Shown here: one piece after another, positions 1 through 60,824 of the stretch
How positions within the stretch are numbered: position 1 is the first letter of the stretch
Layout: every line of letters begins with the position of its first letter
Virus record (IMG/VR): IMGVR_UViG_3300027129_000008
Location: 1-60,824 of that record
Strand: one strand, 5' to 3'
Origin: a virus
Length of the DNA: 60,824 bases
Notes under the pieces: generated by a model
Told to the model about the DNA's origin: nothing
Seen by the model: only the letters and a program-made list of their open reading frames with translations
Database searches by the model: none
Position numbers and translations under genes: made by a program

Positions 1-1
1 C

Positions 2-310
2 GTCATTTGGTTGCCAAGATGCAATAATTTCACGGGTGTAACTCAAGCTGACATTGATATGTGGGGTTGGCGTATGGTTGAGGGTATGGTAAACTTCCCA
101 GACTATCAGTCACGGTTGTATAAGAGAAAGCCAAACATTCGTTACAAGAAACGTTTGCATGAACGAGTTGAAGGTTATGATAGCTATACCATTATTCCTC
201 CTCAAAAGGAATATGCAATTGTTCATGAAAAGACGATTGAAAAACAACGTGAAAGTAATGATCGGTATATGAAGAACTTTACTGTCGAGGAAAATCTGGG
301 AACTCCATAA
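2..310 (+). CDS. Glycosyltransferase, C-terminal end (partial at window edge)
   Basis: The reading frame is open from base 2 and stops at 308-310, so the start lies outside the window. About 102 residues are visible. They contain a short HERVEG segment and a basic, aromatic stretch ending in YAIVHEK, which resembles the end of phage and bacterial GT-A glycosyltransferases. No catalytic DxD is visible in this fragment. The next gene, also a glycosyltransferase-like protein, starts one base after the stop, so the two are probably co-transcribed. A TTG at base 11 could be called as a start, but the frame reads through it, so I treat the gene as truncated by the window. Glycosyltransferase identity is inferred from weak similarity plus context. 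Confidence 0.55.
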   Translation, partial: VIWLPRCNNFTGVTQADIDMWGWRMVEGMVNFPDYQSRLYKRKPNIRYKKRLHERVEGYDSYTIIPPQKEYAIVHEKTIEKQRESNDRYMKNFTVEENLGTP

Positions 311-311
311 C

Positions 312-1283
312 ATGAGAACTTGTTTTATCAGTCCAATCAACATAAACGGAAAGGTTCCACGAAACTTCAACAACTTGAGTGTTGTGGTATCTTGGCCTGT
401 TGCATCTGACTCTGATATCATCAACGTCTTTGGTTTGGCACAGTCCGATCCCCAGTCCATACAACAACAGTATGATATTGGTGTGATAATTCTGCCCAAG
501 GACATTTCACAACTCAATCTTGAGACACTTCTTGTCAATGCTAAAAAGTTGTGTAAGAAGGTTGGTCATATGCAAGAGGGTAGTCATTGGTATTATCAAG
601 ATTACAAGTATGTTGATCAAATCAGATATTTGAACTTTGTTGGATCTATGGATATACTGTTTGCTCATAGTAAAACAGATGTTCCATATTACAGTGGTAT
701 ATACAAAAAGAAAACGTATACTATTCAAACTCTGATTGTGGATGATGGGTTACGTGCGAAGAACATTACCCCAGAACGTAATGGTGAAGTTATTATTGGT
801 GGTAACTTCTGTAGTTGGTATAGTGGGATTGATAGTTACTTTGTGGCACGTAACTTCAATAAACCTATTTGGGTTCCAAGTATGGGTAGACGTATTGAAA
901 ATGAAGAACATACTCCAAATCTAAACCACTTGCCATTTTTGGAGTGGACTGATTGGATGATTGCCTTGTCCAAGTTTAGTTATGGTGTTCATTTGATGAG
1001 ACCCAGAGTTGCTGGAACGTTTGCATTGAATTGTTCTTATTGGGGTATACCATGTATTGGATACACAGGATTGGACACTCAACAAATTCTACATCCAGAT
1101 CTAAGTGTTGATACTGGAGACATTGAAAGTGCTAATAAGTTGGCAATTCAACTACGTGATGATAAAGATTTTTACAACCAATGTGTTGATGTTACCAAAT
1201 CAAATTATCAAAAATATTACACCGAACAAGTTTGGTTGAAACAATGGAGAGAAATGTGCAATGATATTTTGGCGAATTCTTAA
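312..1283 (+). CDS. GT-B-like glycosyltransferase
   Basis: This 323-residue protein looks like a GT-B fold glycosyltransferase. The best-preserved part is the C-terminal half (about residues 225-300): a hydrophobic helix followed by MRPRVAGTFALNCSYWGIP and a cap segment on the LHPDLSVDTGD pattern, which in GT4/GT1 enzymes forms the donor-sugar nucleotide site. The N-terminal half lacks an obvious glycine-rich loop. It starts one base after the preceding glycosyltransferase and overlaps the next gene by 23 bases, so translation is probably coupled. In this cassette it probably adds a sugar to a phage-directed glycan. Donor and acceptor cannot be read from the sequence. Confidence 0.6.
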   Translation: MRTCFISPININGKVPRNFNNLSVVVSWPVASDSDIINVFGLAQSDPQSIQQQYDIGVIILPKDISQLNLETLLVNAKKLCKKVGHMQEGSHWYYQDYKYVDQIRYLNFVGSMDILFAHSKTDVPYYSGIYKKKTYTIQTLIVDDGLRAKNITPERNGEVIIGGNFCSWYSGIDSYFVARNFNKPIWVPSMGRRIENEEHTPNLNHLPFLEWTDWMIALSKFSYGVHLMRPRVAGTFALNCSYWGIPCIGYTGLDTQQILHPDLSVDTGDIESANKLAIQLRDDKDFYNQCVDVTKSNYQKYYTEQVWLKQWREMCNDILANS

Positions 1284-2127
1284 CGATAAACGAGTGAATG
1301 TATATGAATGTGAAGCTTTGGGATTTCCTCAAAGTGATGCTAGATTCATTCCCGATGACTATTTGGCAAAACAAAAGTTCGTGATTCTCAGAACATGTTT
1401 TGGTATTGGTGATTGGGGTATCATCTCAGCACTACCACGCAAACTAAAAAGAAAGTATCCAGATTGTAAGGTTTATCTACCATCTGAGGCGTTGTTGTTC
1501 AAATTGTTCTCAGACATTCTAAGTCCGTCTGTTCTGACCAACAAACCATTTAGTGTAGTCAAAGACATATTTGCAAATAATCCTTATGTGGACGGTTATG
1601 TTGATACTTGTGAGGGTGATGTATTTCACGATCACTACAGAATCTATAATCCAGAATTACCCGATGAACCTCTTGCCAAACAAATGTTGAAGTTCTGGCA
1701 ATTCAGAGATCATGAATTGGATGATGTTTTGCCAGAATTGTATTTTAGCAAATCAGAGATTGGTTTGGGTGATAAAATCATCAATGGGTTTACTGGTGAC
1801 AAGCCATTTGGAACACTGTTGTTGTCGAACCGTTATGACTATCAATCAGATGAAAAGTTGTTGAAATACATCAATCTGTATGATTTACCTTATTACTACT
1901 GGACATCAAAACCAATAGAACTCACAAGGTTTGCTAATATAAACAAAGTGTTGGATATGAGTATGTTACCTCTACGTATTCAGTTTTACATAAAAACTCG
2001 AGCACTTGTCAACATTGGAAATCAAAGTGGTATGAATGATACCATTGCAAAGTATACCAAGAACATCACGCTTCAAAGACAATTTCCATTGGGAGGTAAT
2101 TTTGTCGAAGCAACGCAATACATCTAA
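1261..2127 (+). CDS. GT9-like (heptosyltransferase-fold) glycosyltransferase
   Basis: The 288-residue protein opens with a segment (about residues 38-62) reading RTCFGIGDWGIISALPRKL, which matches the donor-binding start of ADP-heptose:LPS heptosyltransferases (GT9): a small glycine-containing loop followed by PRKLKRKYP. A later GNQSGMND (about residue 255) matches the conserved C-terminal G-x-x-S/T-G-x-x-H/D loop of that family. The ATG at 1261 is preceded by GGAGAG at a good SD distance and overlaps the previous gene by 23 bases; a GTG at 1294 is an alternative. The substrate is unknown. Role inferred: sugar transfer in the glycan cassette. Confidence 0.6.
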   Translation: MIFWRILNDKRVNVYECEALGFPQSDARFIPDDYLAKQKFVILRTCFGIGDWGIISALPRKLKRKYPDCKVYLPSEALLFKLFSDILSPSVLTNKPFSVVKDIFANNPYVDGYVDTCEGDVFHDHYRIYNPELPDEPLAKQMLKFWQFRDHELDDVLPELYFSKSEIGLGDKIINGFTGDKPFGTLLLSNRYDYQSDEKLLKYINLYDLPYYYWTSKPIELTRFANINKVLDMSMLPLRIQFYIKTRALVNIGNQSGMNDTIAKYTKNITLQRQFPLGGNFVEATQYI

Positions 2128-2131
2128 TATT

Positions 2132-2794
2132 ATGGAAAACAAACTAAAATTTGACTGGGAAAACTATAAAACAGACAAAAACATGACTGGTCATGGATAC
2201 AATGATTGTTATGATGATGTTTTTGAGACACGCCGATTTTTGTGTAAAAATGTAATAGAAATAGGAACTAGACCAGGTAGTATCAATTTGTGGAATGACT
2301 ATTTTCCAAATTCTACTCTATATGGTTTGGACATACTTGACCCAAAAGTAAAAAGTGACCGATTTGTTTATGAACATGTGAATCAAGGAAGTGAAGAAGA
2401 TTGGCAAACTTTCAAAAACAATTATGACTTCACGTTTGATGTCATAATTGATGACGGTCCACATACGACTCCAGAACAGTTGATATGCTTCAATACAATG
2501 TTTGAGAAACTATCATCTGGTGGTATATTTGTAATAGAAGATTTACATGCAACCGAACCGTATGACAACACCTATCTTAGGAATAGAAAATATTGTAATT
2601 TCTCGATTCTTGATGTATTGAAAAATTTCCAAAATAACATATACACACCAATTGAATTGTTGCCAAACATGTCATATATTCAGAGTAATATTGACAGTGT
2701 AGTTATAAAAAAATCCAAGAGAAACCGTTGGTATAATGAATGGCCACATTATACAAAGGAATCATCGGAAATAGCTTTTATTTTTAAAAAGTAA
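2132..2794 (+). CDS. Class I SAM-dependent methyltransferase (sugar O-methyltransferase type)
   Basis: A 220-residue methyltransferase. The SAM-binding motif is VIEIGTRPGS (about residue 40), followed by an acidic YGLDILD that ends strand 2. VIIDDGPHTTPEQ (about residue 105) and GGIFVIEDLHA (about residue 135) match the macrocin O-methyltransferase/MycF-like group that methylates sugars, with DD/H metal-site-like residues. An in-frame ATG at 2036 would overlap the upstream gene by 92 bases, so I chose the ATG at 2132, directly after the upstream stop. It lies between glycosyltransferases, so a role in capping or decorating a sugar is likely. The acceptor is not known. Confidence 0.75.
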   Translation: MENKLKFDWENYKTDKNMTGHGYNDCYDDVFETRRFLCKNVIEIGTRPGSINLWNDYFPNSTLYGLDILDPKVKSDRFVYEHVNQGSEEDWQTFKNNYDFTFDVIIDDGPHTTPEQLICFNTMFEKLSSGGIFVIEDLHATEPYDNTYLRNRKYCNFSILDVLKNFQNNIYTPIELLPNMSYIQSNIDSVVIKKSKRNRWYNEWPHYTKESSEIAFIFKK

Positions 2795-2830
2795 AAACTA
2801 TGTATTAAGACGAACTACGTTACTTTAAAC

Positions 2831-4033
2831 ATGAAAATAAGTTTTATAATACCAAGCAGAAACAACCTGAAGTATCTCAAGTGGGCATATGCTTCTTTGA
2901 GAAAAAATCTAAGTCACACACAACATGAAGTTTGTGTCGCTGATGATTTTAGTGATGATGGAACAGCTGATTGGTGTAAGCAAACTGCCGAGAACGATCC
3001 TCATTTTAAGTTCATTCGGAACGATGGTCCAACCCGTCTAGGTCACACAATTTTATATGACCGTTTGATCAACGACGTTGCCACCAACGATGTGGTCATG
3101 ATTTACCACGCCGACATGTATGCGTGTCCAAATTTTGACAAGCACATTGAGAAATACATTCAGCCAGGCACAGTTGTGAGTTTGACCCGAATCGAACCAC
3201 CTCTTCATCCTCCAGGCCCAGAGAAGATTGTGATGGATTTTGGAACTGAGCCAGAGTTGTTTATTGAAGAGAACTTCTTAAAGTGGTTCAATGAAAGTAA
3301 GATCAACCGCCGTGACAAAACCACCGAGGGTATATTCGCACCATGGGCTCTTTACAAAAAGGACTTTCAATCAATTGGTGGTCATGATCCACTTTATGCT
3401 CCTCAAAGCAAAGAAGACAGTGACATCTTCAATCGTTTTCAATTGAACGGTTACAAGTTTGTTCAAACATGGGAAGGATGTGTATATCACATGACTTGTC
3501 GTGGTAGCCGTTATAATCCTACTCTAACCACCGTTGGTAAGGAAAGTGATGAGTGGTTGGCTCAGAACAACAAGAGTGCCAGAAACTTCATTCGTAAGTG
3601 GGGTCACTTTGTGAAACACACAGATACCATGAAGCCTATTGTGCCTAAACGTTACGATGTTGGGTTTGTAGCAATCAATTGTGATGAATACAGATTGATG
3701 TTGTTGGAACCATGGTGTGACACAATCTATACAGACGTTCCATATGATCGTTATATTCAGGCTGAACAAAAGAATACCAAATTCAATCTCAAGAAGAAAT
3801 TGAAGAGATATGAGGATCAAAAGACAAATGATGTAATTGTTGAGTTCGATGCATCTAAGTTAACTACACAAAACTTTGAGTTCTTCAACATGCTTCAATT
3901 GATGTTGGAAGATAGTGGTGTTATAGGTAGTGTAGAGTTTGATATTTTCAAGTTAAAGGTAAATAACTTAAAAGATTATGGTCGAGGATTGATAGATATT
4001 AATGATAAGTGGTATTTAGAAAAACTAGTATGA
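2831..4033 (+). CDS. Family 2 (GT-A) glycosyltransferase with C-terminal extension
   Basis: Residues 1-240 are a classic GT2 domain: SFIIPSRNNLKYL at the N-terminus, VADDFSDDGTADWC for the nucleotide-binding acidic residues, and YHADMYACP (about residue 95) as the DxD metal site. An ED in the SKEDSDIFNR segment (about residue 200) is the likely catalytic base region. Residues 270-400 form an extra domain without motifs I recognise. The gene follows a 36-base gap and overlaps the start of the UDP-glucose dehydrogenase-like gene by ATGA, so the two are translationally coupled. Confidence 0.8.
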   Translation: MKISFIIPSRNNLKYLKWAYASLRKNLSHTQHEVCVADDFSDDGTADWCKQTAENDPHFKFIRNDGPTRLGHTILYDRLINDVATNDVVMIYHADMYACPNFDKHIEKYIQPGTVVSLTRIEPPLHPPGPEKIVMDFGTEPELFIEENFLKWFNESKINRRDKTTEGIFAPWALYKKDFQSIGGHDPLYAPQSKEDSDIFNRFQLNGYKFVQTWEGCVYHMTCRGSRYNPTLTTVGKESDEWLAQNNKSARNFIRKWGHFVKHTDTMKPIVPKRYDVGFVAINCDEYRLMLLEPWCDTIYTDVPYDRYIQAEQKNTKFNLKKKLKRYEDQKTNDVIVEFDASKLTTQNFEFFNMLQLMLEDSGVIGSVEFDIFKLKVNNLKDYGRGLIDINDKWYLEKLV

Positions 4034-4827
4034 ATAAAGTATCAATAGGAATCATTGGTTATGGATATGTAGGAAAAGCGTTTCATAACTTTTTCAAGGG
4101 TCATTATGATGTAAAGATCTATGATCCAGCACTTGCAAATTCATCTACGAAGGATGATATCAATAAGTGTGATCTTGCTGTAATTTGTGTTCCAACTCCA
4201 GAAAACGAAGATGGTAGTTGTAACACTGCTATTGTGGAACAAACGGTTCAGTGGGTAAATACTCCATTGATTCTTTTGAAGTCTACTGTAGAAATTGGAA
4301 CCACAGATCGTCTCATAAAGACATACAATAAAGATATTGTGTTTAGTCCAGAGTTTGCTGGTGAATCAAAGTATTGGACACCCGATGGATTTACTACCGA
4401 CGTTAAACAAACTCCGTTCTTTATTTTTGGTGGTAAGAAAGAATTGTGTTATAAATTGATTGAGATCTATACACCAATTACAGGTCCAAGCAAAACCTAT
4501 AGAGTAACTGATCCAATCAATGCCGAACTCGCAAAGTATATCACCAACACTCAGTTGGCGATGAAGGTGGCATATTGTAATGAGATCTATGACCTCTGTG
4601 AGAAGTTGGGAACCAACTATTATGAAGTTCGTGATCTATGGTTATTGGACCCTAGAACTACCAAATCACATACAGCGGTGTTTACTGGTGAACGTGGTTT
4701 CGGTGGTAAGTGCTTTCCAAAAGATACAAAGGCTTTGGTTAAGTTGGGTGACAAGGTTGGTGTTGACCTAGCAATACTAAAGAGTGTATTGGATAGTAAT
4801 GAAAAACAACTGAATAAAAACGTATGA
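4030..4827 (+). CDS. UDP-glucose/GDP-mannose 6-dehydrogenase-like protein lacking the C-terminal domain
   Basis: The N-terminal Rossmann motif is GYGYVG (Gly10, 12, 15); CVPTPE (53-58) and SPEFAGE (106-112) follow. The central dimerisation segment (165-190) keeps the Lys/Asn pattern of UDP-glucose dehydrogenase. The catalytic cysteine is Cys228 in GGKCFPKD. Full-length enzymes are about 390-450 residues; this one ends at 265, shortly after the catalytic cysteine, so the third, UDP-binding domain is absent. It could act with a partner or on a different substrate. I chose the ATG at 4030 (ATGA overlap with the upstream stop) over an earlier GTG at 4009. It stops in an ATGA overlap with the next gene. 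Confidence 0.85.
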   Translation: MNKVSIGIIGYGYVGKAFHNFFKGHYDVKIYDPALANSSTKDDINKCDLAVICVPTPENEDGSCNTAIVEQTVQWVNTPLILLKSTVEIGTTDRLIKTYNKDIVFSPEFAGESKYWTPDGFTTDVKQTPFFIFGGKKELCYKLIEIYTPITGPSKTYRVTDPINAELAKYITNTQLAMKVAYCNEIYDLCEKLGTNYYEVRDLWLLDPRTTKSHTAVFTGERGFGGKCFPKDTKALVKLGDKVGVDLAILKSVLDSNEKQLNKNV

Positions 4828-5201
4828 ATCTAGCAGACCTCGACATTCCTCTAATTTTCTGGATATCATTTATACTAATAGTGTGGTTTGAAAGTGATAT
4901 CATGACGACCATCGCCACCTTAACAAATACTCGTAATTTGATTAGAATAGATGAGTTCTCAAAGTATAAATTAGAAGTTGATGCGATGTCTAACTATCCT
5001 ACGTTTTTGTATAGTAAATACCCAAGTTACTTTACAAAGCTAATATCATGTCCAATTTGTTTATGTTTCTGGTCAACATTAGCAACGGTGAGTGTGTTGG
5101 TATATACAGTTGGTTATCATGAAATATATACTCTGTTGTTGTTTCCAATCAACTATGTATCCAGTTTGTTTATCTATTTAATTATACGTAAGCTACTATG
5201 A
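4824..5201 (+). CDS. Small inner-membrane protein with a CPxC motif
   Basis: A 125-residue protein with one N-terminal hydrophobic helix (about 8-25) and one or two more in the C-terminal third (about 80-122). Between them is SCPICLCFWSTL, a C-x-x-C-x-C cluster directly before a transmembrane helix, reminiscent of the small DUF1360-like phage membrane proteins. The function is unknown. It is coupled by ATGA overlaps to the dehydrogenase upstream and to the next small gene, so it probably belongs to the glycan cassette, perhaps as a membrane anchor. Confidence 0.65.
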   Translation: MNLADLDIPLIFWISFILIVWFESDIMTTIATLTNTRNLIRIDEFSKYKLEVDAMSNYPTFLYSKYPSYFTKLISCPICLCFWSTLATVSVLVYTVGYHEIYTLLLFPINYVSSLFIYLIIRKLL

Positions 5202-5479
5202 TTATCGGCGACTATCAATCGTTTTATAACTTAATCAAAGGTGATCCAAACCAAATTGCAATTAGTTTGGGTGAATGCATTGACGGATTGTCAAGAATCT
5301 GTTCGTGTAACAAAAGCAGAAAACAAGCAAAAGCTCAAGAGTGTAACGAACTTTATGTTAAGTTTGTGAAGAACAACCAAAACACTTTGGCTGACTATAT
5401 GCGCAATAAAACAAATGATGCGGAAATAGTTTTTAACCATAACTCGCATCATCCGATTTTGAAATTGAAACTACGTTAG
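5198..5479 (+). CDS. Hypothetical protein, last gene of the + strand cassette
   Basis: A 93-residue soluble, basic protein that I do not recognise. It has a Cys-rich spot (ICSCNKSRK, about residue 36) and a predicted helical middle. It starts in an ATGA overlap with the preceding membrane-protein gene. Its stop overlaps by four bases with the stop of the convergent dNMP kinase gene on the other strand, so the + and - transcription units collide here with no intergenic space. Confidence 0.55.
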   Translation: MIIGDYQSFYNLIKGDPNQIAISLGECIDGLSRICSCNKSRKQAKAQECNELYVKFVKNNQNTLADYMRNKTNDAEIVFNHNSHHPILKLKLR

Positions 5480-6138
5480 ATTACAGACTTAGTTACAATC
5501 TTCATTGAAATCAAAGCATCCTCAACATGTTTTCTAATGTAAGGACACTCCAATAACTGTTCCTTGGTTGTGTATTTCTCCGACATATCTTCCCATTCAA
5601 AAGCATAATCGGCACGTTTCATCACCTTGGGATTATTAAGCATCTCATGTTCATTAGGAGCTGCTTCATAAATTTTAACTGGCTTTGATGTGGTGACTCT
5701 ACGTTTGGATGGAGCTGGACCCATCTTGAATCGGGTAACATGAACCAACTTGCCTGCCATCTTGAATTGAAGCCAAGTGCATTCATCTTCTGGATAATGA
5801 TCATATCTGATATCGGTGATGAAGAATACATCTGCTTTTGACTTGGCAATGTGCTTTTCCACCTTTTGAGTCCAATACTTGCCTTCACTGGTCTTTCTCA
5901 TTACATCACCATATGCAACAAGAAGTGGACGAATGACGGTCTTTTGTGCGGTATCTTCTGTGAATACATCAATACCCGTCTTTTTGAAAATAAGATCCTT
6001 GAGATCACTCTTCAATTCATAAGCAAGAGCATGACGCTCTGTCTTGAGTTTATATTGTTTTTCAAGAATGTCTTGTGCGACAGTTGTAAACAAATCTTTT
6101 CCGCTTCTGGCCATGCCTGATACACCTATAACTTTCAT
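5476..6138 (-). CDS. Deoxynucleoside monophosphate kinase (T4 gp1-like)
   Basis: A 220-residue P-loop kinase that begins MKVIGVSGMARSGKD; the Walker A is GMARSGKD (8-15). FITDIRYDHYPED (about 105-117) matches the T4 gp1 family, in which a DxR segment contacts the nucleotide base. It phosphorylates dNMPs to dNDPs for phage DNA synthesis, in line with NrdAB in the same block. The ATG lies four bases after the stop of the upstream gp62-like gene, so the two are in one operon. The small family size (T4 gp1 is about 240 residues) fits. Confidence 0.8.
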   Translation of the reverse strand: MKVIGVSGMARSGKDLFTTVAQDILEKQYKLKTERHALAYELKSDLKDLIFKKTGIDVFTEDTAQKTVIRPLLVAYGDVMRKTSEGKYWTQKVEKHIAKSKADVFFITDIRYDHYPEDECTWLQFKMAGKLVHVTRFKMGPAPSKRRVTTSKPVKIYEAAPNEHEMLNNPKVMKRADYAFEWEDMSEKYTTKEQLLECPYIRKHVEDALISMKIVTKSVI

Positions 6139-6142
6139 AATA

Positions 6143-6640
6143 TTAATCCTTGGTAAATAGTTCTTCTACTTCTGTTTGTGAATATCCGAAAGATGCGACC
6201 AACGTTTGCAATTCCTTGATACCATCTTCAGTCGAAATAAGTAGGTTGTAGTAATCTTTGGAATCACGACTACCCACATTAAATTTTCTACAGATGCAAT
6301 CTATAATTGTTTGGTTGGGATCTTTTGTAGACTTCTTGATATATGGATAAAACTTGAAGTCCTTGGGTAGACACTGAATCAACAATGTATACATTTGCTT
6401 CTCAGGCAAAACCTCCATGTATTTTGATATCAACGATATTTCTTCGATGACATTTGGGTCCATGCTCAAGACTCGTAGAATCATGTATTTACTGAATGAC
6501 TTTTGTTCACTTTCAGTCAATGACTCATAATAATCTGGACTTTGAACTTGACGGATGTGTTTAACGTGATCAAACAATCCTTTACTCTTTACTACGGTCT
6601 CTTCGCTGTTGGAAGCTTTGCCTTTTCGTTTCATTGCCAT
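6143..6640 (-). CDS. Sliding-clamp loader small subunit (T4 gp62-like)
   Basis: The 165-residue all-helical protein has the pattern of T4 gp62 (187 residues): FSKYMILRVLSMDP (about 50-63), then helices ending at LLIQCLPKDFKFYPYIKK, then IIDCICRKFNVG and KDYYNLL. T4 gp62 has a comparable series, with SKFMVENALSQFP, a YLMAAVPRG-type segment, an LLAKRYQV-type helix and a YKSIL-type segment. gp62 bridges the gp44 ATPases in the clamp loader. gp44 and the gp45 clamp are not in this window. It overlaps the upstream membrane-protein gene by 59 bases; a second ATG at 6634 is an alternative start. Assignment is by motif order only, so moderate. Confidence 0.55.
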   Translation of the reverse strand: MAMKRKGKASNSEETVVKSKGLFDHVKHIRQVQSPDYYESLTESEQKSFSKYMILRVLSMDPNVIEEISLISKYMEVLPEKQMYTLLIQCLPKDFKFYPYIKKSTKDPNQTIIDCICRKFNVGSRDSKDYYNLLISTEDGIKELQTLVASFGYSQTEVEELFTKD

Positions 6641-6878
6641 ACATTCTAATACGTCGCTTCAGTTCTTCAAGATCTTTTATGACCTTGACTCGTTCACCAG
6701 ACAACAATTCAAATGCTTCAGTTATTGTAGTGAATAACTTGTCTGATTCGTTCTTCGTATCTTCCAGATTTTGTTTAAGATTGTTGATTTGTTTACGAAG
6801 ACTGGTATAAAGAAAAAATGTGGCTGCTATCGACAGCAGCCACATTCCAACAATCAATGTTGTTGTTCCTAATGTCAT
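6582..6878 (-). CDS. Small membrane-anchored coiled-coil protein
   Basis: Residues 6-25 form one transmembrane helix (IVGMWLLSIAATFFLY). Residues 28-75 are a charged coiled coil, followed by a very basic tail ending RRDRSKE. Function unknown; a short N-terminal TM plus coiled coil could anchor a complex at the membrane. It overlaps the gp62-like gene at its 3' end. The codons for residues 11-22 also form a near-perfect rho-independent terminator (see the terminator entry), which would limit read-through from the strongly expressed gene upstream. Confidence 0.55.
   Translation of the reverse strand: MTLGTTTLIVGMWLLSIAATFFLYTSLRKQINNLKQNLEDTKNESDKLFTTITEAFELLSGERVKVIKDLEELKRRIRMYGNETKRQSFQQRRDRSKE
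6811..6846 (-). terminator. Rho-independent terminator embedded in a coding sequence
   Basis: A perfect 12-bp inverted repeat (arms 6817-6828 and 6835-6846, 6-base loop) is followed on the - strand by TTTTTTCTTT. It lies inside the first 25 codons of the membrane coiled-coil gene and just downstream of the 67-residue gene at 6882-7085, whose transcript it would terminate. Confidence 0.75.
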
Positions 6879-6881
6879 TGA

Positions 6882-7085
6882 TTAGGCCTTGTAACCAGCA
6901 GCGAGAACCTCACGGAGGGCCTTGATCTGACGACCGTTCAAATCGAGGCGGGTATCACCAGCACGAAGGGTCAAACGAGCAGCCTTCTTGGCACCAGCAA
7001 CTGGAGTGGAGAGATAGAGCTCAACACCAGTGGTATTGTGGCCGACGAAGTTAGTCTTGTTACGAGCATTCTTACGAGTATACAT
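6882..7085 (-). CDS. Small basic hypothetical protein, probably highly expressed
   Basis: A 67-residue basic protein (pI clearly high), rich in Lys, Arg and Ala, ending in RQIKALREVLAAGYKA. I do not recognise it. Expression signals are strong: an early-type promoter about 65 bases upstream, an A-rich unstructured leader, SD AAAAAGGA, and a strong terminator just downstream. The coding sequence has visibly more G+C and more synonymous C choices than its neighbours, as in highly translated phage genes. Possibly a nucleic-acid binding or host-takeover protein; this is inference. Confidence 0.65.
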   Translation of the reverse strand: MYTRKNARNKTNFVGHNTTGVELYLSTPVAGAKKAARLTLRAGDTRLDLNGRQIKALREVLAAGYKA

Positions 7086-7149
7086 ATTTATTTTCCTTTT
7101 TATTTGTTTTTGTTTTTTTGTTTCGTTAGTTCATCACCAACTTGTAATT

Positions 7150-7177
7150 ATCTTACCACACGTTCTTAGATAGTCAA
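7150..7177 (-). promoter_or_regulatory. Early-type sigma70-like promoter
   Basis: TTGACT (7172-7177) and TAAGAT (7150-7155), 16-base spacer ending GTGG next to the -10. Drives the 67-residue gene with a leader of about 58 bases. Confidence 0.65.
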
Positions 7178-7192
7178 CAACTTCTACTTCTT

Positions 7193-8104
7193 TTATTTTT
7201 GGATGTTGCTTTCGAAGTATTCAATCGCATAGTCCTTTGCTTTGAACTCAAAGTCCAAGTCAATGTCTTCGCCAACGAACTCTTCGGGAAACTTGGTAGG
7301 ATAGTCCGCATGCGCACGAGGATTACGATTTTTGACATCGTTATCGCTGAAATGAAACAGCGGAACATAACTACCCCATGTAGATTTTGCCAGTGTAACT
7401 GCATTTTTAGCAGTCAGACCGCCAGTATTACACTGAAAATGTAAATTGTCATATGTAATCGGAATACCAGTTTCTTGATAAATGTAGTTATACAGCTGGT
7501 CAACATTCCAACTATTGGGTTTGTCTTCGTTCTCCAATACCAAACGACTCTTAACACCCTCAGGAAGCTGTCTAAACACCTCTATAAACCGTTTTGCCGT
7601 AGCTTTGAGGTCTCCCTTATAACAGTTCATGTGGATGTTTATAGGCGCATTATACGAACGAGGAAGACCCAACCGATCCATAATATCAGCATGATAGGTC
7701 AATTCCACAATAGATTTCTGTGCCACAGACTCATTTGCACTGGCAGGAACCACAAACTGGTCGGGATGAGTGCTACAACGAATATTACTATTTTTGATAA
7801 GAATAGCACATTCACGAAATGCTTGATCAATCTTGTCTTTATCTGGAAGACAATCGAATGATAGATCTGCTTCGGGTAGAGTTTTTAGAGGAAATAGATC
7901 GCTACTTACACGATAATTCCATCCTTTATCGATACAATACTTGATAGTTTCTTTTGTAACATTAACGTTGTTTAATACACGTTTGCTAAGAATTTCAAGT
8001 GAATCGACACGTTCAAGTGCAAGAAACCGTGATTTTGTCATGGTATTTGCTTTGAAACCACGTTCTTGGAGCTTAAGGGATATACAACACAAACTTTTTC
8101 TCAT
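7193..8104 (-). CDS. uvdE: UV damage endonuclease (UVDE family)
   Basis: A 303-residue TIM-barrel nuclease of the UVDE/UvsE family, which nicks 5' of UV photoproducts and other lesions. Seen here: RVSSDLFPL (about residue 65), the metal-site strands CSTHPDQF (about 110) and INIHMNCYKGD (about 155), LVLENEDKP (about 190), ITYDNLHFQCN (about 217) and the final LFHFSDND (about 250). These match the Glu/His/Asp metal ligands of the family. The start at 8104 is supported by family alignment, because the N-terminal LCCISLKLQE strand is needed. It has its own strong promoter with almost no leader. Confidence 0.9.
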   Translation of the reverse strand: MRKSLCCISLKLQERGFKANTMTKSRFLALERVDSLEILSKRVLNNVNVTKETIKYCIDKGWNYRVSSDLFPLKTLPEADLSFDCLPDKDKIDQAFRECAILIKNSNIRCSTHPDQFVVPASANESVAQKSIVELTYHADIMDRLGLPRSYNAPINIHMNCYKGDLKATAKRFIEVFRQLPEGVKSRLVLENEDKPNSWNVDQLYNYIYQETGIPITYDNLHFQCNTGGLTAKNAVTLAKSTWGSYVPLFHFSDNDVKNRNPRAHADYPTKFPEEFVGEDIDLDFEFKAKDYAIEYFESNIQK

Positions 8105-8111
8105 GGTTTTT

Positions 8112-8139
8112 ATTATACCACGAGCAAGTGTGAAGTCAA
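8112..8139 (-). promoter_or_regulatory. Near-consensus promoter giving a leaderless uvdE transcript
   Basis: TTGACT (8134-8139), 16-base spacer, perfect TATAAT (8112-8117). The -10 is 7 bases from the uvdE ATG, so +1 falls at or next to the start codon. The spacer ends GTGG, as in the promoters at 7150 and 13613. Confidence 0.8.
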
Positions 8140-8556
8140 TTAGAAGCTACCACTACCGCTTTGGCTACCGCTAAATGAACCAGTAGCACAACAATCAACA
8201 CCCAATATTGGACAGAAGTATCCAAGTAGTTTCCATGTGGTAGGGCCAGCAGCTGTTTTAACCCAAGAGGCTTTCTTGTTGATGCCTTGGGTTAAAACAT
8301 ACTGTGTTTTTTTAGTAAGATCGGGAAATTGATCTGATAATGAATTAAAATCTGCGTCTGTATTTGCTCTATACCAGATTAAATTGTCATTTTTAATGAG
8401 CAAATCACCAGGATCACCAGTGAATACACCTTCAGGAGAAGTATCTTTTTCCGTCGTTGTTCTAGCAGACTTAGCAAATTGCGTCAGCTTAGATACAAAT
8501 TTCTGATATCTATCTGCAAACGTATAATTGACGGACGGATTTTTACTTTTTCCCAT
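8140..8556 (-). CDS. Hypothetical, possibly virion-associated protein
   Basis: A 138-residue protein that I do not recognise. The N-terminus is basic (KNPSVNYTFADRYQKF), the middle contains a WYRANTDADF segment that may be a small beta domain, and the C-terminus is Gly/Ser-rich (SFSGSQSGSGSF) after a CCATG cysteine pair. A Ser/Gly tail and the late-type motif 11 bases upstream suggest a late or structural protein. The -35 of the uvdE promoter abuts its stop codon. Confidence 0.55.
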   Translation of the reverse strand: MGKSKNPSVNYTFADRYQKFVSKLTQFAKSARTTTEKDTSPEGVFTGDPGDLLIKNDNLIWYRANTDADFNSLSDQFPDLTKKTQYVLTQGINKKASWVKTAAGPTTWKLLGYFCPILGVDCCATGSFSGSQSGSGSF

Positions 8557-8567
8557 GCCTTTACCAT

Positions 8568-8576
8568 AATAAATAG
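8568..8576 (-). promoter_or_regulatory. Late-type motif (variant CTATTTATT)
   Basis: Coding-strand CTATTTATT, 11 bases upstream of the start at 8556; an AAAGG SD lies in between. Confidence 0.4.
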
Positions 8577-8584
8577 TAAAAATC

Positions 8585-9766
8585 TCATCTTCCTACTTCA
8601 CCAAAGTAAAGTTTTTTTGAGTCTTCATAAGACATTCCGATCATTTTATTGTAATACAGAACGTCTCCCTTCAATCGATTCTCACTTTTGAGAGTCTTGT
8701 ATCTCGCAATCGCCTTTTGTCTCCACCAATCAATAATGTATTTTTCATTGTAAATTGGATTCAACTCTAGCTTGCTTTCTTCAATTTCTCCTTTTAGGAA
8801 ATCCCTACTATTACGATAGGGACAAGCATAGTATGTTCCACGTTCATATCCATGGACATATTCAGCTGCTTTAATTTCACACTGAGAGAAAATCATGCTC
8901 AACACACGATTCTTGGCACCAGTTACAGGTCCACTAACACCTTCTTTTTGGGTCATTGCCTGTTTGTATTTGTCAGCCTTGTTCTCTTTAATCCAGTCAT
9001 GCCATACCTTGTAAATGTCATCGTCTGGCTTGATAGTCATTTTACCACTACTAGTTCCACACTTGTGCCACCATTTAAGACTATTATACATACTGTAACT
9101 GCCATATAGACTGGTTGTGGTAATACCAGCCAGAGTTTGCCCATACAACTGCTTCCAAAGATTTCTTACAGTTTCACCAGTTACTAACCCCGCAATCAAC
9201 TTTCCACCCAAGAAGTTGTATCCAAATGGTTGGGTAGACATAATACAACTACCAATTGCACTGTTGTTCAGCTTCTTACATTTTAGTTTTGCATCGGGAG
9301 TCCAACCAATATAGTTATCACGATCAGTAATTGTAATAACATCACTGGACATACTAATAACACCAAGATATCTAGGATTATCTTTGTTGCCATCGCTAAT
9401 CAACAATTTGATGAATCTGCCTGGGGTTTGATCATATGCCATTGTATGAACAAACGTTCTAAGCATTACCCATTCAGTATCCAGTGCAGTATTATCTACA
9501 TGAACTACTGTTGGATTAATACTTTCAATTTCCTTAATAGTGGCTGCTTCATCATTTAGATCTGTGGGTGTCCAAATCTTGTTTCTGGCAATTGCTGCTC
9601 GTTCAGAATAATGATTTAATTCTTGCAGTTCGACCCACTTCTTGTAGAAGGTTTGTTCTTCTACAGACATCGACTTGAGATAATTGAGATTGTCAATTAG
9701 TTTCTTCTTGTTTGTCTCATAGTCGAATTGTTCGATTCCACTAAAATATTCTTGTAATACGTCCAT
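8585..9766 (-). CDS. DUF4338 / DruA-like protein
   Basis: Residues about 115-245 follow the DUF4338 pattern known from DruA of the Druantia defence system: LGVISMSSD (134-142), RDNYIGWT (149-156), a run containing KKLNNSAIGSCI, then LWKQLYG and TTSLYG (217-222), and a basic aromatic LKWWHKCGTSSGK. DruA's fold is not well characterised and the molecular activity is unknown. The rest of Druantia (DruB-E, a large helicase) is not here. The N-terminal 110 residues and the C-terminal 130 residues (with a CPYRNSRDF segment) have no match I recognise. No late motif points at this gene. Confidence 0.6.
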   Translation of the reverse strand: MDVLQEYFSGIEQFDYETNKKKLIDNLNYLKSMSVEEQTFYKKWVELQELNHYSERAAIARNKIWTPTDLNDEAATIKEIESINPTVVHVDNTALDTEWVMLRTFVHTMAYDQTPGRFIKLLISDGNKDNPRYLGVISMSSDVITITDRDNYIGWTPDAKLKCKKLNNSAIGSCIMSTQPFGYNFLGGKLIAGLVTGETVRNLWKQLYGQTLAGITTTSLYGSYSMYNSLKWWHKCGTSSGKMTIKPDDDIYKVWHDWIKENKADKYKQAMTQKEGVSGPVTGAKNRVLSMIFSQCEIKAAEYVHGYERGTYYACPYRNSRDFLKGEIEESKLELNPIYNEKYIIDWWRQKAIARYKTLKSENRLKGDVLYYNKMIGMSYEDSKKLYFGEVGR

Positions 9767-9773
9767 ATTTATA
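9765..9773 (+). promoter_or_regulatory. Late-type motif ATATTTATA (+ strand)
   Basis: 12 bases upstream of the ATG at 9786; it overlaps the start codon region of the divergent DUF4338 gene. Confidence 0.5.
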
Positions 9774-9785
9774 AACTAGTATACC

Positions 9786-10025
9786 ATGAAGTTTAAAAAG
9801 ATCAATCCAAAAGAAGAAACGTTTTTTGTATTCGAAACGAGTCAAAGATCTTTTAGTATATTTGACAGTCAATTGGATGAACCTATCTATTATGGTAGTT
9901 GGAACATGTGTGAAGGTGTTGTTAAAAACATCAAAAAACACATGAAAGATGCTTCTATCTATTACTACTCAAAAGAAAAAAGCGGACAGCTTAAGCTAAG
10001 TCCGCTTTGGTCTCACAATATTTGA
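9786..10025 (+). CDS. Small hypothetical protein on the + strand
   Basis: A 79-residue protein with a plausible small alpha/beta composition (FFVFETSQRSFSIFDSQ, then IYYGSW and a helical KNIKKHMK). I do not recognise it. It is the only + strand gene inside the left - strand block. Support comes from the late-type motif directly upstream and sensible composition. It is convergent with the 123-residue gene to the right, and the terminator of that gene lies inside its last codons. A competing - strand frame (9741-9941) overlaps the DUF4338 start and is less convincing. Confidence 0.5.
   Translation: MKFKKINPKEETFFVFETSQRSFSIFDSQLDEPIYYGSWNMCEGVVKNIKKHMKDASIYYYSKEKSGQLKLSPLWSHNI
9972..10008 (-). 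terminator. Rho-independent terminator for the 10034-10405 gene
   Basis: 9-bp stem (9979-9987 with 10000-10008) followed on the - strand by TTTTTTCTTTT. It lies in the 3' end of the convergent + gene. Confidence 0.8.
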
Positions 10026-10033
10026 ATCAACTA

Positions 10034-10405
10034 TTACACAGACATAGTGACGTTCTGTGAATTGGTTGACTCAGCAATCGTGACAACAGACTCTTCCTTA
10101 GAAGCATTGACAGTCAAAACATTGACACTCAATCCATCCTTCAGCACAACACCCTTACTCTTTGCTTCTGCAATATGTTCTTGAGTAATAGGTGAACATG
10201 CTAACACCAAACGAGGACGACCCTTACCATTGTGAAGATATCCAACCTCCGAAACCATGTTATCAGAGATCGCCTTCTTGAGTCGAACTCGCAACGTGAT
10301 GTTGACAAACTCGGGATTCTTCTGGTTCAGTTCCTCAATTGTGAAGATATTCTTCGGCCAATTAACGGTGAGGTTTGTCTTGTTCTTACGATCAGTCTTT
10401 TTCAT
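10034..10405 (-). CDS. Hypothetical protein, monocistronic early-type unit
   Basis: A 123-residue protein. After a basic N-terminus (MKKTDRKNKTNLTVNWPK), FTIEELNQKNPEFVNITLRVRLKKAI looks like a small DNA-binding or capping helix region. The C-terminal half is a beta-rich stretch with a hydrophilic end. I do not recognise the family. It has its own promoter (10463-10491), a 5' hairpin, SD AAAGGAT and its own terminator, so it is a separate, probably strongly expressed, unit. Confidence 0.6.
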   Translation of the reverse strand: MKKTDRKNKTNLTVNWPKNIFTIEELNQKNPEFVNITLRVRLKKAISDNMVSEVGYLHNGKGRPRLVLACSPITQEHIAEAKSKGVVLKDGLSVNVLTVNASKEESVVTIAESTNSQNVTMSV

Positions 10406-10440
10406 TTTTTATCCTTTCTTGTATTTATGTTTATAGTTTA

Positions 10441-10453
10441 GGTATGATATACC
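10441..10453 (-). promoter_or_regulatory. 5' mRNA hairpin
   Basis: GGTAT-ATC-ATACC on the - strand, within a few bases of the predicted +1 of the promoter at 10463. Likely a 5' stability hairpin. Confidence 0.4.
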
Positions 10454-10462
10454 TGTGTTTAA

Positions 10463-10491
10463 ATTATATCAGAAGAGTTGTTATACGTCAA
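10463..10491 (-). promoter_or_regulatory. Sigma70-like promoter with extended -10
   Basis: TTGACG (10486-10491), 17-base spacer, TGATATAAT ending at 10463. The -35 overlaps the last codons of the VWA gene. Confidence 0.7.
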
Positions 10492-12580
10492 CACTTTCCA
10501 ACATCTTTTTATTGAGCGTGTTCACAATCTGATTGATATTTTCAACATTAATAAACACACCATCCTTGCCATACATGGTTTTGAACATATTAGCAGATTG
10601 TGGCGGAACAGTGTTATTTTCACTAATGAAGTAAGAAATAACCCGATAGTTCATGCTACGAATCTTGTTAACTTGTTTTCTGGTATGAGAAGCAGCATCA
10701 GCACCACTATATGCAACGGGTATCTGAACGCTTTCGCCGTTGAAAGAAAAACATGGTTCGCCATCAGAAATATTGATGAAGTAGCTGTCCATATCAGCCC
10801 CACCTTCAGGCATTTCTTTCATGATTGCCTCAAAACTCAATCCTTCGGGAGTCAACCCGTCTGGATGAATAAAAGCAAACAAATTCTTGATCTTGACAAT
10901 CTTATCCTTATTGGAATCATATGCCATCACAACATACGGCATCTTATCCATAGTAGACCTAAAACTAATGGTGACACGAATGTTTTCCAACATACTGGCA
11001 GCCTTAGCAATTGAAGTGCAAAGAAGCATAGTCTTATTCCACTTGCTTCCTCTCATACTAGCACTAGCATCAACACTGATATGAAAGTTCATCTTCTTGT
11101 ATTTAGAAGTAGCAGTAGTGTAAAAGATGTTTTCTGCATCAAAACCCAACTCATGGATAATACGCTTGTCAAGCCGTCCAGTTTCCCTGCGAGTAAACTT
11201 TTCAACATTTACTTCGTTACGAAATTGAAGACGCTTACCAATCTTGGTTCCAAGACTAATACCACGATCAATGATTTTCTGTAGCTCAATAACTTGAGGA
11301 ATAGAAGACACATCCTTGTATCCATACCAAGACCTAACAGGTCCAAGCGGAAACTCTTCAGACATAGCCAGTTCCTTAGTAAGGTTCTTGACCAAAATAC
11401 ATTCAATAGCGCCAACGTTGTTCTGACTAATAACATATTCGTTACCAACGTCGATCAGATCAATTTGACTACGTTCCAATATATTAAGAACCTGATTCTC
11501 CTTCTTGGAAACCTTCTTCTTCTTAAGATTACCAGAAACAAATTCCTTCTGCTTTTCAAAAGCCCTTGCAATCTTGCTCTTCTTGGTTTGAGACACACTA
11601 TCATCATCGCCAACATTAGTATTGGCAGTAGGTGCATCCGTTGTCTCTACAGAGGTAGTATCGCCACCAAGAGCATCTTCTTCATCTTTAGGATTAACCT
11701 TGTCAGACTTTTCACCAGATTCAACCTTGGTTTCTTGACCCTTGGAATCCTCATTTTGTCCGTCGCCACCAGAAGCATTGACATCCATCTTGGGTTGAGG
11801 AACCATCTTAGCTTCGTTGATGTTCTTGAATATAATTGTAGCAACTTCAAACGCACACTCAAGACGAGACATACCAGTGTCCAATCGACTGATGTTTGTC
11901 AAATTGATAGTCTTGGCAATTTCATACAGACCAGGCAAAGCATCCAGATCAGTATACTTATTGGTGATATTGATGATACGATATATGTATGACTCAGTGT
12001 TAAGCGACCTGTATAGGTTGCTCTTGAGTCCATCATCAATGATACTGGTGTTGAAATACTTGTCGTAAAGCGCCTCATAGTAACCTCGGTAACCAGGCGC
12101 ATTCTTGTATACAGTGTAGTCAATGTATCGGTCTTCGATAATATTGAACAAAGTCTTACAGACGTTTGCCACTTCCTCCTTGGAAATGTTCAGGTTAATG
12201 GCACAGTCATAGATTTCTCTAGGAACCTTCTGCCACAAAGTCTTATACAAATCAAAATCAGAATAACAGATGTGGCTGCCTTCATGCAGCGCCAATCCGA
12301 CAGCCACATCAAAGTTATTCTTTTCATTAACATCAGCACCAATATACACGGTCTTACCGTCAGTCATACTAACGTTTTGATCGTTAAACATGACGGGAAT
12401 GTTTCTACTGGTGAGAATTGACACGTAGTTAGAAATAGCCCTACGTGCGGCCGACAACCTAATTAGGTGAGCAGTCGTTTCAGTCTGGGCACTAGAAAGA
12501 TCAAGATCATCGGATTCGTCTGTAAAATCCCAATCCATGTCATAATCCTTCATCCAGAAGTCGCTGTGTTGCTTTCCCAT
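10481..12580 (-). CDS. VWA-domain protein with HExxH motif (partner of the AAA+ ATPase)
   Basis: 699 residues in three parts. Near the N-terminus, GLALHEGSHICYSD holds a zinc-protease-like HExxH (His99-His103). Residues about 270-350 are an acidic, low-complexity linker (TKVESGEKSDKV, DAPTANTNVGDDDS). The C-terminal third is a von Willebrand A domain with the MIDAS start DASASM (about residue 505), later TPEG and ISDGEP. It resembles CobT-like VWA proteins. Together with the MoxR-like AAA+ gene immediately upstream (31 bases apart), it forms the usual MoxR-VWA pair, which remodels or activates metal-dependent targets. A VWA partner carrying an HExxH is unusual. Target not known. Confidence 0.8.
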   Translation of the reverse strand: MGKQHSDFWMKDYDMDWDFTDESDDLDLSSAQTETTAHLIRLSAARRAISNYVSILTSRNIPVMFNDQNVSMTDGKTVYIGADVNEKNNFDVAVGLALHEGSHICYSDFDLYKTLWQKVPREIYDCAINLNISKEEVANVCKTLFNIIEDRYIDYTVYKNAPGYRGYYEALYDKYFNTSIIDDGLKSNLYRSLNTESYIYRIINITNKYTDLDALPGLYEIAKTINLTNISRLDTGMSRLECAFEVATIIFKNINEAKMVPQPKMDVNASGGDGQNEDSKGQETKVESGEKSDKVNPKDEEDALGGDTTSVETTDAPTANTNVGDDDSVSQTKKSKIARAFEKQKEFVSGNLKKKKVSKKENQVLNILERSQIDLIDVGNEYVISQNNVGAIECILVKNLTKELAMSEEFPLGPVRSWYGYKDVSSIPQVIELQKIIDRGISLGTKIGKRLQFRNEVNVEKFTRRETGRLDKRIIHELGFDAENIFYTTATSKYKKMNFHISVDASASMRGSKWNKTMLLCTSIAKAASMLENIRVTISFRSTMDKMPYVVMAYDSNKDKIVKIKNLFAFIHPDGLTPEGLSFEAIMKEMPEGGADMDSYFINISDGEPCFSFNGESVQIPVAYSGADAASHTRKQVNKIRSMNYRVISYFISENNTVPPQSANMFKTMYGKDGVFINVENINQIVNTLNKKMLESVDV

Positions 12581-12611
12581 AAATTAAGTCGGTTAATTGT
12601 TGTTTATACTA

Positions 12612-13592
12612 TTAGAACGGAACCTGATTGTTTTCCTTGATAGGATCGTTGAACAGATTGGTCTTGGATTCAGTCTTGATATACTTTTGAACAAGCTGTT
12701 TCACATAGGTCCGTTCACTGTCAACGCCACCATCGTCACTGAAATTAGGATAAATGGTAGTCTCGGCAATTTCAAGCAAATTAAATCCGTCAACAATAAG
12801 TTCAGCAATCTCGACGGTTGAACGAGTAGGAAGAAAGTTGGTAATCTTGCTATCTTCCAACTTGACTTGCTTGCGGGTGTGATCCGCAATGTCACAGACG
12901 GCATTAAGCATATCAAGCTTATCTACATCAGTGATATCAAATCGAGACTTCAACAGTTCAAACTCACTGGCACGATCCAGAGGAGTCATTTCGATCTTGA
13001 CTGGGAAACGTGAAAGCAAAGCACGGTCCATAACACGGGTAGCGGTGTATTCATTACCAACGTTTGCAGTAGCAATAAATGTGACCCCATCCGCAACCTT
13101 CACAATTTCACTATCTTCCTTCTCATCAAGACGAAGATAACGTTGAAGGTCATCAAGAACGGTCATAAGAATATTAACACCATCGTGATGAGAACGAGAA
13201 ATTTCATCAAGAAGAATGATGGCGTTGGGAGTGCGAATAGCCTTAACAAAGCTGGACTCCTTGAAGAAGGTTCCACTAGACTTGTCGAAGTGCGTATTTC
13301 CAATAAGAGATGCACGGGCATCTTGAGTAGCTCCAAGATTGAAGTAGAAAAACTTGTTTTCCTTACCAACAACCTTGGCAACAGTTTGAGCAGCAAGAGT
13401 CTTGCCGCAACCAGTGGGTCCAAGAAGAAGAATGTTCTTGCCACGAATTGTGGACCGAACCATATACTTCCACTTGACATCATCCATAATCAGAGAAGAT
13501 GGACGCAAATCCTTGCACGTATCAAGGAACTTCTTAATATCAAAATTCGCCGTCACGGTCAAATTCATTTCATTGCCTTTTTTGTTTTTCAT
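12612..13592 (-). CDS. MoxR/CobS-type AAA+ ATPase
   Basis: About 326 residues. Walker A is LLLGPTGCGKT, Walker B is AIILLDEISRS, and the sensor 1 segment is VTFIATANVG, followed by an arginine finger in ALLSRFPV. The order and the absence of extra domains fit the MoxR/CobS class, also found in T4-like cyanophages. The mRNA start from the promoter at 13613-13640 is near 13606. I use the ATG at 13592; the ATG at 13568 has the better SD (AAAAAAGG) and is equally possible. It is followed by the VWA gene as one operon. Confidence 0.85.
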   Translation of the reverse strand: MKNKKGNEMNLTVTANFDIKKFLDTCKDLRPSSLIMDDVKWKYMVRSTIRGKNILLLGPTGCGKTLAAQTVAKVVGKENKFFYFNLGATQDARASLIGNTHFDKSSGTFFKESSFVKAIRTPNAIILLDEISRSHHDGVNILMTVLDDLQRYLRLDEKEDSEIVKVADGVTFIATANVGNEYTATRVMDRALLSRFPVKIEMTPLDRASEFELLKSRFDITDVDKLDMLNAVCDIADHTRKQVKLEDSKITNFLPTRSTVEIAELIVDGFNLLEIAETTIYPNFSDDGGVDSERTYVKQLVQKYIKTESKTNLFNDPIKENNQVPF

Positions 13593-13612
13593 AGGTGATC
13601 TCAACACCACCT

Positions 13613-13640
13613 ATACTACCACACAGTTTTTGTATGTCAA
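13613..13640 (-). promoter_or_regulatory. Early-type promoter of the AAA+/VWA operon
   Basis: TTGACA (13635-13640), 16-base spacer ending GTGG, TAGTAT (13613-13618). Confidence 0.65.
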
Positions 13641-13644
13641 CACC

Positions 13645-13677
13645 CAAATAAAAAAACCGCTGATTTTGTCAGCGGTT
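13645..13677 (-). terminator. Rho-independent terminator
   Basis: 9-bp stem (13655-13663 with 13669-13677, 5-base loop) with a TTTTTTT run on the - strand. Ends the 13700-14047 gene. Confidence 0.85.
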
Positions 13678-13699
13678 CCTTTTGTTATTTTTAATCAAA

Positions 13700-14047
13700 T
13701 TAACGGTGCCAGTGATGATGGTGATGATATCTGTAAACCGGCGTTGGACAGCCTGGATACACTACCACACTAGGTGACGCATAATAAACAACTGGAGCAG
13801 GCTGCACATAAACAACAGGTGCTGGTTGAACCACTACTGGCTGTTGGACTACCACGGGTTGTTGAACTACTACCGGCTGTTGAACGTAAACCACTTGAGG
13901 AGCAGGATTTACAATCTTATCAATAACATGAACAACAGCTACACCTGTCAAAACCTTACCAACTGTTGCCCATTCGCGATCTCCTGCCTTGACCGTCTGT
14001 GATGCTAATACCGAAGCAAGAGCAACACCCATTACCATTTTAATCAT
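13700..14047 (-). CDS. Exported repeat protein with a histidine-rich end
   Basis: A 115-residue protein with a short signal-peptide-like N-terminus (MIKMVMGVALASVLASQTVKA, cleavage after VKA), so it is probably secreted to the periplasm or surface. Residues 50-75 contain three near-identical VVVQQP repeats, then PAPVVYVQ repeats, and the C-terminus ends YRYHHHHHWHR, a metal-binding type tail. I do not recognise a family; similar Pro/Val/Gln-rich exported proteins occur in bacteria, so lateral acquisition is possible. SD AAAAGGA. It has its own terminator; no clear promoter was found. Confidence 0.65.
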   Translation of the reverse strand: MIKMVMGVALASVLASQTVKAGDREWATVGKVLTGVAVVHVIDKIVNPAPQVVYVQQPVVVQQPVVVQQPVVVQPAPVVYVQPAPVVYYASPSVVVYPGCPTPVYRYHHHHHWHR

Positions 14048-14108
14048 ATATGTCCTTTTAGTTATAATTTAGACCAACGAAGATTGGACGAAGACGGATT
14101 TATGTTAT

Positions 14109-14474
14109 TCAAGCATGTGGAGGGGTTGGTCCACCACCGCCTCCACCCAAGAACTTTGTAAAAACATATGAAAAAAATGCGCCACCAAGAGCAGAAGCGG
14201 TAGTTACCATACCCGCAAGATAATATCTAAAATACTCCAATGCAACCACTTTATTATTAACTTCTGTAATGTTCTTTGTTAACGTTGCGTTGAAGGTGTC
14301 AATTTTATTATCAATCTTTGTTTCTACTTCGTTTATTTTTTTATGCAGCGCACTGTTGTTTTCTTTCTCAGTGTTCTGCATCGTTGTCAACGTTGAATTC
14401 ATCGCCTGTAATTGGGTATTGATTGACGACAATACCGCATCGTAACTATTTGGATTGAATTCTCCGTCTGCCAT
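14109..14474 (-). CDS. Coiled-coil membrane protein with a glycine-rich tail
   Basis: 121 residues: an N-terminal helical/coiled-coil part (about 15-80, with HKKINEVETKIDNKID), one transmembrane helix (about 85-108, LAGMVTTASALGGAFFSYVF), then GGGGGGPTPPHA. Orientation and function are unknown; a coiled coil plus single TM is also the layout of some phage lysis proteins, but there is no further support. It follows the 213-residue gene and precedes the exported protein. Confidence 0.55.
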   Translation of the reverse strand: MADGEFNPNSYDAVLSSINTQLQAMNSTLTTMQNTEKENNSALHKKINEVETKIDNKIDTFNATLTKNITEVNNKVVALEYFRYYLAGMVTTASALGGAFFSYVFTKFLGGGGGGPTPPHA

Positions 14475-14485
14475 AACAATGTATT

Positions 14486-15127
14486 TTACTTTTTACGAGC
14501 CTTACCGCCCTTGGTGTATTTGACTACCAACTTTTGTAGATTCTTTGGTAGCTTTGGAGGTTCATAAGATGGATTCTTAGACTTATGATCTACCTGCTTT
14601 TCAGTCTTTCCAACAGGACGCATAGGTTCAGTTGGATCATCTTTTGGTTCATTCATGGCCTTCGCCTTGATAGACTTTACTACCTTGTTGTCTTTTTCTG
14701 GATCAACCAAGTTTTGTTCTTCTGATGCCTTATCTGCTTTCTTACCACCTTCTTTATCCTTGCTGTTTTCTACATTCTTTTCATAAGCATTATCAACATA
14801 GTTTAGTTCTTTTGAATTCAACCATTCTTTGACATACTTCTTGACATCCTCAAATGGAATATACAAAATCTTTTGACGTTCTACACCGTCTTTAAAGTAT
14901 TGTAAATCGAAGATATCGTGAACTATAGGGCGAATGTTAATGTGATGAGGCTCACATTCGCATACGTTGTAGTTTCCAGCATCGTCAAGAGTAATAGGCT
15001 TCTTGATTTCTTTAGATAAAGATTCCATCATTTCAGCCCAGGTCTTATTAACCTCAGTCGTCTTTTCCTCAATGACCTCTCTTACTATCTTTTTTACAGC
15101 ATTTTTCAGTTGATCTCTATAGTTCAT
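14486..15127 (-). CDS. Charged hypothetical protein
   Basis: 213 residues. The N-terminal 55 residues are a predicted amphipathic helix with many Lys/Glu. Residues 55-110 contain a compact domain (CECEPHHINIRPIVHDIFD, a Cys/His-rich spot). The C-terminal half is a disordered Lys/Glu/Pro-rich region. Family not recognised. It has a late-type motif 14 bases upstream, unlike its metabolic neighbours. Confidence 0.55.
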   Translation of the reverse strand: MNYRDQLKNAVKKIVREVIEEKTTEVNKTWAEMMESLSKEIKKPITLDDAGNYNVCECEPHHINIRPIVHDIFDLQYFKDGVERQKILYIPFEDVKKYVKEWLNSKELNYVDNAYEKNVENSKDKEGGKKADKASEEQNLVDPEKDNKVVKSIKAKAMNEPKDDPTEPMRPVGKTEKQVDHKSKNPSYEPPKLPKNLQKLVVKYTKGGKARKK

Positions 15128-15141
15128 ATGGTAAGTCTATC

Positions 15142-15151
15142 ATATAAATAT
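15142..15151 (-). promoter_or_regulatory. Late-type motif ATATTTATAT
   Basis: 14 bases upstream of the start at 15127. Confidence 0.5.
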
Positions 15152-15179
15152 ACGTCACTCATTAAAAGTGACATATTAT

Positions 15180-16241
15180 TTATAACTTAAATCCGTCGAA
15201 AGCATTCTCTGTAATTGTGTTATCCACACCCTTTACATAGCTACTCAACTCGGTTTCTTGAGGAGCCACTTGAAGCTTCTTACTGTCATAGTAACTGTCC
15301 AACCAACCAGCCAATGGATTGGTCTTGGCATTAGGATACAACTTCTTATATCCGATGCTTTGTAGACGGTTATTAGCCAACCACTCAACGTAGGTGTTCA
15401 AACTATCATTGGTCAATCCAACAAGGTTACCCTTACTGAATAGATAATTAGCCCAGTCCTTTTCAGCCTCTACAGCGATTTTGTATGCTTCGTATACCTT
15501 GTCTTCGGACTTCTTAACAATATCTTGGAATCCTTCTTCCTTGTTTTCACTCAAATAACGAAGAATATTTTGGGTAATAGCAACGTGTAGATTTTCGTCA
15601 CGACTGATGAACTTAATAATCTTGGCATTACCCTCCATCTTTCCACGATATCCAAAGTAAAAACTACAAGCAAACGACACATAGAAAACAAGACCCTCGG
15701 TGATTTGTGTAGCCAAAATAGCATCAAAGATCTGTTGTCGAATGTCATCCTTGTCGGTTGCCAAAAGAGCATCATACTTCTCACTAATAGCCTTGGCTCT
15801 CTTTACAATCTCGGTGTCTTCAAGAATACTATCAAAGAACTTGGTAGCATCTGGATACACGTTGTTGAGAATGTATGTATATGAATTACTGTGAATAGTC
15901 TCAAAGAAACTCCAAGTATTCATACAAATCTCCAACTCGGGATTTGTGACATGCTTCATCATTTGGTGAATACTACGACTCAACATACTGTCGGTCATAG
16001 TTTGAAACTTGAGGTTACTATCGAATACAAATCGTTCTTCATCAGAAAGATTCTTGTAATCACTAATATCCTTCACCAAAGAAACCTCCTGCGGTCTCCA
16101 GAAGAAGTTCAGTTGTTGATCATATAGATCATAAAACTTCGGATACTTTTGTTTGTCATATCGTTGAAGTGACAAGTCCTCTCCCAAGAACAATGGATTC
16201 TTCGTTGCGTCAATATTAGTTTTATTCAATACAGTCTTCAT
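15180..16241 (-). CDS. nrdB: Ribonucleotide reductase class Ia beta subunit (NrdB)
   Basis: 353 residues of the radical-bearing subunit. Diiron ligands and tyrosine are visible: Asp84, Glu114 and His117 with radical Tyr121 in FFETIHSNSY, Glu182, and Glu216/His219 in RDENLH. The C-terminal NAFDGFKL-type tail is the peptide that docks on NrdA. With NrdA it makes dNDPs for phage DNA. SD AAAGGAG, 12 bases after the nrdA stop, so both are co-translated from one message. Confidence 0.95.
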   Translation of the reverse strand: MKTVLNKTNIDATKNPLFLGEDLSLQRYDKQKYPKFYDLYDQQLNFFWRPQEVSLVKDISDYKNLSDEERFVFDSNLKFQTMTDSMLSRSIHQMMKHVTNPELEICMNTWSFFETIHSNSYTYILNNVYPDATKFFDSILEDTEIVKRAKAISEKYDALLATDKDDIRQQIFDAILATQITEGLVFYVSFACSFYFGYRGKMEGNAKIIKFISRDENLHVAITQNILRYLSENKEEGFQDIVKKSEDKVYEAYKIAVEAEKDWANYLFSKGNLVGLTNDSLNTYVEWLANNRLQSIGYKKLYPNAKTNPLAGWLDSYYDSKKLQVAPQETELSSYVKGVDNTITENAFDGFKL

Positions 16242-16253
16242 ATTCTCCTTTCA

Positions 16254-18551
16254 TTATAGGGCACATGCACCGCTTTCACAACCAGATTGTTGTTCAATCT
16301 TGGGTTCAGGCTTTACTGCCTCTGTCTTTTTATGTTCCATAGCGGTTTGTTTATCACCATCATCGGTATTAGCGTAATACAAATTCTTAATACCATACTT
16401 GTAAGCCATCAACATATCCTTAATAACTTCTTGAACTGGAACCTTGTTACTAGGATACCTTGAAGGAACATAATAGGTATTTGTGCTGATACTCATATCA
16501 GTGAACTTCTGAATAGCAGCAGCCACTCTGAGATATCCGTCATTATCAGGCATGTCAAAAGCAAACGTATAATGTTCCTTATACTTGTCAATGCCTGGAA
16601 CCACCACTGGCAAAATGTTACTCTTGCTTCCCTTGAAACTGATCAAACTACGAGGAGGTTCAATGCCGTTGGTGGAACTCTGAATCACACTGCTTGACTC
16701 CACAGGCATACAGGCAGTAAGAGTAGAATGTCTCATACCATGTTTCTTGATTTCCTCACGTAGAGCTTCCCAATCCATATGTAAAGGTTCAGTGATGAAT
16801 TCATCAACGTCTCTCTTATAAGTATCAATCGGCAACACTCCTTGACTAAACTTAGTTTTGTCAAACTTCTCACACTTACCAAGTTCCTTAGCCATTTCAA
16901 CAGATGCTTGAATCAAATAGTAACTCTGCTTCTCCATCCACTTGGCAACAAAGTTTGGAGCATTCTTATCCCAATACTTCAATCCTTCTTTTGCCAACAA
17001 AGCAGCCAAGTTACTTACACCAACACCAAGACTACGGCGTCTCTTGGCAAAGTTCTCAGCAGCCGGAACGAAATAGTTTTGGTGTTCGATCAAAGAATCC
17101 AACATTCTGACGATCACTTCACACACACTCTTCATTTCTTCGTCATCCTTGATCTCCAACCAGTTTACAGCAGCAAGAATACAAACGCCAATTTCACCGT
17201 TCTTGTCATTAACATCCTCAATAGGAATCAAAGGATGATTGACTTCAAGACACAAGTTACTGGTGTCAACCTGTTCCAACCAACTGCCGTGGTCGTTAGC
17301 ATGGTCAACAAACATGGTATAAATACGACCAGTCTCCAAACGTTCCTTGGCAAGAAGACCCATCAATTCACGAGCAGAAACCTTCTTCTTGAACTTAATG
17401 TTCTTGTTGGCTTCAGCCTTTTCATACTTTTCCTTGAAGTCAGCAAATCCAAAGCTGTTCCACAAACTAGGACACTCATGATAACTGAACAATGTAACTT
17501 CCTTGTTTTGGAGGAAACGTTCAAAGATCAACTTATCCAATCCTACACAATAGTCCAATTTACGAACACGGTTATCATCAGTTCCGGCATTGTTCTTCAA
17601 CACCAAGATATCCATGATGTCATAGTGGAACCAAGCAAAGTTAACAGTTGCACTTCCACCACGAATACCGTTCTGGTGACAACACTTCACAGTGGATTCA
17701 AATGCCTTGGCAAAAGGAATTGGTCCAGTATGAATAACTTCACCATTACGAATTGGAGCATTGGTGGCACGCAAACGAGAAAGGTTCAAACCAATACCAT
17801 AACGACTTGCAGTGGCAAAACCAACTGCACTGTTGTTGCTGAAGATACTCTTGAGAGTGTCATCAACGGTGAATAGAGAACATGAAGCATAACTCTTCAT
17901 TGGAGTTCTCACACCAGCCATGATTGGGGTTGGAAGATTGATCTTGTGTTTGCTAAAATAGTTGTATGCCTTCTTTACATACTCAAGCCGACCTTCCTTA
18001 TAATCCTTGAAGAACGTCATGGCAATCAACATATATGCGAACTGTGGAGTCTCATAGATCTTCTTGGTTGATCTATTTTGCACCAAGTATTTGTCACACA
18101 ACTGCTTGATACCGGCATAAGTGAAATTGAAATCACGATCATGCTTCAGATATTCGTCAAGCTTGTCGAACTCTTGTTTGGTATACCAGTTGAGAATTTC
18201 TTCATCATATACCAAGTTGGTTATGTTTTCCTTTGTGAGGTCATACAACTTGGGTGGATTCTTGCCTCCCCACACTTCTTTACGAAGATGGTAATTCAAC
18301 AATCGTGAAGCAACATATTGATAATTAGGCTTTTCTTCACTAATCAAATTTGCAGCTGCTTCGATCAACATAGAATGAACGTCCTTGGTTGTCATTCCAT
18401 CAAAGAAGGACAAGTGTGCATTCATTGCTACTTCCTCAAAACCAACACCTTTGATGTCAACGGTAGCCCATTGCAAAACCTTATTGATTTTGTCTGCGTT
18501 GAATTTCTCTACCTTACCGTTACGTTTTTTAATAAAAATCTCTTTGTTCAT
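16254..18551 (-). CDS. nrdA: Ribonucleotide reductase class Ia alpha subunit (NrdA)
   Basis: 765 residues. The N-terminal ATP-cone (about residues 3-90) gives allosteric activity control. Active-site features: Cys224 in SYASCSLF, Asn432/Cys434/Glu436 in SNLCLEV, Cys457 in GEIGVCILA, and the C-terminal redox pair CESGACAL. It is full length and apparently intact. It pairs with nrdB just downstream. A long inverted repeat lies upstream, between it and the helicase gene. Confidence 0.95.
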   Translation of the reverse strand: MNKEIFIKKRNGKVEKFNADKINKVLQWATVDIKGVGFEEVAMNAHLSFFDGMTTKDVHSMLIEAAANLISEEKPNYQYVASRLLNYHLRKEVWGGKNPPKLYDLTKENITNLVYDEEILNWYTKQEFDKLDEYLKHDRDFNFTYAGIKQLCDKYLVQNRSTKKIYETPQFAYMLIAMTFFKDYKEGRLEYVKKAYNYFSKHKINLPTPIMAGVRTPMKSYASCSLFTVDDTLKSIFSNNSAVGFATASRYGIGLNLSRLRATNAPIRNGEVIHTGPIPFAKAFESTVKCCHQNGIRGGSATVNFAWFHYDIMDILVLKNNAGTDDNRVRKLDYCVGLDKLIFERFLQNKEVTLFSYHECPSLWNSFGFADFKEKYEKAEANKNIKFKKKVSARELMGLLAKERLETGRIYTMFVDHANDHGSWLEQVDTSNLCLEVNHPLIPIEDVNDKNGEIGVCILAAVNWLEIKDDEEMKSVCEVIVRMLDSLIEHQNYFVPAAENFAKRRRSLGVGVSNLAALLAKEGLKYWDKNAPNFVAKWMEKQSYYLIQASVEMAKELGKCEKFDKTKFSQGVLPIDTYKRDVDEFITEPLHMDWEALREEIKKHGMRHSTLTACMPVESSSVIQSSTNGIEPPRSLISFKGSKSNILPVVVPGIDKYKEHYTFAFDMPDNDGYLRVAAAIQKFTDMSISTNTYYVPSRYPSNKVPVQEVIKDMLMAYKYGIKNLYYANTDDGDKQTAMEHKKTEAVKPEPKIEQQSGCESGACAL

Positions 18552-18586
18552 AAATTTGTTACAATGGTGATAAATAATTATGTGTC

Positions 18587-18656
18587 AAAAATGCCGTTGT
18601 AAACTATCTGACAGAACTTTTTGAAACTTTTTTTGTCAGGTTTTTTACAACGGCAT
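18587..18656 (-). terminator. Long nested hairpin/terminator between helicase and nrdA
   Basis: Outer 13-bp perfect arms (18591-18603 with 18644-18656) enclose an inner 6-bp stem (18608-18613 with 18634-18639). On the - strand it is followed by TTTTT. It could terminate helicase transcripts or regulate nrdA read-through. Confidence 0.6.
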
Positions 18657-18664
18657 ACTATGAA

Positions 18665-20050
18665 TTATTCTTCGTCGTCTGTGCTACTATGGGCATTCCA
18701 CTTATTCTTCAGAATTTTCTTGACTTGGTTTTCACCATCCATCATCTCATTCTGAAGTGCCATACCTTCTCTTGAAGATTCGCTGAATATTTCAATCTGA
18801 CCACATCCGGCATTCATCTTACTTGGGAATGTCAAACCGTCTGGTCCGAAACGATTCTTGATGATATGGAATCGTGCAGTGTTGTTAACTTTATCGGTAA
18901 CTTTACGACTGAGTGACATAACAAAGTCGGCAGTCATGATCTTACGATAACTGTCTGCGATGTTGTTAGCCTGAATGATATCTTCATCCATTGCGGCACG
19001 ATTACTTTGTGAAGCACTCCAAATAGGAACTTGTAGTTCACCCGCAATACTTCTCAATTCTTCGTAAATACCACCAGCTTCTTGATAACTGTTACTATTA
19101 CGATCACTGTGAATTGGTCGAAGAATATCAGCGTAATCGACAATAATCATATCAATCTTGGTTCCCAGAGTATGAATACGTTCACAATGTGACTTCAAAC
19201 TATGAGCTGATACTGTCTTGATCGGGAAATACTTGATCTTCAATTTACCAGGCACTTCGTTGATCTTCTGTTTGACCACCTCGACATTGTTACGAATATT
19301 CTGGAAGTCAATACCAGTGAAACAACTATCATAACGAAGACCAACATAGTTCTCATTCAACTCCAACGTGAAGTGAAGAACATTCTTTCCTTGCTTCATT
19401 GCCTCGGCACCAAGCTTACTCAAGACCCAAGACTTACCAGATCCGGCACAAGCCGTAATAATACCAAGTTCGCCAGGTCCAAGACCACCGTCCATCAAAC
19501 CATCAATTACTTCCCAATTGGTTTTGATTGAATTACGAGCCATCACAGTCATACGCTTCTCAACGTCTTCTTCATACGAATGACCGAGATTACGTTCCAT
19601 GCCTGCCTTAAGAGCTTCATCAACCTTGCTCTTGATCTTTTCATACTCACCAGTTGCCAACAAATCTGCGGCATCCATGATGGCATTCTTCAACTTCTGA
19701 TTCTTACAGAATTCAAGAAACTGTTCCTTGATGAACTTCAAATCACCATCGTTCATCTTTTGATACACCAACTTTAGACTGTTAACGATACTCGCCTTGA
19801 GTGCCTCATTGGTGATGGTTTCAAGTCTGACCTTGAAAACGTTGAGTGAAGGAAGATCACGATATTCATGAAAGTAACTGATACTTTCCTTGACGATCCA
19901 TCTATGTGCCTCATTCTCAAAGAAGTCTGCTTCTACGATGTCTGCCAATCGTTCAATGAATGGACGATCAGATACCAGTCCTGCGATGCATTTAACTTGG
20001 AATTCATTTCCAAACTTTTTTAGGTTGTCGATAATTACTTTGTCGCTCAT
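18665..20050 (-). CDS. Replicative DNA helicase (DnaB/T4 gp41-like)
   Basis: 461 residues in the usual two-part layout: an N-terminal helical domain (about 1-150) and a RecA-like ATPase. Walker A is ACAGSGKS (200-207), followed by LHFTLELNENYVGLRYD and the Walker B segment MIIVDYADILRP (about 297). SQSNRA is in the sensor/arginine area, and an acidic SSTDDEE tail closes the protein. It unwinds the fork with the primase; the primase is not in this window. SD GAAAGT, preceded by an intergenic hairpin. Confidence 0.85.
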   Translation of the reverse strand: MSDKVIIDNLKKFGNEFQVKCIAGLVSDRPFIERLADIVEADFFENEAHRWIVKESISYFHEYRDLPSLNVFKVRLETITNEALKASIVNSLKLVYQKMNDGDLKFIKEQFLEFCKNQKLKNAIMDAADLLATGEYEKIKSKVDEALKAGMERNLGHSYEEDVEKRMTVMARNSIKTNWEVIDGLMDGGLGPGELGIITACAGSGKSWVLSKLGAEAMKQGKNVLHFTLELNENYVGLRYDSCFTGIDFQNIRNNVEVVKQKINEVPGKLKIKYFPIKTVSAHSLKSHCERIHTLGTKIDMIIVDYADILRPIHSDRNSNSYQEAGGIYEELRSIAGELQVPIWSASQSNRAAMDEDIIQANNIADSYRKIMTADFVMSLSRKVTDKVNNTARFHIIKNRFGPDGLTFPSKMNAGCGQIEIFSESSREGMALQNEMMDGENQVKKILKNKWNAHSSTDDEE

Positions 20051-20074
20051 GTGTTACTTTCTATTTGATAATAC

Positions 20075-20099
20075 GATGCTACACTACATGCGTAGCATC
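20075..20099 (-). repeat. Intergenic 8-bp inverted repeat
   Basis: Perfect arms 20075-20082 and 20092-20099 with a 9-base loop, in the leader upstream of the helicase gene. No T-run follows, so probably an mRNA hairpin or protein site. Confidence 0.4.
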
Positions 20100-20117
20100 T
20101 TCAACTTTTTATACTGG

Positions 20118-21185
20118 TTAGATTACGAAACTGTTGACCTTACCCCAAGTCTCATTCAACCATACCATGTAGTTTGGTAGGTTATTCCACATTTTATCTT
20201 CGTTGATCAACTTGCTGAAGACCAGTTTGTTTATATGGGGAACTGGCTTTTGAATGATCTCTTCAATTCTGAGTTGAGTGAATGACTGAATTTGTGTGTC
20301 TTTCAACTGCATCAACTCATGATTTCTATCAAGTGTCAGTTTGTCACTCAACACTTTTTCATAGAGCTTATACTTGCCTTTGTTGTTTTCAGCGTAATTG
20401 TAAATTTCTTGCAGAGAAGTTTGACGTTCGTCTGCCAAAAACGGAAAACACTTCAATATGGTTTTTAGACCAGCACCATTGATGCCTGGAATATTATCAC
20501 TATCATCACCTTCCATAGCTCTATAGAAAATGAAGTTGTTACATGTGATACCATATTCATCTACGATTTCTTTACAACCAAAAATCTTCTTCTTGGTAGG
20601 ACTCCAAATTTTGATTCTGTCACTGGCCAACTGTAAAAAGTCTTTGTCCGATGACATGATGGTAACGTTGCTGTCCTTGAATGTTTGTTCAGCCAAATAA
20701 GCAATAGTATCATCAGCTTCAATATTATCAATTGCCATCACAGTAATTGGTAATACGTCAAGATAGTTGATTAGTCGCAACAACTCCATCTTGAGATTCT
20801 TTTGCTCAATATCACTATTAGACATATCGTCATAGGTTCTATTGAACTTGATACGAGTCTTACGTCCCTTTTTGTATTCTGGGTAAATCTTACGACGTTT
20901 TTGACTACCACCATTACCGTCAAAAACAACAATAACACGGGTGGGATTCAATAGTTTGATTGCATAACCGACACTCTTCAAGAAACCAGCAATCCCACCC
21001 GTGTGCATTCCATCGTCATTCATAGATGGAACCGCCATGAACGATCTAATAAAGGTATTTAGACCGTCCACGATAAGGATGTCGGAGTTGGTAGTTTTTT
21101 GAAGGCCACCAGCCCCGACATCCTCTTTGATGTTCTCAAACAACGAGAACAACTTTTTCTTTTCGTTGGAAGTAAATCCACTCAT
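20118..21185 (-). CDS. 5'-3' exonuclease / RNase H (T4 Rnh-like FEN family)
   Basis: 355 residues with the metal-binding carboxylates of the flap-nuclease family: Asp40 in IVDGLNTF, Asp89 in VVFDGNGGSQKRR, Glu156/Asp158/Asp159 in IEADDT, Asp180/Asp182 in SSDKDF, and the H3TH segment GDDSDNIPG (226-234). It is about the size of T4 RNase H (305), which removes RNA primers from lagging strands. The start is two bases after the UvsX stop, so they are co-translated. Confidence 0.85.
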   Translation of the reverse strand: MSGFTSNEKKKLFSLFENIKEDVGAGGLQKTTNSDILIVDGLNTFIRSFMAVPSMNDDGMHTGGIAGFLKSVGYAIKLLNPTRVIVVFDGNGGSQKRRKIYPEYKKGRKTRIKFNRTYDDMSNSDIEQKNLKMELLRLINYLDVLPITVMAIDNIEADDTIAYLAEQTFKDSNVTIMSSDKDFLQLASDRIKIWSPTKKKIFGCKEIVDEYGITCNNFIFYRAMEGDDSDNIPGINGAGLKTILKCFPFLADERQTSLQEIYNYAENNKGKYKLYEKVLSDKLTLDRNHELMQLKDTQIQSFTQLRIEEIIQKPVPHINKLVFSKLINEDKMWNNLPNYMVWLNETWGKVNSFVI

Positions 21186-21187
21186 GA

Positions 21188-22330
21188 TTATTCTTCAGCG
21201 CCAGCGTCTTCTTCGTCAGACGACACTTCTGCGTCTTCAACAATCTTGCTGTTAGGGTCTTTATACTTCATCACAGTTGCGTCACAAATCTTCAAGTAAA
21301 TTTCTTCCTTTAGCTTTGTGTCAGTTTGCAACGTAGAAATGAAATCCTTAGACTGGAACTTCCATTCGGTGCCATCATCCTTTTGATAGGTATAATATGC
21401 ACCACCTTGTTTGATCAGATTATTGTCCTTGAGAACTTTAATCCAACTGCTGTAGTCGGCAATTCCGCTATCGTAGTAGATATCGAAATTAGCGAGTCGA
21501 TTGGGCGGACCCATTCTGTTCTTAACAACAACTGCCTTACACTCATTACCGATGATTTCCTCACCCTTCTTGAGCTTACCAGTGTTGTTAAGACGAACAC
21601 GAACACTACAATGATAAGCCAGAGCCTTACCACCACTCACTACATACTTGTCACCAAATGCCATAGCATTTAGATTCTGACGTAGCTGATTAGTAAACAC
21701 GGTAAGAACCTTTTGCTTACCAATCATGTTGGTGATCTTTCTCATAGCCTTACTGATAATGATACTCTTACCAGTTGCATAACCATCCTTGCCATGATCA
21801 CTCTCTAGTTCTGCCTTTGTTGAAGCAGCAGCCACAGAGTCAACAATGATTGTGAGAATACGATCCTTGTTAGACTTTCTCACAATTGCAATCATCTTCT
21901 CCATCTGTTCAAAAATGTCCTCAACGGTTTCACATTGAACATACAGAAGTTTAGATAGATTTACACCAAGACTCTTCCAGAACTCAGGAGCAGCAGCGTT
22001 TTCAGTATCAATAACCACTGCAATTCCACCCTTCTTTTGGGTATCGGCCACGACATGCGCACTAACAAGACTCTTACCAGTGCCTTCAAGACCGTTGAAT
22101 TCTACCATTTTACCAACAGGCAATCCACCGTGAGGACGATTGCTGATTGCTAAATCCAAAATAGATGATCCCGTGCTGATCCAGTCAGTGATATCAGCCG
22201 GATTATCTTGTTCATCCAACCTATACGCAATCTTTCCACCATCCTTATTAGCCTTGTTAAGCTCATTTTGGAGTAGATCAATTAGATCGTCTCTGTTGGA
22301 TTCTTGTCCGCTATTTGATTTTTTTGCCAT
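21188..22330 (-). CDS. uvsX: Recombinase UvsX (RecA family)
   Basis: 380 residues. Walker A GLEGTGKS (80-87), Walker B IIVDSVAA (161-168), then the L1/L2 region with NQLRQNL (about 214-220) and a GGKALAYH segment. The C-terminal tail is acidic (DAEVSSDEEDAGAEE), as in UvsX. It promotes strand exchange with the gp32-like protein for recombination-dependent replication. It lies below the gp32 gene; a strong hairpin between the two should reduce its level relative to gp32. Confidence 0.85.
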   Translation of the reverse strand: MAKKSNSGQESNRDDLIDLLQNELNKANKDGGKIAYRLDEQDNPADITDWISTGSSILDLAISNRPHGGLPVGKMVEFNGLEGTGKSLVSAHVVADTQKKGGIAVVIDTENAAAPEFWKSLGVNLSKLLYVQCETVEDIFEQMEKMIAIVRKSNKDRILTIIVDSVAAASTKAELESDHGKDGYATGKSIIISKAMRKITNMIGKQKVLTVFTNQLRQNLNAMAFGDKYVVSGGKALAYHCSVRVRLNNTGKLKKGEEIIGNECKAVVVKNRMGPPNRLANFDIYYDSGIADYSSWIKVLKDNNLIKQGGAYYTYQKDDGTEWKFQSKDFISTLQTDTKLKEEIYLKICDATVMKYKDPNSKIVEDAEVSSDEEDAGAEE

Positions 22331-22345
22331 AACGTGTATAACTAG

Positions 22346-22380
22346 AAAGCCGGTGGGGTATAAAAAACTCCACCGGCTTT
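22346..22380 (-). terminator. Hairpin terminator/attenuator between gp32 and uvsX
   Basis: 11-bp perfect stem (22346-22356 with 22370-22380). The - strand T-run after it is weak (TTTCTAG), so some read-through into uvsX is expected. Confidence 0.65.
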
Positions 22381-22391
22381 ATTTATTGTTT

Positions 22392-23282
22392 TTAGGAGTT
22401 GAACAAGTCATCAAAAGCCTTCTCTACATCAGTAGATCCGCCCTTTGACTTACTTGCGGTTGGGGAAACAAAAGCAGCCTTCTTAGTCTCTGCCTTTGGT
22501 TGAACAGCAGTCTTTACTCCAGACGGAGCAACTGCCTTTACTGTAGCGGGAGTTTCAGCGACTTCCTCTTCAGCCTCAGTTCCAGCGGGAACTTCAACTT
22601 CAGCGGTTTCGGTTTCTGGATTCAACCACTTATCCATAACGTCCTTGAGTTCATCATAAGACAACTCTGGGAACAGATCAAGGATGTTAGTCTGATTCTT
22701 GAGGGAATCAACCAACTGAGCGTTCTTAGGATCAACAGCAGGTGTGACATTTGGCTTCACACGAACTGTGGTCTCAGGGAAGCTCTTACCAGTTTCCTCT
22801 GCGGTCTTGAACTCAATGGTAATATCACGACCATTTGCGAGATCAGTAATATCACCATACTCTGGATCAAGACATACCGACACAAGCTCTTGATACACGG
22901 TCTTACCGAATCCCCAGAACTTCACACCTTCACTCTCTTGACCACGAACGATCACAGGAGCGAATGTGCGCATCTTGGGTTCCATCTTACGACCCATCTG
23001 CCAATCTTCCTTGGAACCAGTCTTCTTCAAACGATTGGCAAACTCCACAATAGGATCTGGACGACCAAAGCTGTCAGGAGACAAATAGGTCTTACCATTG
23101 ATATTATAGTGGAACTTGAGTTCAATAAACGGATTCTCGGGATTGAACTTGTAGGGAACAATACGAACAACTTGTTTACCGGGATTAGGCTTCCAGAGAA
23201 CATCATTCTTCTTACTGTTTCCAGAACCTTGGCTTGAAAGGGAGTTCAAGCGACTCTTCAACTGCGATATATTTAGTGCCAT
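22392..23282 (-). CDS. Single-stranded DNA-binding protein (T4 gp32-like)
   Basis: 296 residues with the gp32 order: a short N-terminal cooperativity helix (LKSRLNSL), an OB-fold core (about 28-190, with VLWKPNPGKQVVRIVPYK and KFWGFGKTVYQEL), and a long acidic and linker-like C-terminus ending FDDLFNS, the protein-interaction tail. T4 gp32 binds zinc through three Cys and one His; only one Cys is visible here, so the zinc site is absent. No SD precedes the start; instead the leader is an A/U-rich repeat (see the regulatory entry). Confidence 0.8.
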   Translation of the reverse strand: MALNISQLKSRLNSLSSQGSGNSKKNDVLWKPNPGKQVVRIVPYKFNPENPFIELKFHYNINGKTYLSPDSFGRPDPIVEFANRLKKTGSKEDWQMGRKMEPKMRTFAPVIVRGQESEGVKFWGFGKTVYQELVSVCLDPEYGDITDLANGRDITIEFKTAEETGKSFPETTVRVKPNVTPAVDPKNAQLVDSLKNQTNILDLFPELSYDELKDVMDKWLNPETETAEVEVPAGTEAEEEVAETPATVKAVAPSGVKTAVQPKAETKKAAFVSPTASKSKGGSTDVEKAFDDLFNS

Positions 23283-23364
23283 AATTAGTTTAATTAGTTA
23301 ATTAGTTTATAGGTTAATTAGTTAAGTATTCTTAATTCACTTAAATTAAGATTCGTAACGAATC
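23283..23364 (-). promoter_or_regulatory. Possible gp32-type autogenous operator in the leader
   Basis: On the - strand, a 7-bp inverted repeat (plus 23350-23364) lies at the 5' end of the predicted mRNA, followed by an unstructured A/U leader with four copies of AACTAATT (plus 23283-23324) up to the gp32 ATG. T4 gene 32 uses a 5' pseudoknot and A/U repeats for autoregulation. Confidence 0.5.
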
Positions 23365-23375
23365 ACCATGACAAT

Positions 23376-23404
23376 ACTCTACAGTGTATGCAGAGAACCG
23401 TCAA
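23376..23404 (-). promoter_or_regulatory. Candidate gp32 promoter
   Basis: TTGACG (23399-23404), 17-base spacer, TAGAGT (23376-23381); +1 near 23369, just before the inverted repeat. Confidence 0.45.
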
Positions 23405-23418
23405 GGTATAAATAAGTA

Positions 23419-23814
23419 TCACCAAGAAAGCACAGAAAACAACTTTAATCCGACTATTTTTACGCCTGGATCTGCTACCAAAATGATGCTATTTTTGTAT
23501 AAATCCCAGTTTAATTGAAAGGTTTTATCGAACACACCGTTGTTCTCGTCTTCAATCAATCTGTTCATCGCATTCAACGTATATAGCGTGTTGGTTTGCT
23601 TCTTTCTGTGAACGCTTATCGTATTCGGATATTTGATTTTGGAATCGATGTTTTTAACAATATTGAATGTGAGATAAATTTCTCTCAGATTCTTCTCGTT
23701 AGCAAACACGAATATTTTGTTATCTGCCATCTCGTAGGTCTTTTTGATCTCGTCTACGACTGACAAATATTTGTTGCTGTCTGAGAATGTGCAAAGCAGT
23801 TGTTTTTGAATCAT
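23419..23814 (-). CDS. Hypothetical protein upstream of gp32
   Basis: 131 residues with an alternating strand/helix pattern (KIFVFANEKNLREIYLTF, then SIILVADPGVKIVGLKLFS), which suggests a small alpha/beta fold. I do not recognise it. Its ATG overlaps by ATGA with the stop of the 625-residue gene, so it is coupled to that late-type gene rather than to gp32. Confidence 0.55.
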   Translation of the reverse strand: MIQKQLLCTFSDSNKYLSVVDEIKKTYEMADNKIFVFANEKNLREIYLTFNIVKNIDSKIKYPNTISVHRKKQTNTLYTLNAMNRLIEDENNGVFDKTFQLNWDLYKNSIILVADPGVKIVGLKLFSVLSW

Positions 23815-25688
23815 GTTAATGTAGGTTCAGCAACAGGAGGTAACTGCGTCGATGTGTTTGGCATTTCCCATCTCCAAGCACCATCGGCATGTCCTTCAAA
23901 TCCTAAAAATTCTGTGAAGCTTTCCCATCCCTCAGAAATCAACGCATTTAGATATCTCGAAAAGCGCAATAACACTTCAAATATACTTTGTAAACCAGAT
24001 TTGATGTTCTCCCAAGCCTTTGTGAAAAAGTCTTTTAATTCGCCACTAAGCGATTTGATTGTGGTCCAAACATCACTAAAATAGTCACTGATCGACTTGC
24101 CTATGTTTTGCAGTGTGTCCATAAGGCCTTCATCCAATTTGATTTCTTCTAGTTTAATATCACCACGAATCGCAATACCACGGGTGCCACCACGGTTTGA
24201 AAATCTGAACGATATGTTCTTATCGTTTTCAGTAATGAACTTATCTACTGTGTAATAATGGCAATCACCACTACAGTCCCAAGTCATCATATAGTCGGCA
24301 ATACACTCGGCACTAAAGTCTGCCTTTCCTTGTTGGAATCTACGTTTTCCAGTAGCAAGTTCCTCAATTAGCAAACGACGACGAGCTGGTTGAACAAATA
24401 CACTATTGAGTGTCAACATCACAGTTTCAGTATTAACAGGTATCACACCCTTCTTTACAAACTGTTTGTTTTGAATAATGATCTTCTCAATATCACCAAC
24501 TTCTGCTTTGATTTGATCTACAGATTTATTACCTTTAACAGCATTCGTCAACGACTTTTGTAGTTTCTCTTTTACTTCATCGTTTAGTCCGATATAAAAC
24601 TTCTTTTGTAGACCATCCATAATGAATGACGAAACTTGTTCCATCACCTTTACGTCTTCACCAGAGTCTTTCAAAATAGCAGATACTACAGAATTGACTT
24701 CGGCATTTTGAGCACTACAAATTTGTGCTCCCTTTGCCTTCAAACTGGCTCTCATACGTGTCTTACCTTCAAAGATCAAATCGGTCTTTGAGGTTCTGTC
24801 AATATTTGCAAAAATAGGATTGGTAATATTACATCTCAAATTACCCAATGCAGTTGATGCTTTGATACCTTGTTTCTTCAACTTTGCTACAATCTTCTTA
24901 GCAACATCGTCGTCTGTTTCAATTCCAGCAAACTCGTCATTGATGTGATACTCCATTTTTTGAGCATTACATTTGACTTGCTTTTCTACTACAACAACTG
25001 GACCAACATTTTCTTTATAAACTTGTTCACCAATCATGTTGCCAGCCTTGTCATACCAACGAAGACCATTTTTTACATATCCCAATTCAGTTGCTTCGTT
25101 GACAGTATATTCTTCTTTCTCACAATCATTGCACCCACAATCTTCACATTCATCTACTTGTTGGTTGATCAATGGAACTCCGCCAGTCAAAATTGAATCA
25201 ACAGCAGCCGCATCTTGAACTTTTTCTTTTGTGCTTCTGTCGTCTTTTTTATCATCTCCAGTAACTTTCTTGTTCAACTCCTTGTCAAGAGAAACTGTGT
25301 CAGACTTATCTTGTTTGTCTTCTTCACCAGAATCGGTTTTCGCAATATCAGCGGTTGATAGTCCTCCTGTGTCAGAGGGTGAAAACAAAGTTCCTGCATT
25401 TTTCTTCGGGTTTTCTGCAAAGTGAGTTCCTTTATCTACGGCACGGTCACGATATTCTTTGCTTGGAAATGTAACCAATATACCATCTTTATTGTAAGCC
25501 TGACGTTCTGGGAAACGACCTGCTTCAAACAACTTTGCTGTTCTCTCGACCACCGCATCAATTGAAAATCCAGCCTTCTCCAAGTATTCTTGTAACACAA
25601 AAACGTGTTCAGGCATTTCTAGCCTCAACACGCCATCTTTTATACGACTGTCACAACACACATCGTTTATAATTGAGTTGAATTTCAT
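23811..25688 (-). CDS. Large hypothetical, probably virion-associated protein
   Basis: 625 residues. A TTG at 25691 could be called, but the ATG at 25688 is preferred: it follows the late-type motif by four bases. Features seen: a Lys/Asp-rich linker (about 115-165), a CEDCGCNDCEKEE cluster (about 175-190) that looks like a metal-binding knot, a second globular part (about 240-470), and a C-terminal part (about 520-600) with several amphipathic helices (SISDYFSDVWTTIKSLSGELK). No family recognised. Its place between the tail module and replication genes and its late motif suggest a structural or injected protein. Confidence 0.6.
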   Translation of the reverse strand: MKFNSIINDVCCDSRIKDGVLRLEMPEHVFVLQEYLEKAGFSIDAVVERTAKLFEAGRFPERQAYNKDGILVTFPSKEYRDRAVDKGTHFAENPKKNAGTLFSPSDTGGLSTADIAKTDSGEEDKQDKSDTVSLDKELNKKVTGDDKKDDRSTKEKVQDAAAVDSILTGGVPLINQQVDECEDCGCNDCEKEEYTVNEATELGYVKNGLRWYDKAGNMIGEQVYKENVGPVVVVEKQVKCNAQKMEYHINDEFAGIETDDDVAKKIVAKLKKQGIKASTALGNLRCNITNPIFANIDRTSKTDLIFEGKTRMRASLKAKGAQICSAQNAEVNSVVSAILKDSGEDVKVMEQVSSFIMDGLQKKFYIGLNDEVKEKLQKSLTNAVKGNKSVDQIKAEVGDIEKIIIQNKQFVKKGVIPVNTETVMLTLNSVFVQPARRRLLIEELATGKRRFQQGKADFSAECIADYMMTWDCSGDCHYYTVDKFITENDKNISFRFSNRGGTRGIAIRGDIKLEEIKLDEGLMDTLQNIGKSISDYFSDVWTTIKSLSGELKDFFTKAWENIKSGLQSIFEVLLRFSRYLNALISEGWESFTEFLGFEGHADGAWRWEMPNTSTQLPPVAEPTLT

Positions 25689-25692
25689 CAAT

Positions 25693-25701
25693 TATAAATA
25701 T
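25693..25701 (-). promoter_or_regulatory. Late-type motif ATATTTATA
   Basis: 4 bases upstream of the ATG at 25688. Confidence 0.55.
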
Positions 25702-25703
25702 GT

Positions 25704-27017
25704 TTAACTTGAGACTAATTTCAAATCATTGTAATTATTTCCTTCATAAACCTTTACCTTGAACCGTTTATTTCTGATAATGTCCACTACATCGTTGATT
25801 TCTTCGGGTTTCACACTACTATCCACATCAAACAATATACTGTCATAAATGTATAATATTGGTATAATCGGTTTACCCGACACATATTTCAACACATTAC
25901 CAAGACTGTTCAATCCATATTCAGTCTCAGTTGCTTGAATGATATAAGCAAACAACTTGTTCTTGTTAGGATCAATAATATGATGTTGATTGATCTTACG
26001 TTTGTAGATAGGGGTCTTTACATAGCCCTTGTTGGTAAACTCTTCCCAATACCTATTCTTAAGTTCTTCCACCTTTTCAAAGTAAGGTATTTGTATATGT
26101 TTGTCTGATATCTGACCATACAAATTCACCATCGTCTGTTTCTTGGATTTAGACAATGTATTTGCATCTACTACATCAATATTGTAATACTGTTTGGCCA
26201 AATGTTCATAAATGGTTTCTTCATCTGGAACCTTGTATTGAATCAATTGTGCGACTAGATACGGATGAAAACCAGTAAAGTCAACCATCATTAGTTTACC
26301 ATTGGCAAACCTAGATGTAAAACTTTCACGACATCCGTCTTCTTTGTTAAGAGCTACATAATTTACACTATCAAACTTGTTGCTTGGTCTGCCAGTTGGA
26401 TTGTAAATATAATACTCACTGTAGACAGTATCTTGACTACCATCCTCACTAGTCACAACTCTTGCATTTGGAAAACAAGCTTTGAATTGAGGAGTATTGA
26501 CATGAATACCATTACGTTCAACTTCAAACAAAGTATCTGTAACAATGTTATTGAAAAACTTGAAACAATATGAATCTGTGTTTTCATCTTCATACTGATC
26601 AATTAGATCTACTTCTGCATCAAATTCATTTTGGTGAACAACATACGGAACCACCAAATTGACATGATTCAACTTGTTGTGAGTCATCTGTAACTGTGTG
26701 GTATACAAATGATTTGGCATTTCAACAACCTCACCATCTTTAAGAAAGGAAAACAAGTTTATGTCATATAATTCCGCATTTGGAATATGATACTTGTATC
26801 GTTTCTTGTTGTTGACATAAACCTTCTTATTTGCCAACGTTTTCTTGAACGTCTTAAGAGTTGAGTTTGCGGTTACGTCGGGATGTTCAAAATTAAAGTA
26901 TTCCGACTGTTTGGTTTGATAATCGTAAACAAACGCCGCAATCACCTTGTCTTGCGACGGATGAAGGTTTGTATCTCTGAAGATGAACTTCAAATATATT
27001 TTGGATGATTGTGACAC
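25704..27017 (-). CDS. Degenerate family-A DNA polymerase-like protein
   Basis: The C-terminal 270 residues (about 170-437) carry family-A polymerase landmarks in order: TGRPSNKF, then motif A VDFTGFHPYLVA (Asp246 in place of DYSQIELR), motif B KKQTMVNLYG (Lys and YG kept, first Arg lost), GYVKTPIYKRK, and motif C IYDSILFDV (HDE changed to YDS; Asp kept, Glu lost). There is no 3'-5' exonuclease domain that I recognise. I use the GTG at 27017 because a TTG at 27026 lies inside the -10 of its own promoter. Among structural genes this is an odd location; whether it polymerises DNA is unknown. Confidence 0.7.
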   Translation of the reverse strand: MSQSSKIYLKFIFRDTNLHPSQDKVIAAFVYDYQTKQSEYFNFEHPDVTANSTLKTFKKTLANKKVYVNNKKRYKYHIPNAELYDINLFSFLKDGEVVEMPNHLYTTQLQMTHNKLNHVNLVVPYVVHQNEFDAEVDLIDQYEDENTDSYCFKFFNNIVTDTLFEVERNGIHVNTPQFKACFPNARVVTSEDGSQDTVYSEYYIYNPTGRPSNKFDSVNYVALNKEDGCRESFTSRFANGKLMMVDFTGFHPYLVAQLIQYKVPDEETIYEHLAKQYYNIDVVDANTLSKSKKQTMVNLYGQISDKHIQIPYFEKVEELKNRYWEEFTNKGYVKTPIYKRKINQHHIIDPNKNKLFAYIIQATETEYGLNSLGNVLKYVSGKPIIPILYIYDSILFDVDSSVKPEEINDVVDIIRNKRFKVKVYEGNNYNDLKLVSS

Positions 27018-27052
27018 AGCATACAATATACATCATGCTGTGCTACTGTCAA
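27015..27052 (-). promoter_or_regulatory. Strong sigma70-like promoter with a dyad around the -10
   Basis: TTGACA (27047-27052), 16-base spacer, TATATT (27025-27030), ending 7 bases before the GTG, so the mRNA is nearly leaderless. An 8-bp inverted repeat (27015-27022 with 27035-27042) is centred on the -10 and may be an operator. Confidence 0.7.
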
Positions 27053-27058
27053 ATATAT

Positions 27059-27445
27059 TTAATAGCCTTGCCAGAATTGTAGTGGATTAGACAAAACAAT
27101 CTCGATGCCTGGCAGAGTTTTGTTCAAGTTTGAAATTTGTAACAAGTTGTTTTCTTGAACTCCAGCTTCTAACAAAATTCGATCTTTGTATAAACTGTTC
27201 TTTCTTCCGCTAATTTGCCAGTCCAACTTACCTTTCACAAAAAAAGCCTCGTCGGTGGCACCATAGTCTCTAGCATTTGTTTCTATGATCATTTGTTGAT
27301 TCTTTTTACCAACAAAGTATCTGGTTATCCAACCATATTCATAGTCCTTCTTTTTTGGTGTAGGAATATAGGTGCTAGGAAAGAATAGACTGAATTTCTC
27401 CAATCCTAATCTGTATGCTAATGCTGGATCAGTATCTTGAATCAT
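27059..27445 (-). CDS. Hypothetical tail/baseplate-region protein
   Basis: 128 residues, mixed alpha/beta (GLEKFSLFFPSTYIP, then YGWITRYFVGKKNQQMIIE, ending NPLQFWQGY). Not recognised. Its ATG overlaps by ATGA with the stop of the 1088-residue gene, so it is translated with that protein and is likely a structural partner. Confidence 0.55.
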   Translation of the reverse strand: MIQDTDPALAYRLGLEKFSLFFPSTYIPTPKKKDYEYGWITRYFVGKKNQQMIIETNARDYGATDEAFFVKGKLDWQISGRKNSLYKDRILLEAGVQENNLLQISNLNKTLPGIEIVLSNPLQFWQGY

Positions 27446-30400
27446 ACGTCTATAAATTTGTAATTTTGGTCAGGACAACATCTTAACATTGCTGTGACCA
27501 CAGTTTCCCACTTGCCGGCATTTATCTGATGGTCAACCTCGTTAATCATAAATATGACATTGCCTGGGACATATGGCTTTGGTAGATTTGATATAGCTAT
27601 GTGTTGGAACATTCTAAATCCAAATATACCATCAAATGTCAAGGTCAACGTGAAGTTATCAGCTGGACCAGAATACTTTGAGTTGTTGTTTGTAGTATCA
27701 CTGTCATCCAACATTTCTCTGAGTTTGCCTTTCAATGTTGGTGGAAGATTCAACATTACCCAACCAAACTTGGCAAGTGACGTTTTAACCTCTCCAGAGA
27801 ATGGGTTATCAATGCCAAGTATCTGTGTTTTGTAACTCTTTTCTTCAATTGGACCATATGGATCTTCACCAGGCAAAAGAGCTCTTACACGCATTACCAA
27901 CACTTTTTCGTCTTGTTTACCTTGAGTCTGTATTCTGCGTATTTCTTCATTTTTGTCAACAATAGGCCCATGTGGAACCGTTTGATTTAGTTCCGAATCC
28001 GATTGTTGTTTTGGTGGTTCATTTCTTTCTTTTCGGATTTGGTCATCAATTTCTTTCAACTTTTTGTTGACCTCATCCAATATCTGATAACTGTCAAATC
28101 GATCCGCATAGTTCAAACTTGGCAAACCAGTTTTGATTTGTGTGATCTTATCTTTCTTCTGTATCAGATTAAGATTGGAATTGTTCAATATATCAGTTAC
28201 TTGTCCCGCTGTATTATTTGCAGCATTTTGTCCACTGCCATACAACACTGAGTTGACTTGTTCATTGGTCAAATTAACTTGAAAATCAATCTTCTTGATG
28301 ACATTTGAAGTTGATCCAATATCAAATTTGTAGATTTCATATTCTCTAGGCAATGAAAGATTTTTGTCAATAATAGATAACCCACCGTTTTCATTCTTCA
28401 CAGTTTGTAGGTTCCAGAAATTATCTACAGCATCGTTGATGATGTTTAGAATCTTGTTGACGATTTGTTCCAATGTCTTCAATTCGGTGTCTTTACCAAT
28501 TTCAATCAATCGTGACTTACTGATGTATATGTTCTTGAGATATCCATAGTAGTGTGCTTGATACGTTCTACTACCGACAGTCTTTGGTTGACTAAAAGGA
28601 AATGCTGCACTATTGGTTCCTTGTCCGCCAATAGTATAATACAACCAATTGATGATTGTATCCAAGTTATCTCTGGCTGCAACACCTGTTTTAAATGTGT
28701 TACGTGCTTTAAGAGCCGCTTTCCAAAGTGGAGATGAAATTGTTGTAATACATTCAGCATCCAAAGAATTTGCTTTCAACTTTTGTGCCCTATCCTTCTC
28801 TTCTTTCAAACCAGCATTGATCTTGGAATTGTAATTTTCCCAATAATACTGATCCAAAAATGCGTTATTGCTAACATCAGATTGATCTAAGTAACCTTTT
28901 GGACCAGCACGACCAATGTTTATTTTTGGAGCAATTGGATTTGGAATCAACACATCTTTATCACATGAAATCAAATTTGGATGACCACCAATGATTATGT
29001 CAGAAATATCAATGTTGTTGTTTCCGGTTTTTGGCTCGGCACAAAAGAGGTTTATAATTTCAAAAACGAAATCCAATTGATACCATGCTTCATCATTAGA
29101 ACCATCCTCATAATCAAAATCTGTGGATTTATCTGCAAACGATACAACGTTTTTGTATGCAACTCCATTATTTGTTGGACCAGACTCGCCTGGAGCATAA
29201 GTTATAACCTCACTTGTATTTGGAACTGGGACTGGGACTGGATTTCCACGTAAACCAGCTGCAGCGGCTGCAGCGCCTCTGGAGCCTGCTGGTGATGGTG
29301 TTCCAGACGTTTGAGTTCCACGTTGACCAGCTGCAGCCGCTGCCGCTGCTCGTGACCCCGCTGGCATTGGATTGCCAGGAGTTGGATTTCTACGACCTCC
29401 AAGAGTTGCGGCATCAGCTCGACTCAAAGTTTTCTTTTTTGGAATTTTACTTGCCTTGTAAACGTCTTGAATACGTCCCATAAACACTCTGTTTTCTTTC
29501 TTTCCAGAATAGAAATTGTTTGATGGTTTAAAATTACCAGGCAATCCAGTTTGTTGTGCTTGAACCTGTTGTTTCTTTTCGTCTTTTGCTTGTTTACTAA
29601 GAGCCTTTCTTAGGGTCTCAGTGTTCTTTGGATCAAGCAAATAGTTGATGTAATTTTCACGGCTCTCAAGAACTTGTTTTGTAAACTGAAGATAGTTTGA
29701 GAAAAAGTCCTTCAAGTTGACATATTCCTTTGTGTCAGCTTGTTGTTTGTCATCACCTTGTGAAACAGTTGGATTATCAGCTCTGTATCCAGCATACATT
29801 GCTTGTCTTGAGATAAGTTCTGTTGTGCAGTTGTATACAAATCCGTCTTCTGTAGAGAAGTTATATTTGGATATGATTCCGGTGATCAATCCATAGTTAC
29901 CAAATGACTTGTAATACTTTTCAAGTGCCAACTCTGGTCTTAGAATCAACTTGTAACATTCGTTTACATCATCCAAAGGAACCAATGAATCAATGTTGAA
30001 TAAATTCCAACCAAACTCCAAGAACACATTGATCTTTGGACTCAACCAAAATGGCATCATGTATTCCAACTGCGCAAGACTGTAGCATTGCCAGTTGATC
30101 GTGGCATTCGACATCATGTCTTTGTTTGTCTTGACGTTCACAGATGTGATGCCGGGTGGTGGTAGTATAGACGGAACTGTAGAGTTTTGTGGGAACTTTA
30201 GTCCACCTGGACAATGCGCACCGGCATCATAATATGTGCTGGTTCTATACTTTGTGTCTATGAAATGAGGATTTCCATTGGCTTGATAACCAATTATTGC
30301 TTTATCTTCAACCAAGGCATTTCCTTGTCGTTTGAATCCATAAGCATTGTTAAATCCTTCACCACCACTAAGAACAAATCCTTCGTATATTGGAAGCTTG

Positions 30401-30708
30401 TCGTTCTTTAACAAGTATTTACTGATTGGGACTGTTGGTGATCCTACTTGACCAGTTCCATTTGAAAATGCACGAACCCATGGAGTCATTGGACCTCTAT
30501 AGGTTTCATGATCCATTTGAAAATTAGTTACTGTGTTGACGCCAGCGTTTTGTCCTATGTTGATACTGTTCTTACGTCTACGAAGTTCACGAACCAACTG
30601 CCATGGAATATTTTGTGCTTCCCACCATCTTACGTCTCTTTCAACGATATCAGATGCTTGTGGTTTTGCCCATGTAGGTTGTAATTGGACATTTGGTGTT
30701 GTTGCCAT
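27442..30708 (-). CDS. Large baseplate/hub-type structural protein with alanine-rich linker
   Basis: 1088 residues. The N-terminal third (about 1-330) looks structural, with DHETYRGPMTPWVRAF. Residues about 430-490 form a linker of two near-copies of PAGSRAAAAAAAGQRG. The C-terminal 130 residues end PYVPGNVIFMINEVDHQIN followed by GKWETVVTAMLR, the pattern seen at the end of tail hub proteins such as T4 gp27. It is therefore probably the hub or a central baseplate protein. The Ala/Gly linker may vary between relatives. Adjacent gp53-like and tape-measure-like genes support this. Confidence 0.6.
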   Translation of the reverse strand: MATTPNVQLQPTWAKPQASDIVERDVRWWEAQNIPWQLVRELRRRKNSINIGQNAGVNTVTNFQMDHETYRGPMTPWVRAFSNGTGQVGSPTVPISKYLLKNDKLPIYEGFVLSGGEGFNNAYGFKRQGNALVEDKAIIGYQANGNPHFIDTKYRTSTYYDAGAHCPGGLKFPQNSTVPSILPPPGITSVNVKTNKDMMSNATINWQCYSLAQLEYMMPFWLSPKINVFLEFGWNLFNIDSLVPLDDVNECYKLILRPELALEKYYKSFGNYGLITGIISKYNFSTEDGFVYNCTTELISRQAMYAGYRADNPTVSQGDDKQQADTKEYVNLKDFFSNYLQFTKQVLESRENYINYLLDPKNTETLRKALSKQAKDEKKQQVQAQQTGLPGNFKPSNNFYSGKKENRVFMGRIQDVYKASKIPKKKTLSRADAATLGGRRNPTPGNPMPAGSRAAAAAAAGQRGTQTSGTPSPAGSRGAAAAAAGLRGNPVPVPVPNTSEVITYAPGESGPTNNGVAYKNVVSFADKSTDFDYEDGSNDEAWYQLDFVFEIINLFCAEPKTGNNNIDISDIIIGGHPNLISCDKDVLIPNPIAPKINIGRAGPKGYLDQSDVSNNAFLDQYYWENYNSKINAGLKEEKDRAQKLKANSLDAECITTISSPLWKAALKARNTFKTGVAARDNLDTIINWLYYTIGGQGTNSAAFPFSQPKTVGSRTYQAHYYGYLKNIYISKSRLIEIGKDTELKTLEQIVNKILNIINDAVDNFWNLQTVKNENGGLSIIDKNLSLPREYEIYKFDIGSTSNVIKKIDFQVNLTNEQVNSVLYGSGQNAANNTAGQVTDILNNSNLNLIQKKDKITQIKTGLPSLNYADRFDSYQILDEVNKKLKEIDDQIRKERNEPPKQQSDSELNQTVPHGPIVDKNEEIRRIQTQGKQDEKVLVMRVRALLPGEDPYGPIEEKSYKTQILGIDNPFSGEVKTSLAKFGWVMLNLPPTLKGKLREMLDDSDTTNNNSKYSGPADNFTLTLTFDGIFGFRMFQHIAISNLPKPYVPGNVIFMINEVDHQINAGKWETVVTAMLRCCPDQNYKFIDV

Positions 30709-30713
30709 ATAAC

Positions 30714-31004
30714 TTAATTTGCTTCTTTAAGATCCTGCATAATTTGTGGTAAATTGCCTGGTATTCTGATTTGCTTTCCTACTGGTATAGATAGTCTACC
30801 ATTACCCAAACCGTTAGCATTTGCAATTACCCACCAATAACTTTCATTACCATAATACTTTTTAGCTAAACTATCAAGATAATCTTCTTCACTAGCAGTA
30901 ATATAAATATCATTGACATCTGGTGGAATAACTGGGTAATATGTTGTAGCATATACTCGGTTTCCGTCCCAGCGCTTTTGGATCGGTGTAAATTGATATC
31001 TCAT
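30714..31004 (-). CDS. Baseplate wedge protein with LysM-like domain (gp53-like)
   Basis: 96 residues. The core DYLDSLAKKYYGNESYWWVI, followed by a short NANGLGNGRLSIPVG and IRIPG, is a LysM-like fold as in T4 gp53, which closes the baseplate wedge ring. It is much shorter than T4 gp53 (196 residues), keeping only the LysM core. It sits between the hub-like and 847-residue baseplate proteins, the normal place for wedge components. Confidence 0.7.
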   Translation of the reverse strand: MRYQFTPIQKRWDGNRVYATTYYPVIPPDVNDIYITASEEDYLDSLAKKYYGNESYWWVIANANGLGNGRLSIPVGKQIRIPGNLPQIMQDLKEAN

Positions 31005-31013
31005 ACTGTATAA

Positions 31014-33557
31014 TTATGGTGTTGCGGCAACATTAGTTTGATCAACACGGTTAATATCGTATCTAATATTTTGCGAGAACTTGTTGACCGAAGCATTGTC
31101 TTGTGACTTGTCTCCATAAAATTCGGTTCTTGGACCAGTCTCGCCAATGTCTTCTGGATTAAAGATTTGAACTGGTGCATCACCCCATATAGCTTTTCCA
31201 ACATATGGTAGATCTTTTTCAAGCACACTCATTTCAATCTGAATATCTGCTGTCTTAGGAAATTGTGCCACACGACCAGTAGAGTTTCCTTTTCTTTGAT
31301 CTATGGAACTGTTCAATAATGCTGATGAATTTTCCCAAGATATTGCCTTGTTTGGACCATAATACCAACTTTGTCCGTTTTTACCGGCTTCTTCTGGTAT
31401 TGTTTCCCAACCAGCATCTTCTGGAATAGTTACGTTACAACTATTGATAACCACATTGTGATTTTTATAGAAATCACCCAATGTCAATTGAACCATTGGT
31501 GACACCATAAAACCACCAAATTGACGAGCAGTATAGTTTGCTGGACGAGTCAATCCTACCAGATAGTTGATTCTGTTCCACATAGGCATCAATTCTTTCA
31601 CACTGTGTGCATTAACAGTGAAGTTGAAACTGACACTACGAGTAAATCCTTTGTAGTAGTATAGCTTGTCCGCACGACCTAGATATTCAACAGTCTCCCA
31701 AGTTGCGTTGTTGTTGTCACTGATTGACTTGACCGTCGCATTGAATGGTATGTATTTCTTGTTTACAATGTCATAGAAATAGAACTTGATGATGTCTGGT
31801 CCATACACACCAAACTTGTCGGTATTGGCATATAAAGCATCAAACTGATCTTGTTTCAATACCTCTAACGCATTGACATAATCAACATTGTTTGTTGGAC
31901 GAATATAACGATCATTTGGTCCTTCTCCAAGACGAGTAGGAACCTTGTTTCCAGTTGTTTCATCCACTCTCCAACGACCTTGATAAGTGTTGTTCTGTGA
32001 AGGACTTGGAGAGTTTAAGTTGCTAGGATTGAGATCTTTTAGATAATCCATACCAACTTTACTTGAACCAAACTTAGCAAATTGAAGAGGTTGTAAATTA
32101 CTTCTGTTTACCGAATATTTCTCTTCGTTAGAACCCTTGATGGTATTGACCGAAGTATCAAGATTGTTGATCAACCTTTGAACTGTAAGTGTCTGGGTGT
32201 CAACAAACGTGTCATTGAAGTTCTTGGTGCCATCCATCAACGACTTGTAATTAAGAAGTTGATCACTTCTTTCTTGTTCACCATAATAACCTCTGGTGAC
32301 CAACTTACCATACTTCAACGAATTGTCTGATACTGAATTGTCGTTCTTCTCAGTGGTAATTTGATTACCCAAGAAAGGTTCAGATCCATTGTATAGACCA
32401 ACTTCACCTGTAAGTGATGTAATGGTTGATGGTTGACTAGATTTGTATAAGTTACCAGTGATCGTCAACCTAGAAAGATTTGGCTTGTTCTTGGACTTAT
32501 TGTAGAATCTTTGTGTTACTGCTTGTGAGTAATTAGCTCTTTTGCCAAATCCAATAGAATTCAACAACCCACTCAAAATACCACCGTTCTTGATTCCAGT
32601 TGAATTTGCATCAAACAACTTACCAGCATTCAAATACAAATCATAGGTTTCTTCATCAGCACGAAACTTAGCTGCCCATGGTTGCTTTGGAGGAAGAATA
32701 CCACCGACTACAGTATTGTTCTGTATGAACTTACCTACACCCGACAACAATCTACTAAAAAATGATCCCGCACCTTGACTCACCAAACGACTATATCTTG
32801 GTGAATTGTATGCGTTTGTAGCAGTGTTACCTCTTAGAAGGTCTTTAACGTCTCCTCTTGCTATTGGAGCTACAACTTCGTTGGATCTATCACCACCACC
32901 AACAAGACTGGTAAGTGTGCTTAATCCAATACCGTTGCTAGCCGCACTGGCGACCGATGAACGTGGTGGAGGTGGTTGTGCTGGTGCTCCTCCGACCAAA
33001 GCACCTACGGTCGATACTACACTTCCAAGACCAATACCGTTGACAATACCACCAATAAGGTTACTGGTGTCTATGTGTCTGGTTGGCCAGTCCAATAGAC
33101 CGAATGAAGCTGGTTTTAAAGCGGCAATCAATGGAGAGCCTGGATTGTAGACCTTGGTTTCATCAAACGGTTGATATCCTTGTAGAATCAATTGTTTGAC
33201 AATGAAACGAGTTCCTTTACCAGATCCCATGAACTTTCTGACCAAGTTGGCATCTTGGGTAGCAGCACGAACAAAACCCGTTACTTTTGATCGTTGACCT
33301 TGATTTGGATTCTTATAGTCAAACCTAGACTTTAGTGCATCTGCCAAACCAACATCTTCTGGTTTATTGATAGAATATAGTCTTTCAGCATTACCATTGC
33401 TTTCAAACAATGCACGAAGTTTACCAGGCGATCTTATGTTGATAAAGTCGGCGGTGGGTGATGGTAGTCTTAGACCAGCACCTTGAATGTTTGCGAGTGT
33501 AGTGATTTGATCACCACCACCGGTTAATCCTTCTACGAATGTTTGACTATTTGCCAT
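31014..33557 (-). CDS. Tail/baseplate protein, tube-initiation type
   Basis: 847 residues. The N-terminal part includes low-complexity Gly/Ser/Pro segments (about 170-230). The C-terminal segment (about 620-730) has YGPDIIKFYFYDI, then TRSVSFNFTVNAHS and PMVQLTLGDFYKNHNVVIN, a beta-rich pattern typical of tail-tube-like and baseplate tube-initiator proteins. The exact T4 equivalent (gp48/gp54) is uncertain. The late-type motif is three bases upstream of its ATG and there is no SD. Confidence 0.6.
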   Translation of the reverse strand: MANSQTFVEGLTGGGDQITTLANIQGAGLRLPSPTADFINIRSPGKLRALFESNGNAERLYSINKPEDVGLADALKSRFDYKNPNQGQRSKVTGFVRAATQDANLVRKFMGSGKGTRFIVKQLILQGYQPFDETKVYNPGSPLIAALKPASFGLLDWPTRHIDTSNLIGGIVNGIGLGSVVSTVGALVGGAPAQPPPPRSSVASAASNGIGLSTLTSLVGGGDRSNEVVAPIARGDVKDLLRGNTATNAYNSPRYSRLVSQGAGSFFSRLLSGVGKFIQNNTVVGGILPPKQPWAAKFRADEETYDLYLNAGKLFDANSTGIKNGGILSGLLNSIGFGKRANYSQAVTQRFYNKSKNKPNLSRLTITGNLYKSSQPSTITSLTGEVGLYNGSEPFLGNQITTEKNDNSVSDNSLKYGKLVTRGYYGEQERSDQLLNYKSLMDGTKNFNDTFVDTQTLTVQRLINNLDTSVNTIKGSNEEKYSVNRSNLQPLQFAKFGSSKVGMDYLKDLNPSNLNSPSPSQNNTYQGRWRVDETTGNKVPTRLGEGPNDRYIRPTNNVDYVNALEVLKQDQFDALYANTDKFGVYGPDIIKFYFYDIVNKKYIPFNATVKSISDNNNATWETVEYLGRADKLYYYKGFTRSVSFNFTVNAHSVKELMPMWNRINYLVGLTRPANYTARQFGGFMVSPMVQLTLGDFYKNHNVVINSCNVTIPEDAGWETIPEEAGKNGQSWYYGPNKAISWENSSALLNSSIDQRKGNSTGRVAQFPKTADIQIEMSVLEKDLPYVGKAIWGDAPVQIFNPEDIGETGPRTEFYGDKSQDNASVNKFSQNIRYDINRVDQTNVAATP

Positions 33558-33560
33558 TGT

Positions 33561-33570
33561 ATATAAATAT
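33561..33570 (-). promoter_or_regulatory. Late-type motif ATATTTATAT
   Basis: 3 bases upstream of the ATG at 33557; no SD between. Confidence 0.6.
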
Positions 33571-33574
33571 CAGA

Positions 33575-36235
33575 TTAGAAGGTTGCCTGACCAAGAGATC
33601 CTCTAGTATTAGCAGATTTTGCCAAAGCATAGTTGACCTGACGACCATCAAGATTGACTGCGATACCACCATTTGCCATCATTGTGGTCAATGTATCGAT
33701 CTTTTGAGCAACAAGTTCAAGACCTTGTTTGATTTCTTTTGTTTCATTACTTTTGTTAGCAGACGTTACTGCCGATACTGCGGCTAGAGCAGCTACATTA
33801 CCAAGTTCTATTTTTGGTAGTTCTATACCACTTAGTTCTTTTAATGATGAAACTGCGGCTCTAATACCAGATGCTGATATTGCTAACAAACTCAATTGTG
33901 TTGTTACTCTGGTCAATTCTCTGGTTGGGAACAATATCAAAGCAGCACCTAGTATTCCTAGTGATGCTGATAGTGCTCCAACACCAGCAGCTGCCACGAT
34001 TAACAATGGAGACACCAATGCCAACTTAACAAGTGGGCCGGCAACTCCACCAACTACAGCTGGAAGTTGTTTGAATATGTCCAACATGGTTTTGAATGCC
34101 GTTGTAATAACACCTGCAACAATATTTCCCAATCCTAGAATTACCCCACCAATTATACCAAGCGATGGTGTTACCATTTGTATAGCTTTAGCAAATCCAA
34201 TTGCTGCAAGTGATGTTACAGCCAAGGCTCCAGCAAAAATCAACAAACCAGCACCAAGTGGTGAAGGTGGTGTCATCAATCCTGCAATTATAGCTAGTCC
34301 AGCACCAAGTATTACTAAAGCGGCAGTAAATGCTAGTATTTGTGTTGCACTGGTTTGTCCAAGCATACTCATAGCATATCCTAATCCCATGGCTGCTCCA
34401 GTGATCAACACCAACAATACTGCCAACTTTGCCATGTCACTCCACTTGAGTCCACCAACAGCAGTTCCTAAAGAAGTAATACCTCTTGATATACCTTCAA
34501 GACCCTTACCGAGACCTTCACCAGCGACTTGAGCAGCTTTGCCAAACATATTACCCAAGAACTCCAACACCTTGGTCAATCCGAACTTAAGTGTGTAGAA
34601 CGCTACTAATACAGTTCCAACACCCACTGTGATTGCAATCAATACTTGTGACCAAGAAGCTTTGAATGAAAGTATAGCAGCTATAGCATTAAAGAATGCC
34701 GTTTGAACCGACATTATTATTGCGTATACTGGTTGAAGTAACTTACCAAGATTCAACAATGCTTGTTCTTTTGCTTGTGCCAATTTTTGAGATTCAGCTT
34801 CAGCAGTCTTTTGTCTCAACATCAACTCAAGTTCTGCTTTACGTGCATCAGCTCCTTTTTTCTCAAGAGATCTCAATTCCTCTTGAGCTTTCTTCATTTT
34901 CTTTGCTTCTTCTGGAAACAATCGTTCTGCTTCCAATAAGTTTTTCTTTTGAGTCTGAATCTTTTGTAGTTCAGAAAAATCTTTACCAGTAGCTTCAGCA
35001 AGTGCTTTACGTTGGTTGTAATTCAACTTGTCGAGATCACCGACACGTTCAATTTCTTTTTGTAACGCTTTTTCAGCACCAATCAAATCACCAGCAAATG
35101 CCAATCTACGTGATTCATTGAAACTCAAATTTTGACCCAACAAAGCAGCTGCTTTTAGTTCGGCTCCAATTGATGACTCAAAATTCAATAATGCTTCGGC
35201 TGATTTTGCAGCTGCATCCAAACTAGTTCCAAGTTTTCTTGCTTCTGCGGCTTGTTTGATCAACTCAGTAGTGTTACCCTTGAAAATAGTTCTAACAGCA
35301 CTGCTTGCGTTAGCCACATCTTTCATCACTTGACCCATTGGAACACCAGCAGCTTCGGCAGCCTTAGCAGCAATTACAGTCATTGCTTCTTGAGCCATTA
35401 CTGATGTTCCTCCTACTTCGGCAAGTGTAGTTTGGAACTTGGTTGCTTCATCTACTGACAAACCAGTCAAACGACTTATATTGGCTGACTCTTTACCGAT
35501 TGTTGCCAATTGAGTGTCAGTCAATGCGTATTCTTTTCTAATAGCAGTTACAGCTTTTAAAATCTCTTGGTTGGTTGCAAAATTTGAACTTAATTCACCA
35601 GTGATCTTTTGGATAGTATCATACTGTCTGTTTATTTCATCCTTGGTAGTTCCTTGTGCTTTAGCTTGTTCACTCAATAAAGCATCATACTTTTCACCAA
35701 GAGAAATTATGGTTGAATATACAGCACTAATTACTTCAAGTGTGTTTTTTTGTTTTTCTAAGTTCTTGAGTTGTTGATCTGTTGTATACTTCAGATTGAG
35801 TGCTTCAAAGTATATTCTTTGATACTCTTCATATGATCCCTCTAAAGAAGTTCTCTGTTTTTCTAAGTATGAAAGACGTTCTTGTTCGGATCTTGTCAAA
35901 TTGTTTCTATCACCATTTTCTTTCTGTTGAAGTTGTTGCATTTCTTCAAGTTGAGCGGTGATATTAAATAATTGATTGCGAGCCTTGTCCATTGTAGCCG
36001 CATATCCAGCAGATTGGTTTTTTAGTGCTTCATATCGAGCTGCCATTTGTGACAGAGTTTTGTCCATCAAAATAGCTGGATCTACAACACTTTGCATCTT
36101 TTTTCCAAGTTCATCGGCGTTTTTTGCCAACGACCCTAGTTTTTTCATACCCTCATTAAGTTCTTTATTGAACTTGGTAGCTGCATTATCAAGTTCACTT
36201 CTGAGGTTGCGGAGGTCTGCTGTATAATCTGCCAT
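33575..36235 (-). CDS. Tape measure-type protein
   Basis: 886 residues. The N-terminal ~500 residues are almost entirely helical/coiled coil (KKLGSLAKNADELGKKM, LEEMQQLQQKE). Residues about 510-830 contain many hydrophobic segments of 18-22 residues (WSQVLIAITVGVGTVLVAFY, LAVLLVLITGAAMGLGYAM), as in tail tape measure proteins that set tail length and can enter the membrane. It is upstream of the gp26/T-type chaperone genes, their usual client. T4 uses gp29, a shorter protein; this one is nearer the long hydrophobic form. Confidence 0.75.
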   Translation of the reverse strand: MADYTADLRNLRSELDNAATKFNKELNEGMKKLGSLAKNADELGKKMQSVVDPAILMDKTLSQMAARYEALKNQSAGYAATMDKARNQLFNITAQLEEMQQLQQKENGDRNNLTRSEQERLSYLEKQRTSLEGSYEEYQRIYFEALNLKYTTDQQLKNLEKQKNTLEVISAVYSTIISLGEKYDALLSEQAKAQGTTKDEINRQYDTIQKITGELSSNFATNQEILKAVTAIRKEYALTDTQLATIGKESANISRLTGLSVDEATKFQTTLAEVGGTSVMAQEAMTVIAAKAAEAAGVPMGQVMKDVANASSAVRTIFKGNTTELIKQAAEARKLGTSLDAAAKSAEALLNFESSIGAELKAAALLGQNLSFNESRRLAFAGDLIGAEKALQKEIERVGDLDKLNYNQRKALAEATGKDFSELQKIQTQKKNLLEAERLFPEEAKKMKKAQEELRSLEKKGADARKAELELMLRQKTAEAESQKLAQAKEQALLNLGKLLQPVYAIIMSVQTAFFNAIAAILSFKASWSQVLIAITVGVGTVLVAFYTLKFGLTKVLEFLGNMFGKAAQVAGEGLGKGLEGISRGITSLGTAVGGLKWSDMAKLAVLLVLITGAAMGLGYAMSMLGQTSATQILAFTAALVILGAGLAIIAGLMTPPSPLGAGLLIFAGALAVTSLAAIGFAKAIQMVTPSLGIIGGVILGLGNIVAGVITTAFKTMLDIFKQLPAVVGGVAGPLVKLALVSPLLIVAAAGVGALSASLGILGAALILFPTRELTRVTTQLSLLAISASGIRAAVSSLKELSGIELPKIELGNVAALAAVSAVTSANKSNETKEIKQGLELVAQKIDTLTTMMANGGIAVNLDGRQVNYALAKSANTRGSLGQATF

Positions 36236-36249
36236 ATGTCAATTATACT

Positions 36250-36258
36250 AATAAATAT
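36250..36258 (-). promoter_or_regulatory. Late-type motif ATATTTATT
   Basis: 14 bases upstream of the ATG at 36235. Confidence 0.5.
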
Positions 36259-36262
36259 CTAG

Positions 36263-36494
36263 TTATCTGAAACTAGGTCTATCTATTTTGCCTGACTTTG
36301 GCTGACTTGAAGACTGCTTTTGTGATTCTGCTTCTTTTTCCTTGGCTTCTATGAGTTTTTTATAATAGAAGTTACGAAGATATACAGGCAGATTGTATAT
36401 CTCTGTTGGGAAGAATCCTCCGTTACCATAATAACAGAGGTCGAATATAACTTGTTGTATGTAAACCTTATACTCTTGAGTCAGGCCAAAAAAA
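36263..36494 (-). CDS. Frameshift-only tail assembly chaperone extension
   Basis: In the +1 (equivalently -2) frame relative to the gp26-like gene, a 74-codon frame runs from the T7 slip site to TAA at 36263-36265. It has no ATG, GTG or TTG in frame, so it can only be made by frameshift. The product begins GLTQEYKVYIQQVIFDLCYYG, then GFFPTEIYNLPVYLRNFYYKK, and ends in a Lys/Glu/Ser-rich tail. The pattern of an NLP-Y-helix plus charged tail is that of tail chaperone partners (lambda GT; T4 gp51-like). It follows the chaperone gene and precedes the tape measure gene, the canonical position. Confidence 0.7.
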
Positions 36495-37271
36495 CTGGAC
36501 AGTCATTGGCACTGCTGCCCTTTCTTCGGCACCGCATTCTTTACAACTGAACTCAAACGTTGCATCGATATCAGGTGTAATTTCTTTGATGTATTGACGT
36601 AGTGCAAGACTGTCACGACTTTGCATATTATCAATTAGAGACTTTAGTTTTGCTGGTTCGGTTTCACCATCAAATTCAATAACAGACTTCTTTAAACGTG
36701 AAGTAACCTCAGCTGATGACTTGTTGTTTAACTTGGCAAGTGCCGCAGTTTCACGTTCGATATCCTTTTCATCACTGTCAGTCATCAGCTTGAACTTGAC
36801 TACTGATTTTGAGTATGGAAGTGTGAACTCAAACACATTTGTGCCTGGTTCATACTTTGTTTCATCAAGTTCCTTTTCCTTGATTTCACTCAAATTGATA
36901 TTGAGACGATTGCTTGCTTGACACTTAGGACACGTAATATCTACTGGACCATAATTGTCACCGTAAGCAATACGACGAACCGCAAAGATAACCGCATTCT
37001 TATCACCAATCAAAAGGTCACTTGACTTGATGTTCTTGTCTACGATCAGTGACTCCAACAACTTGTCGATTGCCAATCCTTTCTTGAGAAGATTTGGACT
37101 GGTGAGAATATCTTCTTCCTTGGCAGTCATCATCTTTATTTCAATAGTTCCCTTTGCGAGAGGACTATTGGGTGGATAGAAATGACCTTTACTAGGAAGA
37201 TCAATAGTTTCTGTTGGAAACGTAGTTTGTTGCTTGTTTGCCACTCTTTGTAAAACGATTTCGTCACTCAT
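36468..37271 (-). CDS. Baseplate hub assembly / tail chaperone protein (gp26-like)
   Basis: 267 residues. The central TAKEEDILTSPNLLKKGLAID (about 49-69) is the signature of T4-type gp26, and two Cys pairs, CPKC (114-117) and CKEC (243-246), form a zinc-ribbon-like knot. The zero-frame stop at 36468 lies eight codons after a T7 run in which ribosomes may slip. In lambda-like tails the shifted product caps the tape measure during assembly. Upstream there is no late motif; the leader is A/T-rich. Confidence 0.8.
   Translation of the reverse strand: MSDEIVLQRVANKQQTTFPTETIDLPSKGHFYPPNSPLAKGTIEIKMMTAKEEDILTSPNLLKKGLAIDKLLESLIVDKNIKSSDLLIGDKNAVIFAVRRIAYGDNYGPVDITCPKCQASNRLNINLSEIKEKELDETKYEPGTNVFEFTLPYSKSVVKFKLMTDSDEKDIERETAALAKLNNKSSAEVTSRLKKSVIEFDGETEPAKLKSLIDNMQSRDSLALRQYIKEITPDIDATFEFSCKECGAEERAAVPMTVQFFWPDSRV
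36488..36494 (-). promoter_or_regulatory. Slippery heptamer (TTTTTTT) for programmed frameshift
   Basis: Seven T on the - strand, eight codons before the zero-frame stop. A +1 or -2 shift enters the 74-codon frame; -1 hits a stop two codons later. Confidence 0.65.
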
Positions 37272-37316
37272 AAATTATAACAATACATAGAACCAATTGT
37301 ATATTTTTGGATATTT

Positions 37317-38108
37317 TTATTTTGGCTTGATCTTCTTTTGAGCGTCTTGTGCAGCTTTTGTTAAAATACCGGCTCTCACATTAATTTTAGCAATTGCGTC
37401 CTTAAACTTGGATTCTGGTCCAACCAAAGCATCCATAAACCCATTGTCTTCGGTCATTATTTTTTTGATCAATGCTTTGATTTTTCTTCTTTTGATTTCG
37501 TCCATAGATTTCTTCTTGGTTAATATGTTATAAATACTTTTGACTACTCCAGTTTTTACGCCTGGATAATTTGTCTGGAAATTCTGAACGTCTCCGTTTG
37601 CCAAATCTTGTCTCAATGTGCTGGCACTAATACTTTGTCCGTTTTTTTCATCGGTTCTACCTTGATAGTTTGTTGGAGCATCGTCAGTCATTTCGATCAC
37701 CGACACATTCTGTGGTGCTGTTGAACCGTCTTTTGTTGGTTTGGTTTTATAACGATCAACTGCTGCTTTGAATATCTTGCTACGTTTAGCATCTTCTGGA
37801 CTCTTGGAACTGGCTGCCAATGCGATGGTTTCATTACTATCTTTTGGTAGATTGAAAACATATCCAAATGCTGCGTTCATAGGACTGTCATCGTTGACCG
37901 GCACAACCTCTACCTTGGGGTTTGTAGGCAATAGGTTCCATATTGCTACACTCTGTTGACGGTTAACTCCATCACGTTCACTTGGTCCTACCATCACAAT
38001 TACTTTACCAACATCACTTCGACTTGCAAATTTGTTGGCTAATCCAAGATGCCCAGCATGAGGTGGTTTGAATCCACCGGGTAGTAGCACAGTTACTTTA
38101 TTGTCCAT
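37317..38108 (-). CDS. Cytidylyltransferase-fold nucleotidyltransferase
   Basis: 263 residues. The N-terminal part carries the HxGH motif in PGGFKPPHAGHLGLANKF (His17, His20) and the second signature ISASTLRQDL (about 165-175, equal to ISSTxxR). This is the nucleotidyltransferase superfamily of NMN/phosphopantetheine/cytidylyl transferases; the substrate cannot be decided. The C-terminal ~60 residues are a Lys-rich helical tail (KRRKIKALIKKIM). It lies inside the tail module with its own late-type motif 3 bases from the start, so it is made late. Confidence 0.7.
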   Translation of the reverse strand: MDNKVTVLLPGGFKPPHAGHLGLANKFASRSDVGKVIVMVGPSERDGVNRQQSVAIWNLLPTNPKVEVVPVNDDSPMNAAFGYVFNLPKDSNETIALAASSKSPEDAKRSKIFKAAVDRYKTKPTKDGSTAPQNVSVIEMTDDAPTNYQGRTDEKNGQSISASTLRQDLANGDVQNFQTNYPGVKTGVVKSIYNILTKKKSMDEIKRRKIKALIKKIMTEDNGFMDALVGPESKFKDAIAKINVRAGILTKAAQDAQKKIKPK

Positions 38109-38111
38109 ATC

Positions 38112-38120
38112 AATAAATAT
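38112..38120 (-). promoter_or_regulatory. Late-type motif ATATTTATT
   Basis: 3 bases upstream of the ATG at 38108. Confidence 0.55.
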
Positions 38121-38124
38121 ACAT

Positions 38125-38160
38125 AAAAGAAAAAACCCTCCGCTTTTTTGACGGAGGGTT
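38125..38160 (-). terminator. Rho-independent terminator of the tail tube gene
   Basis: 9-bp stem (38134-38142 with 38152-38160) followed on the - strand by TTTTTTCTTTT. Confidence 0.85.
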
Positions 38161-38183
38161 CAAAGGACATAAATGAACAGTAA

Positions 38184-38675
38184 TTAGTATTGGAGGATGC
38201 AGTAGTCTGGTTGAACAGTCAAGTTGATCTTCATTGCTTCACCATCGTTTGACCAGTCTAGTGAGTTGAACGTTGCTTCGGTGATGAACGAACCCTTGAG
38301 TGTCCATTCTTCTACTTTGTCACCAACTGGACCTAGAACGTTGATGGTCAAATCCTTCTTATAGAAGTCTTGGTAACCGTCACGACCAGTTACAGATTCA
38401 TGGTGCAAACGAACCCATTCCATTACAGCTTGGGCACCAGAAGGAACGATTGGGTCATACAATTCTAGTGTTACTTGACCCCAGATGCTCTTACCCTTGT
38501 AAAAGGTTCTGATGTTGATATGATCAAGCTCCTTAGCTGCTTGTGTTAGTTTTGGACGGTCTGTCTTCTTGATAATGAATGAAGGAACGCCGTCGCAATA
38601 CATGATAAAGCGGTTTTGAACCTTTGGCTCAAATGCTGTGTAAAAAATTTCTGATGGATTTAGTAATTCTGCCAT
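38184..38675 (-). CDS. Tail tube protein (gp19-like)
   Basis: 163 residues, the normal size of T4 gp19 (163). Sequence pattern: FEPKVQNRFIMYCDGVPSF, ASYPTD-like KKTDRPKL, YDPIVPSGAQAVMEWVRLHH, and the last strand KINLTVQPDYCILQY; these match T4-type tube/Hcp-fold subunits. The gene is set up for high expression: late motif 24 bases upstream, SD AAAGGA, and a strong terminator. Confidence 0.9.
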   Translation of the reverse strand: MAELLNPSEIFYTAFEPKVQNRFIMYCDGVPSFIIKKTDRPKLTQAAKELDHINIRTFYKGKSIWGQVTLELYDPIVPSGAQAVMEWVRLHHESVTGRDGYQDFYKKDLTINVLGPVGDKVEEWTLKGSFITEATFNSLDWSNDGEAMKINLTVQPDYCILQY

Positions 38676-38699
38676 AGTGTTATTCCTTTATGTCCTAGA

Positions 38700-38708
38700 T
38701 ATAAATAT
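38700..38708 (-). promoter_or_regulatory. Late-type motif ATATTTATA
   Basis: 24 bases upstream of the tube gene ATG; followed by AAAGGA SD. Confidence 0.6.
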
Positions 38709-38736
38709 GATTAAGATTCAATTCTTGTGATTTTTT

Positions 38737-39897
38737 TTATAATTTGTTGAGATCTTTATCAACAAGATTTGTGATGTTTATTCTCAACTTACTTATGAAT
38801 CCACTGGCTCTCAAAAGTTTGAATACAAGGTTTTCGGTGCTGTATTCTCCTCCCGAGCTTAAACCAGCTTCACGCATTTTATAGATACGTTGAACCAAGT
38901 CTTTCAATGTATCTAAATCTTGTTGTTCGACCGCTTTGTTTATCTTGGTCACCAAGTCTTTGTATTTGGTCTTTATAGCGTCTTTGTCGATCTTAACGTC
39001 TTCATACGAGGGTTTTTTTATCCACTTGTTATGAAGGATACTATAAACAGCTTGGCTACGGTTTACATCGTTAATGTCTTGTATATAAACTTCTACTGGA
39101 TGATTGTCAACACTGATATCATGTTGTTCGTTCCATTTATTTTTGTAACCGTCAACTAGTTTTTTGACCAGTTCTTTGTTTTCATCAACCTTTGAGAAGT
39201 CAATCAAAACGTGTAGATCAATATCACTGGTTGGAGTCCAATTATAACCAGCCGTGCTTCCTAAAAAGTATATGTCCTCAATTGGGGCAGTCAACTCAGT
39301 GTCTTTGTAAAAAGTGGTAGCTATTTTTAACAACTGACTGAGAACTTCTGGTTTTAAAGTTTCACCGTCCCAAATTTCTGGGTTCAAAATGCTGTTGTAT
39401 ATTCTGTATGACTCTTTGACACCCAACGTTTCTTTGAGTTTGTTGATAGTGTCTGTTGCGTTTTTGTGAAGTATACCAATGCCACCAGCCTGAATAAACT
39501 CATTGACGTTATCTTCACGGTCATCGATCAATATTGAATCTGGTGTAGCAAATTTAGCTTTGTCTTCTCTTTCGGGAACCAAGTTTTGTTTGAGTGTCAC
39601 ATTGTGATCCGACAACCACTTTTCTTTACCTTGTTTACACTCGGCATCAGTTGCATGACTTAGTATTTCCGTTGGAAATTCTTTGATAAAATTGTAGAGA
39701 ATCTTACCATCATTCATCCAAGGCATGGTTGCATAAAAATTTGGACTGTTTTTATGAACCAACTCGTATCTTTTTTCTTTACCGTGTTCTGACTCGTATG
39801 TTTCTACTGGAACTCCAAACAATCTTTCAAACTGTTTTTCCCAGTCTGTCAGAACTCCATCCATATCAACGTAAATTTTGTATTTGCTTTGAACCAT
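38737..39897 (-). CDS. HAD phosphatase - nucleotidyltransferase fusion
   Basis: 386 residues. The N-terminal domain (about 1-155) begins YVDMDGVLTDWE (Asp11, Asp13) and has ILIDDREDN (about 122), the layout of HAD 5'(3')-deoxyribonucleotidases. A second domain (about 200-330) has FLGSTAGYNWTPTSDIDLHV with GS plus DxD and later HPVEVYIQD, the catalytic pattern of the MNT/Pol-beta nucleotidyltransferase superfamily. The substrates are unknown. The two activities (nucleotide phosphate removal and nucleotidyl transfer) in one chain suggest a coupled reaction. Late motif 6 bases upstream. Confidence 0.75.
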   Translation of the reverse strand: MVQSKYKIYVDMDGVLTDWEKQFERLFGVPVETYESEHGKEKRYELVHKNSPNFYATMPWMNDGKILYNFIKEFPTEILSHATDAECKQGKEKWLSDHNVTLKQNLVPEREDKAKFATPDSILIDDREDNVNEFIQAGGIGILHKNATDTINKLKETLGVKESYRIYNSILNPEIWDGETLKPEVLSQLLKIATTFYKDTELTAPIEDIYFLGSTAGYNWTPTSDIDLHVLIDFSKVDENKELVKKLVDGYKNKWNEQHDISVDNHPVEVYIQDINDVNRSQAVYSILHNKWIKKPSYEDVKIDKDAIKTKYKDLVTKINKAVEQQDLDTLKDLVQRIYKMREAGLSSGGEYSTENLVFKLLRASGFISKLRINITNLVDKDLNKL

Positions 39898-39903
39898 TAT
39901 ATT

Positions 39904-39912
39904 AATAAATAT
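39904..39912 (-). promoter_or_regulatory. Late-type motif ATATTTATT
   Basis: 6 bases upstream of the ATG at 39897. Confidence 0.55.
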
Positions 39913-39913
39913 G

Positions 39914-40246
39914 TCATTTCTTAAGAAACAAAGAGTATATTACACGACCAAGTTGTGCGCTAAACTTTCTTACTTTATACTCTGGTAGATCCCAAAAAAA
40001 TGCGTGAGTAACTTCTTCAATCAACACATTTAGTCTACGTCTAGTTAAAAGACTCTTATCAATTAATATTCTGGAGTTTTTAAGGCTTGGATTGTAACAC
40101 CAACCATCAGCGTCTTTTATATCGGAAAAATGAATTGGAATAATCTGCTTTAAGTAGGTTTCTATACTTAATTGCTGCGCTTTGCTGATGCTGCGTTGCT
40201 TGTTGCGCTTGTTGCGCTTATTGCGCTTATTAATTTTAGCATTCAT
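39914..40246 (-). CDS. Small protein with metallopeptidase-like motif and basic repeat start
   Basis: 110 residues. The N-terminus is a basic triplet repeat (NKRNKRNKRNKQR) encoded by 9-bp DNA repeats. The core LIEEVTHAFFWDLPEYKV resembles small phage proteins in which an HExxHAxxWD motif follows a helix; here the first His is a Glu (EEVTHA), so a zinc peptidase is unlikely. It also resembles tail-type small proteins. Not otherwise recognised. Confidence 0.5.
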   Translation of the reverse strand: MNAKINKRNKRNKRNKQRSISKAQQLSIETYLKQIIPIHFSDIKDADGWCYNPSLKNSRILIDKSLLTRRRLNVLIEEVTHAFFWDLPEYKVRKFSAQLGRVIYSLFLKK

Positions 40247-40282
40247 ATATTAAGCACATAAACAGCAATGCTTGCTGCGCTT
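40172..40282. repeat. TTGCGCTT short repeats
   Basis: TTGCGCTT at 40203, 40212 and 40221 (9-bp tandem period) and TTGCTGCGCTT at 40172 and 40272, exactly 100 bases apart. The tandem copies encode the NKR repeat; the 40272 copy lies in the intergenic/3' coding area to the right. Confidence 0.6.
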
Positions 40283-40287
40283 ATACT

Positions 40288-40470
40288 TTATATATCCAGA
40301 ATGTCAACTAATTTTACTCCAAGACCTACAGAAATATCCAACTTTATTTTGTGCGATTGGAATAAATCTTCGAATACCGTTAAAAAATCTTCGTCTGCGG
40401 ACCCATTACTTTGCGAGTTGATGGGTTCGTAGTAGATTTCATCATCATACTGCTCAAACCGTAGTTTCAC
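40288..40470 (-). CDS. Small acidic protein
   Basis: 60 residues, acidic, with a GTG start (40468-40470) 4 bases after a late-type motif. An out-of-frame ATG overlaps the GTG. Sequence: YDDEIYYEPINSQS, then a helix and an Ile/Leu-rich C-terminus. Not recognised. Confidence 0.5.
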   Translation of the reverse strand: MKLRFEQYDDEIYYEPINSQSNGSADEDFLTVFEDLFQSHKIKLDISVGLGVKLVDILDI

Positions 40471-40474
40471 ATAA

Positions 40475-40483
40475 TATAAATAT
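40475..40483 (-). promoter_or_regulatory. Late-type motif ATATTTATA
   Basis: 4 bases upstream of the GTG at 40470. Confidence 0.55.
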
Positions 40484-40488
40484 GTGAA

Positions 40489-40770
40489 TTATTTAGCAGC
40501 AGGTTTAAAAGTTCCGTCCTTGATATTCAAAACACCGTCACCATACTTCTGGCTCAACTGTTGAAGAATGTCATTTTCTTCCTTTTGAATAGTAGTCCAG
40601 TCTTCAAGCAACTTCTTTCTTGCATTACCAAGATCATTCAGTTGTTGATCCAAATCGATCTTGGCAAGTTCAAGCTGGCCAAGTTCAAATATCTTTTGTT
40701 GATACTTGCCTTGGAGTTGCGCAATTTGTTGCATTTCTGCGTCGGTAAACTTTGTAACATTTTCACTCAT
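40489..40770 (-). CDS. Small coiled-coil protein
   Basis: 93 residues. Residues 10-70 form one long coiled coil (QLQGKYQQKIFELGQLE, then LDQQLNDLGNARKKL), followed by YGDGVLNIKDG. A TTG at 40776 is possible, but the ATG at 40770 is the choice: it sits four bases after the late-type motif. Function not recognised; perhaps a tail or head scaffold helper. Confidence 0.55.
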   Translation of the reverse strand: MSENVTKFTDAEMQQIAQLQGKYQQKIFELGQLELAKIDLDQQLNDLGNARKKLLEDWTTIQKEENDILQQLSQKYGDGVLNIKDGTFKPAAK

Positions 40771-40774
40771 ATAC

Positions 40775-40783
40775 AATAAATAC
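40775..40783 (-). promoter_or_regulatory. Late-type motif GTATTTATT
   Basis: 4 bases upstream of the ATG at 40770. Confidence 0.5.
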
Positions 40784-40784
40784 A

Positions 40785-40802
40785 GGCGGGTTGGTCCCCG
40801 CC
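40785..40802 (-). terminator. GC-rich hairpin
   Basis: GGCGGG/CCCGCC stem (40785-40790 with 40797-40802) next to the stop of the 463-residue gene. Weak T-run; possible terminator immediately before the next late motif. Confidence 0.4.
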
Positions 40803-40811
40803 ATTATTTTA

Positions 40812-42203
40812 TTAGAGTTTATCAATCACGACTTTCAACTTATCAACGTCCTTACGTTCAGCGTTAATCATGTAATAGAAATTTACGGTTCCCTTATTAA
40901 ACAACTTGTTGAAGAAGTTTGTCTTTCTATCGACACCAATATAAATCTTGTTGCCTTCTACCTTTTCAACATAATAAGTGTCAGGAGACCCAATTGCGGT
41001 CAAATGAACAGTAATGGTAGATTCATCAATCAACCAAGTCCAGTAGTCAGGCAAATCAATCGATAATGATTCGGATCTACCACGAACGAACACAGCGTGT
41101 TCTGGACCTTCCAGCGTAGCATGAACGAGTCGTTTCGTTTCATCTTCTTGATGGTCAATAACGAATGACTTTGTAGATGCGGCAAATGAACCTTGGACCT
41201 CAAGATTAAACTGAGGGTCCATTACATCATTGATACCAACTCTACTACCAGTTACGTAAAATACGTTTGTTCCATTTACACTACTTACAACTCTAAAAGG
41301 CGCCGAAGAACCACTTGCGATCAACTGACGTTCAACTACAACGTCTCTGCCAACTGTAACGTCATTTTCGACAGTCAAGTTGTTTAGAACATTGAGATCG
41401 TTAACAGTAAGAACATCTTGAACCAACGCCGTTCCAGCCATCAAACTACCAACATCTGCGTTACTAGCACTCAAACTACCACTCAATACCAAACCAGTAG
41501 ATTTATCTTCCCAAATTCCGTCAGCGGCGTTATAGACTAAGAATGCGCCGTCTGCAGGAGAAGCACTACTACTAATATTGCTTATTTCGTCAATAGTAGT
41601 AGGTTGTTTTACGTCAACAAAGATTGATCCAGTAGTGTTGTTTACACCAGTGATATAACCAACTTTGACCACATCTCTAGGAGCATTTGGACGAATACTA
41701 GTATATGAACCAGAAACCGAAGGACTCACATACAACTCGTCACCAAGAGAAAATCCAGTAGCAGTGTTTAAACCAGTCAAATATCCACTGGTCAAAACAT
41801 ATCCAGTAAATCCAGCTGGTATTGAATCGTTGACAACACCCAAAATGTCACTGGTAATTGTAGATCCAGGGGTGTGTATTTTGGAAACTGCTAAATCTAC
41901 AACTATTTGAGAACTTAAATTACTTCCAATTACACTAACAACTTGGCCTTTAGAGAGTGTGAGTCCAGAACCATTTTGAACCAAAACTAAACTTGGACTA
42001 GGAGCTCCTCCGCCATTTAAAGCGTAAGAAGCACTCAAAGCATATGAAGCAGATTCAACTCTTACAGAAGACGAAGGAATGACTACAGGAAATTTATTTT
42101 CATCAAAAGCTAACAAAGACGCAGTTTGTGGTCGGATAACTTGCTCAGTAAACGAACTACCACTTCTGCGGCTTAATAATAAATCCTTTTCTAAAAAAAT
42201 CAT
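40812..42203 (-). CDS. Tail fibre-like structural protein (SASYA repeats)
   Basis: 463 residues. Residues about 48-62 contain SASYALSASYAL, the same repeat as the large fibre protein at 48304-50484. Residues about 80-300 are low-complexity beta-rich repeats. The C-terminal 130 residues, including VGINDVMDPQFNLEVQGSFA and LPDYWTWLIDESTITVHLTA, resemble the conserved C-terminal domain of phage tail fibres and structural proteins that hold an intramolecular chaperone-like fold; no catalytic dyad is visible. Confidence 0.7.
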   Translation of the reverse strand: MIFLEKDLLLSRRSGSSFTEQVIRPQTASLLAFDENKFPVVIPSSSVRVESASYALSASYALNGGGAPSPSLVLVQNGSGLTLSKGQVVSVIGSNLSSQIVVDLAVSKIHTPGSTITSDILGVVNDSIPAGFTGYVLTSGYLTGLNTATGFSLGDELYVSPSVSGSYTSIRPNAPRDVVKVGYITGVNNTTGSIFVDVKQPTTIDEISNISSSASPADGAFLVYNAADGIWEDKSTGLVLSGSLSASNADVGSLMAGTALVQDVLTVNDLNVLNNLTVENDVTVGRDVVVERQLIASGSSAPFRVVSSVNGTNVFYVTGSRVGINDVMDPQFNLEVQGSFAASTKSFVIDHQEDETKRLVHATLEGPEHAVFVRGRSESLSIDLPDYWTWLIDESTITVHLTAIGSPDTYYVEKVEGNKIYIGVDRKTNFFNKLFNKGTVNFYYMINAERKDVDKLKVVIDKL

Positions 42204-42215
42204 ATCTTAGTCTAA

Positions 42216-42224
42216 TATAAATAT
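42216..42224 (-). promoter_or_regulatory. Late-type motif ATATTTATA
   Basis: 12 bases upstream of the ATG at 42203. Confidence 0.55.
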
Positions 42225-42246
42225 GAACAGTTCCAGATATATTCAA

Positions 42247-43680
42247 TTAAAATGTTTCATCGACCATAGCAATCGGAACACGACGCCATTCACCGTATGA
42301 ATATATGTAAAAATAGTTGCCATCATAGCTTATCCAACCATCTTCACCATAGTCGGAAGATTTGTATGGAACTTGATGATAATACTTATCTGGAAATCGT
42401 TGAAATACTCTAAAAGCAGTGTTTATTGGTCGAACTCCGTTAGAATAAACGGGGTTACCATTACAATCGGTTCCACTGATATAAGCCCCACTATTTGGGT
42501 CAAAATCAAACACTGCGATAGCTCTACGCACCCATCCTAGTGGTTTGCGATATACATAAATAAAATATTCATCGTATGCCAACCAGCCATTTTCTCCATA
42601 ATCCGAGGTCTTTTTTGGAGGTGGTCTGAACAATACTTTCTCTGTAATTGCTGGTTTGTCGTCTTTTTCAAGGTCTGGTGCTCGTGTTGCAGAGTTGTAT
42701 TTTACACCCACATTCTTCAAATAAGAGTATGGATTCTTGATATTTGAATCTTCAACTTGCGACATTTGTTCACCGTTTACAACATAATCAGACACCACAA
42801 TCTTTCTGGTAGTGAACGTTTTTTGAGTTGTTGACTTGACACCATCAATAGTTTTTGGCAACAAGTAAGCATTGACAACCAAGTTAAAAGTCGTTTTTAC
42901 ATTTCTGTCTTCACCGGCACCCAACTCAACCGTGTTGGTATAGTCATCAACTCTGGTTCTAAATCTGAAATCTCCCACACCCCAATAATCATGTGTAGCA
43001 AAATTGATCTTTTCCAATAACTTGTTGTTTTGATCAACATAATCTGTCCACAAAATACACTCGTAAGTTATAGTAACATGATCTGGCAACGTAACATTGT
43101 AGATCTGATTGGTAGGTTTGTTTCTAAATGGATTGCCCAAATTCAAAATATTGAACTTGTCGTATTTGTTCTTTTGATCAAATTTAGCAACAACTTGATA
43201 TGACAAATAACGATTCAAAGTCATCAAATCTTTATTGTTGCTTACTGTGGCCCTCTTGATCAAAATAGCAGGCAACAAGATTTTACCTTGGTTATCACGC
43301 AAAAACCCGTCTCTTCTAACAGCATTCCATCTTTCTGGACTTGCATATAAAACTGGAACCTTTACCAATGTTCCGTTGTCCATCACAGTCAAATCAACTC
43401 GTTGACTCATGTGGTTGATTATAGTAGTATCAATGTCAAGAAGAGTTACACTAAAATTCTCGGTCTTGTCTTGATCACGACGAACTGCATTTTCTTTTCT
43501 ATATGGACCTACCAACGGAATTGCCGTATTATCGTTAGGCATTGGGACACCAGTATCCTCATTTTGAATGACAGGTCTTCTAATATCAGACAAGTTTGAA
43601 TTATCTTGTTTGACGTTAGGAGCAGGGTTGATTCCTTTTCCGTTTTGGCTTTTACCAGTTGGATTACCTTTCCACGACAT
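42247..43680 (-). CDS. Proximal tail sheath stabilisation/completion protein (gp15-like) with repeat extension
   Basis: 477 residues, about 200 more than T4 gp15 (272). Residues 105-310 follow the gp15 pattern: VPVLYASPERWNAVRRDGF, then ILLPAILIKRA, VTITYECILWTDYVDQNNK and a last TTFNLVVNAYLLP. The C-terminal ~130 residues hold two copies of an element SDYGENGW...YFIYVY (about 357 and 440), a possible extra decoration. It lies next to gp14-like and gp13-like genes, the T4 order. Confidence 0.65.
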   Translation of the reverse strand: MSWKGNPTGKSQNGKGINPAPNVKQDNSNLSDIRRPVIQNEDTGVPMPNDNTAIPLVGPYRKENAVRRDQDKTENFSVTLLDIDTTIINHMSQRVDLTVMDNGTLVKVPVLYASPERWNAVRRDGFLRDNQGKILLPAILIKRATVSNNKDLMTLNRYLSYQVVAKFDQKNKYDKFNILNLGNPFRNKPTNQIYNVTLPDHVTITYECILWTDYVDQNNKLLEKINFATHDYWGVGDFRFRTRVDDYTNTVELGAGEDRNVKTTFNLVVNAYLLPKTIDGVKSTTQKTFTTRKIVVSDYVVNGEQMSQVEDSNIKNPYSYLKNVGVKYNSATRAPDLEKDDKPAITEKVLFRPPPKKTSDYGENGWLAYDEYFIYVYRKPLGWVRRAIAVFDFDPNSGAYISGTDCNGNPVYSNGVRPINTAFRVFQRFPDKYYHQVPYKSSDYGEDGWISYDGNYFYIYSYGEWRRVPIAMVDETF

Positions 43681-43683
43681 AAA

Positions 43684-44250
43684 TTATGTTTGTCTTTCTA
43701 CCACATTCAACTTACTGAGTCTGCTGTAGTGTGTATTGCAGATAAAACTCCAAGACTTATCTGGATGACCACCTAAAAATTGTTCTTGAATTACGTTGTC
43801 AATTTCATAGAAACGTTCGTTGTATAATAACACATCACCAATTTCTGGGAAGAAACCAGTAACGATACAATCACGTTCACGAAACTTGTATACTACACTT
43901 TGATTGCGATCTGGTCCGAACCCTTGGTTATCGTCACCAGTAATATCTTCACGTTGAATCAAAGCGGTCATATTAATTGCTGGATAAAACGCCTTACCAG
44001 TGTCAGATGTTGCTTCACCATAGATGTTTACTCTAGTTTCAGTCACAGCAACCTTGAACAATTGAACAACACATTCAATTATATCGCCGACCAATTCTGC
44101 GTTGATAGAACTAAGAAAGTTCATATCACGACTACTAAAATACCTACCAGGTAAATAATTGGTTCCATAGATACCAATGTCTTTACGACCATTGGTCCAG
44201 TATTGAGGAAAATTATTCTGGGGATACTGTGGTGTTACTGGGGCTGCCAT
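43684..44250 (-). CDS. Neck protein (gp14-like)
   Basis: 188 residues. GDVLLYNERFYEIDNVIQEQ (about 142-161) matches the C-terminal core of T4 gp14, where GD-L-Y-F-x-x-x-L-F-E-I precedes a metal-free barrel. It is shorter than T4 gp14 (256). It lies between the gp13-like and gp15-like genes. Late motif variant ACATTTATA and an AGGATAA SD upstream. Confidence 0.65.
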   Translation of the reverse strand: MAAPVTPQYPQNNFPQYWTNGRKDIGIYGTNYLPGRYFSSRDMNFLSSINAELVGDIIECVVQLFKVAVTETRVNIYGEATSDTGKAFYPAINMTALIQREDITGDDNQGFGPDRNQSVVYKFRERDCIVTGFFPEIGDVLLYNERFYEIDNVIQEQFLGGHPDKSWSFICNTHYSRLSKLNVVERQT

Positions 44251-44253
44251 AGA

Positions 44254-45489
44254 TTATCCTATATAAATGTGAACTGGAACCTTAGACAACATTTTGTTCA
44301 TTGCCTCAGATTCTTTTTCGGTATTCTCCATCTGATTTACTCTCAAAGACTTGTCCAACATGTCTCTAAGTTTTTCAAGAAGATTAGACATTTCATCCTT
44401 AGCCTCAGCACGAAGTTCAGCACCGTCCAAGGTTACTTCACCACCTGGAATTGGAACCGTGCTATACTTCTGCAAAATACGACCAAGTGTTTCTTTACAT
44501 AGTGCCAAGAAATACTTTTTGATCCACTGTTTACCAGCTTGATTGATCTTACAATATTGACAATACTCATACGGCACATCACTTGGATCACTAATGTATT
44601 CATATCGTGAACCACTAAAGAAGTTGGTAATGTTCTTGTCACTTTCAACGTAGTAGTCGATGTAGATTCTAAGATCAGTAGTTGGTATTGGGAAAATTCT
44701 CAACATGTTGTCACCAGTGATTTGGAAACCGTAGTGACTCTTACGAACCATGTCGTTGAATTCAATTGCTTGAACACGTTCCAAATCTTCGAAGATAGGA
44801 GTCATCAAGAATTGTGTTGCTGGACTGTAAGCACTGAATCCCATTTCGCTTAAAACGTTACTATAACTCATACCAGTCATACTGAATGGGTCATAAATAC
44901 GTGCGATTGCTGGTGGTCTAAAATGGAACACTCTACGAACTTCAATACGTGATCCAGTAAGATGTTCAATTTGGTTACCAATAATTTGATTCAAGTCAAA
45001 CACTTGATGACTATCTTGGGGACCACCAAAACTTGCAGATCCAGTTGCCAAGAATGATGCTCTCTTTAACTCTACTTCACCACCAACCAACGCTTCACTA
45101 CCATATTGTTTGCTTAGTTGGACGATAAATGGTATACCGCTACCTTTGACACTGAGACCAGTTAAGTTTTGATACTGGTCTTGTGGTAAACCTTGAACGT
45201 TAACCAAATTGTTGACGATGTTGAATTCGTTGATTACACGGTTATACTCCAACACAGCTTCTTCAAAACATGCATAAAAGTTGACATCGATCATTTCAAT
45301 GTCAACGATTGGATAACCTAAACGTTTTGCTGCCCACATCGCACTACCACTACAATCGTTCTCAAACGTTGTTTCTGTGACAGAACAGTTGGTTTCATCA
45401 AGATAATAACCAAAGGGAACACTCGCAGTAGTAACCGCACTACCTGATCCTGGCCACCTTACTCTATCTTGGTCTAAATTAGCACTCAT
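44254..45489 (-). CDS. Neck protein (gp13-like)
   Basis: 411 residues. The C-terminal part reads YCKINQAGKQWIKKYFLAL, then KETLGRILQKYSTVPIPGGE and VTLDGAELRAEA, the conserved signature of T4-type gp13, which with gp14 makes the neck that joins head to tail. The N-terminal half includes a DCSGSAMWAAKRLGYP segment. Late motif 4 bases upstream, and no SD. Confidence 0.75.
   Translation of the reverse strand: MSANLDQDRVRWPGSGSAVTTASVPFGYYLDETNCSVTETTFENDCSGSAMWAAKRLGYPIVDIEMIDVNFYACFEEAVLEYNRVINEFNIVNNLVNVQGLPQDQYQNLTGLSVKGSGIPFIVQLSKQYGSEALVGGEVELKRASFLATGSASFGGPQDSHQVFDLNQIIGNQIEHLTGSRIEVRRVFHFRPPAIARIYDPFSMTGMSYSNVLSEMGFSAYSPATQFLMTPIFEDLERVQAIEFNDMVRKSHYGFQITGDNMLRIFPIPTTDLRIYIDYYVESDKNITNFFSGSRYEYISDPSDVPYEYCQYCKINQAGKQWIKKYFLALCKETLGRILQKYSTVPIPGGEVTLDGAELRAEAKDEMSNLLEKLRDMLDKSLRVNQMENTEKESEAMNKMLSKVPVHIYIG
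44262..44270 (-). promoter_or_regulatory. Late-type motif variant ACATTTATA
   Basis: 11 bases upstream of the ATG at 44250; followed by AGGAT SD. It overlaps the 3' end of the gp13-like gene. Confidence 0.4.
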
Positions 45490-45493
45490 TAAA

Positions 45494-45502
45494 TATAAAT
45501 AT
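45494..45502 (-). promoter_or_regulatory. Late-type motif ATATTTATA
   Basis: 4 bases upstream of the ATG at 45489. Confidence 0.55.
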
Positions 45503-45534
45503 CGGAATCTTCGATATTAGTGCTAAAATCTACT

Positions 45535-46074
45535 CTATACCAAATTATTACCTTCAAACTTTCGTGGACCACTCAAATCCACAATTTTATACTTAATTGG
45601 CATATCTTTTATAGTAGCATAAACAGCCTTTATGTTCTTGGGACTGTCGTCAATAAAAAATATGTCGTTGTAACCCTCATTTTCAATTTTATCCTTGATC
45701 CAGTTAGCCTTAGCCATAGGATCACTAGTTCCAACGGTCACAATAGGTATATTGACTTTAAAATACCTCTGGAGAACGTTTTGTATGTGAGGCTGACTCT
45801 CTGGACCTCTCGCAGTCAAAACAACGGCAAGACGACCATCTGACCCCGCACTGACTATCTTATAAAACCTCTTGGCTACATTACGAATAACTACGGGATC
45901 TATAACCGAGCTAAACTCTGAAAAATCAAATTTGTCACCGGGTTGTTGAGTATACACCGCATATTGTGCAGGTGTTAATTTGACAACCGAACCATCTGAT
46001 TTGGTCAATATTACTTTACCACCAGTTTCAAAAAGTGTGTCATCAAAATCAAATACTCTTAGTTTCTTGGTCAT
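45535..46074 (-). CDS. HAD-superfamily phosphatase
   Basis: 179 residues. Motif I FDFDDTLFET (Asp9, Asp11), motif II in VVLTARGPESQ, motif IV FFIDDSPKNIKA. Single-domain HAD phosphatase; nucleotide or sugar phosphate substrates are plausible. It is coupled by ATGA overlap to a 43-codon gene upstream. Confidence 0.75.
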   Translation of the reverse strand: MTKKLRVFDFDDTLFETGGKVILTKSDGSVVKLTPAQYAVYTQQPGDKFDFSEFSSVIDPVVIRNVAKRFYKIVSAGSDGRLAVVLTARGPESQPHIQNVLQRYFKVNIPIVTVGTSDPMAKANWIKDKIENEGYNDIFFIDDSPKNIKAVYATIKDMPIKYKIVDLSGPRKFEGNNLV

Positions 46075-46202
46075 AGGAATGATTGCGCAATCAACTTATA
46101 GTCAGAAACATATGGTTTTGGTTGTGACTTTTTAACAGCATCCTCCTTCAGTTTCTTTGCCTTGAGAACCTTCTGAAGAGTGTTTTTTACTTTCTCATTC
46201 AT
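46071..46202 (-). CDS. 43-codon coupled mini-protein
   Basis: The frame MNEKVKNTLQKVLKAKKLKE... (43 residues) is very Lys-rich and helical. Its ATG overlaps the stop of the cupin gene (46195) and its stop overlaps the HAD start (ATGA), so it is coupled at both ends. I do not recognise it. It fills what would otherwise be a 120-base gap. Confidence 0.6.
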   Translation of the reverse strand: MNEKVKNTLQKVLKAKKLKEDAVKKSQPKPYVSDYKLIAQSFL

Positions 46203-46464
46203 ACATTTTTGTAATTTTGACTACAAGTTTTCCAGAGCCTTTTATGACTCTGTGATACGTTTCTTTAGGTATAAATATTGAACCCTCCATCAAACACGGA
46301 AGATTATTATCCAATTGAACCTCCCAACCACCATTATTCTCCACAACCTCAACCAAACGGTTTTCTTTATCCAAATGCCACTCTAATTCATGACTATCTA
46401 TACCAGAATCGAACTCACGAATATATTGATTGTTTCCCAAGCTTGTCTCTGTATAAGGCATCAT
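46195..46464 (-). CDS. Cupin-fold protein
   Basis: 89 residues. A single cupin-like barrel: HELEWHLDKENR (about 25-36) gives the first metal-site His pair, and FIPKETYHRVIKGSG (about 64-78) the last His. Small single-cupin proteins have many roles; here it might bind a nucleotide-sugar or metal. It starts in an ATGA overlap with the kinase gene, so it is co-translated. Confidence 0.6.
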   Translation of the reverse strand: MMPYTETSLGNNQYIREFDSGIDSHELEWHLDKENRLVEVVENNGGWEVQLDNNLPCLMEGSIFIPKETYHRVIKGSGKLVVKITKMYE

Positions 46465-47258
46465 ACATTTCTAGGACGCATTGGTTCTATTGTCCTCAGA
46501 TGCGAATCATCGTCATCAGATTGTTCTACACTGTCTACCTTCTTTACATTTTTATAGTAATTTTCAATCCATTTTCTACCAATTGGATTTTTTATAGGAC
46601 TCTTCAAAAAGTCAATCACACTTCTCAAAACACCTCTATCAATTGGTTCATTGTTCTTTGTTCGATCAACTATTCTAAAGTTGTTACGAAATATGTTTTG
46701 AAAATGACCCAAATTATTTTGACAGCTAAACCACATCTGTGATAACAAATCTTCTGGTATCTTACGAGATCTCTTCGCATTACGTTCCATTGCAACTTGT
46801 AAACTAGTGTTGACAAATATCATGTAACAATCATATCCATGTTGTTCCATAACACGTTTCTTGATTTGTATTGATTCTATACTATCACCAGTTCCATCTA
46901 TGATAAGTCCTAATTTAGCCTTTCTATACATGTCTAGTTTTTTTCTTGTGATTCGTTTTGCTTTTTCTCTAGTAGATTGAGGACCAACAGTCAATCGTTC
47001 AAACTCTTCTGGACTCAATTTACTAAAGTCTGTAGATATGTTCATATTATGAAGCATCTTCTCAAACTCGTTATCACTATTGATTACCTTCAAACCATAT
47101 CGATTTACAGATGAATTGGAAGGTAAATCAAATAACTCAGTAGCTACAGTGCTTTTTCCACTACCAGGCCCACCAGCCATAAATATACACTTGAGAGTTG
47201 ATGGATCATCGACACCCTCGGTCAATCTATGCTTTTTTAGTAGTTCAAGTAAATTCAT
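46461..47258 (-). CDS. P-loop kinase (zeta-toxin-like) with cargo-type N-terminus
   Basis: 265 residues. Walker A is GGPGSGKST (29-37), in MAGGPGSGKSTVATELF; GLIIDGTGDS (about 120) and RNAKRSRKIP (about 167) complete a zeta-toxin/PNK-type kinase core. The first 14 residues, MNLLELLKKHRLTE, match the shared N-terminal peptide of the genes to the right and end in L-T-E, a T4 gp21-like site. Late motif 10 bases upstream, inside the end of the next gene. Substrate unknown; UDP-GlcNAc or polynucleotide are possible. Confidence 0.7.
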   Translation of the reverse strand: MNLLELLKKHRLTEGVDDPSTLKCIFMAGGPGSGKSTVATELFDLPSNSSVNRYGLKVINSDNEFEKMLHNMNISTDFSKLSPEEFERLTVGPQSTREKAKRITRKKLDMYRKAKLGLIIDGTGDSIESIQIKKRVMEQHGYDCYMIFVNTSLQVAMERNAKRSRKIPEDLLSQMWFSCQNNLGHFQNIFRNNFRIVDRTKNNEPIDRGVLRSVIDFLKSPIKNPIGRKWIENYYKNVKKVDSVEQSDDDDSHLRTIEPMRPRNV

Positions 47259-48256
47259 AATGATTTGATATAAATATCAGTGTCTCTCTTCAATTCATCC
47301 TCTGGCACATTATCCAAGTTATCACCATACTTCTGTGTCCAATATTGTTTGATCTTACCCAACATTGGTCCTGGCTTTAATTGTGGAAAATTAGCCATCA
47401 ACCACTCACCACCATATTTGGATTTAACTGGGGTAAATGATTCAATCTCTTTTTGTTTATCCAACAACATCTGATACTTTTCTGGAAACAACCGCTTCAA
47501 GAAATAGTCTGGGTCACTAATCTGTTTGTGTTTATTCAAACCAATCAATGACTTTCTAATATAATCAGCACTAGGTCTACCAGCTCTAACTCTCTTACGA
47601 TCACTGTGATTCATAGTTTGACCCTTATAGTCATCGCTATCAAACATAGGACTACCACTAATAAACTTAACAACATCATCATTGTTTTGTATACTATCGT
47701 AATCACCCAATACATCACCATAACCAAGTATTTTCAAACCGTCTTTTAGATTCTTAGTAATTAGTATATCGTGATGTCTACCACTTTTATCTACATAAAT
47801 CTTTTGAAAACCTGTAGTAGCATACTTGTAACCATTTTGTCTAGCCATTACACCCAATATACCACTAAAGTCTCCTAGTGCTAAATAAGTCTTTTGTGCG
47901 TCAAAGTCATCGTCTGTATCCGCATACAGAAAGTCTACATGAACATCCTTACCCAAATCAGACTTGTAAAGAACACTATAGATATTTCCGTTACGACTAT
48001 AATCCTTTACCTTATTACCCAAATTAGATAACAACGTGTTCTTGATATCACCAGACGATCCTGTCAACACAATATCAATATCACCATGATCTTGTTTGGA
48101 TGGTAGTGATTTACTCAATTCAAACTTGCTAAAACTATTACCCAGTTGATTCTTGAGTTCGTCAAAAACACTGTTCATTTCAGATGTAGTAATTCTACTG
48201 GCTCTACTACCAAATAGTTTGCCGCCCTCTTTCAATAAATCCATTAACTTGATCAT
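47255..48256 (-). CDS. Pol-beta-type nucleotidyltransferase with cargo-type N-terminus
   Basis: 333 residues. HGDIDIVL (57-64, catalytic Asp59 and Asp61) and DVHVDFLYAD (third Asp108) define the Pol-beta nucleotidyltransferase fold. The rest is helical with a basic ADYIRKSLIGL segment. Starts MIKLMDLLKEGGKLFG, the shared N-terminal peptide with an LKE site. Its ATGA overlap with the kinase gene couples them. RNA end modification and signalling-nucleotide synthesis are possibilities; I have no basis to decide. Confidence 0.7.
   Translation of the reverse strand: MIKLMDLLKEGGKLFGSRASRITTSEMNSVFDELKNQLGNSFSKFELSKSLPSKQDHGDIDIVLTGSSGDIKNTLLSNLGNKVKDYSRNGNIYSVLYKSDLGKDVHVDFLYADTDDDFDAQKTYLALGDFSGILGVMARQNGYKYATTGFQKIYVDKSGRHHDILITKNLKDGLKILGYGDVLGDYDSIQNNDDVVKFISGSPMFDSDDYKGQTMNHSDRKRVRAGRPSADYIRKSLIGLNKHKQISDPDYFLKRLFPEKYQMLLDKQKEIESFTPVKSKYGGEWLMANFPQLKPGPMLGKIKQYWTQKYGDNLDNVPEDELKRDTDIYIKSL
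47269..47277 (-). promoter_or_regulatory. Late-type motif ATATTTATA
   Basis: 10 bases upstream of the kinase ATG, inside the 3' end of the nucleotidyltransferase gene. Confidence 0.5.
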
Positions 48257-48303
48257 AGACTATAATTAGATCCACACACTCGACTCACTGATGATTTAAT
48301 CAA

Positions 48304-50484
48304 TCATGATGTTATATAGGCCATTGTAAACGGTGTTGTGGTAGAACTTTGCGCATTTGTAACTGAATTACCAGTAATACTATAAACTTGAACATAATCA
48401 GTGCTACCATTAAAATAAATTAATAACGACAAATTCGTATTAACAACACCGGTCCCACCGTCAGACGTTAAATCAGCTCCATTTTTGCGTAAAGTTAAAT
48501 AACCTTCTCCTCCACCGCTATAAACTCTTGCTCCAGCAGATACTTGATACCATCCGGCTACAGTTGGAGTAAATCTACCCGTTGTATTATTATACCAACT
48601 GGTAGAATCCGTTACTGCGATATTATATTTAATTATTGTAGCTGCATAACCACCAGGATTTACAACACTTGTTGTTCCATATCTATAAATTGCAGTCGTT
48701 GATCCGCCGCCGCCACCACCATTTAAAGCATATGAAGCGGTTAAAGCATATGAAGCGGTTAAAGCAGATGAAGCGGCCAAAGCATAAGAACTGCTAACGG
48801 AAGCTGACGCAAAACTTGAACTAATAGAACTTGTTGCGAAAGTAGCAACATCAGCGTGACTCGAGCTTTGTATGTATTGAATAATTTCTGAATAACTAGA
48901 TGATACCATTACATTTGTATAATCCAACACATTAACATATACTCTATCAACAATCTGTCCCAGAAATTGAGAGCCTGACACAGGTTGTCCTGTGGCAGCC
49001 ATCTTTCTTATTTTTAATGATGTATTATCCAACTTTTGAACACCATAATCTGACCCAGTATCATTCAATCCTCCAACCAGAGCTACATAAGTTGTATCAT
49101 ATTGTGTATATATACTATTTGGAAATTCGATTGATTGTGGGGTAAAACTACTTGTGTATCTAGCAACACCTTTAGTAATTCTAAACTCATCCAAATATCC
49201 GAACATTGCTGTGGTTGGACTACACGTTGGACGGGAACCTATGTAAGTCGTGCCTCCTTGGTTATTTATAATTCCAGTTATGCCGGCACTCGACTCCAGA
49301 ACACCGTTTATGAACAAATAAACTGTATTATTGTCTCTGGTTACCACAACATTATACCATGTGTTTTGAGAGATTGTAGTTGTGGATGTAACACTTGTTA
49401 GTGTTGATCCCACAACAAAAGTGGCATTTATTTTATTATCTGCTTGTCTACCTATATCAAGTGTTAAAGTTGTATAAGCATTACAATCCGCTCTTCTGGA
49501 TAAAATGGGTCTATATACACCTACGTCTGAAAAATTTGCCCAAAATTCAATTGTAAAATTTGATCCCGCAAAAACAGTAGGCACGCTTGAAAATGATAGA
49601 TAATCACCGGTGCCATCGAAATATCCGCTTCCACTACCAAATTTATAAATTGATGATGTAATTTTTGTATTACCACTCCTAGTCACACTCACATTATTCG
49701 GCCCACTATCTGCAAAAGTGGTGGAATTATTAGCCCCATTAAAATGTAGTAATAAACTACAACTTGTATAATATGGATCGCCAGTTGCGTAAATCCATCT
49801 TTCTAAAACAGAAACACCCCACGCATCACCTTCCAGATTAAGACCCGTTATGATATTTTCTTGGTCCGGTCCAACCGAATATAATATTGTCTGATTCACA
49901 ATACTGCCTGTTTGTAACGACGCAGTAATAATATTATTGTAAACTGGAGCAGTTGCATACGAGGCTGTTATCGCATTGTTACTCCAACTTGCAGTTATTG
50001 GATACGTGCTACCAGTTATTAATGTTGTTCCTCCTTCACTTGCATTTAATGCATATGAAGCCGTCAACGAATATGAACTACTAATACTATTCGCAACATA
50101 ACTTGCAGTAGATGCAAAACTGGAACTTGTAGAATTATCCGCATTAACAACATAACTGCTGCTGATACTCCTACTTGCAGTTATTGGATATGTTGAACCA
50201 GTTGTCAAAAAAGAACCAGCATTAGATGCGTATGAAGCAGTCAAAGCATAACTTGCACTGACAGCACTACCACTATAATAACTAACAGCATAACTTGCTG
50301 TCGCAGCATATGAAGCGCTTCCATAGAATGTTCCACTATTATTATGCGTATAAAAATTACTCGCGCTTATTGTTGATTCATATGAAAGATTACTTCCAGA
50401 AATTATTAATTTTCTTACAGGATTAGATCCATCTTGAAAACTAATTTCTCCATCTCCAGGCGTTATGATGATATTAGTTGGCAT
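48304..50484 (-). CDS. Receptor-binding tail fibre with LamG and C1q-like domains
   Basis: 726 residues. Residues about 50-185 hold many ASYALTASYA-type repeats. A LamG/lectin jelly roll (about 245-450) is marked by LLLHFNGANNSTTFADSG, YFDGTGDYLSF, FTIEFWANF and LDEFRITKGVARY. The C-terminal ~125 residues look like a C1q/TNF-like trimeric head (NNTTGRFTPTVAGWYQVSAG). Such heads bind host glycans, so this is the best candidate adhesin. Late motif 7 bases upstream. Confidence 0.8.
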   Translation of the reverse strand: MPTNIIITPGDGEISFQDGSNPVRKLIISGSNLSYESTISASNFYTHNNSGTFYGSASYAATASYAVSYYSGSAVSASYALTASYASNAGSFLTTGSTYPITASRSISSSYVVNADNSTSSSFASTASYVANSISSSYSLTASYALNASEGGTTLITGSTYPITASWSNNAITASYATAPVYNNIITASLQTGSIVNQTILYSVGPDQENIITGLNLEGDAWGVSVLERWIYATGDPYYTSCSLLLHFNGANNSTTFADSGPNNVSVTRSGNTKITSSIYKFGSGSGYFDGTGDYLSFSSVPTVFAGSNFTIEFWANFSDVGVYRPILSRRADCNAYTTLTLDIGRQADNKINATFVVGSTLTSVTSTTTISQNTWYNVVVTRDNNTVYLFINGVLESSAGITGIINNQGGTTYIGSRPTCSPTTAMFGYLDEFRITKGVARYTSSFTPQSIEFPNSIYTQYDTTYVALVGGLNDTGSDYGVQKLDNTSLKIRKMAATGQPVSGSQFLGQIVDRVYVNVLDYTNVMVSSSYSEIIQYIQSSSHADVATFATSSISSSFASASVSSSYALAASSALTASYALTASYALNGGGGGGSTTAIYRYGTTSVVNPGGYAATIIKYNIAVTDSTSWYNNTTGRFTPTVAGWYQVSAGARVYSGGGEGYLTLRKNGADLTSDGGTGVVNTNLSLLIYFNGSTDYVQVYSITGNSVTNAQSSTTTPFTMAYITS

Positions 50485-50491
50485 AGTTTAT

Positions 50492-50500
50492 TATAAATAT
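50492..50500 (-). promoter_or_regulatory. Late-type motif ATATTTATA
   Basis: 7 bases upstream of the ATG at 50484. Confidence 0.55.
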
Positions 50501-50516
50501 TAGAAAATTGCTATGC

Positions 50517-50534
50517 CCACAGTTAATACTGCGG
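50517..50534 (-). terminator. Weak hairpin after the 167-residue gene
   Basis: 7-bp stem with one G-T pair (50517-50523 with 50528-50534); no good T-run. Confidence 0.3.
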
Positions 50535-50540
50535 TTTAAT

Positions 50541-51044
50541 TTACAATTTGTTATATGTCTTTTCAAACTCAACTTTAGCAATACGATAATAACCAGTATT
50601 AGCTGGGTCTTTTACCAAATAATCGCCTGGCTTAATAATCATGTCTTCTCCCCATGGAGCTTTAAATGTTACTGGTTCACCTGTATACAAAGCAACTTGT
50701 CTTGGAGATTGTTCTGGGTAAATATCACCACCAACATTACCAGTATATAACTTAGGCAATTTAGCTGCCTTGATAACATAATTCTCACCAGTAGCACCAC
50801 TGAAAATAATATCACCAACATCAGCAGTGTTTTGTGTTTCTTTACCATCACTGGTTGTAGTAACTACTGGTTGTTGAATTGTTGACTTGGTATATGTCAT
50901 TGGAGGCATAGAACCAGGCTTACCTCCGTCAATGTATTTATAAACCAACTTTTGTTTGGTCACTGGCTTGAATGCCAATGTGGATGCAATTTGATTGATA
51001 TCTGCATTAGCAACTTCACTGAGAATGTCTTTTAGTTTAATCAT
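50541..51044 (-). CDS. Hypothetical protein with cargo-type N-terminus
   Basis: 167 residues. Starts MIKLKDILSEVANAD (site LSE after residue 10), then a beta-rich body with GDIIFSGATGENYVIKAAKL and ending PGDYLVKD, RIAKVEFEKTY. Not recognised. Its ATG overlaps the 2H phosphoesterase stop by ATGA, so it is co-translated. Confidence 0.6.
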   Translation of the reverse strand: MIKLKDILSEVANADINQIASTLAFKPVTKQKLVYKYIDGGKPGSMPPMTYTKSTIQQPVVTTTSDGKETQNTADVGDIIFSGATGENYVIKAAKLPKLYTGNVGGDIYPEQSPRQVALYTGEPVTFKAPWGEDMIIKPGDYLVKDPANTGYYRIAKVEFEKTYNKL

Positions 51045-51574
51045 AGGTTTATAAAGTATTTGCCTTTTGGCCCACTATACTTGAATCTGGTAATTGGTAA
51101 AGATATATTTAGATTGTCTTTGATGTGTGGAAAGCTACCCTTCTTCACATAAGCTAATGTCATGTGGGGTTTGTAGTCTGGGTAACCGTCAGTATTTGGA
51201 TAACCATCACATCTACGTCTCAATTCGGTCAATATAGGACTTTTTTCAACTTCAAACTTGACCACATCAAATTTATCATTCTCAAACAAATTGAGTGCTT
51301 TCAATACCACATTAAATGGCTTTACACCTTGAAGGATTCTAGCCACATCTGTTCTACCAATATCTGGTTCAAATCCATACTTGAGAGTCACATGAGGTTC
51401 TTCATCATAACCATATGTAGGATCATTAGGATCAGTATATAGTATTTGCGGTGGTATTGCGGTTCTACCAAGTCTAATTACATGTGGTCCATAAGTAGGA
51501 CTTACATGTGCCATTAAACAACCTTTTTCAACGTGTCTATTTTCTACGAGTAACATATTTTCTAATAATTTCAC
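51041..51574 (-). CDS. 2H phosphoesterase (2'-5' RNA ligase / Acb1-like fold) with cargo-type N-terminus
   Basis: 177 residues. The two catalytic HxT motifs are EPHVTLKYGFEP (His61, Thr63) and KPHMTLAYVKKG (His137, Thr139). T4 anti-CBASS Acb1 is of this superfamily. The N-terminus MKLLENMLLVENRH matches the shared peptide (site LVE). It overlaps the upstream gene by 38 bases. Possible roles: degrading cyclic oligonucleotide signals, or RNA 2',3' end repair. Confidence 0.75.
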   Translation of the reverse strand: MKLLENMLLVENRHVEKGCLMAHVSPTYGPHVIRLGRTAIPPQILYTDPNDPTYGYDEEPHVTLKYGFEPDIGRTDVARILQGVKPFNVVLKALNLFENDKFDVVKFEVEKSPILTELRRRCDGYPNTDGYPDYKPHMTLAYVKKGSFPHIKDNLNISLPITRFKYSGPKGKYFINL

Positions 51575-52808
51575 GAATCAAATGTTCCTTCTTTACCAAT
51601 TGGTCCAAAGGCACACCTCTATACTTTTGTCTTAGTTGCGCAATTGGCATACCATATTGTTTTTCAGCTTGAGCAATCAGATTGTATCTATCTTGTTTCT
51701 CTTTTTCTAAAGATGCCAATTTACGAGCAACTACAGTAGCAACAGTATTCTTAATGTTATCATTATAATACTTCTCACCCGATACCAAAAGATCATTCAA
51801 TATTTTAATTTCTACTTCTAACCCATTTACTTCTTTTTCTAAATTATCCTTTTCAGCAGGCGTAAGTTTCGCTCCTGTTGTATGAAGTTTTCCTCTCTTT
51901 TCAATAAACTCTTGTGTCTTATCATCAATTACTTTTTCCAAACTAGGTTGTTGTTGTATTTTCGTAAGACCCCAAGAAGGATAATCAAATTCACTACCAA
52001 CCGGTGTATTGGACAAATCACTATCAGTTACCTTTATTGTTACATTATTACCTTTAATAGCCGTAACATCAGCTCTTATACCAAGTCCTAGGATTTTTAT
52101 TTTGTCACCTACTTTGAATTCAACATCTGCTTTATCCGTAACAGATGGTTTAGGTGGAGGAGTTTCTTTCCTAGGTTCTTCTTTGTCATACAGTTCATTG
52201 TATGACCTTATTTTGCTACCAATTTCATACAAACACTCAGTTGGATTATATCCATTAAACTCTATGACTTTTTCATATTGATCTTTGTATGGAATTACCT
52301 TATCTTTATTATAATCCCAGAATGTTACAATGATAGCTTTACCACTCGGGATTGTGCTTTCAATTTGAAGATCCAAATTTTCTGGCGGTTTACCATCTGT
52401 ATTGTCTACCTCAAAGATTCTACCTTTCATGATAGGATCTGAATATGCGCCCATTCTACCCAACCCCTTTAGAATATTTTCCAAATCCAAATGACCACCA
52501 CCATTATTACTAGCCTTTAATCGTTTGATACCTTTTTGGGCCCAATAATCCAATTGTTCTCTCTTATTAGAATCATACTTTATTTCCGGAGCGTCTTCTA
52601 ATTCTTTGATTTCTTTTAATACATCACTATCATCTGAGTAAAATTCTTTCTTGTTGTCGCTATATCCAAATATTGACTTTTTACCACTCTTGTCGTCTTT
52701 ATAAACAAAAAAAGCACATCTGTTGGCCGGAGAAGTGTAGTTATACAACTTTCTCTTGTAACTAACAGTGTCAGGATTTTCCACCAAAATATCAATTAGT
52801 TTAACCAT
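51537..52808 (-). CDS. Large hypothetical protein with cargo-type N-terminus
   Basis: 423 residues. Starts MVKLIDILVENPDTV (site LVE). The middle holds a hydrophilic Pro-rich linker (about 208-225), and residues 228-285 form a small beta domain (FKVGDKIKILGLGIRADVTA) like an SH3-type barrel. The C-terminal 120 residues are a coiled coil ending REIIRKYVTRRK. Not recognised. It overlaps the 2H phosphoesterase gene. Confidence 0.55.
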   Translation of the reverse strand: MVKLIDILVENPDTVSYKRKLYNYTSPANRCAFFVYKDDKSGKKSIFGYSDNKKEFYSDDSDVLKEIKELEDAPEIKYDSNKREQLDYWAQKGIKRLKASNNGGGHLDLENILKGLGRMGAYSDPIMKGRIFEVDNTDGKPPENLDLQIESTIPSGKAIIVTFWDYNKDKVIPYKDQYEKVIEFNGYNPTECLYEIGSKIRSYNELYDKEEPRKETPPPKPSVTDKADVEFKVGDKIKILGLGIRADVTAIKGNNVTIKVTDSDLSNTPVGSEFDYPSWGLTKIQQQPSLEKVIDDKTQEFIEKRGKLHTTGAKLTPAEKDNLEKEVNGLEVEIKILNDLLVSGEKYYNDNIKNTVATVVARKLASLEKEKQDRYNLIAQAEKQYGMPIAQLRQKYRGVPLDQLVKKEHLIREIIRKYVTRRK

Positions 52809-52813
52809 AAATT

Positions 52814-53416
52814 TTACCAGTATTTTCCTTTACCCTTGTTTCCTAAACTACGAATACGATGACTACGGCAACTCCAGTAACCAGCTGTAGTTCTATCTTT
52901 CTTTTGACTACATCTGTGACGTGCGGCAAAACTTTTACGACGAGCCTTGTTACCAGCTCTACTTCTCATATTTGGATCACCAAAAGTTACCTTCTTCACA
53001 TTGCCGTTTTTTGATTTGACATACACGGCGTATTTCTTAGGGCCGCCTGGAGTTCTGAATGGTCTATTGAGATGAACAGTGCGACCTCTGTGTTTCAACT
53101 CCATGATCAAATCTTCTTCGACTTCAATAGGAGCATCCAAATAAACCTCTCGACCCTCAAATACTTCCTTCTTACCAAGATCACTTTCGACCAATTCAGC
53201 ATCTGCATCACACAACTCTATTAGGTTGTCATAATACAATTTACGAACTTCATCAATTAATTCAAAGTAAGATTCACTGTAGGTTCGAAAAATGTTCTCA
53301 CACAAAGGTATGTTCTTTGACAAATGATATCGTAAATTGGAAGTTGTCTCTACTTCTTCCAACAAGTTCATTGAGCAAAGCGAGTCGCTCTCTATCAGGT
53401 CGTTAAGCTTGATCAT
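52814..53416 (-). CDS. Basic Cys-containing protein with cargo-type N-terminus
   Basis: 200 residues. Starts MIKLNDLIESDSLCS (site LIE), with a second LLEE at 18-21. The C-terminal 70 residues are very basic: VKSKNGNVKKVTFGDPNMRSR, then KSFAARHRCSQKKDRTTAGY and WSCRSHR, a two-Cys basic pattern I have seen in T4-like head-associated proteins. It probably binds DNA. Late motif 4 bases upstream. Confidence 0.65.
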   Translation of the reverse strand: MIKLNDLIESDSLCSMNLLEEVETTSNLRYHLSKNIPLCENIFRTYSESYFELIDEVRKLYYDNLIELCDADAELVESDLGKKEVFEGREVYLDAPIEVEEDLIMELKHRGRTVHLNRPFRTPGGPKKYAVYVKSKNGNVKKVTFGDPNMRSRAGNKARRKSFAARHRCSQKKDRTTAGYWSCRSHRIRSLGNKGKGKYW

Positions 53417-53420
53417 ATGA

Positions 53421-53429
53421 TATAAATAT
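53421..53429 (-). promoter_or_regulatory. Late-type motif ATATTTATA
   Basis: 4 bases upstream of the ATG at 53416. Confidence 0.55.
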
Positions 53430-54355
53430 TATCCGTATTTGTTTATCGTTTTTAATTCGTTAATCAATATCTTTTCCTCGGCATCCAAGTTCTTATCTAG
53501 TTCAACAAATACGTCATCCAATGACATCTTGGTGCTTGAACGTTTCTGAATGGTTTTTAGACTTTCAAGAGTATCAACCACAGTATCCAATGTGTTTTTA
53601 TGTTTGTTAAACGTAGGTAACTCAATATGATTACTGAATTGTAAAGCTTTTGGAGCAACACCTTTGAGAAGATTGATGATCGAAGCAACAATGTGTTCAA
53701 ATATACCAAATATAGCTCCGGCAATTGGGTTTGTTGCTGCCAAGAACCTCAATACCATAAAACATATCAAGAATATCAATATGCCAGTTACACCTATAGT
53801 AACAAATCGTTTCAAACCATACATTACACCACCAAGTCCCATCCAACTATTTACTTCGTCAACGGTCACTTGTAATGCATCCGCTTTCTTTGCAACTTGT
53901 GATGCTTGTGTTTCGAGACCTTTTATTTGTTCTTCATAAACGTCTTCGATCTCTTTCTGTTTTACTTGAAGTGCTAGAATCTCATCGTCTCTTTGTTTTA
54001 GAAGTTTAGCACCCTTGTCTTTTTCTTTCTGAACTTCACTATTTAAAAGATCTGTAAGTTCCTTGATTTTGTTCAATTCATCAATATTAGGATTACCAGT
54101 AATGTTCAATACCCTATTGTTAAAGTCTATAGCAGTCTTGACTTGAACTGGAGGGTTGGTGACCGCCTTTAACGAGTAATCAGTTCCAGATGCCAAAGTA
54201 GCTACTTGTTGTAGTTTCTCACCCTCATTCTTTGCCAATTCAACTCGGGTCTCAGCAAGACCATCTTTTGTTTTTTGAACCTTTTCTACATTGGATGTTT
54301 TGCATCCTCCGACCAATAAAAAAGAAGCCAAAAATAGTGTAAATAGTTTTCTCAT
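53429..54355 (-). CDS. Lipoprotein with coiled coil and transmembrane helices
   Basis: 308 residues. N-terminal MRKLFTLFLASFLLVGGC is a type II signal with the lipobox Cys at residue 18. Residues about 25-170 are coiled coil; residues about 185-240 include one or two transmembrane helices (VTIGVTGILIFLICFMVLRFL, then AIFGIFEHIVASIINLLKG). A lipid anchor plus inner TM could span the periplasm, as spanins do, but spanins are shorter. Function unclear. Late motif 3 bases upstream. Confidence 0.65.
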   Translation of the reverse strand: MRKLFTLFLASFLLVGGCKTSNVEKVQKTKDGLAETRVELAKNEGEKLQQVATLASGTDYSLKAVTNPPVQVKTAIDFNNRVLNITGNPNIDELNKIKELTDLLNSEVQKEKDKGAKLLKQRDDEILALQVKQKEIEDVYEEQIKGLETQASQVAKKADALQVTVDEVNSWMGLGGVMYGLKRFVTIGVTGILIFLICFMVLRFLAATNPIAGAIFGIFEHIVASIINLLKGVAPKALQFSNHIELPTFNKHKNTLDTVVDTLESLKTIQKRSSTKMSLDDVFVELDKNLDAEEKILINELKTINKYG

Positions 54356-54358
54356 ACC

Positions 54359-54367
54359 TATAAATAT
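54359..54367 (-). promoter_or_regulatory. Late-type motif ATATTTATA
   Basis: 3 bases upstream of the ATG at 54355. Confidence 0.55.
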
Positions 54368-54421
54368 TGAATCGGTGTATAAAAACTTGTGTATTTCACC
54401 ACACTCATTTATGATATTAAC

Positions 54422-55195
54422 ATGTCAAAATATTGTGACACATCGCTGATATATCTAAAATCGATCAACAAATCGGTCGCACGTAATTTGATCGAAAAGA
54501 ACCACTATACACACAAGTGGACCAGTTGTTCTGTAGCATATGGTGTGTATACCAAAGATTATGTTGAAAGCACATTCTTTGGAGGATTCGATAGTAGATT
54601 GATTGGTGTTCTTGTATATGGTAATGCTGTAGGACGCAATTCGAGCACTAGTATAACTCCGTTACTAACCAACGATAACGTGTTTGAATTGACCAGATTG
54701 TGGATTGAAGACGGTCACGGTAGTAACATAGAAAGTTACTGTATAGCAGAAAGTTTCAGACTGTTGAATGTGGAGTTTCCTCAAATCAAGTGTATCTTGA
54801 GTTATGCTGACAGCGAAGTTGGACATGCCGGAACCATTTATCAAGCAACCGGCTTCTTATATCAAGGCGACAATTATGTTGATATCGCATTGATGCCAAA
54901 TTACAGTGTTAGTTTGGTTGGACCACCCAACTATGATTGGATACACAGTAGAAACGTCTATGGTAGATGGAAAACACACAATGTGGACAAACTTAAGGAA
55001 CGTATAGGAAAAACGTTCTGGCGCAAACGTGAGAGTGGCAAACACCGTTATATTAAGTTCATCAGCAACAAGATTGAAAACAAACGGTTGTCAAAGTCAC
55101 TGATACATAAACTGTTACCCTATCCAAAATCAACATCGTTCACAGAACAAATACAAGAAGTTGTAGTGGGTAATAACAACGAGTTTTTCCAATAA
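54422..55195 (+). CDS. Mom-like DNA modification protein (GNAT fold)
   Basis: 257 residues from ATG 54422 (a start at 54389 is upstream and less likely). Conserved Mom features seen: IEKNHYTHKWTSCSVAYGVY, then LVYGNAVGRNSSTSITPLL, VFELTRLWIEDGHGSN and ILSYADSEVGHAGTIYQATG. Phage Mu Mom converts adenine to N6-(carbamoylmethyl)adenine and blocks restriction. It is the only + gene between capsid and lipoprotein genes. The last codons are next to the capsid terminator. Confidence 0.8.
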   Translation: MSKYCDTSLIYLKSINKSVARNLIEKNHYTHKWTSCSVAYGVYTKDYVESTFFGGFDSRLIGVLVYGNAVGRNSSTSITPLLTNDNVFELTRLWIEDGHGSNIESYCIAESFRLLNVEFPQIKCILSYADSEVGHAGTIYQATGFLYQGDNYVDIALMPNYSVSLVGPPNYDWIHSRNVYGRWKTHNVDKLKERIGKTFWRKRESGKHRYIKFISNKIENKRLSKSLIHKLLPYPKSTSFTEQIQEVVVGNNNEFFQ

Positions 55196-55225
55196 AAAAC
55201 CCACCAGCCTTTCGACTGGTGGGTT
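55191..55225 (-). terminator. Rho-independent terminator of the capsid operon
   Basis: 10-bp stem (55198-55207 with 55216-55225) followed on the - strand by TTTTTT. It ends the major capsid transcript. Confidence 0.85.
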
Positions 55226-55251
55226 CGTTATCTAATTTAGACTAATCCAAA

Positions 55252-56982
55252 TTATACGGTGTCGAGATCGGCGATCAAGACCTTACCGTAGAACTCAGGA
55301 CGCACTACCTTCTTAGCGTAGCGAGTCATCACACCACGGCGTGGAGTGAAGTTCACTGGATCATAGACCAATGGAGTTTGGATGAGTGGGATGTATGGAG
55401 CATACACAGCACCAGTCTCCAAGAAGTTGCTACCACGGAAACCAACGAGGATAGCATTATCGGTCATGTATGGGTTCTTGTAAACTTGGAAGCGACTTGC
55501 GAAGCTACCAACACGGCTTACACCCATTGCGAACTTAGCTTGGTCACCGTCAGTGTTCACAACATATCCTGGGATTGACTCCAAGATGGTTGCTACGTCT
55601 GGCGAACATACCAAGAAGTTTGCGCCACCACGGAGAGTCAATTGGTGAATCTTGTTAGAGACCTTTTGGATCTTGTTACCAAGAGTTTGGAACCAAGTGC
55701 TCTTTACGTAAGCGGTGCGGTTTGGTGAAGCGTTAACAACACGGGTGAACGAAGCCACATCGGTGGTGTTGTTTACAGTCTTGGTGAACTCAGTTCCGAT
55801 TTGGGCAGACCAAGCTTCGGTAGTTACACCAGTGACAGACTCGTTCAACATGTCGAGGATTTCGAGGTCGATTTCCATCGAAACATACTCACTCAAGAGA
55901 GCAGTAAGTTCTGCTTCTGCATCAATAGAGTGATATGCGTTCAAGTCTTGAGCCAATTCTGGGGTCCAGACAGCCTTCAACTTACGGGTCTTAGCAACGA
56001 TTGGTTCGCTCTTAAGTTCCAAGTTGACTTCTGGGATCTTGATGTCAGTGCCGATAGATTGGGTATAGACGTTGTTAGCAACACCAGAACCTTCACCAGC
56101 GGTCTTACCGTCTTCGAAGTCACCACGGAGGTTGTCCGAAGGTTGAACTGTGTAGTTCAAACGTGCGGTAGTAGTAGGAGCAGCTGCACCAGCAGATTGA
56201 CTTACGAACAAGTTAATTTGATAGTATGGGTTTGCCAAGCTACCAGTGTTAACTGCGGTTGCGTAAGTGTTCAATACAGTGTAAGCTACACCAGAACTCT
56301 TTTGAACACCGAAAGAACGAACTGCGTTCAAGTCAACGTTCCAGAGGTTACCGGAACCTGGCTTTGCTTCGGTGTTGTCGTCGAGGTTAAAGGTAATCTT
56401 GTAGACACCTGGAACTTCGTTAGAACCGTTAACGGAAGCACTGAAAGCAGAATCGAATTGTAGATCGTTCCAGCTTGCGGTAGCTACGAGAACAGTTGCG
56501 TTTGAGCTAGAGACGGTGCGCTCAGAATAAGCATAGCGTCCTTGGCCATAGAGACCATTTACAGCAGCATCAGTAGAACCGAGCTTCTTTTGGTTACCAC
56601 CGAACAAGCTTTCGCCTGCAGTGTGTCCCAATTGAGTGCCGGAACCATACTTGAAGTCGAGATAGAAGATAAGACCGCTTGGGAGGTTCATTGGTTGAAC
56701 CGAAACGAACTCCTTAGCAGCGATCTCAGCAAATACACGACGGACCAATGGAAGAGCAACGCCTGCCCATTGTTCACTGTTTGCACTTGTTCCAGTTGTT
56801 GAAGCTTCGTCCAACAATTGCTTTGCTTGGTTTTCCAAGAGGATCGACATGTGTGCCTTTTCAACACCGGTGGTGTTTTCGAGAAGGCCTGTCTTTTCCC
56901 ACTTGTTTTGAAGACCACGGGTTTCAGCCATTAGCTTAGCCTGTGGATTCATATTATTTGTTAGTAGACTCTTTACGTCCAT
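55252..56982 (-). CDS. Major capsid protein (gp23-like)
   Basis: 576 residues. WAGVALPLVRRVFAEIAAKEF, then QPMNLPSGLIFYLDFKYG is the hallmark of T4 gp23. The N-terminal ~65 residues hold LxE sites (GLLE-N, ILLE-N, LLDE-A) where the gp21-type protease removes the propeptide. FLVCSPDVATILESIPGY and YAPYIPLIQTPLVYDP are C-terminal signatures. Codon use is strongly biased, consistent with very high expression. SD AGGA; no late motif upstream, so it is translated from the scaffold transcript. Confidence 0.95.
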   Translation of the reverse strand: MDVKSLLTNNMNPQAKLMAETRGLQNKWEKTGLLENTTGVEKAHMSILLENQAKQLLDEASTTGTSANSEQWAGVALPLVRRVFAEIAAKEFVSVQPMNLPSGLIFYLDFKYGSGTQLGHTAGESLFGGNQKKLGSTDAAVNGLYGQGRYAYSERTVSSSNATVLVATASWNDLQFDSAFSASVNGSNEVPGVYKITFNLDDNTEAKPGSGNLWNVDLNAVRSFGVQKSSGVAYTVLNTYATAVNTGSLANPYYQINLFVSQSAGAAAPTTTARLNYTVQPSDNLRGDFEDGKTAGEGSGVANNVYTQSIGTDIKIPEVNLELKSEPIVAKTRKLKAVWTPELAQDLNAYHSIDAEAELTALLSEYVSMEIDLEILDMLNESVTGVTTEAWSAQIGTEFTKTVNNTTDVASFTRVVNASPNRTAYVKSTWFQTLGNKIQKVSNKIHQLTLRGGANFLVCSPDVATILESIPGYVVNTDGDQAKFAMGVSRVGSFASRFQVYKNPYMTDNAILVGFRGSNFLETGAVYAPYIPLIQTPLVYDPVNFTPRRGVMTRYAKKVVRPEFYGKVLIADLDTV

Positions 56983-57028
56983 AATATTATTTTCCTATCT
57001 TTTGGTTTGTTAATTACTCGCAAACAAA

Positions 57029-58126
57029 TTACTTCTTGATTCCTGCGAGCTTTTGGAATCTTGAAGCCATCACATCAGCTTGAGGTTCTACAATCGTAGA
57101 GTCAGGCTTTGTGCTGGATACTGGTTTGCTTGCCAAACCTTCGGTGATAGTTGAGACAGTCGCATTTGACTTTTTCTTGGCGACTGATCCACCGGCATTA
57201 AATGATTCGGCCAAAACTGTGTATGCCAATTTGATTTCACGCAATGTCTTGGTGAGATCAAATGTGTTGATGACCTTCAACTTTTGGTCTTCGGTCAAAT
57301 TCTTACCCTTGAAGATCTTGTTGGTATAAAGCAACTTAGCATTCAAGAGATTGGTTTCTTCAAGAACACCCTTCAAATACTTCACAGTATCTTGATGTTC
57401 CTTCAATTGATTCTTCAATGCTTCGTTTTCTTCATTGATAGCAACAAGTGCTTCTGCCATTTCTTCAGCAGTCACTTCTTCTTCATAAGTGTCTTCTTCC
57501 ATTGGAGAAGGAACTTGTCCAGCAACTGGTGCTACTGGAGCTTGAGGAGCCATAGCGGCAGCTGGTGCTGCTACTGCAGCTGCTGGATCAGCAACTGGGG
57601 CAACTGGAGCAGCTGGTGCTTGACCATCTTCTTCCAATTCAGCGAGAAGTTCGTCAAGATCAACAACTTCTTCTTCAGAAGCTTGTTCTTCTTCAGCTAC
57701 AACTTCATGCTTCTCTTCCTCTTCTTCCTCACCGTCTTCCTTCTTACCTTCTTGTTCCAACTCAGCAAGAATCTCATCCAACTCTTCGCTGGTGATTTCT
57801 TCGCCTTCTTCAAGAGTTGCGTCGAACTCTTGCTTTCCAGCTGGAGTGGTGTTTTTCTTTGCTGCAGTAGAAGGTTGGGTTGGGTGTTGCTTAGAAGCAA
57901 TATTGCTGTCATCCTTACCGATGCCAGAAGATGCAAGCTTCTCTTCGATCTTGCCTTCTTCTTCCTTACCTTCGTTTTCTTGTTCTGACTCTTCCTTGAG
58001 CTTCTCTGCGAACATTTCTTTCATGCTCTTTGCGAAGTTTTCCTCAAGAAAGGTTTTTGCATTAGCAATTGCAGTTTCACGAACTGCCTTTGCGTCTGCG
58101 ATGCTTTCCTTTAATAGATCGCTCAT
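57029..58126 (-). CDS. Prohead scaffold/core protein (gp22-like)
   Basis: 365 residues from ATG 58126 (an earlier start at 58177 lacks the SD). Very acidic, with Glu/Lys coiled coils, an Ala/Pro-rich linker (about 190-235: APAAPVAPVADPAAAV) and many LxE sites (ILAELEQ, LLAELEE). T4 gp22 is likewise acidic, helical and digested by gp21. The last residues (MASRFQKLAGIKK) end in a basic tail. SD GGAAAGG. Its late motif lies about 96 bases upstream. Confidence 0.8.
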   Translation of the reverse strand: MSDLLKESIADAKAVRETAIANAKTFLEENFAKSMKEMFAEKLKEESEQENEGKEEEGKIEEKLASSGIGKDDSNIASKQHPTQPSTAAKKNTTPAGKQEFDATLEEGEEITSEELDEILAELEQEGKKEDGEEEEEEKHEVVAEEEQASEEEVVDLDELLAELEEDGQAPAAPVAPVADPAAAVAAPAAAMAPQAPVAPVAGQVPSPMEEDTYEEEVTAEEMAEALVAINEENEALKNQLKEHQDTVKYLKGVLEETNLLNAKLLYTNKIFKGKNLTEDQKLKVINTFDLTKTLREIKLAYTVLAESFNAGGSVAKKKSNATVSTITEGLASKPVSSTKPDSTIVEPQADVMASRFQKLAGIKK

Positions 58127-58222
58127 ATTAATTTTACCTTTCCTATGTTGTTTTGTGAAGTTATTGGAGAACTCCAAAGAAGATTTAAACTCAGTGGCAT
58201 CAAAGACATTGACGCATTTGTT

Positions 58223-58231
58223 AATAAATAT
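58223..58231 (-). promoter_or_regulatory. Late-type motif ATATTTATT with long leader
   Basis: About 96 bases upstream of the scaffold ATG, so it is not part of the start region. This argues for a promoter rather than a translation signal. Confidence 0.55.
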
Positions 58232-58262
58232 AATTTAAATTTGGAAAATGACAATTTTTTTG

Positions 58263-58271
58263 ATATTTATA
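58263..58271 (+). promoter_or_regulatory. Late-type motif ATATTTATA (+ strand)
   Basis: 5 bases upstream of the ATG at 58277; divergent from the motif at 58223, 31 bases away. Confidence 0.55.
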
Positions 58272-58276
58272 GATGT

Positions 58277-58885
58277 ATGCCAGCAAAATCTGAAAAACAA
58301 GCACGATACTTTAGACTCGTAAGAGCAGTTCAAAAAGGTGATGTTCCTGCAAAGGACGTATCTAAGGACTTGAGAAAGACTGCGAAAAGTATGTCACCAA
58401 AGGCTGTAAAAGATTTCACCAAGTTGAAAGAGTTACTAAAGAATTTAAGTGAATCTGAATTCAGTTCTGCAAAGATGCAAGAAGTTCCAAATAAAACATT
58501 GGATGATGTATTGAGAGAAAACTCTGGTGTGAAGTTTAACAAAGAAGAACTTCTAACATTCCAAAACAAACAAAATGGTTTTGGTGGATTTGGTAAAGCA
58601 AATTTTGTTCACAAAAAGAGCACCAACGAAATCAAAGCAAATATCACTAGTAACGAATCAAACAAAGATTATGTGTTCAAGAAGCTAGTGAATAATCAAA
58701 ACCCAGGCTTATACAATTACGGTTGCTTTATTGGTATCACACCATCCAAACAAAGTGATAACCCAGAAGATAACAAAGAAAAAGTAGTATACATGTTGAG
58801 CAGTATCTTTGATGATGATGGTGGTGAAGAAAAAAACAAAATATTAGCAGACTTCATTGATAGAATTAATTCATATGGACTATAA
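58277..58885 (+). CDS. DUF3008-like protein
   Basis: 202 residues from ATG 58277; longer frames upstream are not supported. The N-terminal ~50 residues follow DUF3008: MPAKSEKQARYFRLV, then SKDLRKTAKSMSPKAVKDFTKLKE. The rest (about 60-202) is unrecognised, with KNFNKEEL-like helices and a C-terminal DDDGGEE acidic stretch. Preceded by a late motif. It overlaps the next + gene by 11 bases. Confidence 0.6.
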   Translation: MPAKSEKQARYFRLVRAVQKGDVPAKDVSKDLRKTAKSMSPKAVKDFTKLKELLKNLSESEFSSAKMQEVPNKTLDDVLRENSGVKFNKEELLTFQNKQNGFGGFGKANFVHKKSTNEIKANITSNESNKDYVFKKLVNNQNPGLYNYGCFIGITPSKQSDNPEDNKEKVVYMLSSIFDDDGGEEKNKILADFIDRINSYGL

Positions 58886-59234
58886 AAACTTATATGCTCA
58901 AGTTAAATTGGGCAATTTCCTAAACAAGGGCGGAGACGAAACAGATTCTCCAAAATACAAGTTGATTGACATTGATCACCCAAATGGTTGGAGCTTCAAT
59001 GAAATTGAGACCCTTGGTGATATGGGATTCAAAATCGACAATGACACTGATATGGTGTGTGAAGTAGAAGTGCCTACTTTAGAAATGATGGAAGAAAAAG
59101 TTCCAGTCAAGGTTTATAAAAACGAAGACGGATATGTCCTTGAGACTACCCGTCGCCATGTTTTTGAAACTTTTAAGAAGATGATCGAATTCGTTGATTC
59201 GATCCCAACAGATCCCAAACTAAAAGCTAAGTGA
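58875..59234 (+). CDS. Hypothetical acidic protein
   Basis: 119 residues; ATG 58875 overlaps the preceding gene by 11 bases. MDYKNLYAQVKLGNFLNKGGDE, then DIDHPNGWSFNEIETLGDMGF, a compact acidic alpha/beta protein. Not recognised. Confidence 0.5.
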   Translation: MDYKNLYAQVKLGNFLNKGGDETDSPKYKLIDIDHPNGWSFNEIETLGDMGFKIDNDTDMVCEVEVPTLEMMEEKVPVKVYKNEDGYVLETTRRHVFETFKKMIEFVDSIPTDPKLKAK

Positions 59235-59236
59235 TC

Positions 59237-59401
59237 TCACCTTTGTGTTGATCGAAGCATGGTCTGTGTCTTAAACGCAGACCAATATACTTTACCAATA
59301 ACAGCTAATGTAGTTATAACCGCCAAGATGTTTCTGTGGTCTACAATCCAATTTCCTACACCATAAGTCCAACACCAGGCTTCAAGCAAAAACATTTTCA
59401 T
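59237..59401 (-). CDS. Small membrane protein
   Basis: 54 residues (ATG 59401): a helical start (MKMFLLEAWCWTYGVGNWIV), then RNILAVITTLAVIGKVYWSAF as a single transmembrane segment and a short basic tail. It lies 7 bases after the stop of the 171-residue gene and stops just before the convergent + gene. The SD is weak. Not recognised; could be a small lysis or membrane protein. Confidence 0.5.
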   Translation of the reverse strand: MKMFLLEAWCWTYGVGNWIVDHRNILAVITTLAVIGKVYWSAFKTQTMLRSTQR

Positions 59402-59408
59402 ATCAATC

Positions 59409-59924
59409 TTACTTCTGTGATTGATAAGGTGGTTGTTGATGTGGTTGTGTAACTGGTTGTGCGCCAGGCATCTCAGAGTTTTCTAAAGCATTGATACTTA
59501 CTGAGTCTGGTCTACCTTGAACTTGATAAGCTTGTGGAGTTTCGTTGACTGGATCAGCAATCTCAAAATAACGTTCCAACTTCAAACCAATTTCTTCATA
59601 AAGCATTTCAAGAGTATGTTCTACACCCTTAATCTTGTTTGCTTCTTCATACAATTTAGCAGCAAGTTTCTTGACTTCCTTCATGTCACGTTCGACCATC
59701 TTTGCTTCCATCCACTCACCACACTCCTTGATAGCATAACGTTCAGCCAAATTGACTGCTTCCATAATCTTAGAAGCGGTAGAATATACACAATCAGCTT
59801 TGAGACTCTTACGATATTCGTTATAAGCCTTTACTGTTTCACGAAGTTTGACCTTCTCTTCTTTTGTAAGAGGAGAATAAGCGGTTTCTGTGGAATTCTC
59901 TACTAGATGTCTTAGCTTTATCAT
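59409..59924 (-). CDS. Helical protein with cargo-type N-terminus
   Basis: 171 residues from ATG 59924; TTG 59930 is the alternative. Starts MIKLRHLVENSTET, the shared peptide (site LVE), then a long helical body with several KxxE segments and an unstructured Gln/Pro-rich end (PGAQPVTQPHQQPP). Late motif 4 bases upstream. Not recognised. Confidence 0.6.
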   Translation of the reverse strand: MIKLRHLVENSTETAYSPLTKEEKVKLRETVKAYNEYRKSLKADCVYSTASKIMEAVNLAERYAIKECGEWMEAKMVERDMKEVKKLAAKLYEEANKIKGVEHTLEMLYEEIGLKLERYFEIADPVNETPQAYQVQGRPDSVSINALENSEMPGAQPVTQPHQQPPYQSQK

Positions 59925-59928
59925 ATAC

Positions 59929-59937
59929 AATAAATAT
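59929..59937 (-). promoter_or_regulatory. Late-type motif ATATTTATT
   Basis: 4 bases upstream of the ATG at 59924. Confidence 0.55.
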
Positions 59938-59962
59938 AGTTAAAATTGTGATTCTGTCTCAA

Positions 59963-60661
59963 TTATTTTCTTATTAATACGCCAAAACCCAAGAAGTCTT
60001 CTTTCCAAGGTTTTTGATCTGGCAAATATTGTTGTGTAAATTCAATGTAGTCAAATCGAGCATCATTCTTTACCTCATTCCACACATTGACTACACCCAA
60101 ACCTTTGTGGGAAATATCATGGAATACGATATACTTGGTATTTGGATTGTTTTCAAATAGTCTATAATCTGAATAACATCCTTCATATGTATGATCTCCA
60201 TCAATAAAGACCATATCAATAACAGTATTGTCTACAAACTCTTTGAACTGTGGAGAACTACTATTTTGTGCCAAATGTGTATAGTTACAATACTGATCAT
60301 ACTCAGTCAATATATCAGACTTTGATGACAGATCACATGAAAACAACTTGATAGTAGGATTGTTTTTCTTCAATACTTCTGAAACCACGATAAAGTTACC
60401 ACCCCATCTAACACCAATTTCCAAATATGATTTAACGTTTAAACTCTGCAACCATTTGATATAAGGTGCGAGTTGAATCGGATATTGCCACACTTTTATA
60501 CCCTTACCAAAATACTCACTTAAATGTGTGGGTTGTTCTTCTGTTACTTCATCATTGAGACCAAATGTAGGAATTACGTCTGTCAATTGACCCACTGACA
60601 ATGTATCAAACTCAGAGTTATGAATAAAATCAATCGTCTCTTTTAATGATTTGACAGACAT
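59963..60661 (-). CDS. Class I SAM methyltransferase
   Basis: 232 residues. YLEIGVRWGGNFIVVSEVL (about 79-97) is motif I, KLFSCDLSSKSD (about 105) the acidic strand 2 end, and DMVFIDGDHTYEGCYSDYRL (about 150) the D-x-D-H metal-dependent core of the Methyltransf_24 group. The last strand GFGVLIRK closes the fold. It is similar in class to the left-end methyltransferase (2132-2794). The substrate is unknown; the downstream (right) gene looks like part of a glycan operon. Confidence 0.7.
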   Translation of the reverse strand: MSVKSLKETIDFIHNSEFDTLSVGQLTDVIPTFGLNDEVTEEQPTHLSEYFGKGIKVWQYPIQLAPYIKWLQSLNVKSYLEIGVRWGGNFIVVSEVLKKNNPTIKLFSCDLSSKSDILTEYDQYCNYTHLAQNSSSPQFKEFVDNTVIDMVFIDGDHTYEGCYSDYRLFENNPNTKYIVFHDISHKGLGVVNVWNEVKNDARFDYIEFTQQYLPDQKPWKEDFLGFGVLIRK

Positions 60662-60666
60662 ACTAC

Positions 60667-60824
60667 TTACAACTCCGAGATGATATCATGAATGATCTTC
60701 TCAATATTAGAATAAGGATTGATGATTCTATTTCCAGAAGGATTTACACTTTCAGTGATCTTTCCTTGTGGATACATGAATGCACCTTGAGTAGAAGGAT
60801 TACTTACAAAATCAAATGCGATCA
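60667..60824 (-). CDS. C-terminal end of a gene (partial)
   Basis: The frame is open from the window's right edge to a stop at 60667-60669. Visible residues: FDFVSNPSTQGAFMYPQGKI, then a short SVNPSGN and a helical end. Directly upstream of the methyltransferase on the - strand, 5 bases apart. It resembles the C-terminus of glycan-modification enzymes, but it is too short to name. Confidence 0.5.
   Translation of the reverse strand, partial: IAFDFVSNPSTQGAFMYPQGKITESVNPSGNRIINPYSNIEKIIHDIISEL

Follow-up and report, generated by a model that had tools for sequence, protein, structure and literature searches.

A divPolA1-type family-A DNA polymerase with almost no thumb at the head of a phage replication module

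The closest described relatives of the polymerase gene considered here belong to divPolA1, a group of family-A DNA polymerases (PolAs) reported from 14 genomes, with gp001 of Flavobacterium phage immuto as a founding member (Yutin et al., 2024; PMC11348598). In that description, divPolA1 is an extra PolA with a truncated thumb, an inactivated exonuclease and conserved palm residues, and its genomes combine a neighborhood of replication genes with a regular DNA polymerase of family A, B or C. A second thumbless PolA, divPolA2, occurs in the barbaviruses, which bear a family-B polymerase (PolB), and the same description sets it apart by its variable gene context and different N-terminal domain (Yutin et al., 2024). 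Group 2.2 jumbo phages likewise pair their family-B replicase with an additional polymerase of reduced form, a split minimal Pol III alpha, although this enzyme belongs to a polymerase family unrelated to the one discussed here (PMC7824862). Within the literature searched, divPolA1 is named in no later paper, and no report of activity or biochemistry was found for any of its members.

The gene lies at positions 25704-27017 (minus strand) of the window, which is the whole 60,824-nt stretch of DNA, from a T4-like phage, that was analyzed (IMG/VR record IMGVR_UViG_3300027129_000008). It is an intact ORF of 437 aa with a GTG start, and profile, homology and AlphaFold/Foldseek evidence identifies the product as a divPolA1-type auxiliary family-A DNA polymerase. 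Like immuto gp001, it is an extra PolA beside a regular polymerase (for the window, judging by its relatives), with a truncated thumb, the catalytic Asp residues and replication genes downstream. This anatomy largely agrees with the divPolA1 account of Yutin et al. (2024), who read their genomes likewise. New beside that account are the size of the family, a conserved promoter, an invariant His at the steric gate and a partner protein, p131; no mention of the last two was found in its divPolA1 description. Relatives of the window polymerase occupy at least 572 loci in IMG/VR, so that a family first described from a handful of genomes is common in environmental phages. The branch to which the window protein belongs differs from immuto-type divPolA1 in its Met at position 762 (E. 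coli numbering), its Tyr for Arg712, its GTG start and its sigma-70 promoter. We consider it moderately probable that the gene encodes an auxiliary polymerase of the divPolA1 type that is active but of low processivity and serves gap filling or recombination-linked synthesis.

Family-A identity and reduced architecture

A mechanical ORF call places the start at TTG 27026, which overlaps the -10 element of the promoter described below. Since the relatives begin at the position of GTG 27017, the latter is the likely start as judged from the alignment, and the coordinates of the original prediction were right. Between close pairs of family members dN/dS is 0.03-0.18, so the ORF encodes a protein and is subject to purifying selection.

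Single-sequence searches with the window protein gave no Pfam hits and nothing significant in PHROGs. Within the family, 38 of 79 members match DNA_pol_A (Pfam PF00476; best E 2.3e-14) and 35 of 79 match PHROG 17 DNA polymerase, while a PDB search with a profile of the relatives returned meaningful scores only for Klenow (E 1.2e-6) and Taq. Comparison of the family profile by hhalign with five canonical PolAs, namely those of E. coli, T7, Roseobacter phage CRP-3, immuto (gp199) and Mammaliicoccus phage PMS2, gave 99.3% and an E-value of 2.6e-20. An AlphaFold model built with IMG/VR and GTDB relatives (pLDDT 95.2, pTM 0.91) matches Pol theta, Pol nu and Klenow in Foldseek at probability 1.00, with E-values down to 3e-18, and these top matches are not surpassed by any unrelated fold. 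By tblastn, the window protein finds immuto gp001 (MW353175-7; E 7e-30, 30% identity, 63% coverage), which is annotated as 'DNA polymerase family A' and clears the Pfam DNA_pol_A cut-off (42.7 bits), and the two proteins fit one alignment with shared invariant columns. The assignment to family A, proposed originally from the Pol I order of the motifs, is thus borne out by profile, profile-profile and fold comparison. Because L288, H251 and YDS take the place of the canonical motif residues R754, E710 and HDE, the window protein is, by these motifs, a divergent member of the family-A superfamily and not a canonical Pol I.

Very little of the thumb remains. The span between the landmarks that bracket it measures 38 aa in the window protein and 18-39 in the family, compared to 122 in E. 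coli Pol I, and no thumb helices are present at the equivalent span of the AlphaFold model. This leaves the protein about 85-90 aa short of canonical PolAs such as Klenow and those of T7, CRP-3 and PMS2, from which it also differs in an apparent loss of exonuclease activity. The original prediction had held that there is no exonuclease domain. None is detectable by sequence, and this part of the protein does not align reliably with the Klenow exonuclease, but the N-terminal domain of ~150 aa does superpose at least partly on Klenow, since the TM-score of 0.76 over the query exceeds what the polymerase part, 66% of the protein, would yield alone. As modeled, the N-terminal domain would agree with the inactivated exonuclease reported for divPolA1 (Yutin et al., 2024). 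A subgroup (L096, L106, L111 and L112) encodes proteins of about 342 aa that are shorter N-terminally and apparently do without the exonuclease-like domain.

Conserved and altered residues of the active site

Residue columns were read after 79 family members had been aligned with the five canonical PolAs, and conservation was also counted over 90 representatives, which are family members below 90% identity. The TGR, A, B and C motifs follow the order of Pol I and align to E. coli, T7 and the three other phage enzymes. Equivalents of R668, D705, K758, Y766, G767, Q849 and D882 are invariant in the 79 aligned members. Both metal-binding Asp residues, Asp246 of motif A (E. coli D705; codon at 26280-26282, minus strand) and Asp392 of motif C (E. 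coli D882; codon at 25842-25844, minus strand), are present in 90 of 90 representatives, and the equivalents of Lys758, Tyr766, Arg668 and Gln849 in at least 89 of 90. The fold, the four motifs, the Asp pair, Lys758, Tyr766 and Gln849 are shared with Klenow and the T7, CRP-3 and PMS2 enzymes. On sequence grounds, the strict conservation of the catalytic pair, together with the purifying selection, argues for an active enzyme.

Other positions have changed, and two of these changes, the YDS of motif C and the loss of the motif-B Arg, had been noticed originally and are confirmed by the alignment. Leu288 stands at the position of Arg754, where most relatives have Tyr, Ile or Leu, and the equivalent of H881 is Tyr in all 79 aligned members. 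At the F762 position, 65 of the 79 have Phe and 14 have Met, the window protein among them, and at the E883 position Ser, Ala or Cys occurs across the family. The YDS motif had been taken as a sign of abnormal catalysis, but the ordinary PolAs of CRP-3 and PMS2 have HDS there, so that Ser after the motif-C Asp is no mark of an odd enzyme. At the steric gate, all five canonical PolAs carry Glu, whereas the entire family carries His (79/79 aligned members and 90/90 representatives; His251 in the window protein, equivalent to E. coli E710, codon at 26265-26267, minus strand). This replacement and the near-total loss of the thumb are the two features that the first inspection of the sequence had missed. 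In Pol I, Glu710 excludes ribonucleotides. Since the changes of Glu710 to His and His881 to Tyr and the loss of Arg754, all departures from Klenow, T7, CRP-3 and PMS2, are fixed or nearly fixed and touch the nucleotide site, the chemistry or the substrate may differ from that of an ordinary DNA polymerase.

The losses invite the view that the polymerase has little or no catalytic activity left and is retained to bind DNA or to regulate, for example as a loader or as a scaffold for SSB and RecA. The steric-gate Glu, the motif-C His, the motif-B Arg, the thumb and the exonuclease activity (for which see Yutin et al., 2024) would all have gone, and yet, with no catalysis to maintain, the Asp pair and the Lys758, Tyr766, Arg668 and Gln849 equivalents should have been lost too, whereas they are retained almost without exception; the motif-C Ser, moreover, is shared with ordinary phage PolAs. 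We regard inactivity as rather unlikely. Less likely again is an RNA-tolerant or RNA-making enzyme for primer or transcript synthesis, whose changed steric gate would admit ribonucleotides. The exchange of the ribonucleotide-excluding Glu for His in every member and the missing thumb would suit such an enzyme, and an RNA-polymerase role has been proposed for the related but distinct divPolA2 (Yutin et al., 2024). However, the best 50 fold matches of the model are all DNA polymerases, with no T7-type RNA polymerase among them, and a primase role is weakened by the presence of a DnaG/Toprim-type primase candidate in several relatives (immuto, Mel-JY01, LR756508, G002, G003 and G013; none was detected in G001, G011, G012 or G014).

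Promoter, gene order and partner protein

The strong promoter of its own that had been predicted for the gene was found as TTGACA-16 nt-TATATT, with the -35 element at 27047-27052 and the -10 element at 27025-27030 (minus strand), ending 7 nt before the GTG. In the window's clade, all 18 members have such a sigma-70 promoter, its end 5-8 nt from the start codon, whereas comparable sites occur at 6 of 179 other genes from these loci and at 1.1% of random positions. If transcription begins at the usual +1, this spacing would give a leaderless or nearly leaderless polymerase message in the window's clade. In many other relatives, Bacteroidetes-type promoter sequences (TTTG ... TATATT/TATCTTTG) appear, as judged by eye, at the same place, and in L079, L143, L146, L061 and others sequences resembling such promoters (TTTG or TAnnTTTG) directly precede the polymerase start, where the window's clade has its sigma-70 promoter.

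Gene order, read as far as each contig reaches, is conserved in nearly all 90 representatives: tail genes (p886, p847, LysM, p1088, p128), the polymerase, in some cases p626, then p131, SSB, RecA, FEN, DnaB and RNR. The cultured phage immuto has the same order of tail, polymerase and replication genes. In the window, where all of these genes lie on the minus strand, the upstream tail block includes a LysM baseplate-wedge-like protein (30714-31004; PHROG 7145 baseplate wedge, E 2e-11) and ends with p128 (27059-27445), whose position is conserved. Downstream of the polymerase come p626 (23811-25691), a variable second operon gene with no family assigned, and p131 (23419-23814), followed by a gp32-like single-strand DNA-binding protein (22392-23282; Pfam gp32, E 2.9e-13), a RecA/UvsX-type recombinase (21188-22330; Pfam RecA, E 7.5e-55), a FEN-type 5'-3' exonuclease (20118-21185; Pfam 5_3_exonuc_N, E 1e-32), a DnaB-type replicative helicase (18665-20050; PHROG 19, E 7e-79) and the large subunit of ribonucleotide reductase (16254-18551; Pfam, E 2.6e-122).

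With tail genes upstream and SSB, RecA, FEN, DnaB and RNR downstream, the polymerase opens the replication module where this adjoins the tail genes, and the original placement inside the tail module was imprecise. That baseplate and tail genes lie immediately upstream in nearly all relatives might recommend it as a tail or virion protein, but its early-type promoter, its downstream neighbors and its polymerase fold make this the most improbable of the readings considered. As separate observations on the same loci, recA in L051, L093 and L154 is apparently split by an inserted ORF of 289-345 aa (cluster c16), which is possibly a homing-endonuclease intron, and such an ORF lies near FEN in L052. 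In L096, L106, L112 and L128, an apparent UvdE, recognized by eye, stands between p131 and SSB.

The small protein p131 (131 aa) carries an invariant HRKK..N..Y..N..N motif (HRKKxxNTLYTxNALN in the window). Its model (pLDDT 93.7) has no match in the PDB at E<=0.001, and no informative family was found either. The polymerase lies upstream of p131 in 57 of 57 p131 loci with enough sequence, and no p131 locus without a polymerase was found. As a member of the same operon, p131 is probably a dedicated partner of the polymerase, with which it may interact.

Replicases of the relatives and proposed role

The original prediction expected a canonical T4-like replicase elsewhere in the genome. The relatives support this expectation; in the window, a fragment of 60.8 kb, no other DNA polymerase was seen. 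Among 27 larger contigs or records, the window included, 18 encode a normal replicase of family A, B or C. PolB, often T4-like, accounts for 15 of them: in 14 it occupies a single frame of 816-904 aa, and in LR756508 the frames are split. Immuto has a full-length PolA (gp199, 777 aa), and two contigs have PolC. The nine contigs in which no replicase was detected, among them the window, are all linear fragments. Three of these, G002-G004 (131-134 kb), were considered as complete replicase-free genomes and rejected, because their ends lack circular overlap and their joint span is at least 150 kb; they do not cover the stretch that holds PolB in G001. In G001, PolB has its SMYPN and DTDS motifs intact and is located some 46 kb downstream, a distance that would fall beyond the window's end. 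By analogy with its relatives, the window's own phage would have a separate replicase. It is accordingly very unlikely that the gene encodes the main replicative polymerase, as its place at the head of the replication operon and the lack of another polymerase in the window could suggest, since full-length replicases of three families coexist with it in relatives and the contigs lacking one are unclosed.

The favored reading, an active auxiliary polymerase of low processivity, combines these elements as follows. The protein would be a Pol I core of fingers and palm that keeps the Asp pair and the principal contacts to primer and nucleotide but has shed nearly all of the thumb and, presumably, proofreading. 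Its gene would be transcribed from its own host-type promoter, first in the replication operon and apart from the late tail genes, and the product would work beside a normal replicase encoded elsewhere. Such a thumbless polymerase would grip DNA loosely and extend it by few nucleotides each time it binds, which would make short-patch synthesis its most likely job, either by filling gaps after the adjacent FEN has stripped primers or by extending recombination intermediates from the adjacent RecA and SSB. Catalytic activity, low processivity and loss of proofreading are thus predicted properties, and conservation and neighboring genes suggest gap filling or recombination, although operon position is no proof of which step is served. 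The polymerase may also be completed by p131. The earlier suggestion of a repurposed or conditional polymerase remains a plausible possibility.

A more specific proposal, which we think unlikely, is that divPolA1 and p131 together constitute a polymerase of two proteins, in which the substrate gate is altered (His for the ribonucleotide-excluding Glu, Tyr for the motif-C His) and the partner replaces the missing thumb. Its special product would be primers, patches or recombination ends that contain ribonucleotides, unlike that of any known phage polymerase. Since the family of the main replicase varies among relatives (A, B or C) while the second polymerase and p131 persist, divPolA1 probably has a task beyond the reach of the replicase. 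Two concrete, testable handles on this task are the sugar-gate His, which is invariant, and the constant presence of p131.

Three further genes of the window, all on the minus strand, were observed in passing. A DruA-like protein (Druantia defence; Pfam PF14236, E 5.8e-20) is encoded at 8585-9766, and a UV-damage endonuclease UvdE (E 1e-42) at 7193-8104. Within the tail block, the product of 37317-38108 contains a GFKPPHAGHL motif reminiscent of nucleotidyltransferases.

Follow-up and report, generated by a model that had tools for sequence, protein, structure and literature searches.

Unrelated proteins of an uncultured phage share an N-terminal leader that very probably acts like the T4 capsid-targeting sequence

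The original work on the targeting of internal proteins to the capsid of bacteriophage T4 is reportedly that of Mullaney and Black in 1996. As later reviewed, the first 10 residues of T4 IPIII are sufficient, with positions 4 and 7 serving targeting and positions 8 and 10 processing, and the prohead protease gp21 cleaves after L/I-x-E (PMC9026906); the vertex protein gp24 is also described as cut by gp21 (PMC9026906; also a note in the T4 record). IPI, IPII and IPIII are reported to inhibit GmrSD restriction enzymes, a different one each (PMC12373910), and head-borne proteins therefore point to anti-defence functions. Use of this capsid-targeting sequence (CTS) by T4-like phages to load various proteins is raised as a possibility in the T4 review (PMC9026906). 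The open-licence literature, in which most subscription papers are not covered, yielded no survey of such leaders outside the T-even group, and no virion proteomics of Flavobacterium phage immuto or Microcystis phage Mel-JY01 was found in it. Thirteen T4 N-termini were translated, including MKTYQEFIAE of IPII and IPIII, MAKINELLRE of gp24 and MELITELFDE of Alt.

The window (the whole 60,824-nucleotide stretch of viral DNA that was analysed) encodes seven proteins, all on the minus strand, that had been read as sharing a start and as being capsid-targeted, injected cargo; the starts of their genes at 47258, 48256, 51044, 51574, 52808, 53416 and 59924 were all confirmed. Three of them carry a decamer with hydrophobic residues at positions 4, 7 and 8 and Glu10, exactly as in T4: a probable nucleotidyltransferase (47255-48256; MIKLMDLLKE, codons 48227-48256), a protein with a weak match to PGDYG (50541-51044; MIKLKDILSE, 51015-51044; PF14083 at 3e-4, under its cut-off) and a 423-residue protein to which no function was assigned (51537-52808; MVKLIDILVE, 52779-52808). 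Only these three satisfy the formula proposed for all seven, M-(I/V/N)-(K/L)-L-x-x-(L/I)-L/I/V-x-E, when it is applied strictly. With a slack of about one residue in spacing, both the formula and the T4 positions extend to six of the seven, namely also to a protein with a basic C-terminal domain encoded near the capsid gene (52814-53416; MIKLNDLIE, 53390-53416, E9; phrog_7595 at 6.7e-16), a protein encoded at 59409-59924 (MIKLRHLVE, 59898-59924, E9) and a 2H phosphoesterase (51041-51574; VKLLENMLLVE, 51542-51574, E11). The 59924 start is an inner ATG within a TTG-started open reading frame (ORF) from 59930, and the gene at 51574 has a GTG start codon. The exception is a P-loop kinase of the AAA_33/zeta-toxin-like kind (46461-47258; Pfam AAA_33 at 1.7e-13, Zeta_toxin at 1.3e-10), the longer leader of which, MNLLELLKKHRLTE (codons 47217-47258), does not match the decamer even with slack and has its predicted cut after E14. 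An L/I-x-E motif ending by residue 14 is nevertheless present in 7/7 leader proteins versus 5/54 other ORFs of the window tested, one of the five being the scaffold protein read from an inner ATG. The original prediction also held that the seven diverge completely behind the leader; past residue 14, five of the bodies indeed fall into five separate BLAST clusters, while the kinase and the 2H protein, which lay outside that set, have Pfam matches to other families.

Enrichment was assessed with a pattern that takes its positions from T4 mutagenesis: a hydrophobic residue at 4, 7 and 8 and Glu at 10. It was found in 3/61 ORFs of the window (shuffle mean 0.14, maximum 2 in 500), in 40/1104 ORFs of 18 relatives (mean 2.45, maximum 7) and, counted by cluster, in 26/816 ORF clusters versus an expected mean of 2.37 and a maximum of 8 in 1000 shuffles; chance was set aside as the source of the leader. 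Start positions of L/I-x-E in the 816 clusters peaked at residue 8 (28) and residue 10 (26), with 20 or fewer at every other position up to 60. The cultured phages immuto (4/198; mean 0.51, maximum 4) and Mel-JY01 (4/221; mean 0.68, maximum 5) gave only modest enrichment, and the pattern was not enriched in RM378 (1/142 ORFs versus 0.47 expected). A leader protein of immuto, encoded at 24569-24994, carries MIKLIDLLTE.

A search for further genes with this start, named earlier as a check, found them both in relatives and in IMG/VR contigs: MIK[LF]KD[LF][LF]xE occurs in at least 120 stretches, versus 5 for one reordered control, with a further 13 matches to the leader motif in the 257 Gb of contigs from bacteria and archaea. 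Among the IMG/VR matches listed, 127/130 lie at gene-start-like places, and at least 58 cargo clusters begin with the motif and are mutually without BLAST similarity. The placement at gene starts, together with the use of AAA for Lys5 in 75/78 distinct cargos, could be read as a nucleic-acid signal for translation start or an mRNA leader, a reading made highly improbable by synonymous variation at Ile2, Lys3, Leu4, Asp6, Leu8 and Glu10, a free codon 9, and upstream 20 bases that differ among the seven window genes. It is the peptide and not the DNA that is conserved, since synonymous codons vary within the leader. That same conservation over synonymous change, and the lack of BLAST similarity among the at least 58 clusters behind the leader, leave scarcely credible the suggestion that recent duplication or fusion gave the genes a functionless N-terminus shared by descent, even though near-identical leaders do occur within a single phage (three consecutive ones in contig L037).

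The gp21-like protease whose presence had been proposed as another check was found at the edge of the window, where the contig end cuts the gene: only the C-terminal 51 residues are encoded (60667-60822, minus strand), identical to the end of a complete S77 prohead protease of the gp21 type in a near-identical contig (L002:5708-6316; PF03420 at 2.3e-31, phrog_207 at 4.2e-54). A Pfam search of the window itself gave no S77 match because only these last 51 residues lie there. A gp21-type protease was matched in 29/29 related records searched (26 IMG/VR contigs and three cultured phages). In the wider scan, S77 proteases were encoded on 36/80 motif contigs versus 15/50 control contigs, although the random 15-mer control was a poor one, with one conserved gene common to 20/80 loci checked; a single conserved gene family hit by the control 15-mer accounted for 11/15 of the S77-positive control contigs, and 4/36 were positive without it. 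Within the 50 control contigs, which are fragments, T4-exact leaders were no more frequent with the protease (4/161 ORFs) than without it (11/318; p 0.78).

The L-x-E sites attributed to the capsid and scaffold proteins are present in both. The major capsid protein gp23 (55252-56982, minus strand; phrog_138 at 7e-70) has a predicted gp21 cut after LLDE59, giving a propeptide encoded at 56806-56982; L57-D-E59 aligns with FLTE/A of T4 gp23, and the LxE is kept in 66/68 sequences. In one cluster of 10 contigs the capsid protein itself begins with MSDIKSLL[TS]E. The putative gp22-like scaffold protein (57029-58126, minus strand), whose gene immediately precedes that of the capsid protein in the order also seen in T4, starts with MSDLLKE/S (first seven codons, 58106-58126), an N-terminus conserved in relatives; Pfam and PHROG searches gave it no strong family match (best phrog_24981 at 0.0057).

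The boundary between leader and body is conserved within cargo families. In the kinase family, a hydrophobic-x-E site with its Glu kept precedes the start of the domain in 20/20 distinct contexts (L/I-x-E in 17), with leaders of 9-92 residues from the first start codon in contexts with a clear start. A relative of the nucleotidyltransferase (L087) has a longer leader that ends in LTE and is followed by the same GGKLFGSR, and a relative of the 423-residue protein (L432) starts with MISLNRLLIE and continues with the same NPDTV. Leaders fell under pLDDT 50 in both structure models made. Another idea is that the leader is an amphipathic helix by which proteins are anchored at the host membrane or elsewhere; the hydrophobic spacing and the reported start of T4 proheads at the membrane (PMC9026906) might be cited for it. 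That idea is very improbable, as it leaves unexplained both the conserved Glu after L/I-x and the constant kinase boundary behind leaders of such different length.

With regard to the cargo, the product of 51041-51574 (PF13563 at 3.4e-13) is, on its motifs and modelled fold, a 2H phosphoesterase: H61xT63 and H137xT139 are invariant in seven sequences, and an AlphaFold2 model, in which residues 1-12 fall under pLDDT 50, matched CPDase (1e-6), Acb1 (5e-6) and LigT (6e-6) structures in Foldseek. Its identity as an Acb1 anti-CBASS nuclease was not established, since LigT and CPDase structures match about equally; the Acb1 family model PF23474 scored 24.5 bits, under its cut-off of 27. The nucleotidyltransferase assignment is a probable one that draws on our own reading of a GDIDIVL stretch; the product matched phrog_24943 ('DNA polymerase') at 3.5e-8 and nothing in a Pfam search. 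Searches of PDB sequences with the kinase and the nucleotidyltransferase returned nothing useful. In relatives, candidate ADP-ribosyltransferase cargo was matched by ART-PolyVal (1e-4), Tox-ART-HYD1 (5e-4) and DRAT (0.005) of Pfam, all below cut-off. A model of the L198 family, the members of which begin with MIKLKDLL (alignment of 10 of the 12 members among the first 80 loci; pLDDT 83), had no Foldseek match at E 0.001; on a second look, DarT and CteC chains aligned over most of its alpha/beta part (Z 4.4-4.8), with unrelated helical matches scoring higher (Z 6.0-6.3). The ADP-ribosyltransferase identity was thus left unproved.

Two of the seven are possibly components of the head core instead of injected effectors. 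The genes at 59409 and 52814 adjoin scaffold and capsid genes, and a CTS-like start recurs on their products in 25/84 and 21/84 of the contigs examined, many of which are short. By the gene order of L002, the former has the protease/methyltransferase genes on one side and the scaffold gene on the other; it was rejected as a stand-in for T4 gp67/gp68, as it follows the protease gene and T4 genes 67 and 68 precede gene 21. Together with the similar N-terminal sites on the scaffold, capsid protein and protease, these two proteins would fit a leader that serves as the scaffold-docking peptide of structural core proteins, used in prohead building and cutting and for the most part not injected. As a general account this is unlikely: the leader-bearing proteins seen include a CCA-adding enzyme, NUDIX hydrolases, kinases and 2H phosphoesterases, which are improbable core builders, and the cargo behind the leader changes between contigs.

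The leader thus very probably acts like the T4 head-targeting tag that is then removed. The reading of it as a T4-kind CTS, entailing docking to the scaffold, a gp21-type cut, packaging, and injection of at least the enzyme cargo, is given a probability of roughly 0.86. Targeting and cutting are well supported because the leader has the length, spacing and key positions of the T4 CTS (exactly so in three of the seven), a protease gene is present, the capsid protein has its conserved L-x-E sites, and the boundary is conserved within cargo families; the sequence evidence for packaging and for cleavage by gp21 is strong. This much of the original prediction stands, but injection of all seven goes beyond the evidence. 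From these features we infer that the hydrophobic N-terminus of 9-14 residues would dock each protein onto the core of scaffold within the prohead as it grows. There a gp21-type protease would cut after L/I-x-E, releasing the mature protein into the head, and the DNA would be packaged around the released protein. The kinase, the nucleotidyltransferase and the 2H phosphoesterase, at the least, would exit with the DNA upon infection and act in the new host ahead of phage gene expression. If so, 2H phosphoesterases could destroy defence signals before the phage expresses any gene, and genome reading would list the injected effector repertoires of uncultured phages (at least 58 cargo clusters here), a tag of 10 residues allowing cargo to be predicted without virion proteomics. 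On somewhat better than even odds, MIKLxDLLxE is a local version of a tag for export in virions that the T4 superfamily uses much like a secretion signal, putting it on any enzyme needed at time zero; each lineage would then have its own leaders, co-evolving with the scaffold.

Among other known systems, P1 DarB likewise has a short N-terminus, of which the first 30 residues suffice, that routes a defence-related protein into the head, but its signal is described as longer than nine residues and P1 as without a separate scaffold (PMC9024508). In phiKZ and SPN3US, a distant gp21 relative also cuts head proteins, but after S/A-x-E or A-x-E (PMC9026906), and the SPN3US N-terminal propeptides are reported to span 20-254 residues (PMC10052503). 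T4 Alt, an injected ADP-ribosyltransferase, is similarly an enzyme cargo with a comparable N-terminus, and ART-like cargo may occur in relatives, where the assignments are weak. The N-terminus of T4 gp24 is the closest to MIKLxDLLxE of the 13 translated, but gp24 is a shell protein rather than an internal protein. With T4 IPI-IPIII are shared a 10-residue N-terminal leader, the key positions 4, 7, 8 and 10 (exactly in three of the seven), the L/I-x-E site, an S77 protease and unrelated bodies behind a common leader (as described in PMC9026906); different here are the consensus (MKTYQEFIAE in T4), the location of most window leader genes between capsid and neck genes, and far more cargo clusters, several with enzyme domains, a range exceeding that of small T4-type inhibitors. 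The likeness to the T4 CTS proved closer than originally stated, as the decamer itself aligns with those of IPIII and gp24; the biology of that sequence is already known in T4, and what is new is its reach and the range of its cargo.

The window is a 60,824-base IMG/VR fragment from a phage whose major capsid protein is of the T4 type (phrog_138, 7e-70). The original prediction placed one N-terminal leader, MIKLxDLLxE, on seven of its proteins, and each of the seven genes was found to begin where predicted: MNLLELLKKHRLTE (start at 47258), MIKLMDLLKE (48256), MIKLKDILSE (51044), VKLLENMLLVE (51574, with a GTG start codon), MVKLIDILVE (52808), MIKLNDLIE (53416), and MIKLRHLVE (59924), all on the minus strand. 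The shared leader stood, but the observation was only partly confirmed because the exact formula proposed for it fits three of the seven. An [LI]-x-E ending within the first 14 residues occurs in all seven, compared to 5 of the 54 other window ORFs tested, one of these five being the scaffold. Within the block of head genes, the protein encoded at 53429-54355 (minus strand) has a lipoprotein-like start (MRKLFTLFLASFLLVGGC); a Mom-like DNA modification gene at 54389-55195 (plus strand; phrog_1384, 2.9e-43) adjoins the capsid gene on the opposite strand.

With 13 genes translated from T4 stretches as reference, the N-termini of IPII and IPIII (MKTYQEFIAE), gp24 (MAKINELLRE), and Alt (MELITELFDE) served for comparison. 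Residues 1-10 of IPIII suffice for packaging, residues 4 and 7 being the main targeting positions and 8 and 10 those of processing, and the prohead protease gp21 cleaves after L/I-x-E (excerpts of PMC9026906). These key positions, 4, 7, 8, and 10, are among those conserved in MIKLxDLLxE. A pattern built on T4 (M at 1, hydrophobic residues at 4, 7, and 8, Glu at 10, the rest free) was found on 3 of 61 window ORFs (mean 0.14 and maximum 2 in 500 shuffles) and on 40 of 1104 ORFs in 18 relatives, four of whose contigs were taken without their last 335 to 3,248 bases (shuffle mean 2.45, maximum 7). It opens 4 of 198 ORFs in Flavobacterium phage immuto (mean 0.51, maximum 4) and 4 of 221 in Microcystis phage Mel-JY01 (mean 0.68, maximum 5); RM378 gave no enrichment of this pattern (1 of 142 ORFs, mean 0.47). 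Clustering reduced 2403 ORFs to 816 groups; 26 of these carried it, where 2.37 would be expected (at most 8 in any of 1000 shuffles). With no decamer pattern imposed, the [LI]xE of the 816 groups starts most often at residue 8 (28 groups), followed by residue 10 (26), and at any other position up to residue 60 in at most 20 groups each.

In IMG/VR, a degenerate DNA pattern for MIK[LF]KD[LF][LF]xE (designed for Leu, YTN also reading Phe) matched at least 120 stretches; the same codons in another order, the single control order used, matched five. In 257 Gb of genome contigs from bacteria and archaea there were 13 matches, four of which (L394, L398, L400, and L405) open an ORF of at least 90 residues with a stop close upstream. 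For the 120 IMG/VR loci listed, 127 of 130 matches have an in-frame stop no more than 40 codons upstream, and therefore lie at gene-start-like places. Synonymous codons vary within the leader (87 matches in the first 80 loci, with 78 distinct cargos). Among the matches listed, 125 cargo proteins of at least 45 residues fell into 58 clusters that share no BLASTP similarity behind the leader at a threshold of 1e-3. A distant relationship between some clusters is still possible, as NUDIX proteins represent two of them. Further ORFs of the listed motif loci carry T4-type leaders in 63 of 1104 cases (3.2 expected); random control loci do so in 16 of 729 (1.5 expected), and T4-type leaders are therefore widespread in phage contigs generally.

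Of the window cargo, two proteins are unknowns and the others are a P-loop kinase, a 2H phosphoesterase, and a probable nucleotidyltransferase; in addition, the proteins at 59409..59924 and 52814..53416 are possible core proteins. The 2H protein carries both HxT motifs, its model matched CPDase, Acb1, and LigT structures at E-values of 1e-6 to 6e-6, and a distant relative in L262 starts with MIKLKDLLTE. Relatives add a CCA-adding enzyme (MITFKNLLVE; PolyA_pol, 8.4e-21) and a deoxyribonucleotidase (MIYLQDILKE; NT5C, 1.8e-8); a window protein of the latter's family (38737-39897; phrog_2643, 4.8e-30) starts without a leader. For the first 80 loci, 45 proteins each representing a cluster included two NUDIX proteins, a kinase, a phage lysozyme, and several with weak matches; at least 29 of the 45 had no Pfam family at 0.01. 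ADP-ribosyltransferases are suspected among the cargo, but unproved.

An L-x-E site had also been claimed for the capsid protein, and L57-D-E59 indeed aligns with FLTE/A of T4 gp23 in an alignment of 68 proteins, 66 of which keep L/I-x-E. An initial count for the kinase family gave exact [LI]xE before the domain in 12 of 15 distinct contexts; in a wider recount, Glu directly precedes the domain in 20 of 20 contexts, with a hydrophobic residue two positions before it in all 20 and exact [LI]xE in 17. Leaders measure 9 to 92 residues from the first start codon, excepting L218 (uninformative, with a stop four residues upstream) and L444 (ambiguous start). The nucleotidyltransferase boundary reads LKE|GGKLFGSR in the window and LTE|GGKLFGSR behind a longer leader in L087. 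Both structure models give the leader a pLDDT below 50 ahead of a folded domain (residues 1-26 in the L198 family, 1-12 in the 2H protein). The boundaries and models are compatible with a removable leader without proving cutting. One kinase (L187:6242-7228) has the leader MIKLKDLLYE, some 80 additional residues, and an ISE/GVNDP boundary before its domain. In a kinase relative (L226:7703-8479, minus strand), the frame opens with an intein-like end (...VHN) abutting the P-loop SGK, which may be an intein site.

The gp21-like protease gene sought by the original prediction is present: a partial frame at 60667-60822 encodes the end of a protein that the near-identical contig L002 has in full, an S77 prohead protease (PF03420, 2.3e-31; phrog_207, 4.2e-54). 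As query, the L002 protein matched in all 29 records tried (three cultured phages and 26 contigs from IMG/VR, including two near-identical to the window). In L054 (G014:C1, about 16939-18651) and L033 (G010:C1, 74418-76124), a single open frame of ~600 codons encodes the protease, which is split around a ~1.1 kb insert; in L054 this insert follows GELDHPE and resembles an intein. Genes in L002 run from terminase and portal through two unknowns to the protease, followed by a methyltransferase (PF13578, 1.9e-11), the 59409 protein, two opposite-strand genes, scaffold, and capsid; T4 has 20-67-68-21-22-23, and the outline of the order is therefore shared, with extra genes here. The plus-strand pair (58145-58885 and 58857-59234 in the window) is also present in L002, L003, L007, and L008. 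Just upstream of the protease, in the place of T4 gp67/gp68, L002:4597-5706 encodes a 369-residue protein starting MKKLLKE/S (inner ATG), for which neither PHROG nor Pfam gave a match.

Counter-evidence came from the scan contigs. Of 80 motif contigs (80 of the 120 listed loci), 36 had an S77 match; of 50 control contigs (taken from 80 listed loci, with 86 stretches found), 15 did. Of these 15, 11 belong to one conserved family matched by the control 15-mer, and without its 14 members the count is 4 of 36. T4-exact leaders were not linked to S77 in the 50 control contigs, which are fragments (4/161 versus 11/318 ORFs, p 0.78). Certain control-contig leaders resemble those of T4 itself (MKTFREFLEE, MATWKNILTE). 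The leader takes other forms in control loci L327, L321, L346, and L328, namely MATWKxILTE (on two proteins of a single contig), MKTFREFLEE, MKRFRQFIRE, and MKTLKQFLME. That leader versions differ between phage contigs suggests lineage-specific tags.

As the best reading, we infer that the leader would dock proteins onto the prohead core and then be cut off by the S77 protease, and that at least the enzyme cargo, once packaged, would be ejected together with the DNA. The biology of the T4 capsid-targeting sequence is already known, including its conservation on the highly diverse T-even internal proteins (excerpts of PMC3012670) and the inhibition of GmrSD by IPI-IPIII (excerpts of PMC12373910). 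New here are a consensus specific to the lineage, the cargo in its number and kind, and leader use in an uncultured phage group that shares ~51% capsid-protein identity with immuto and with Mel-JY01.
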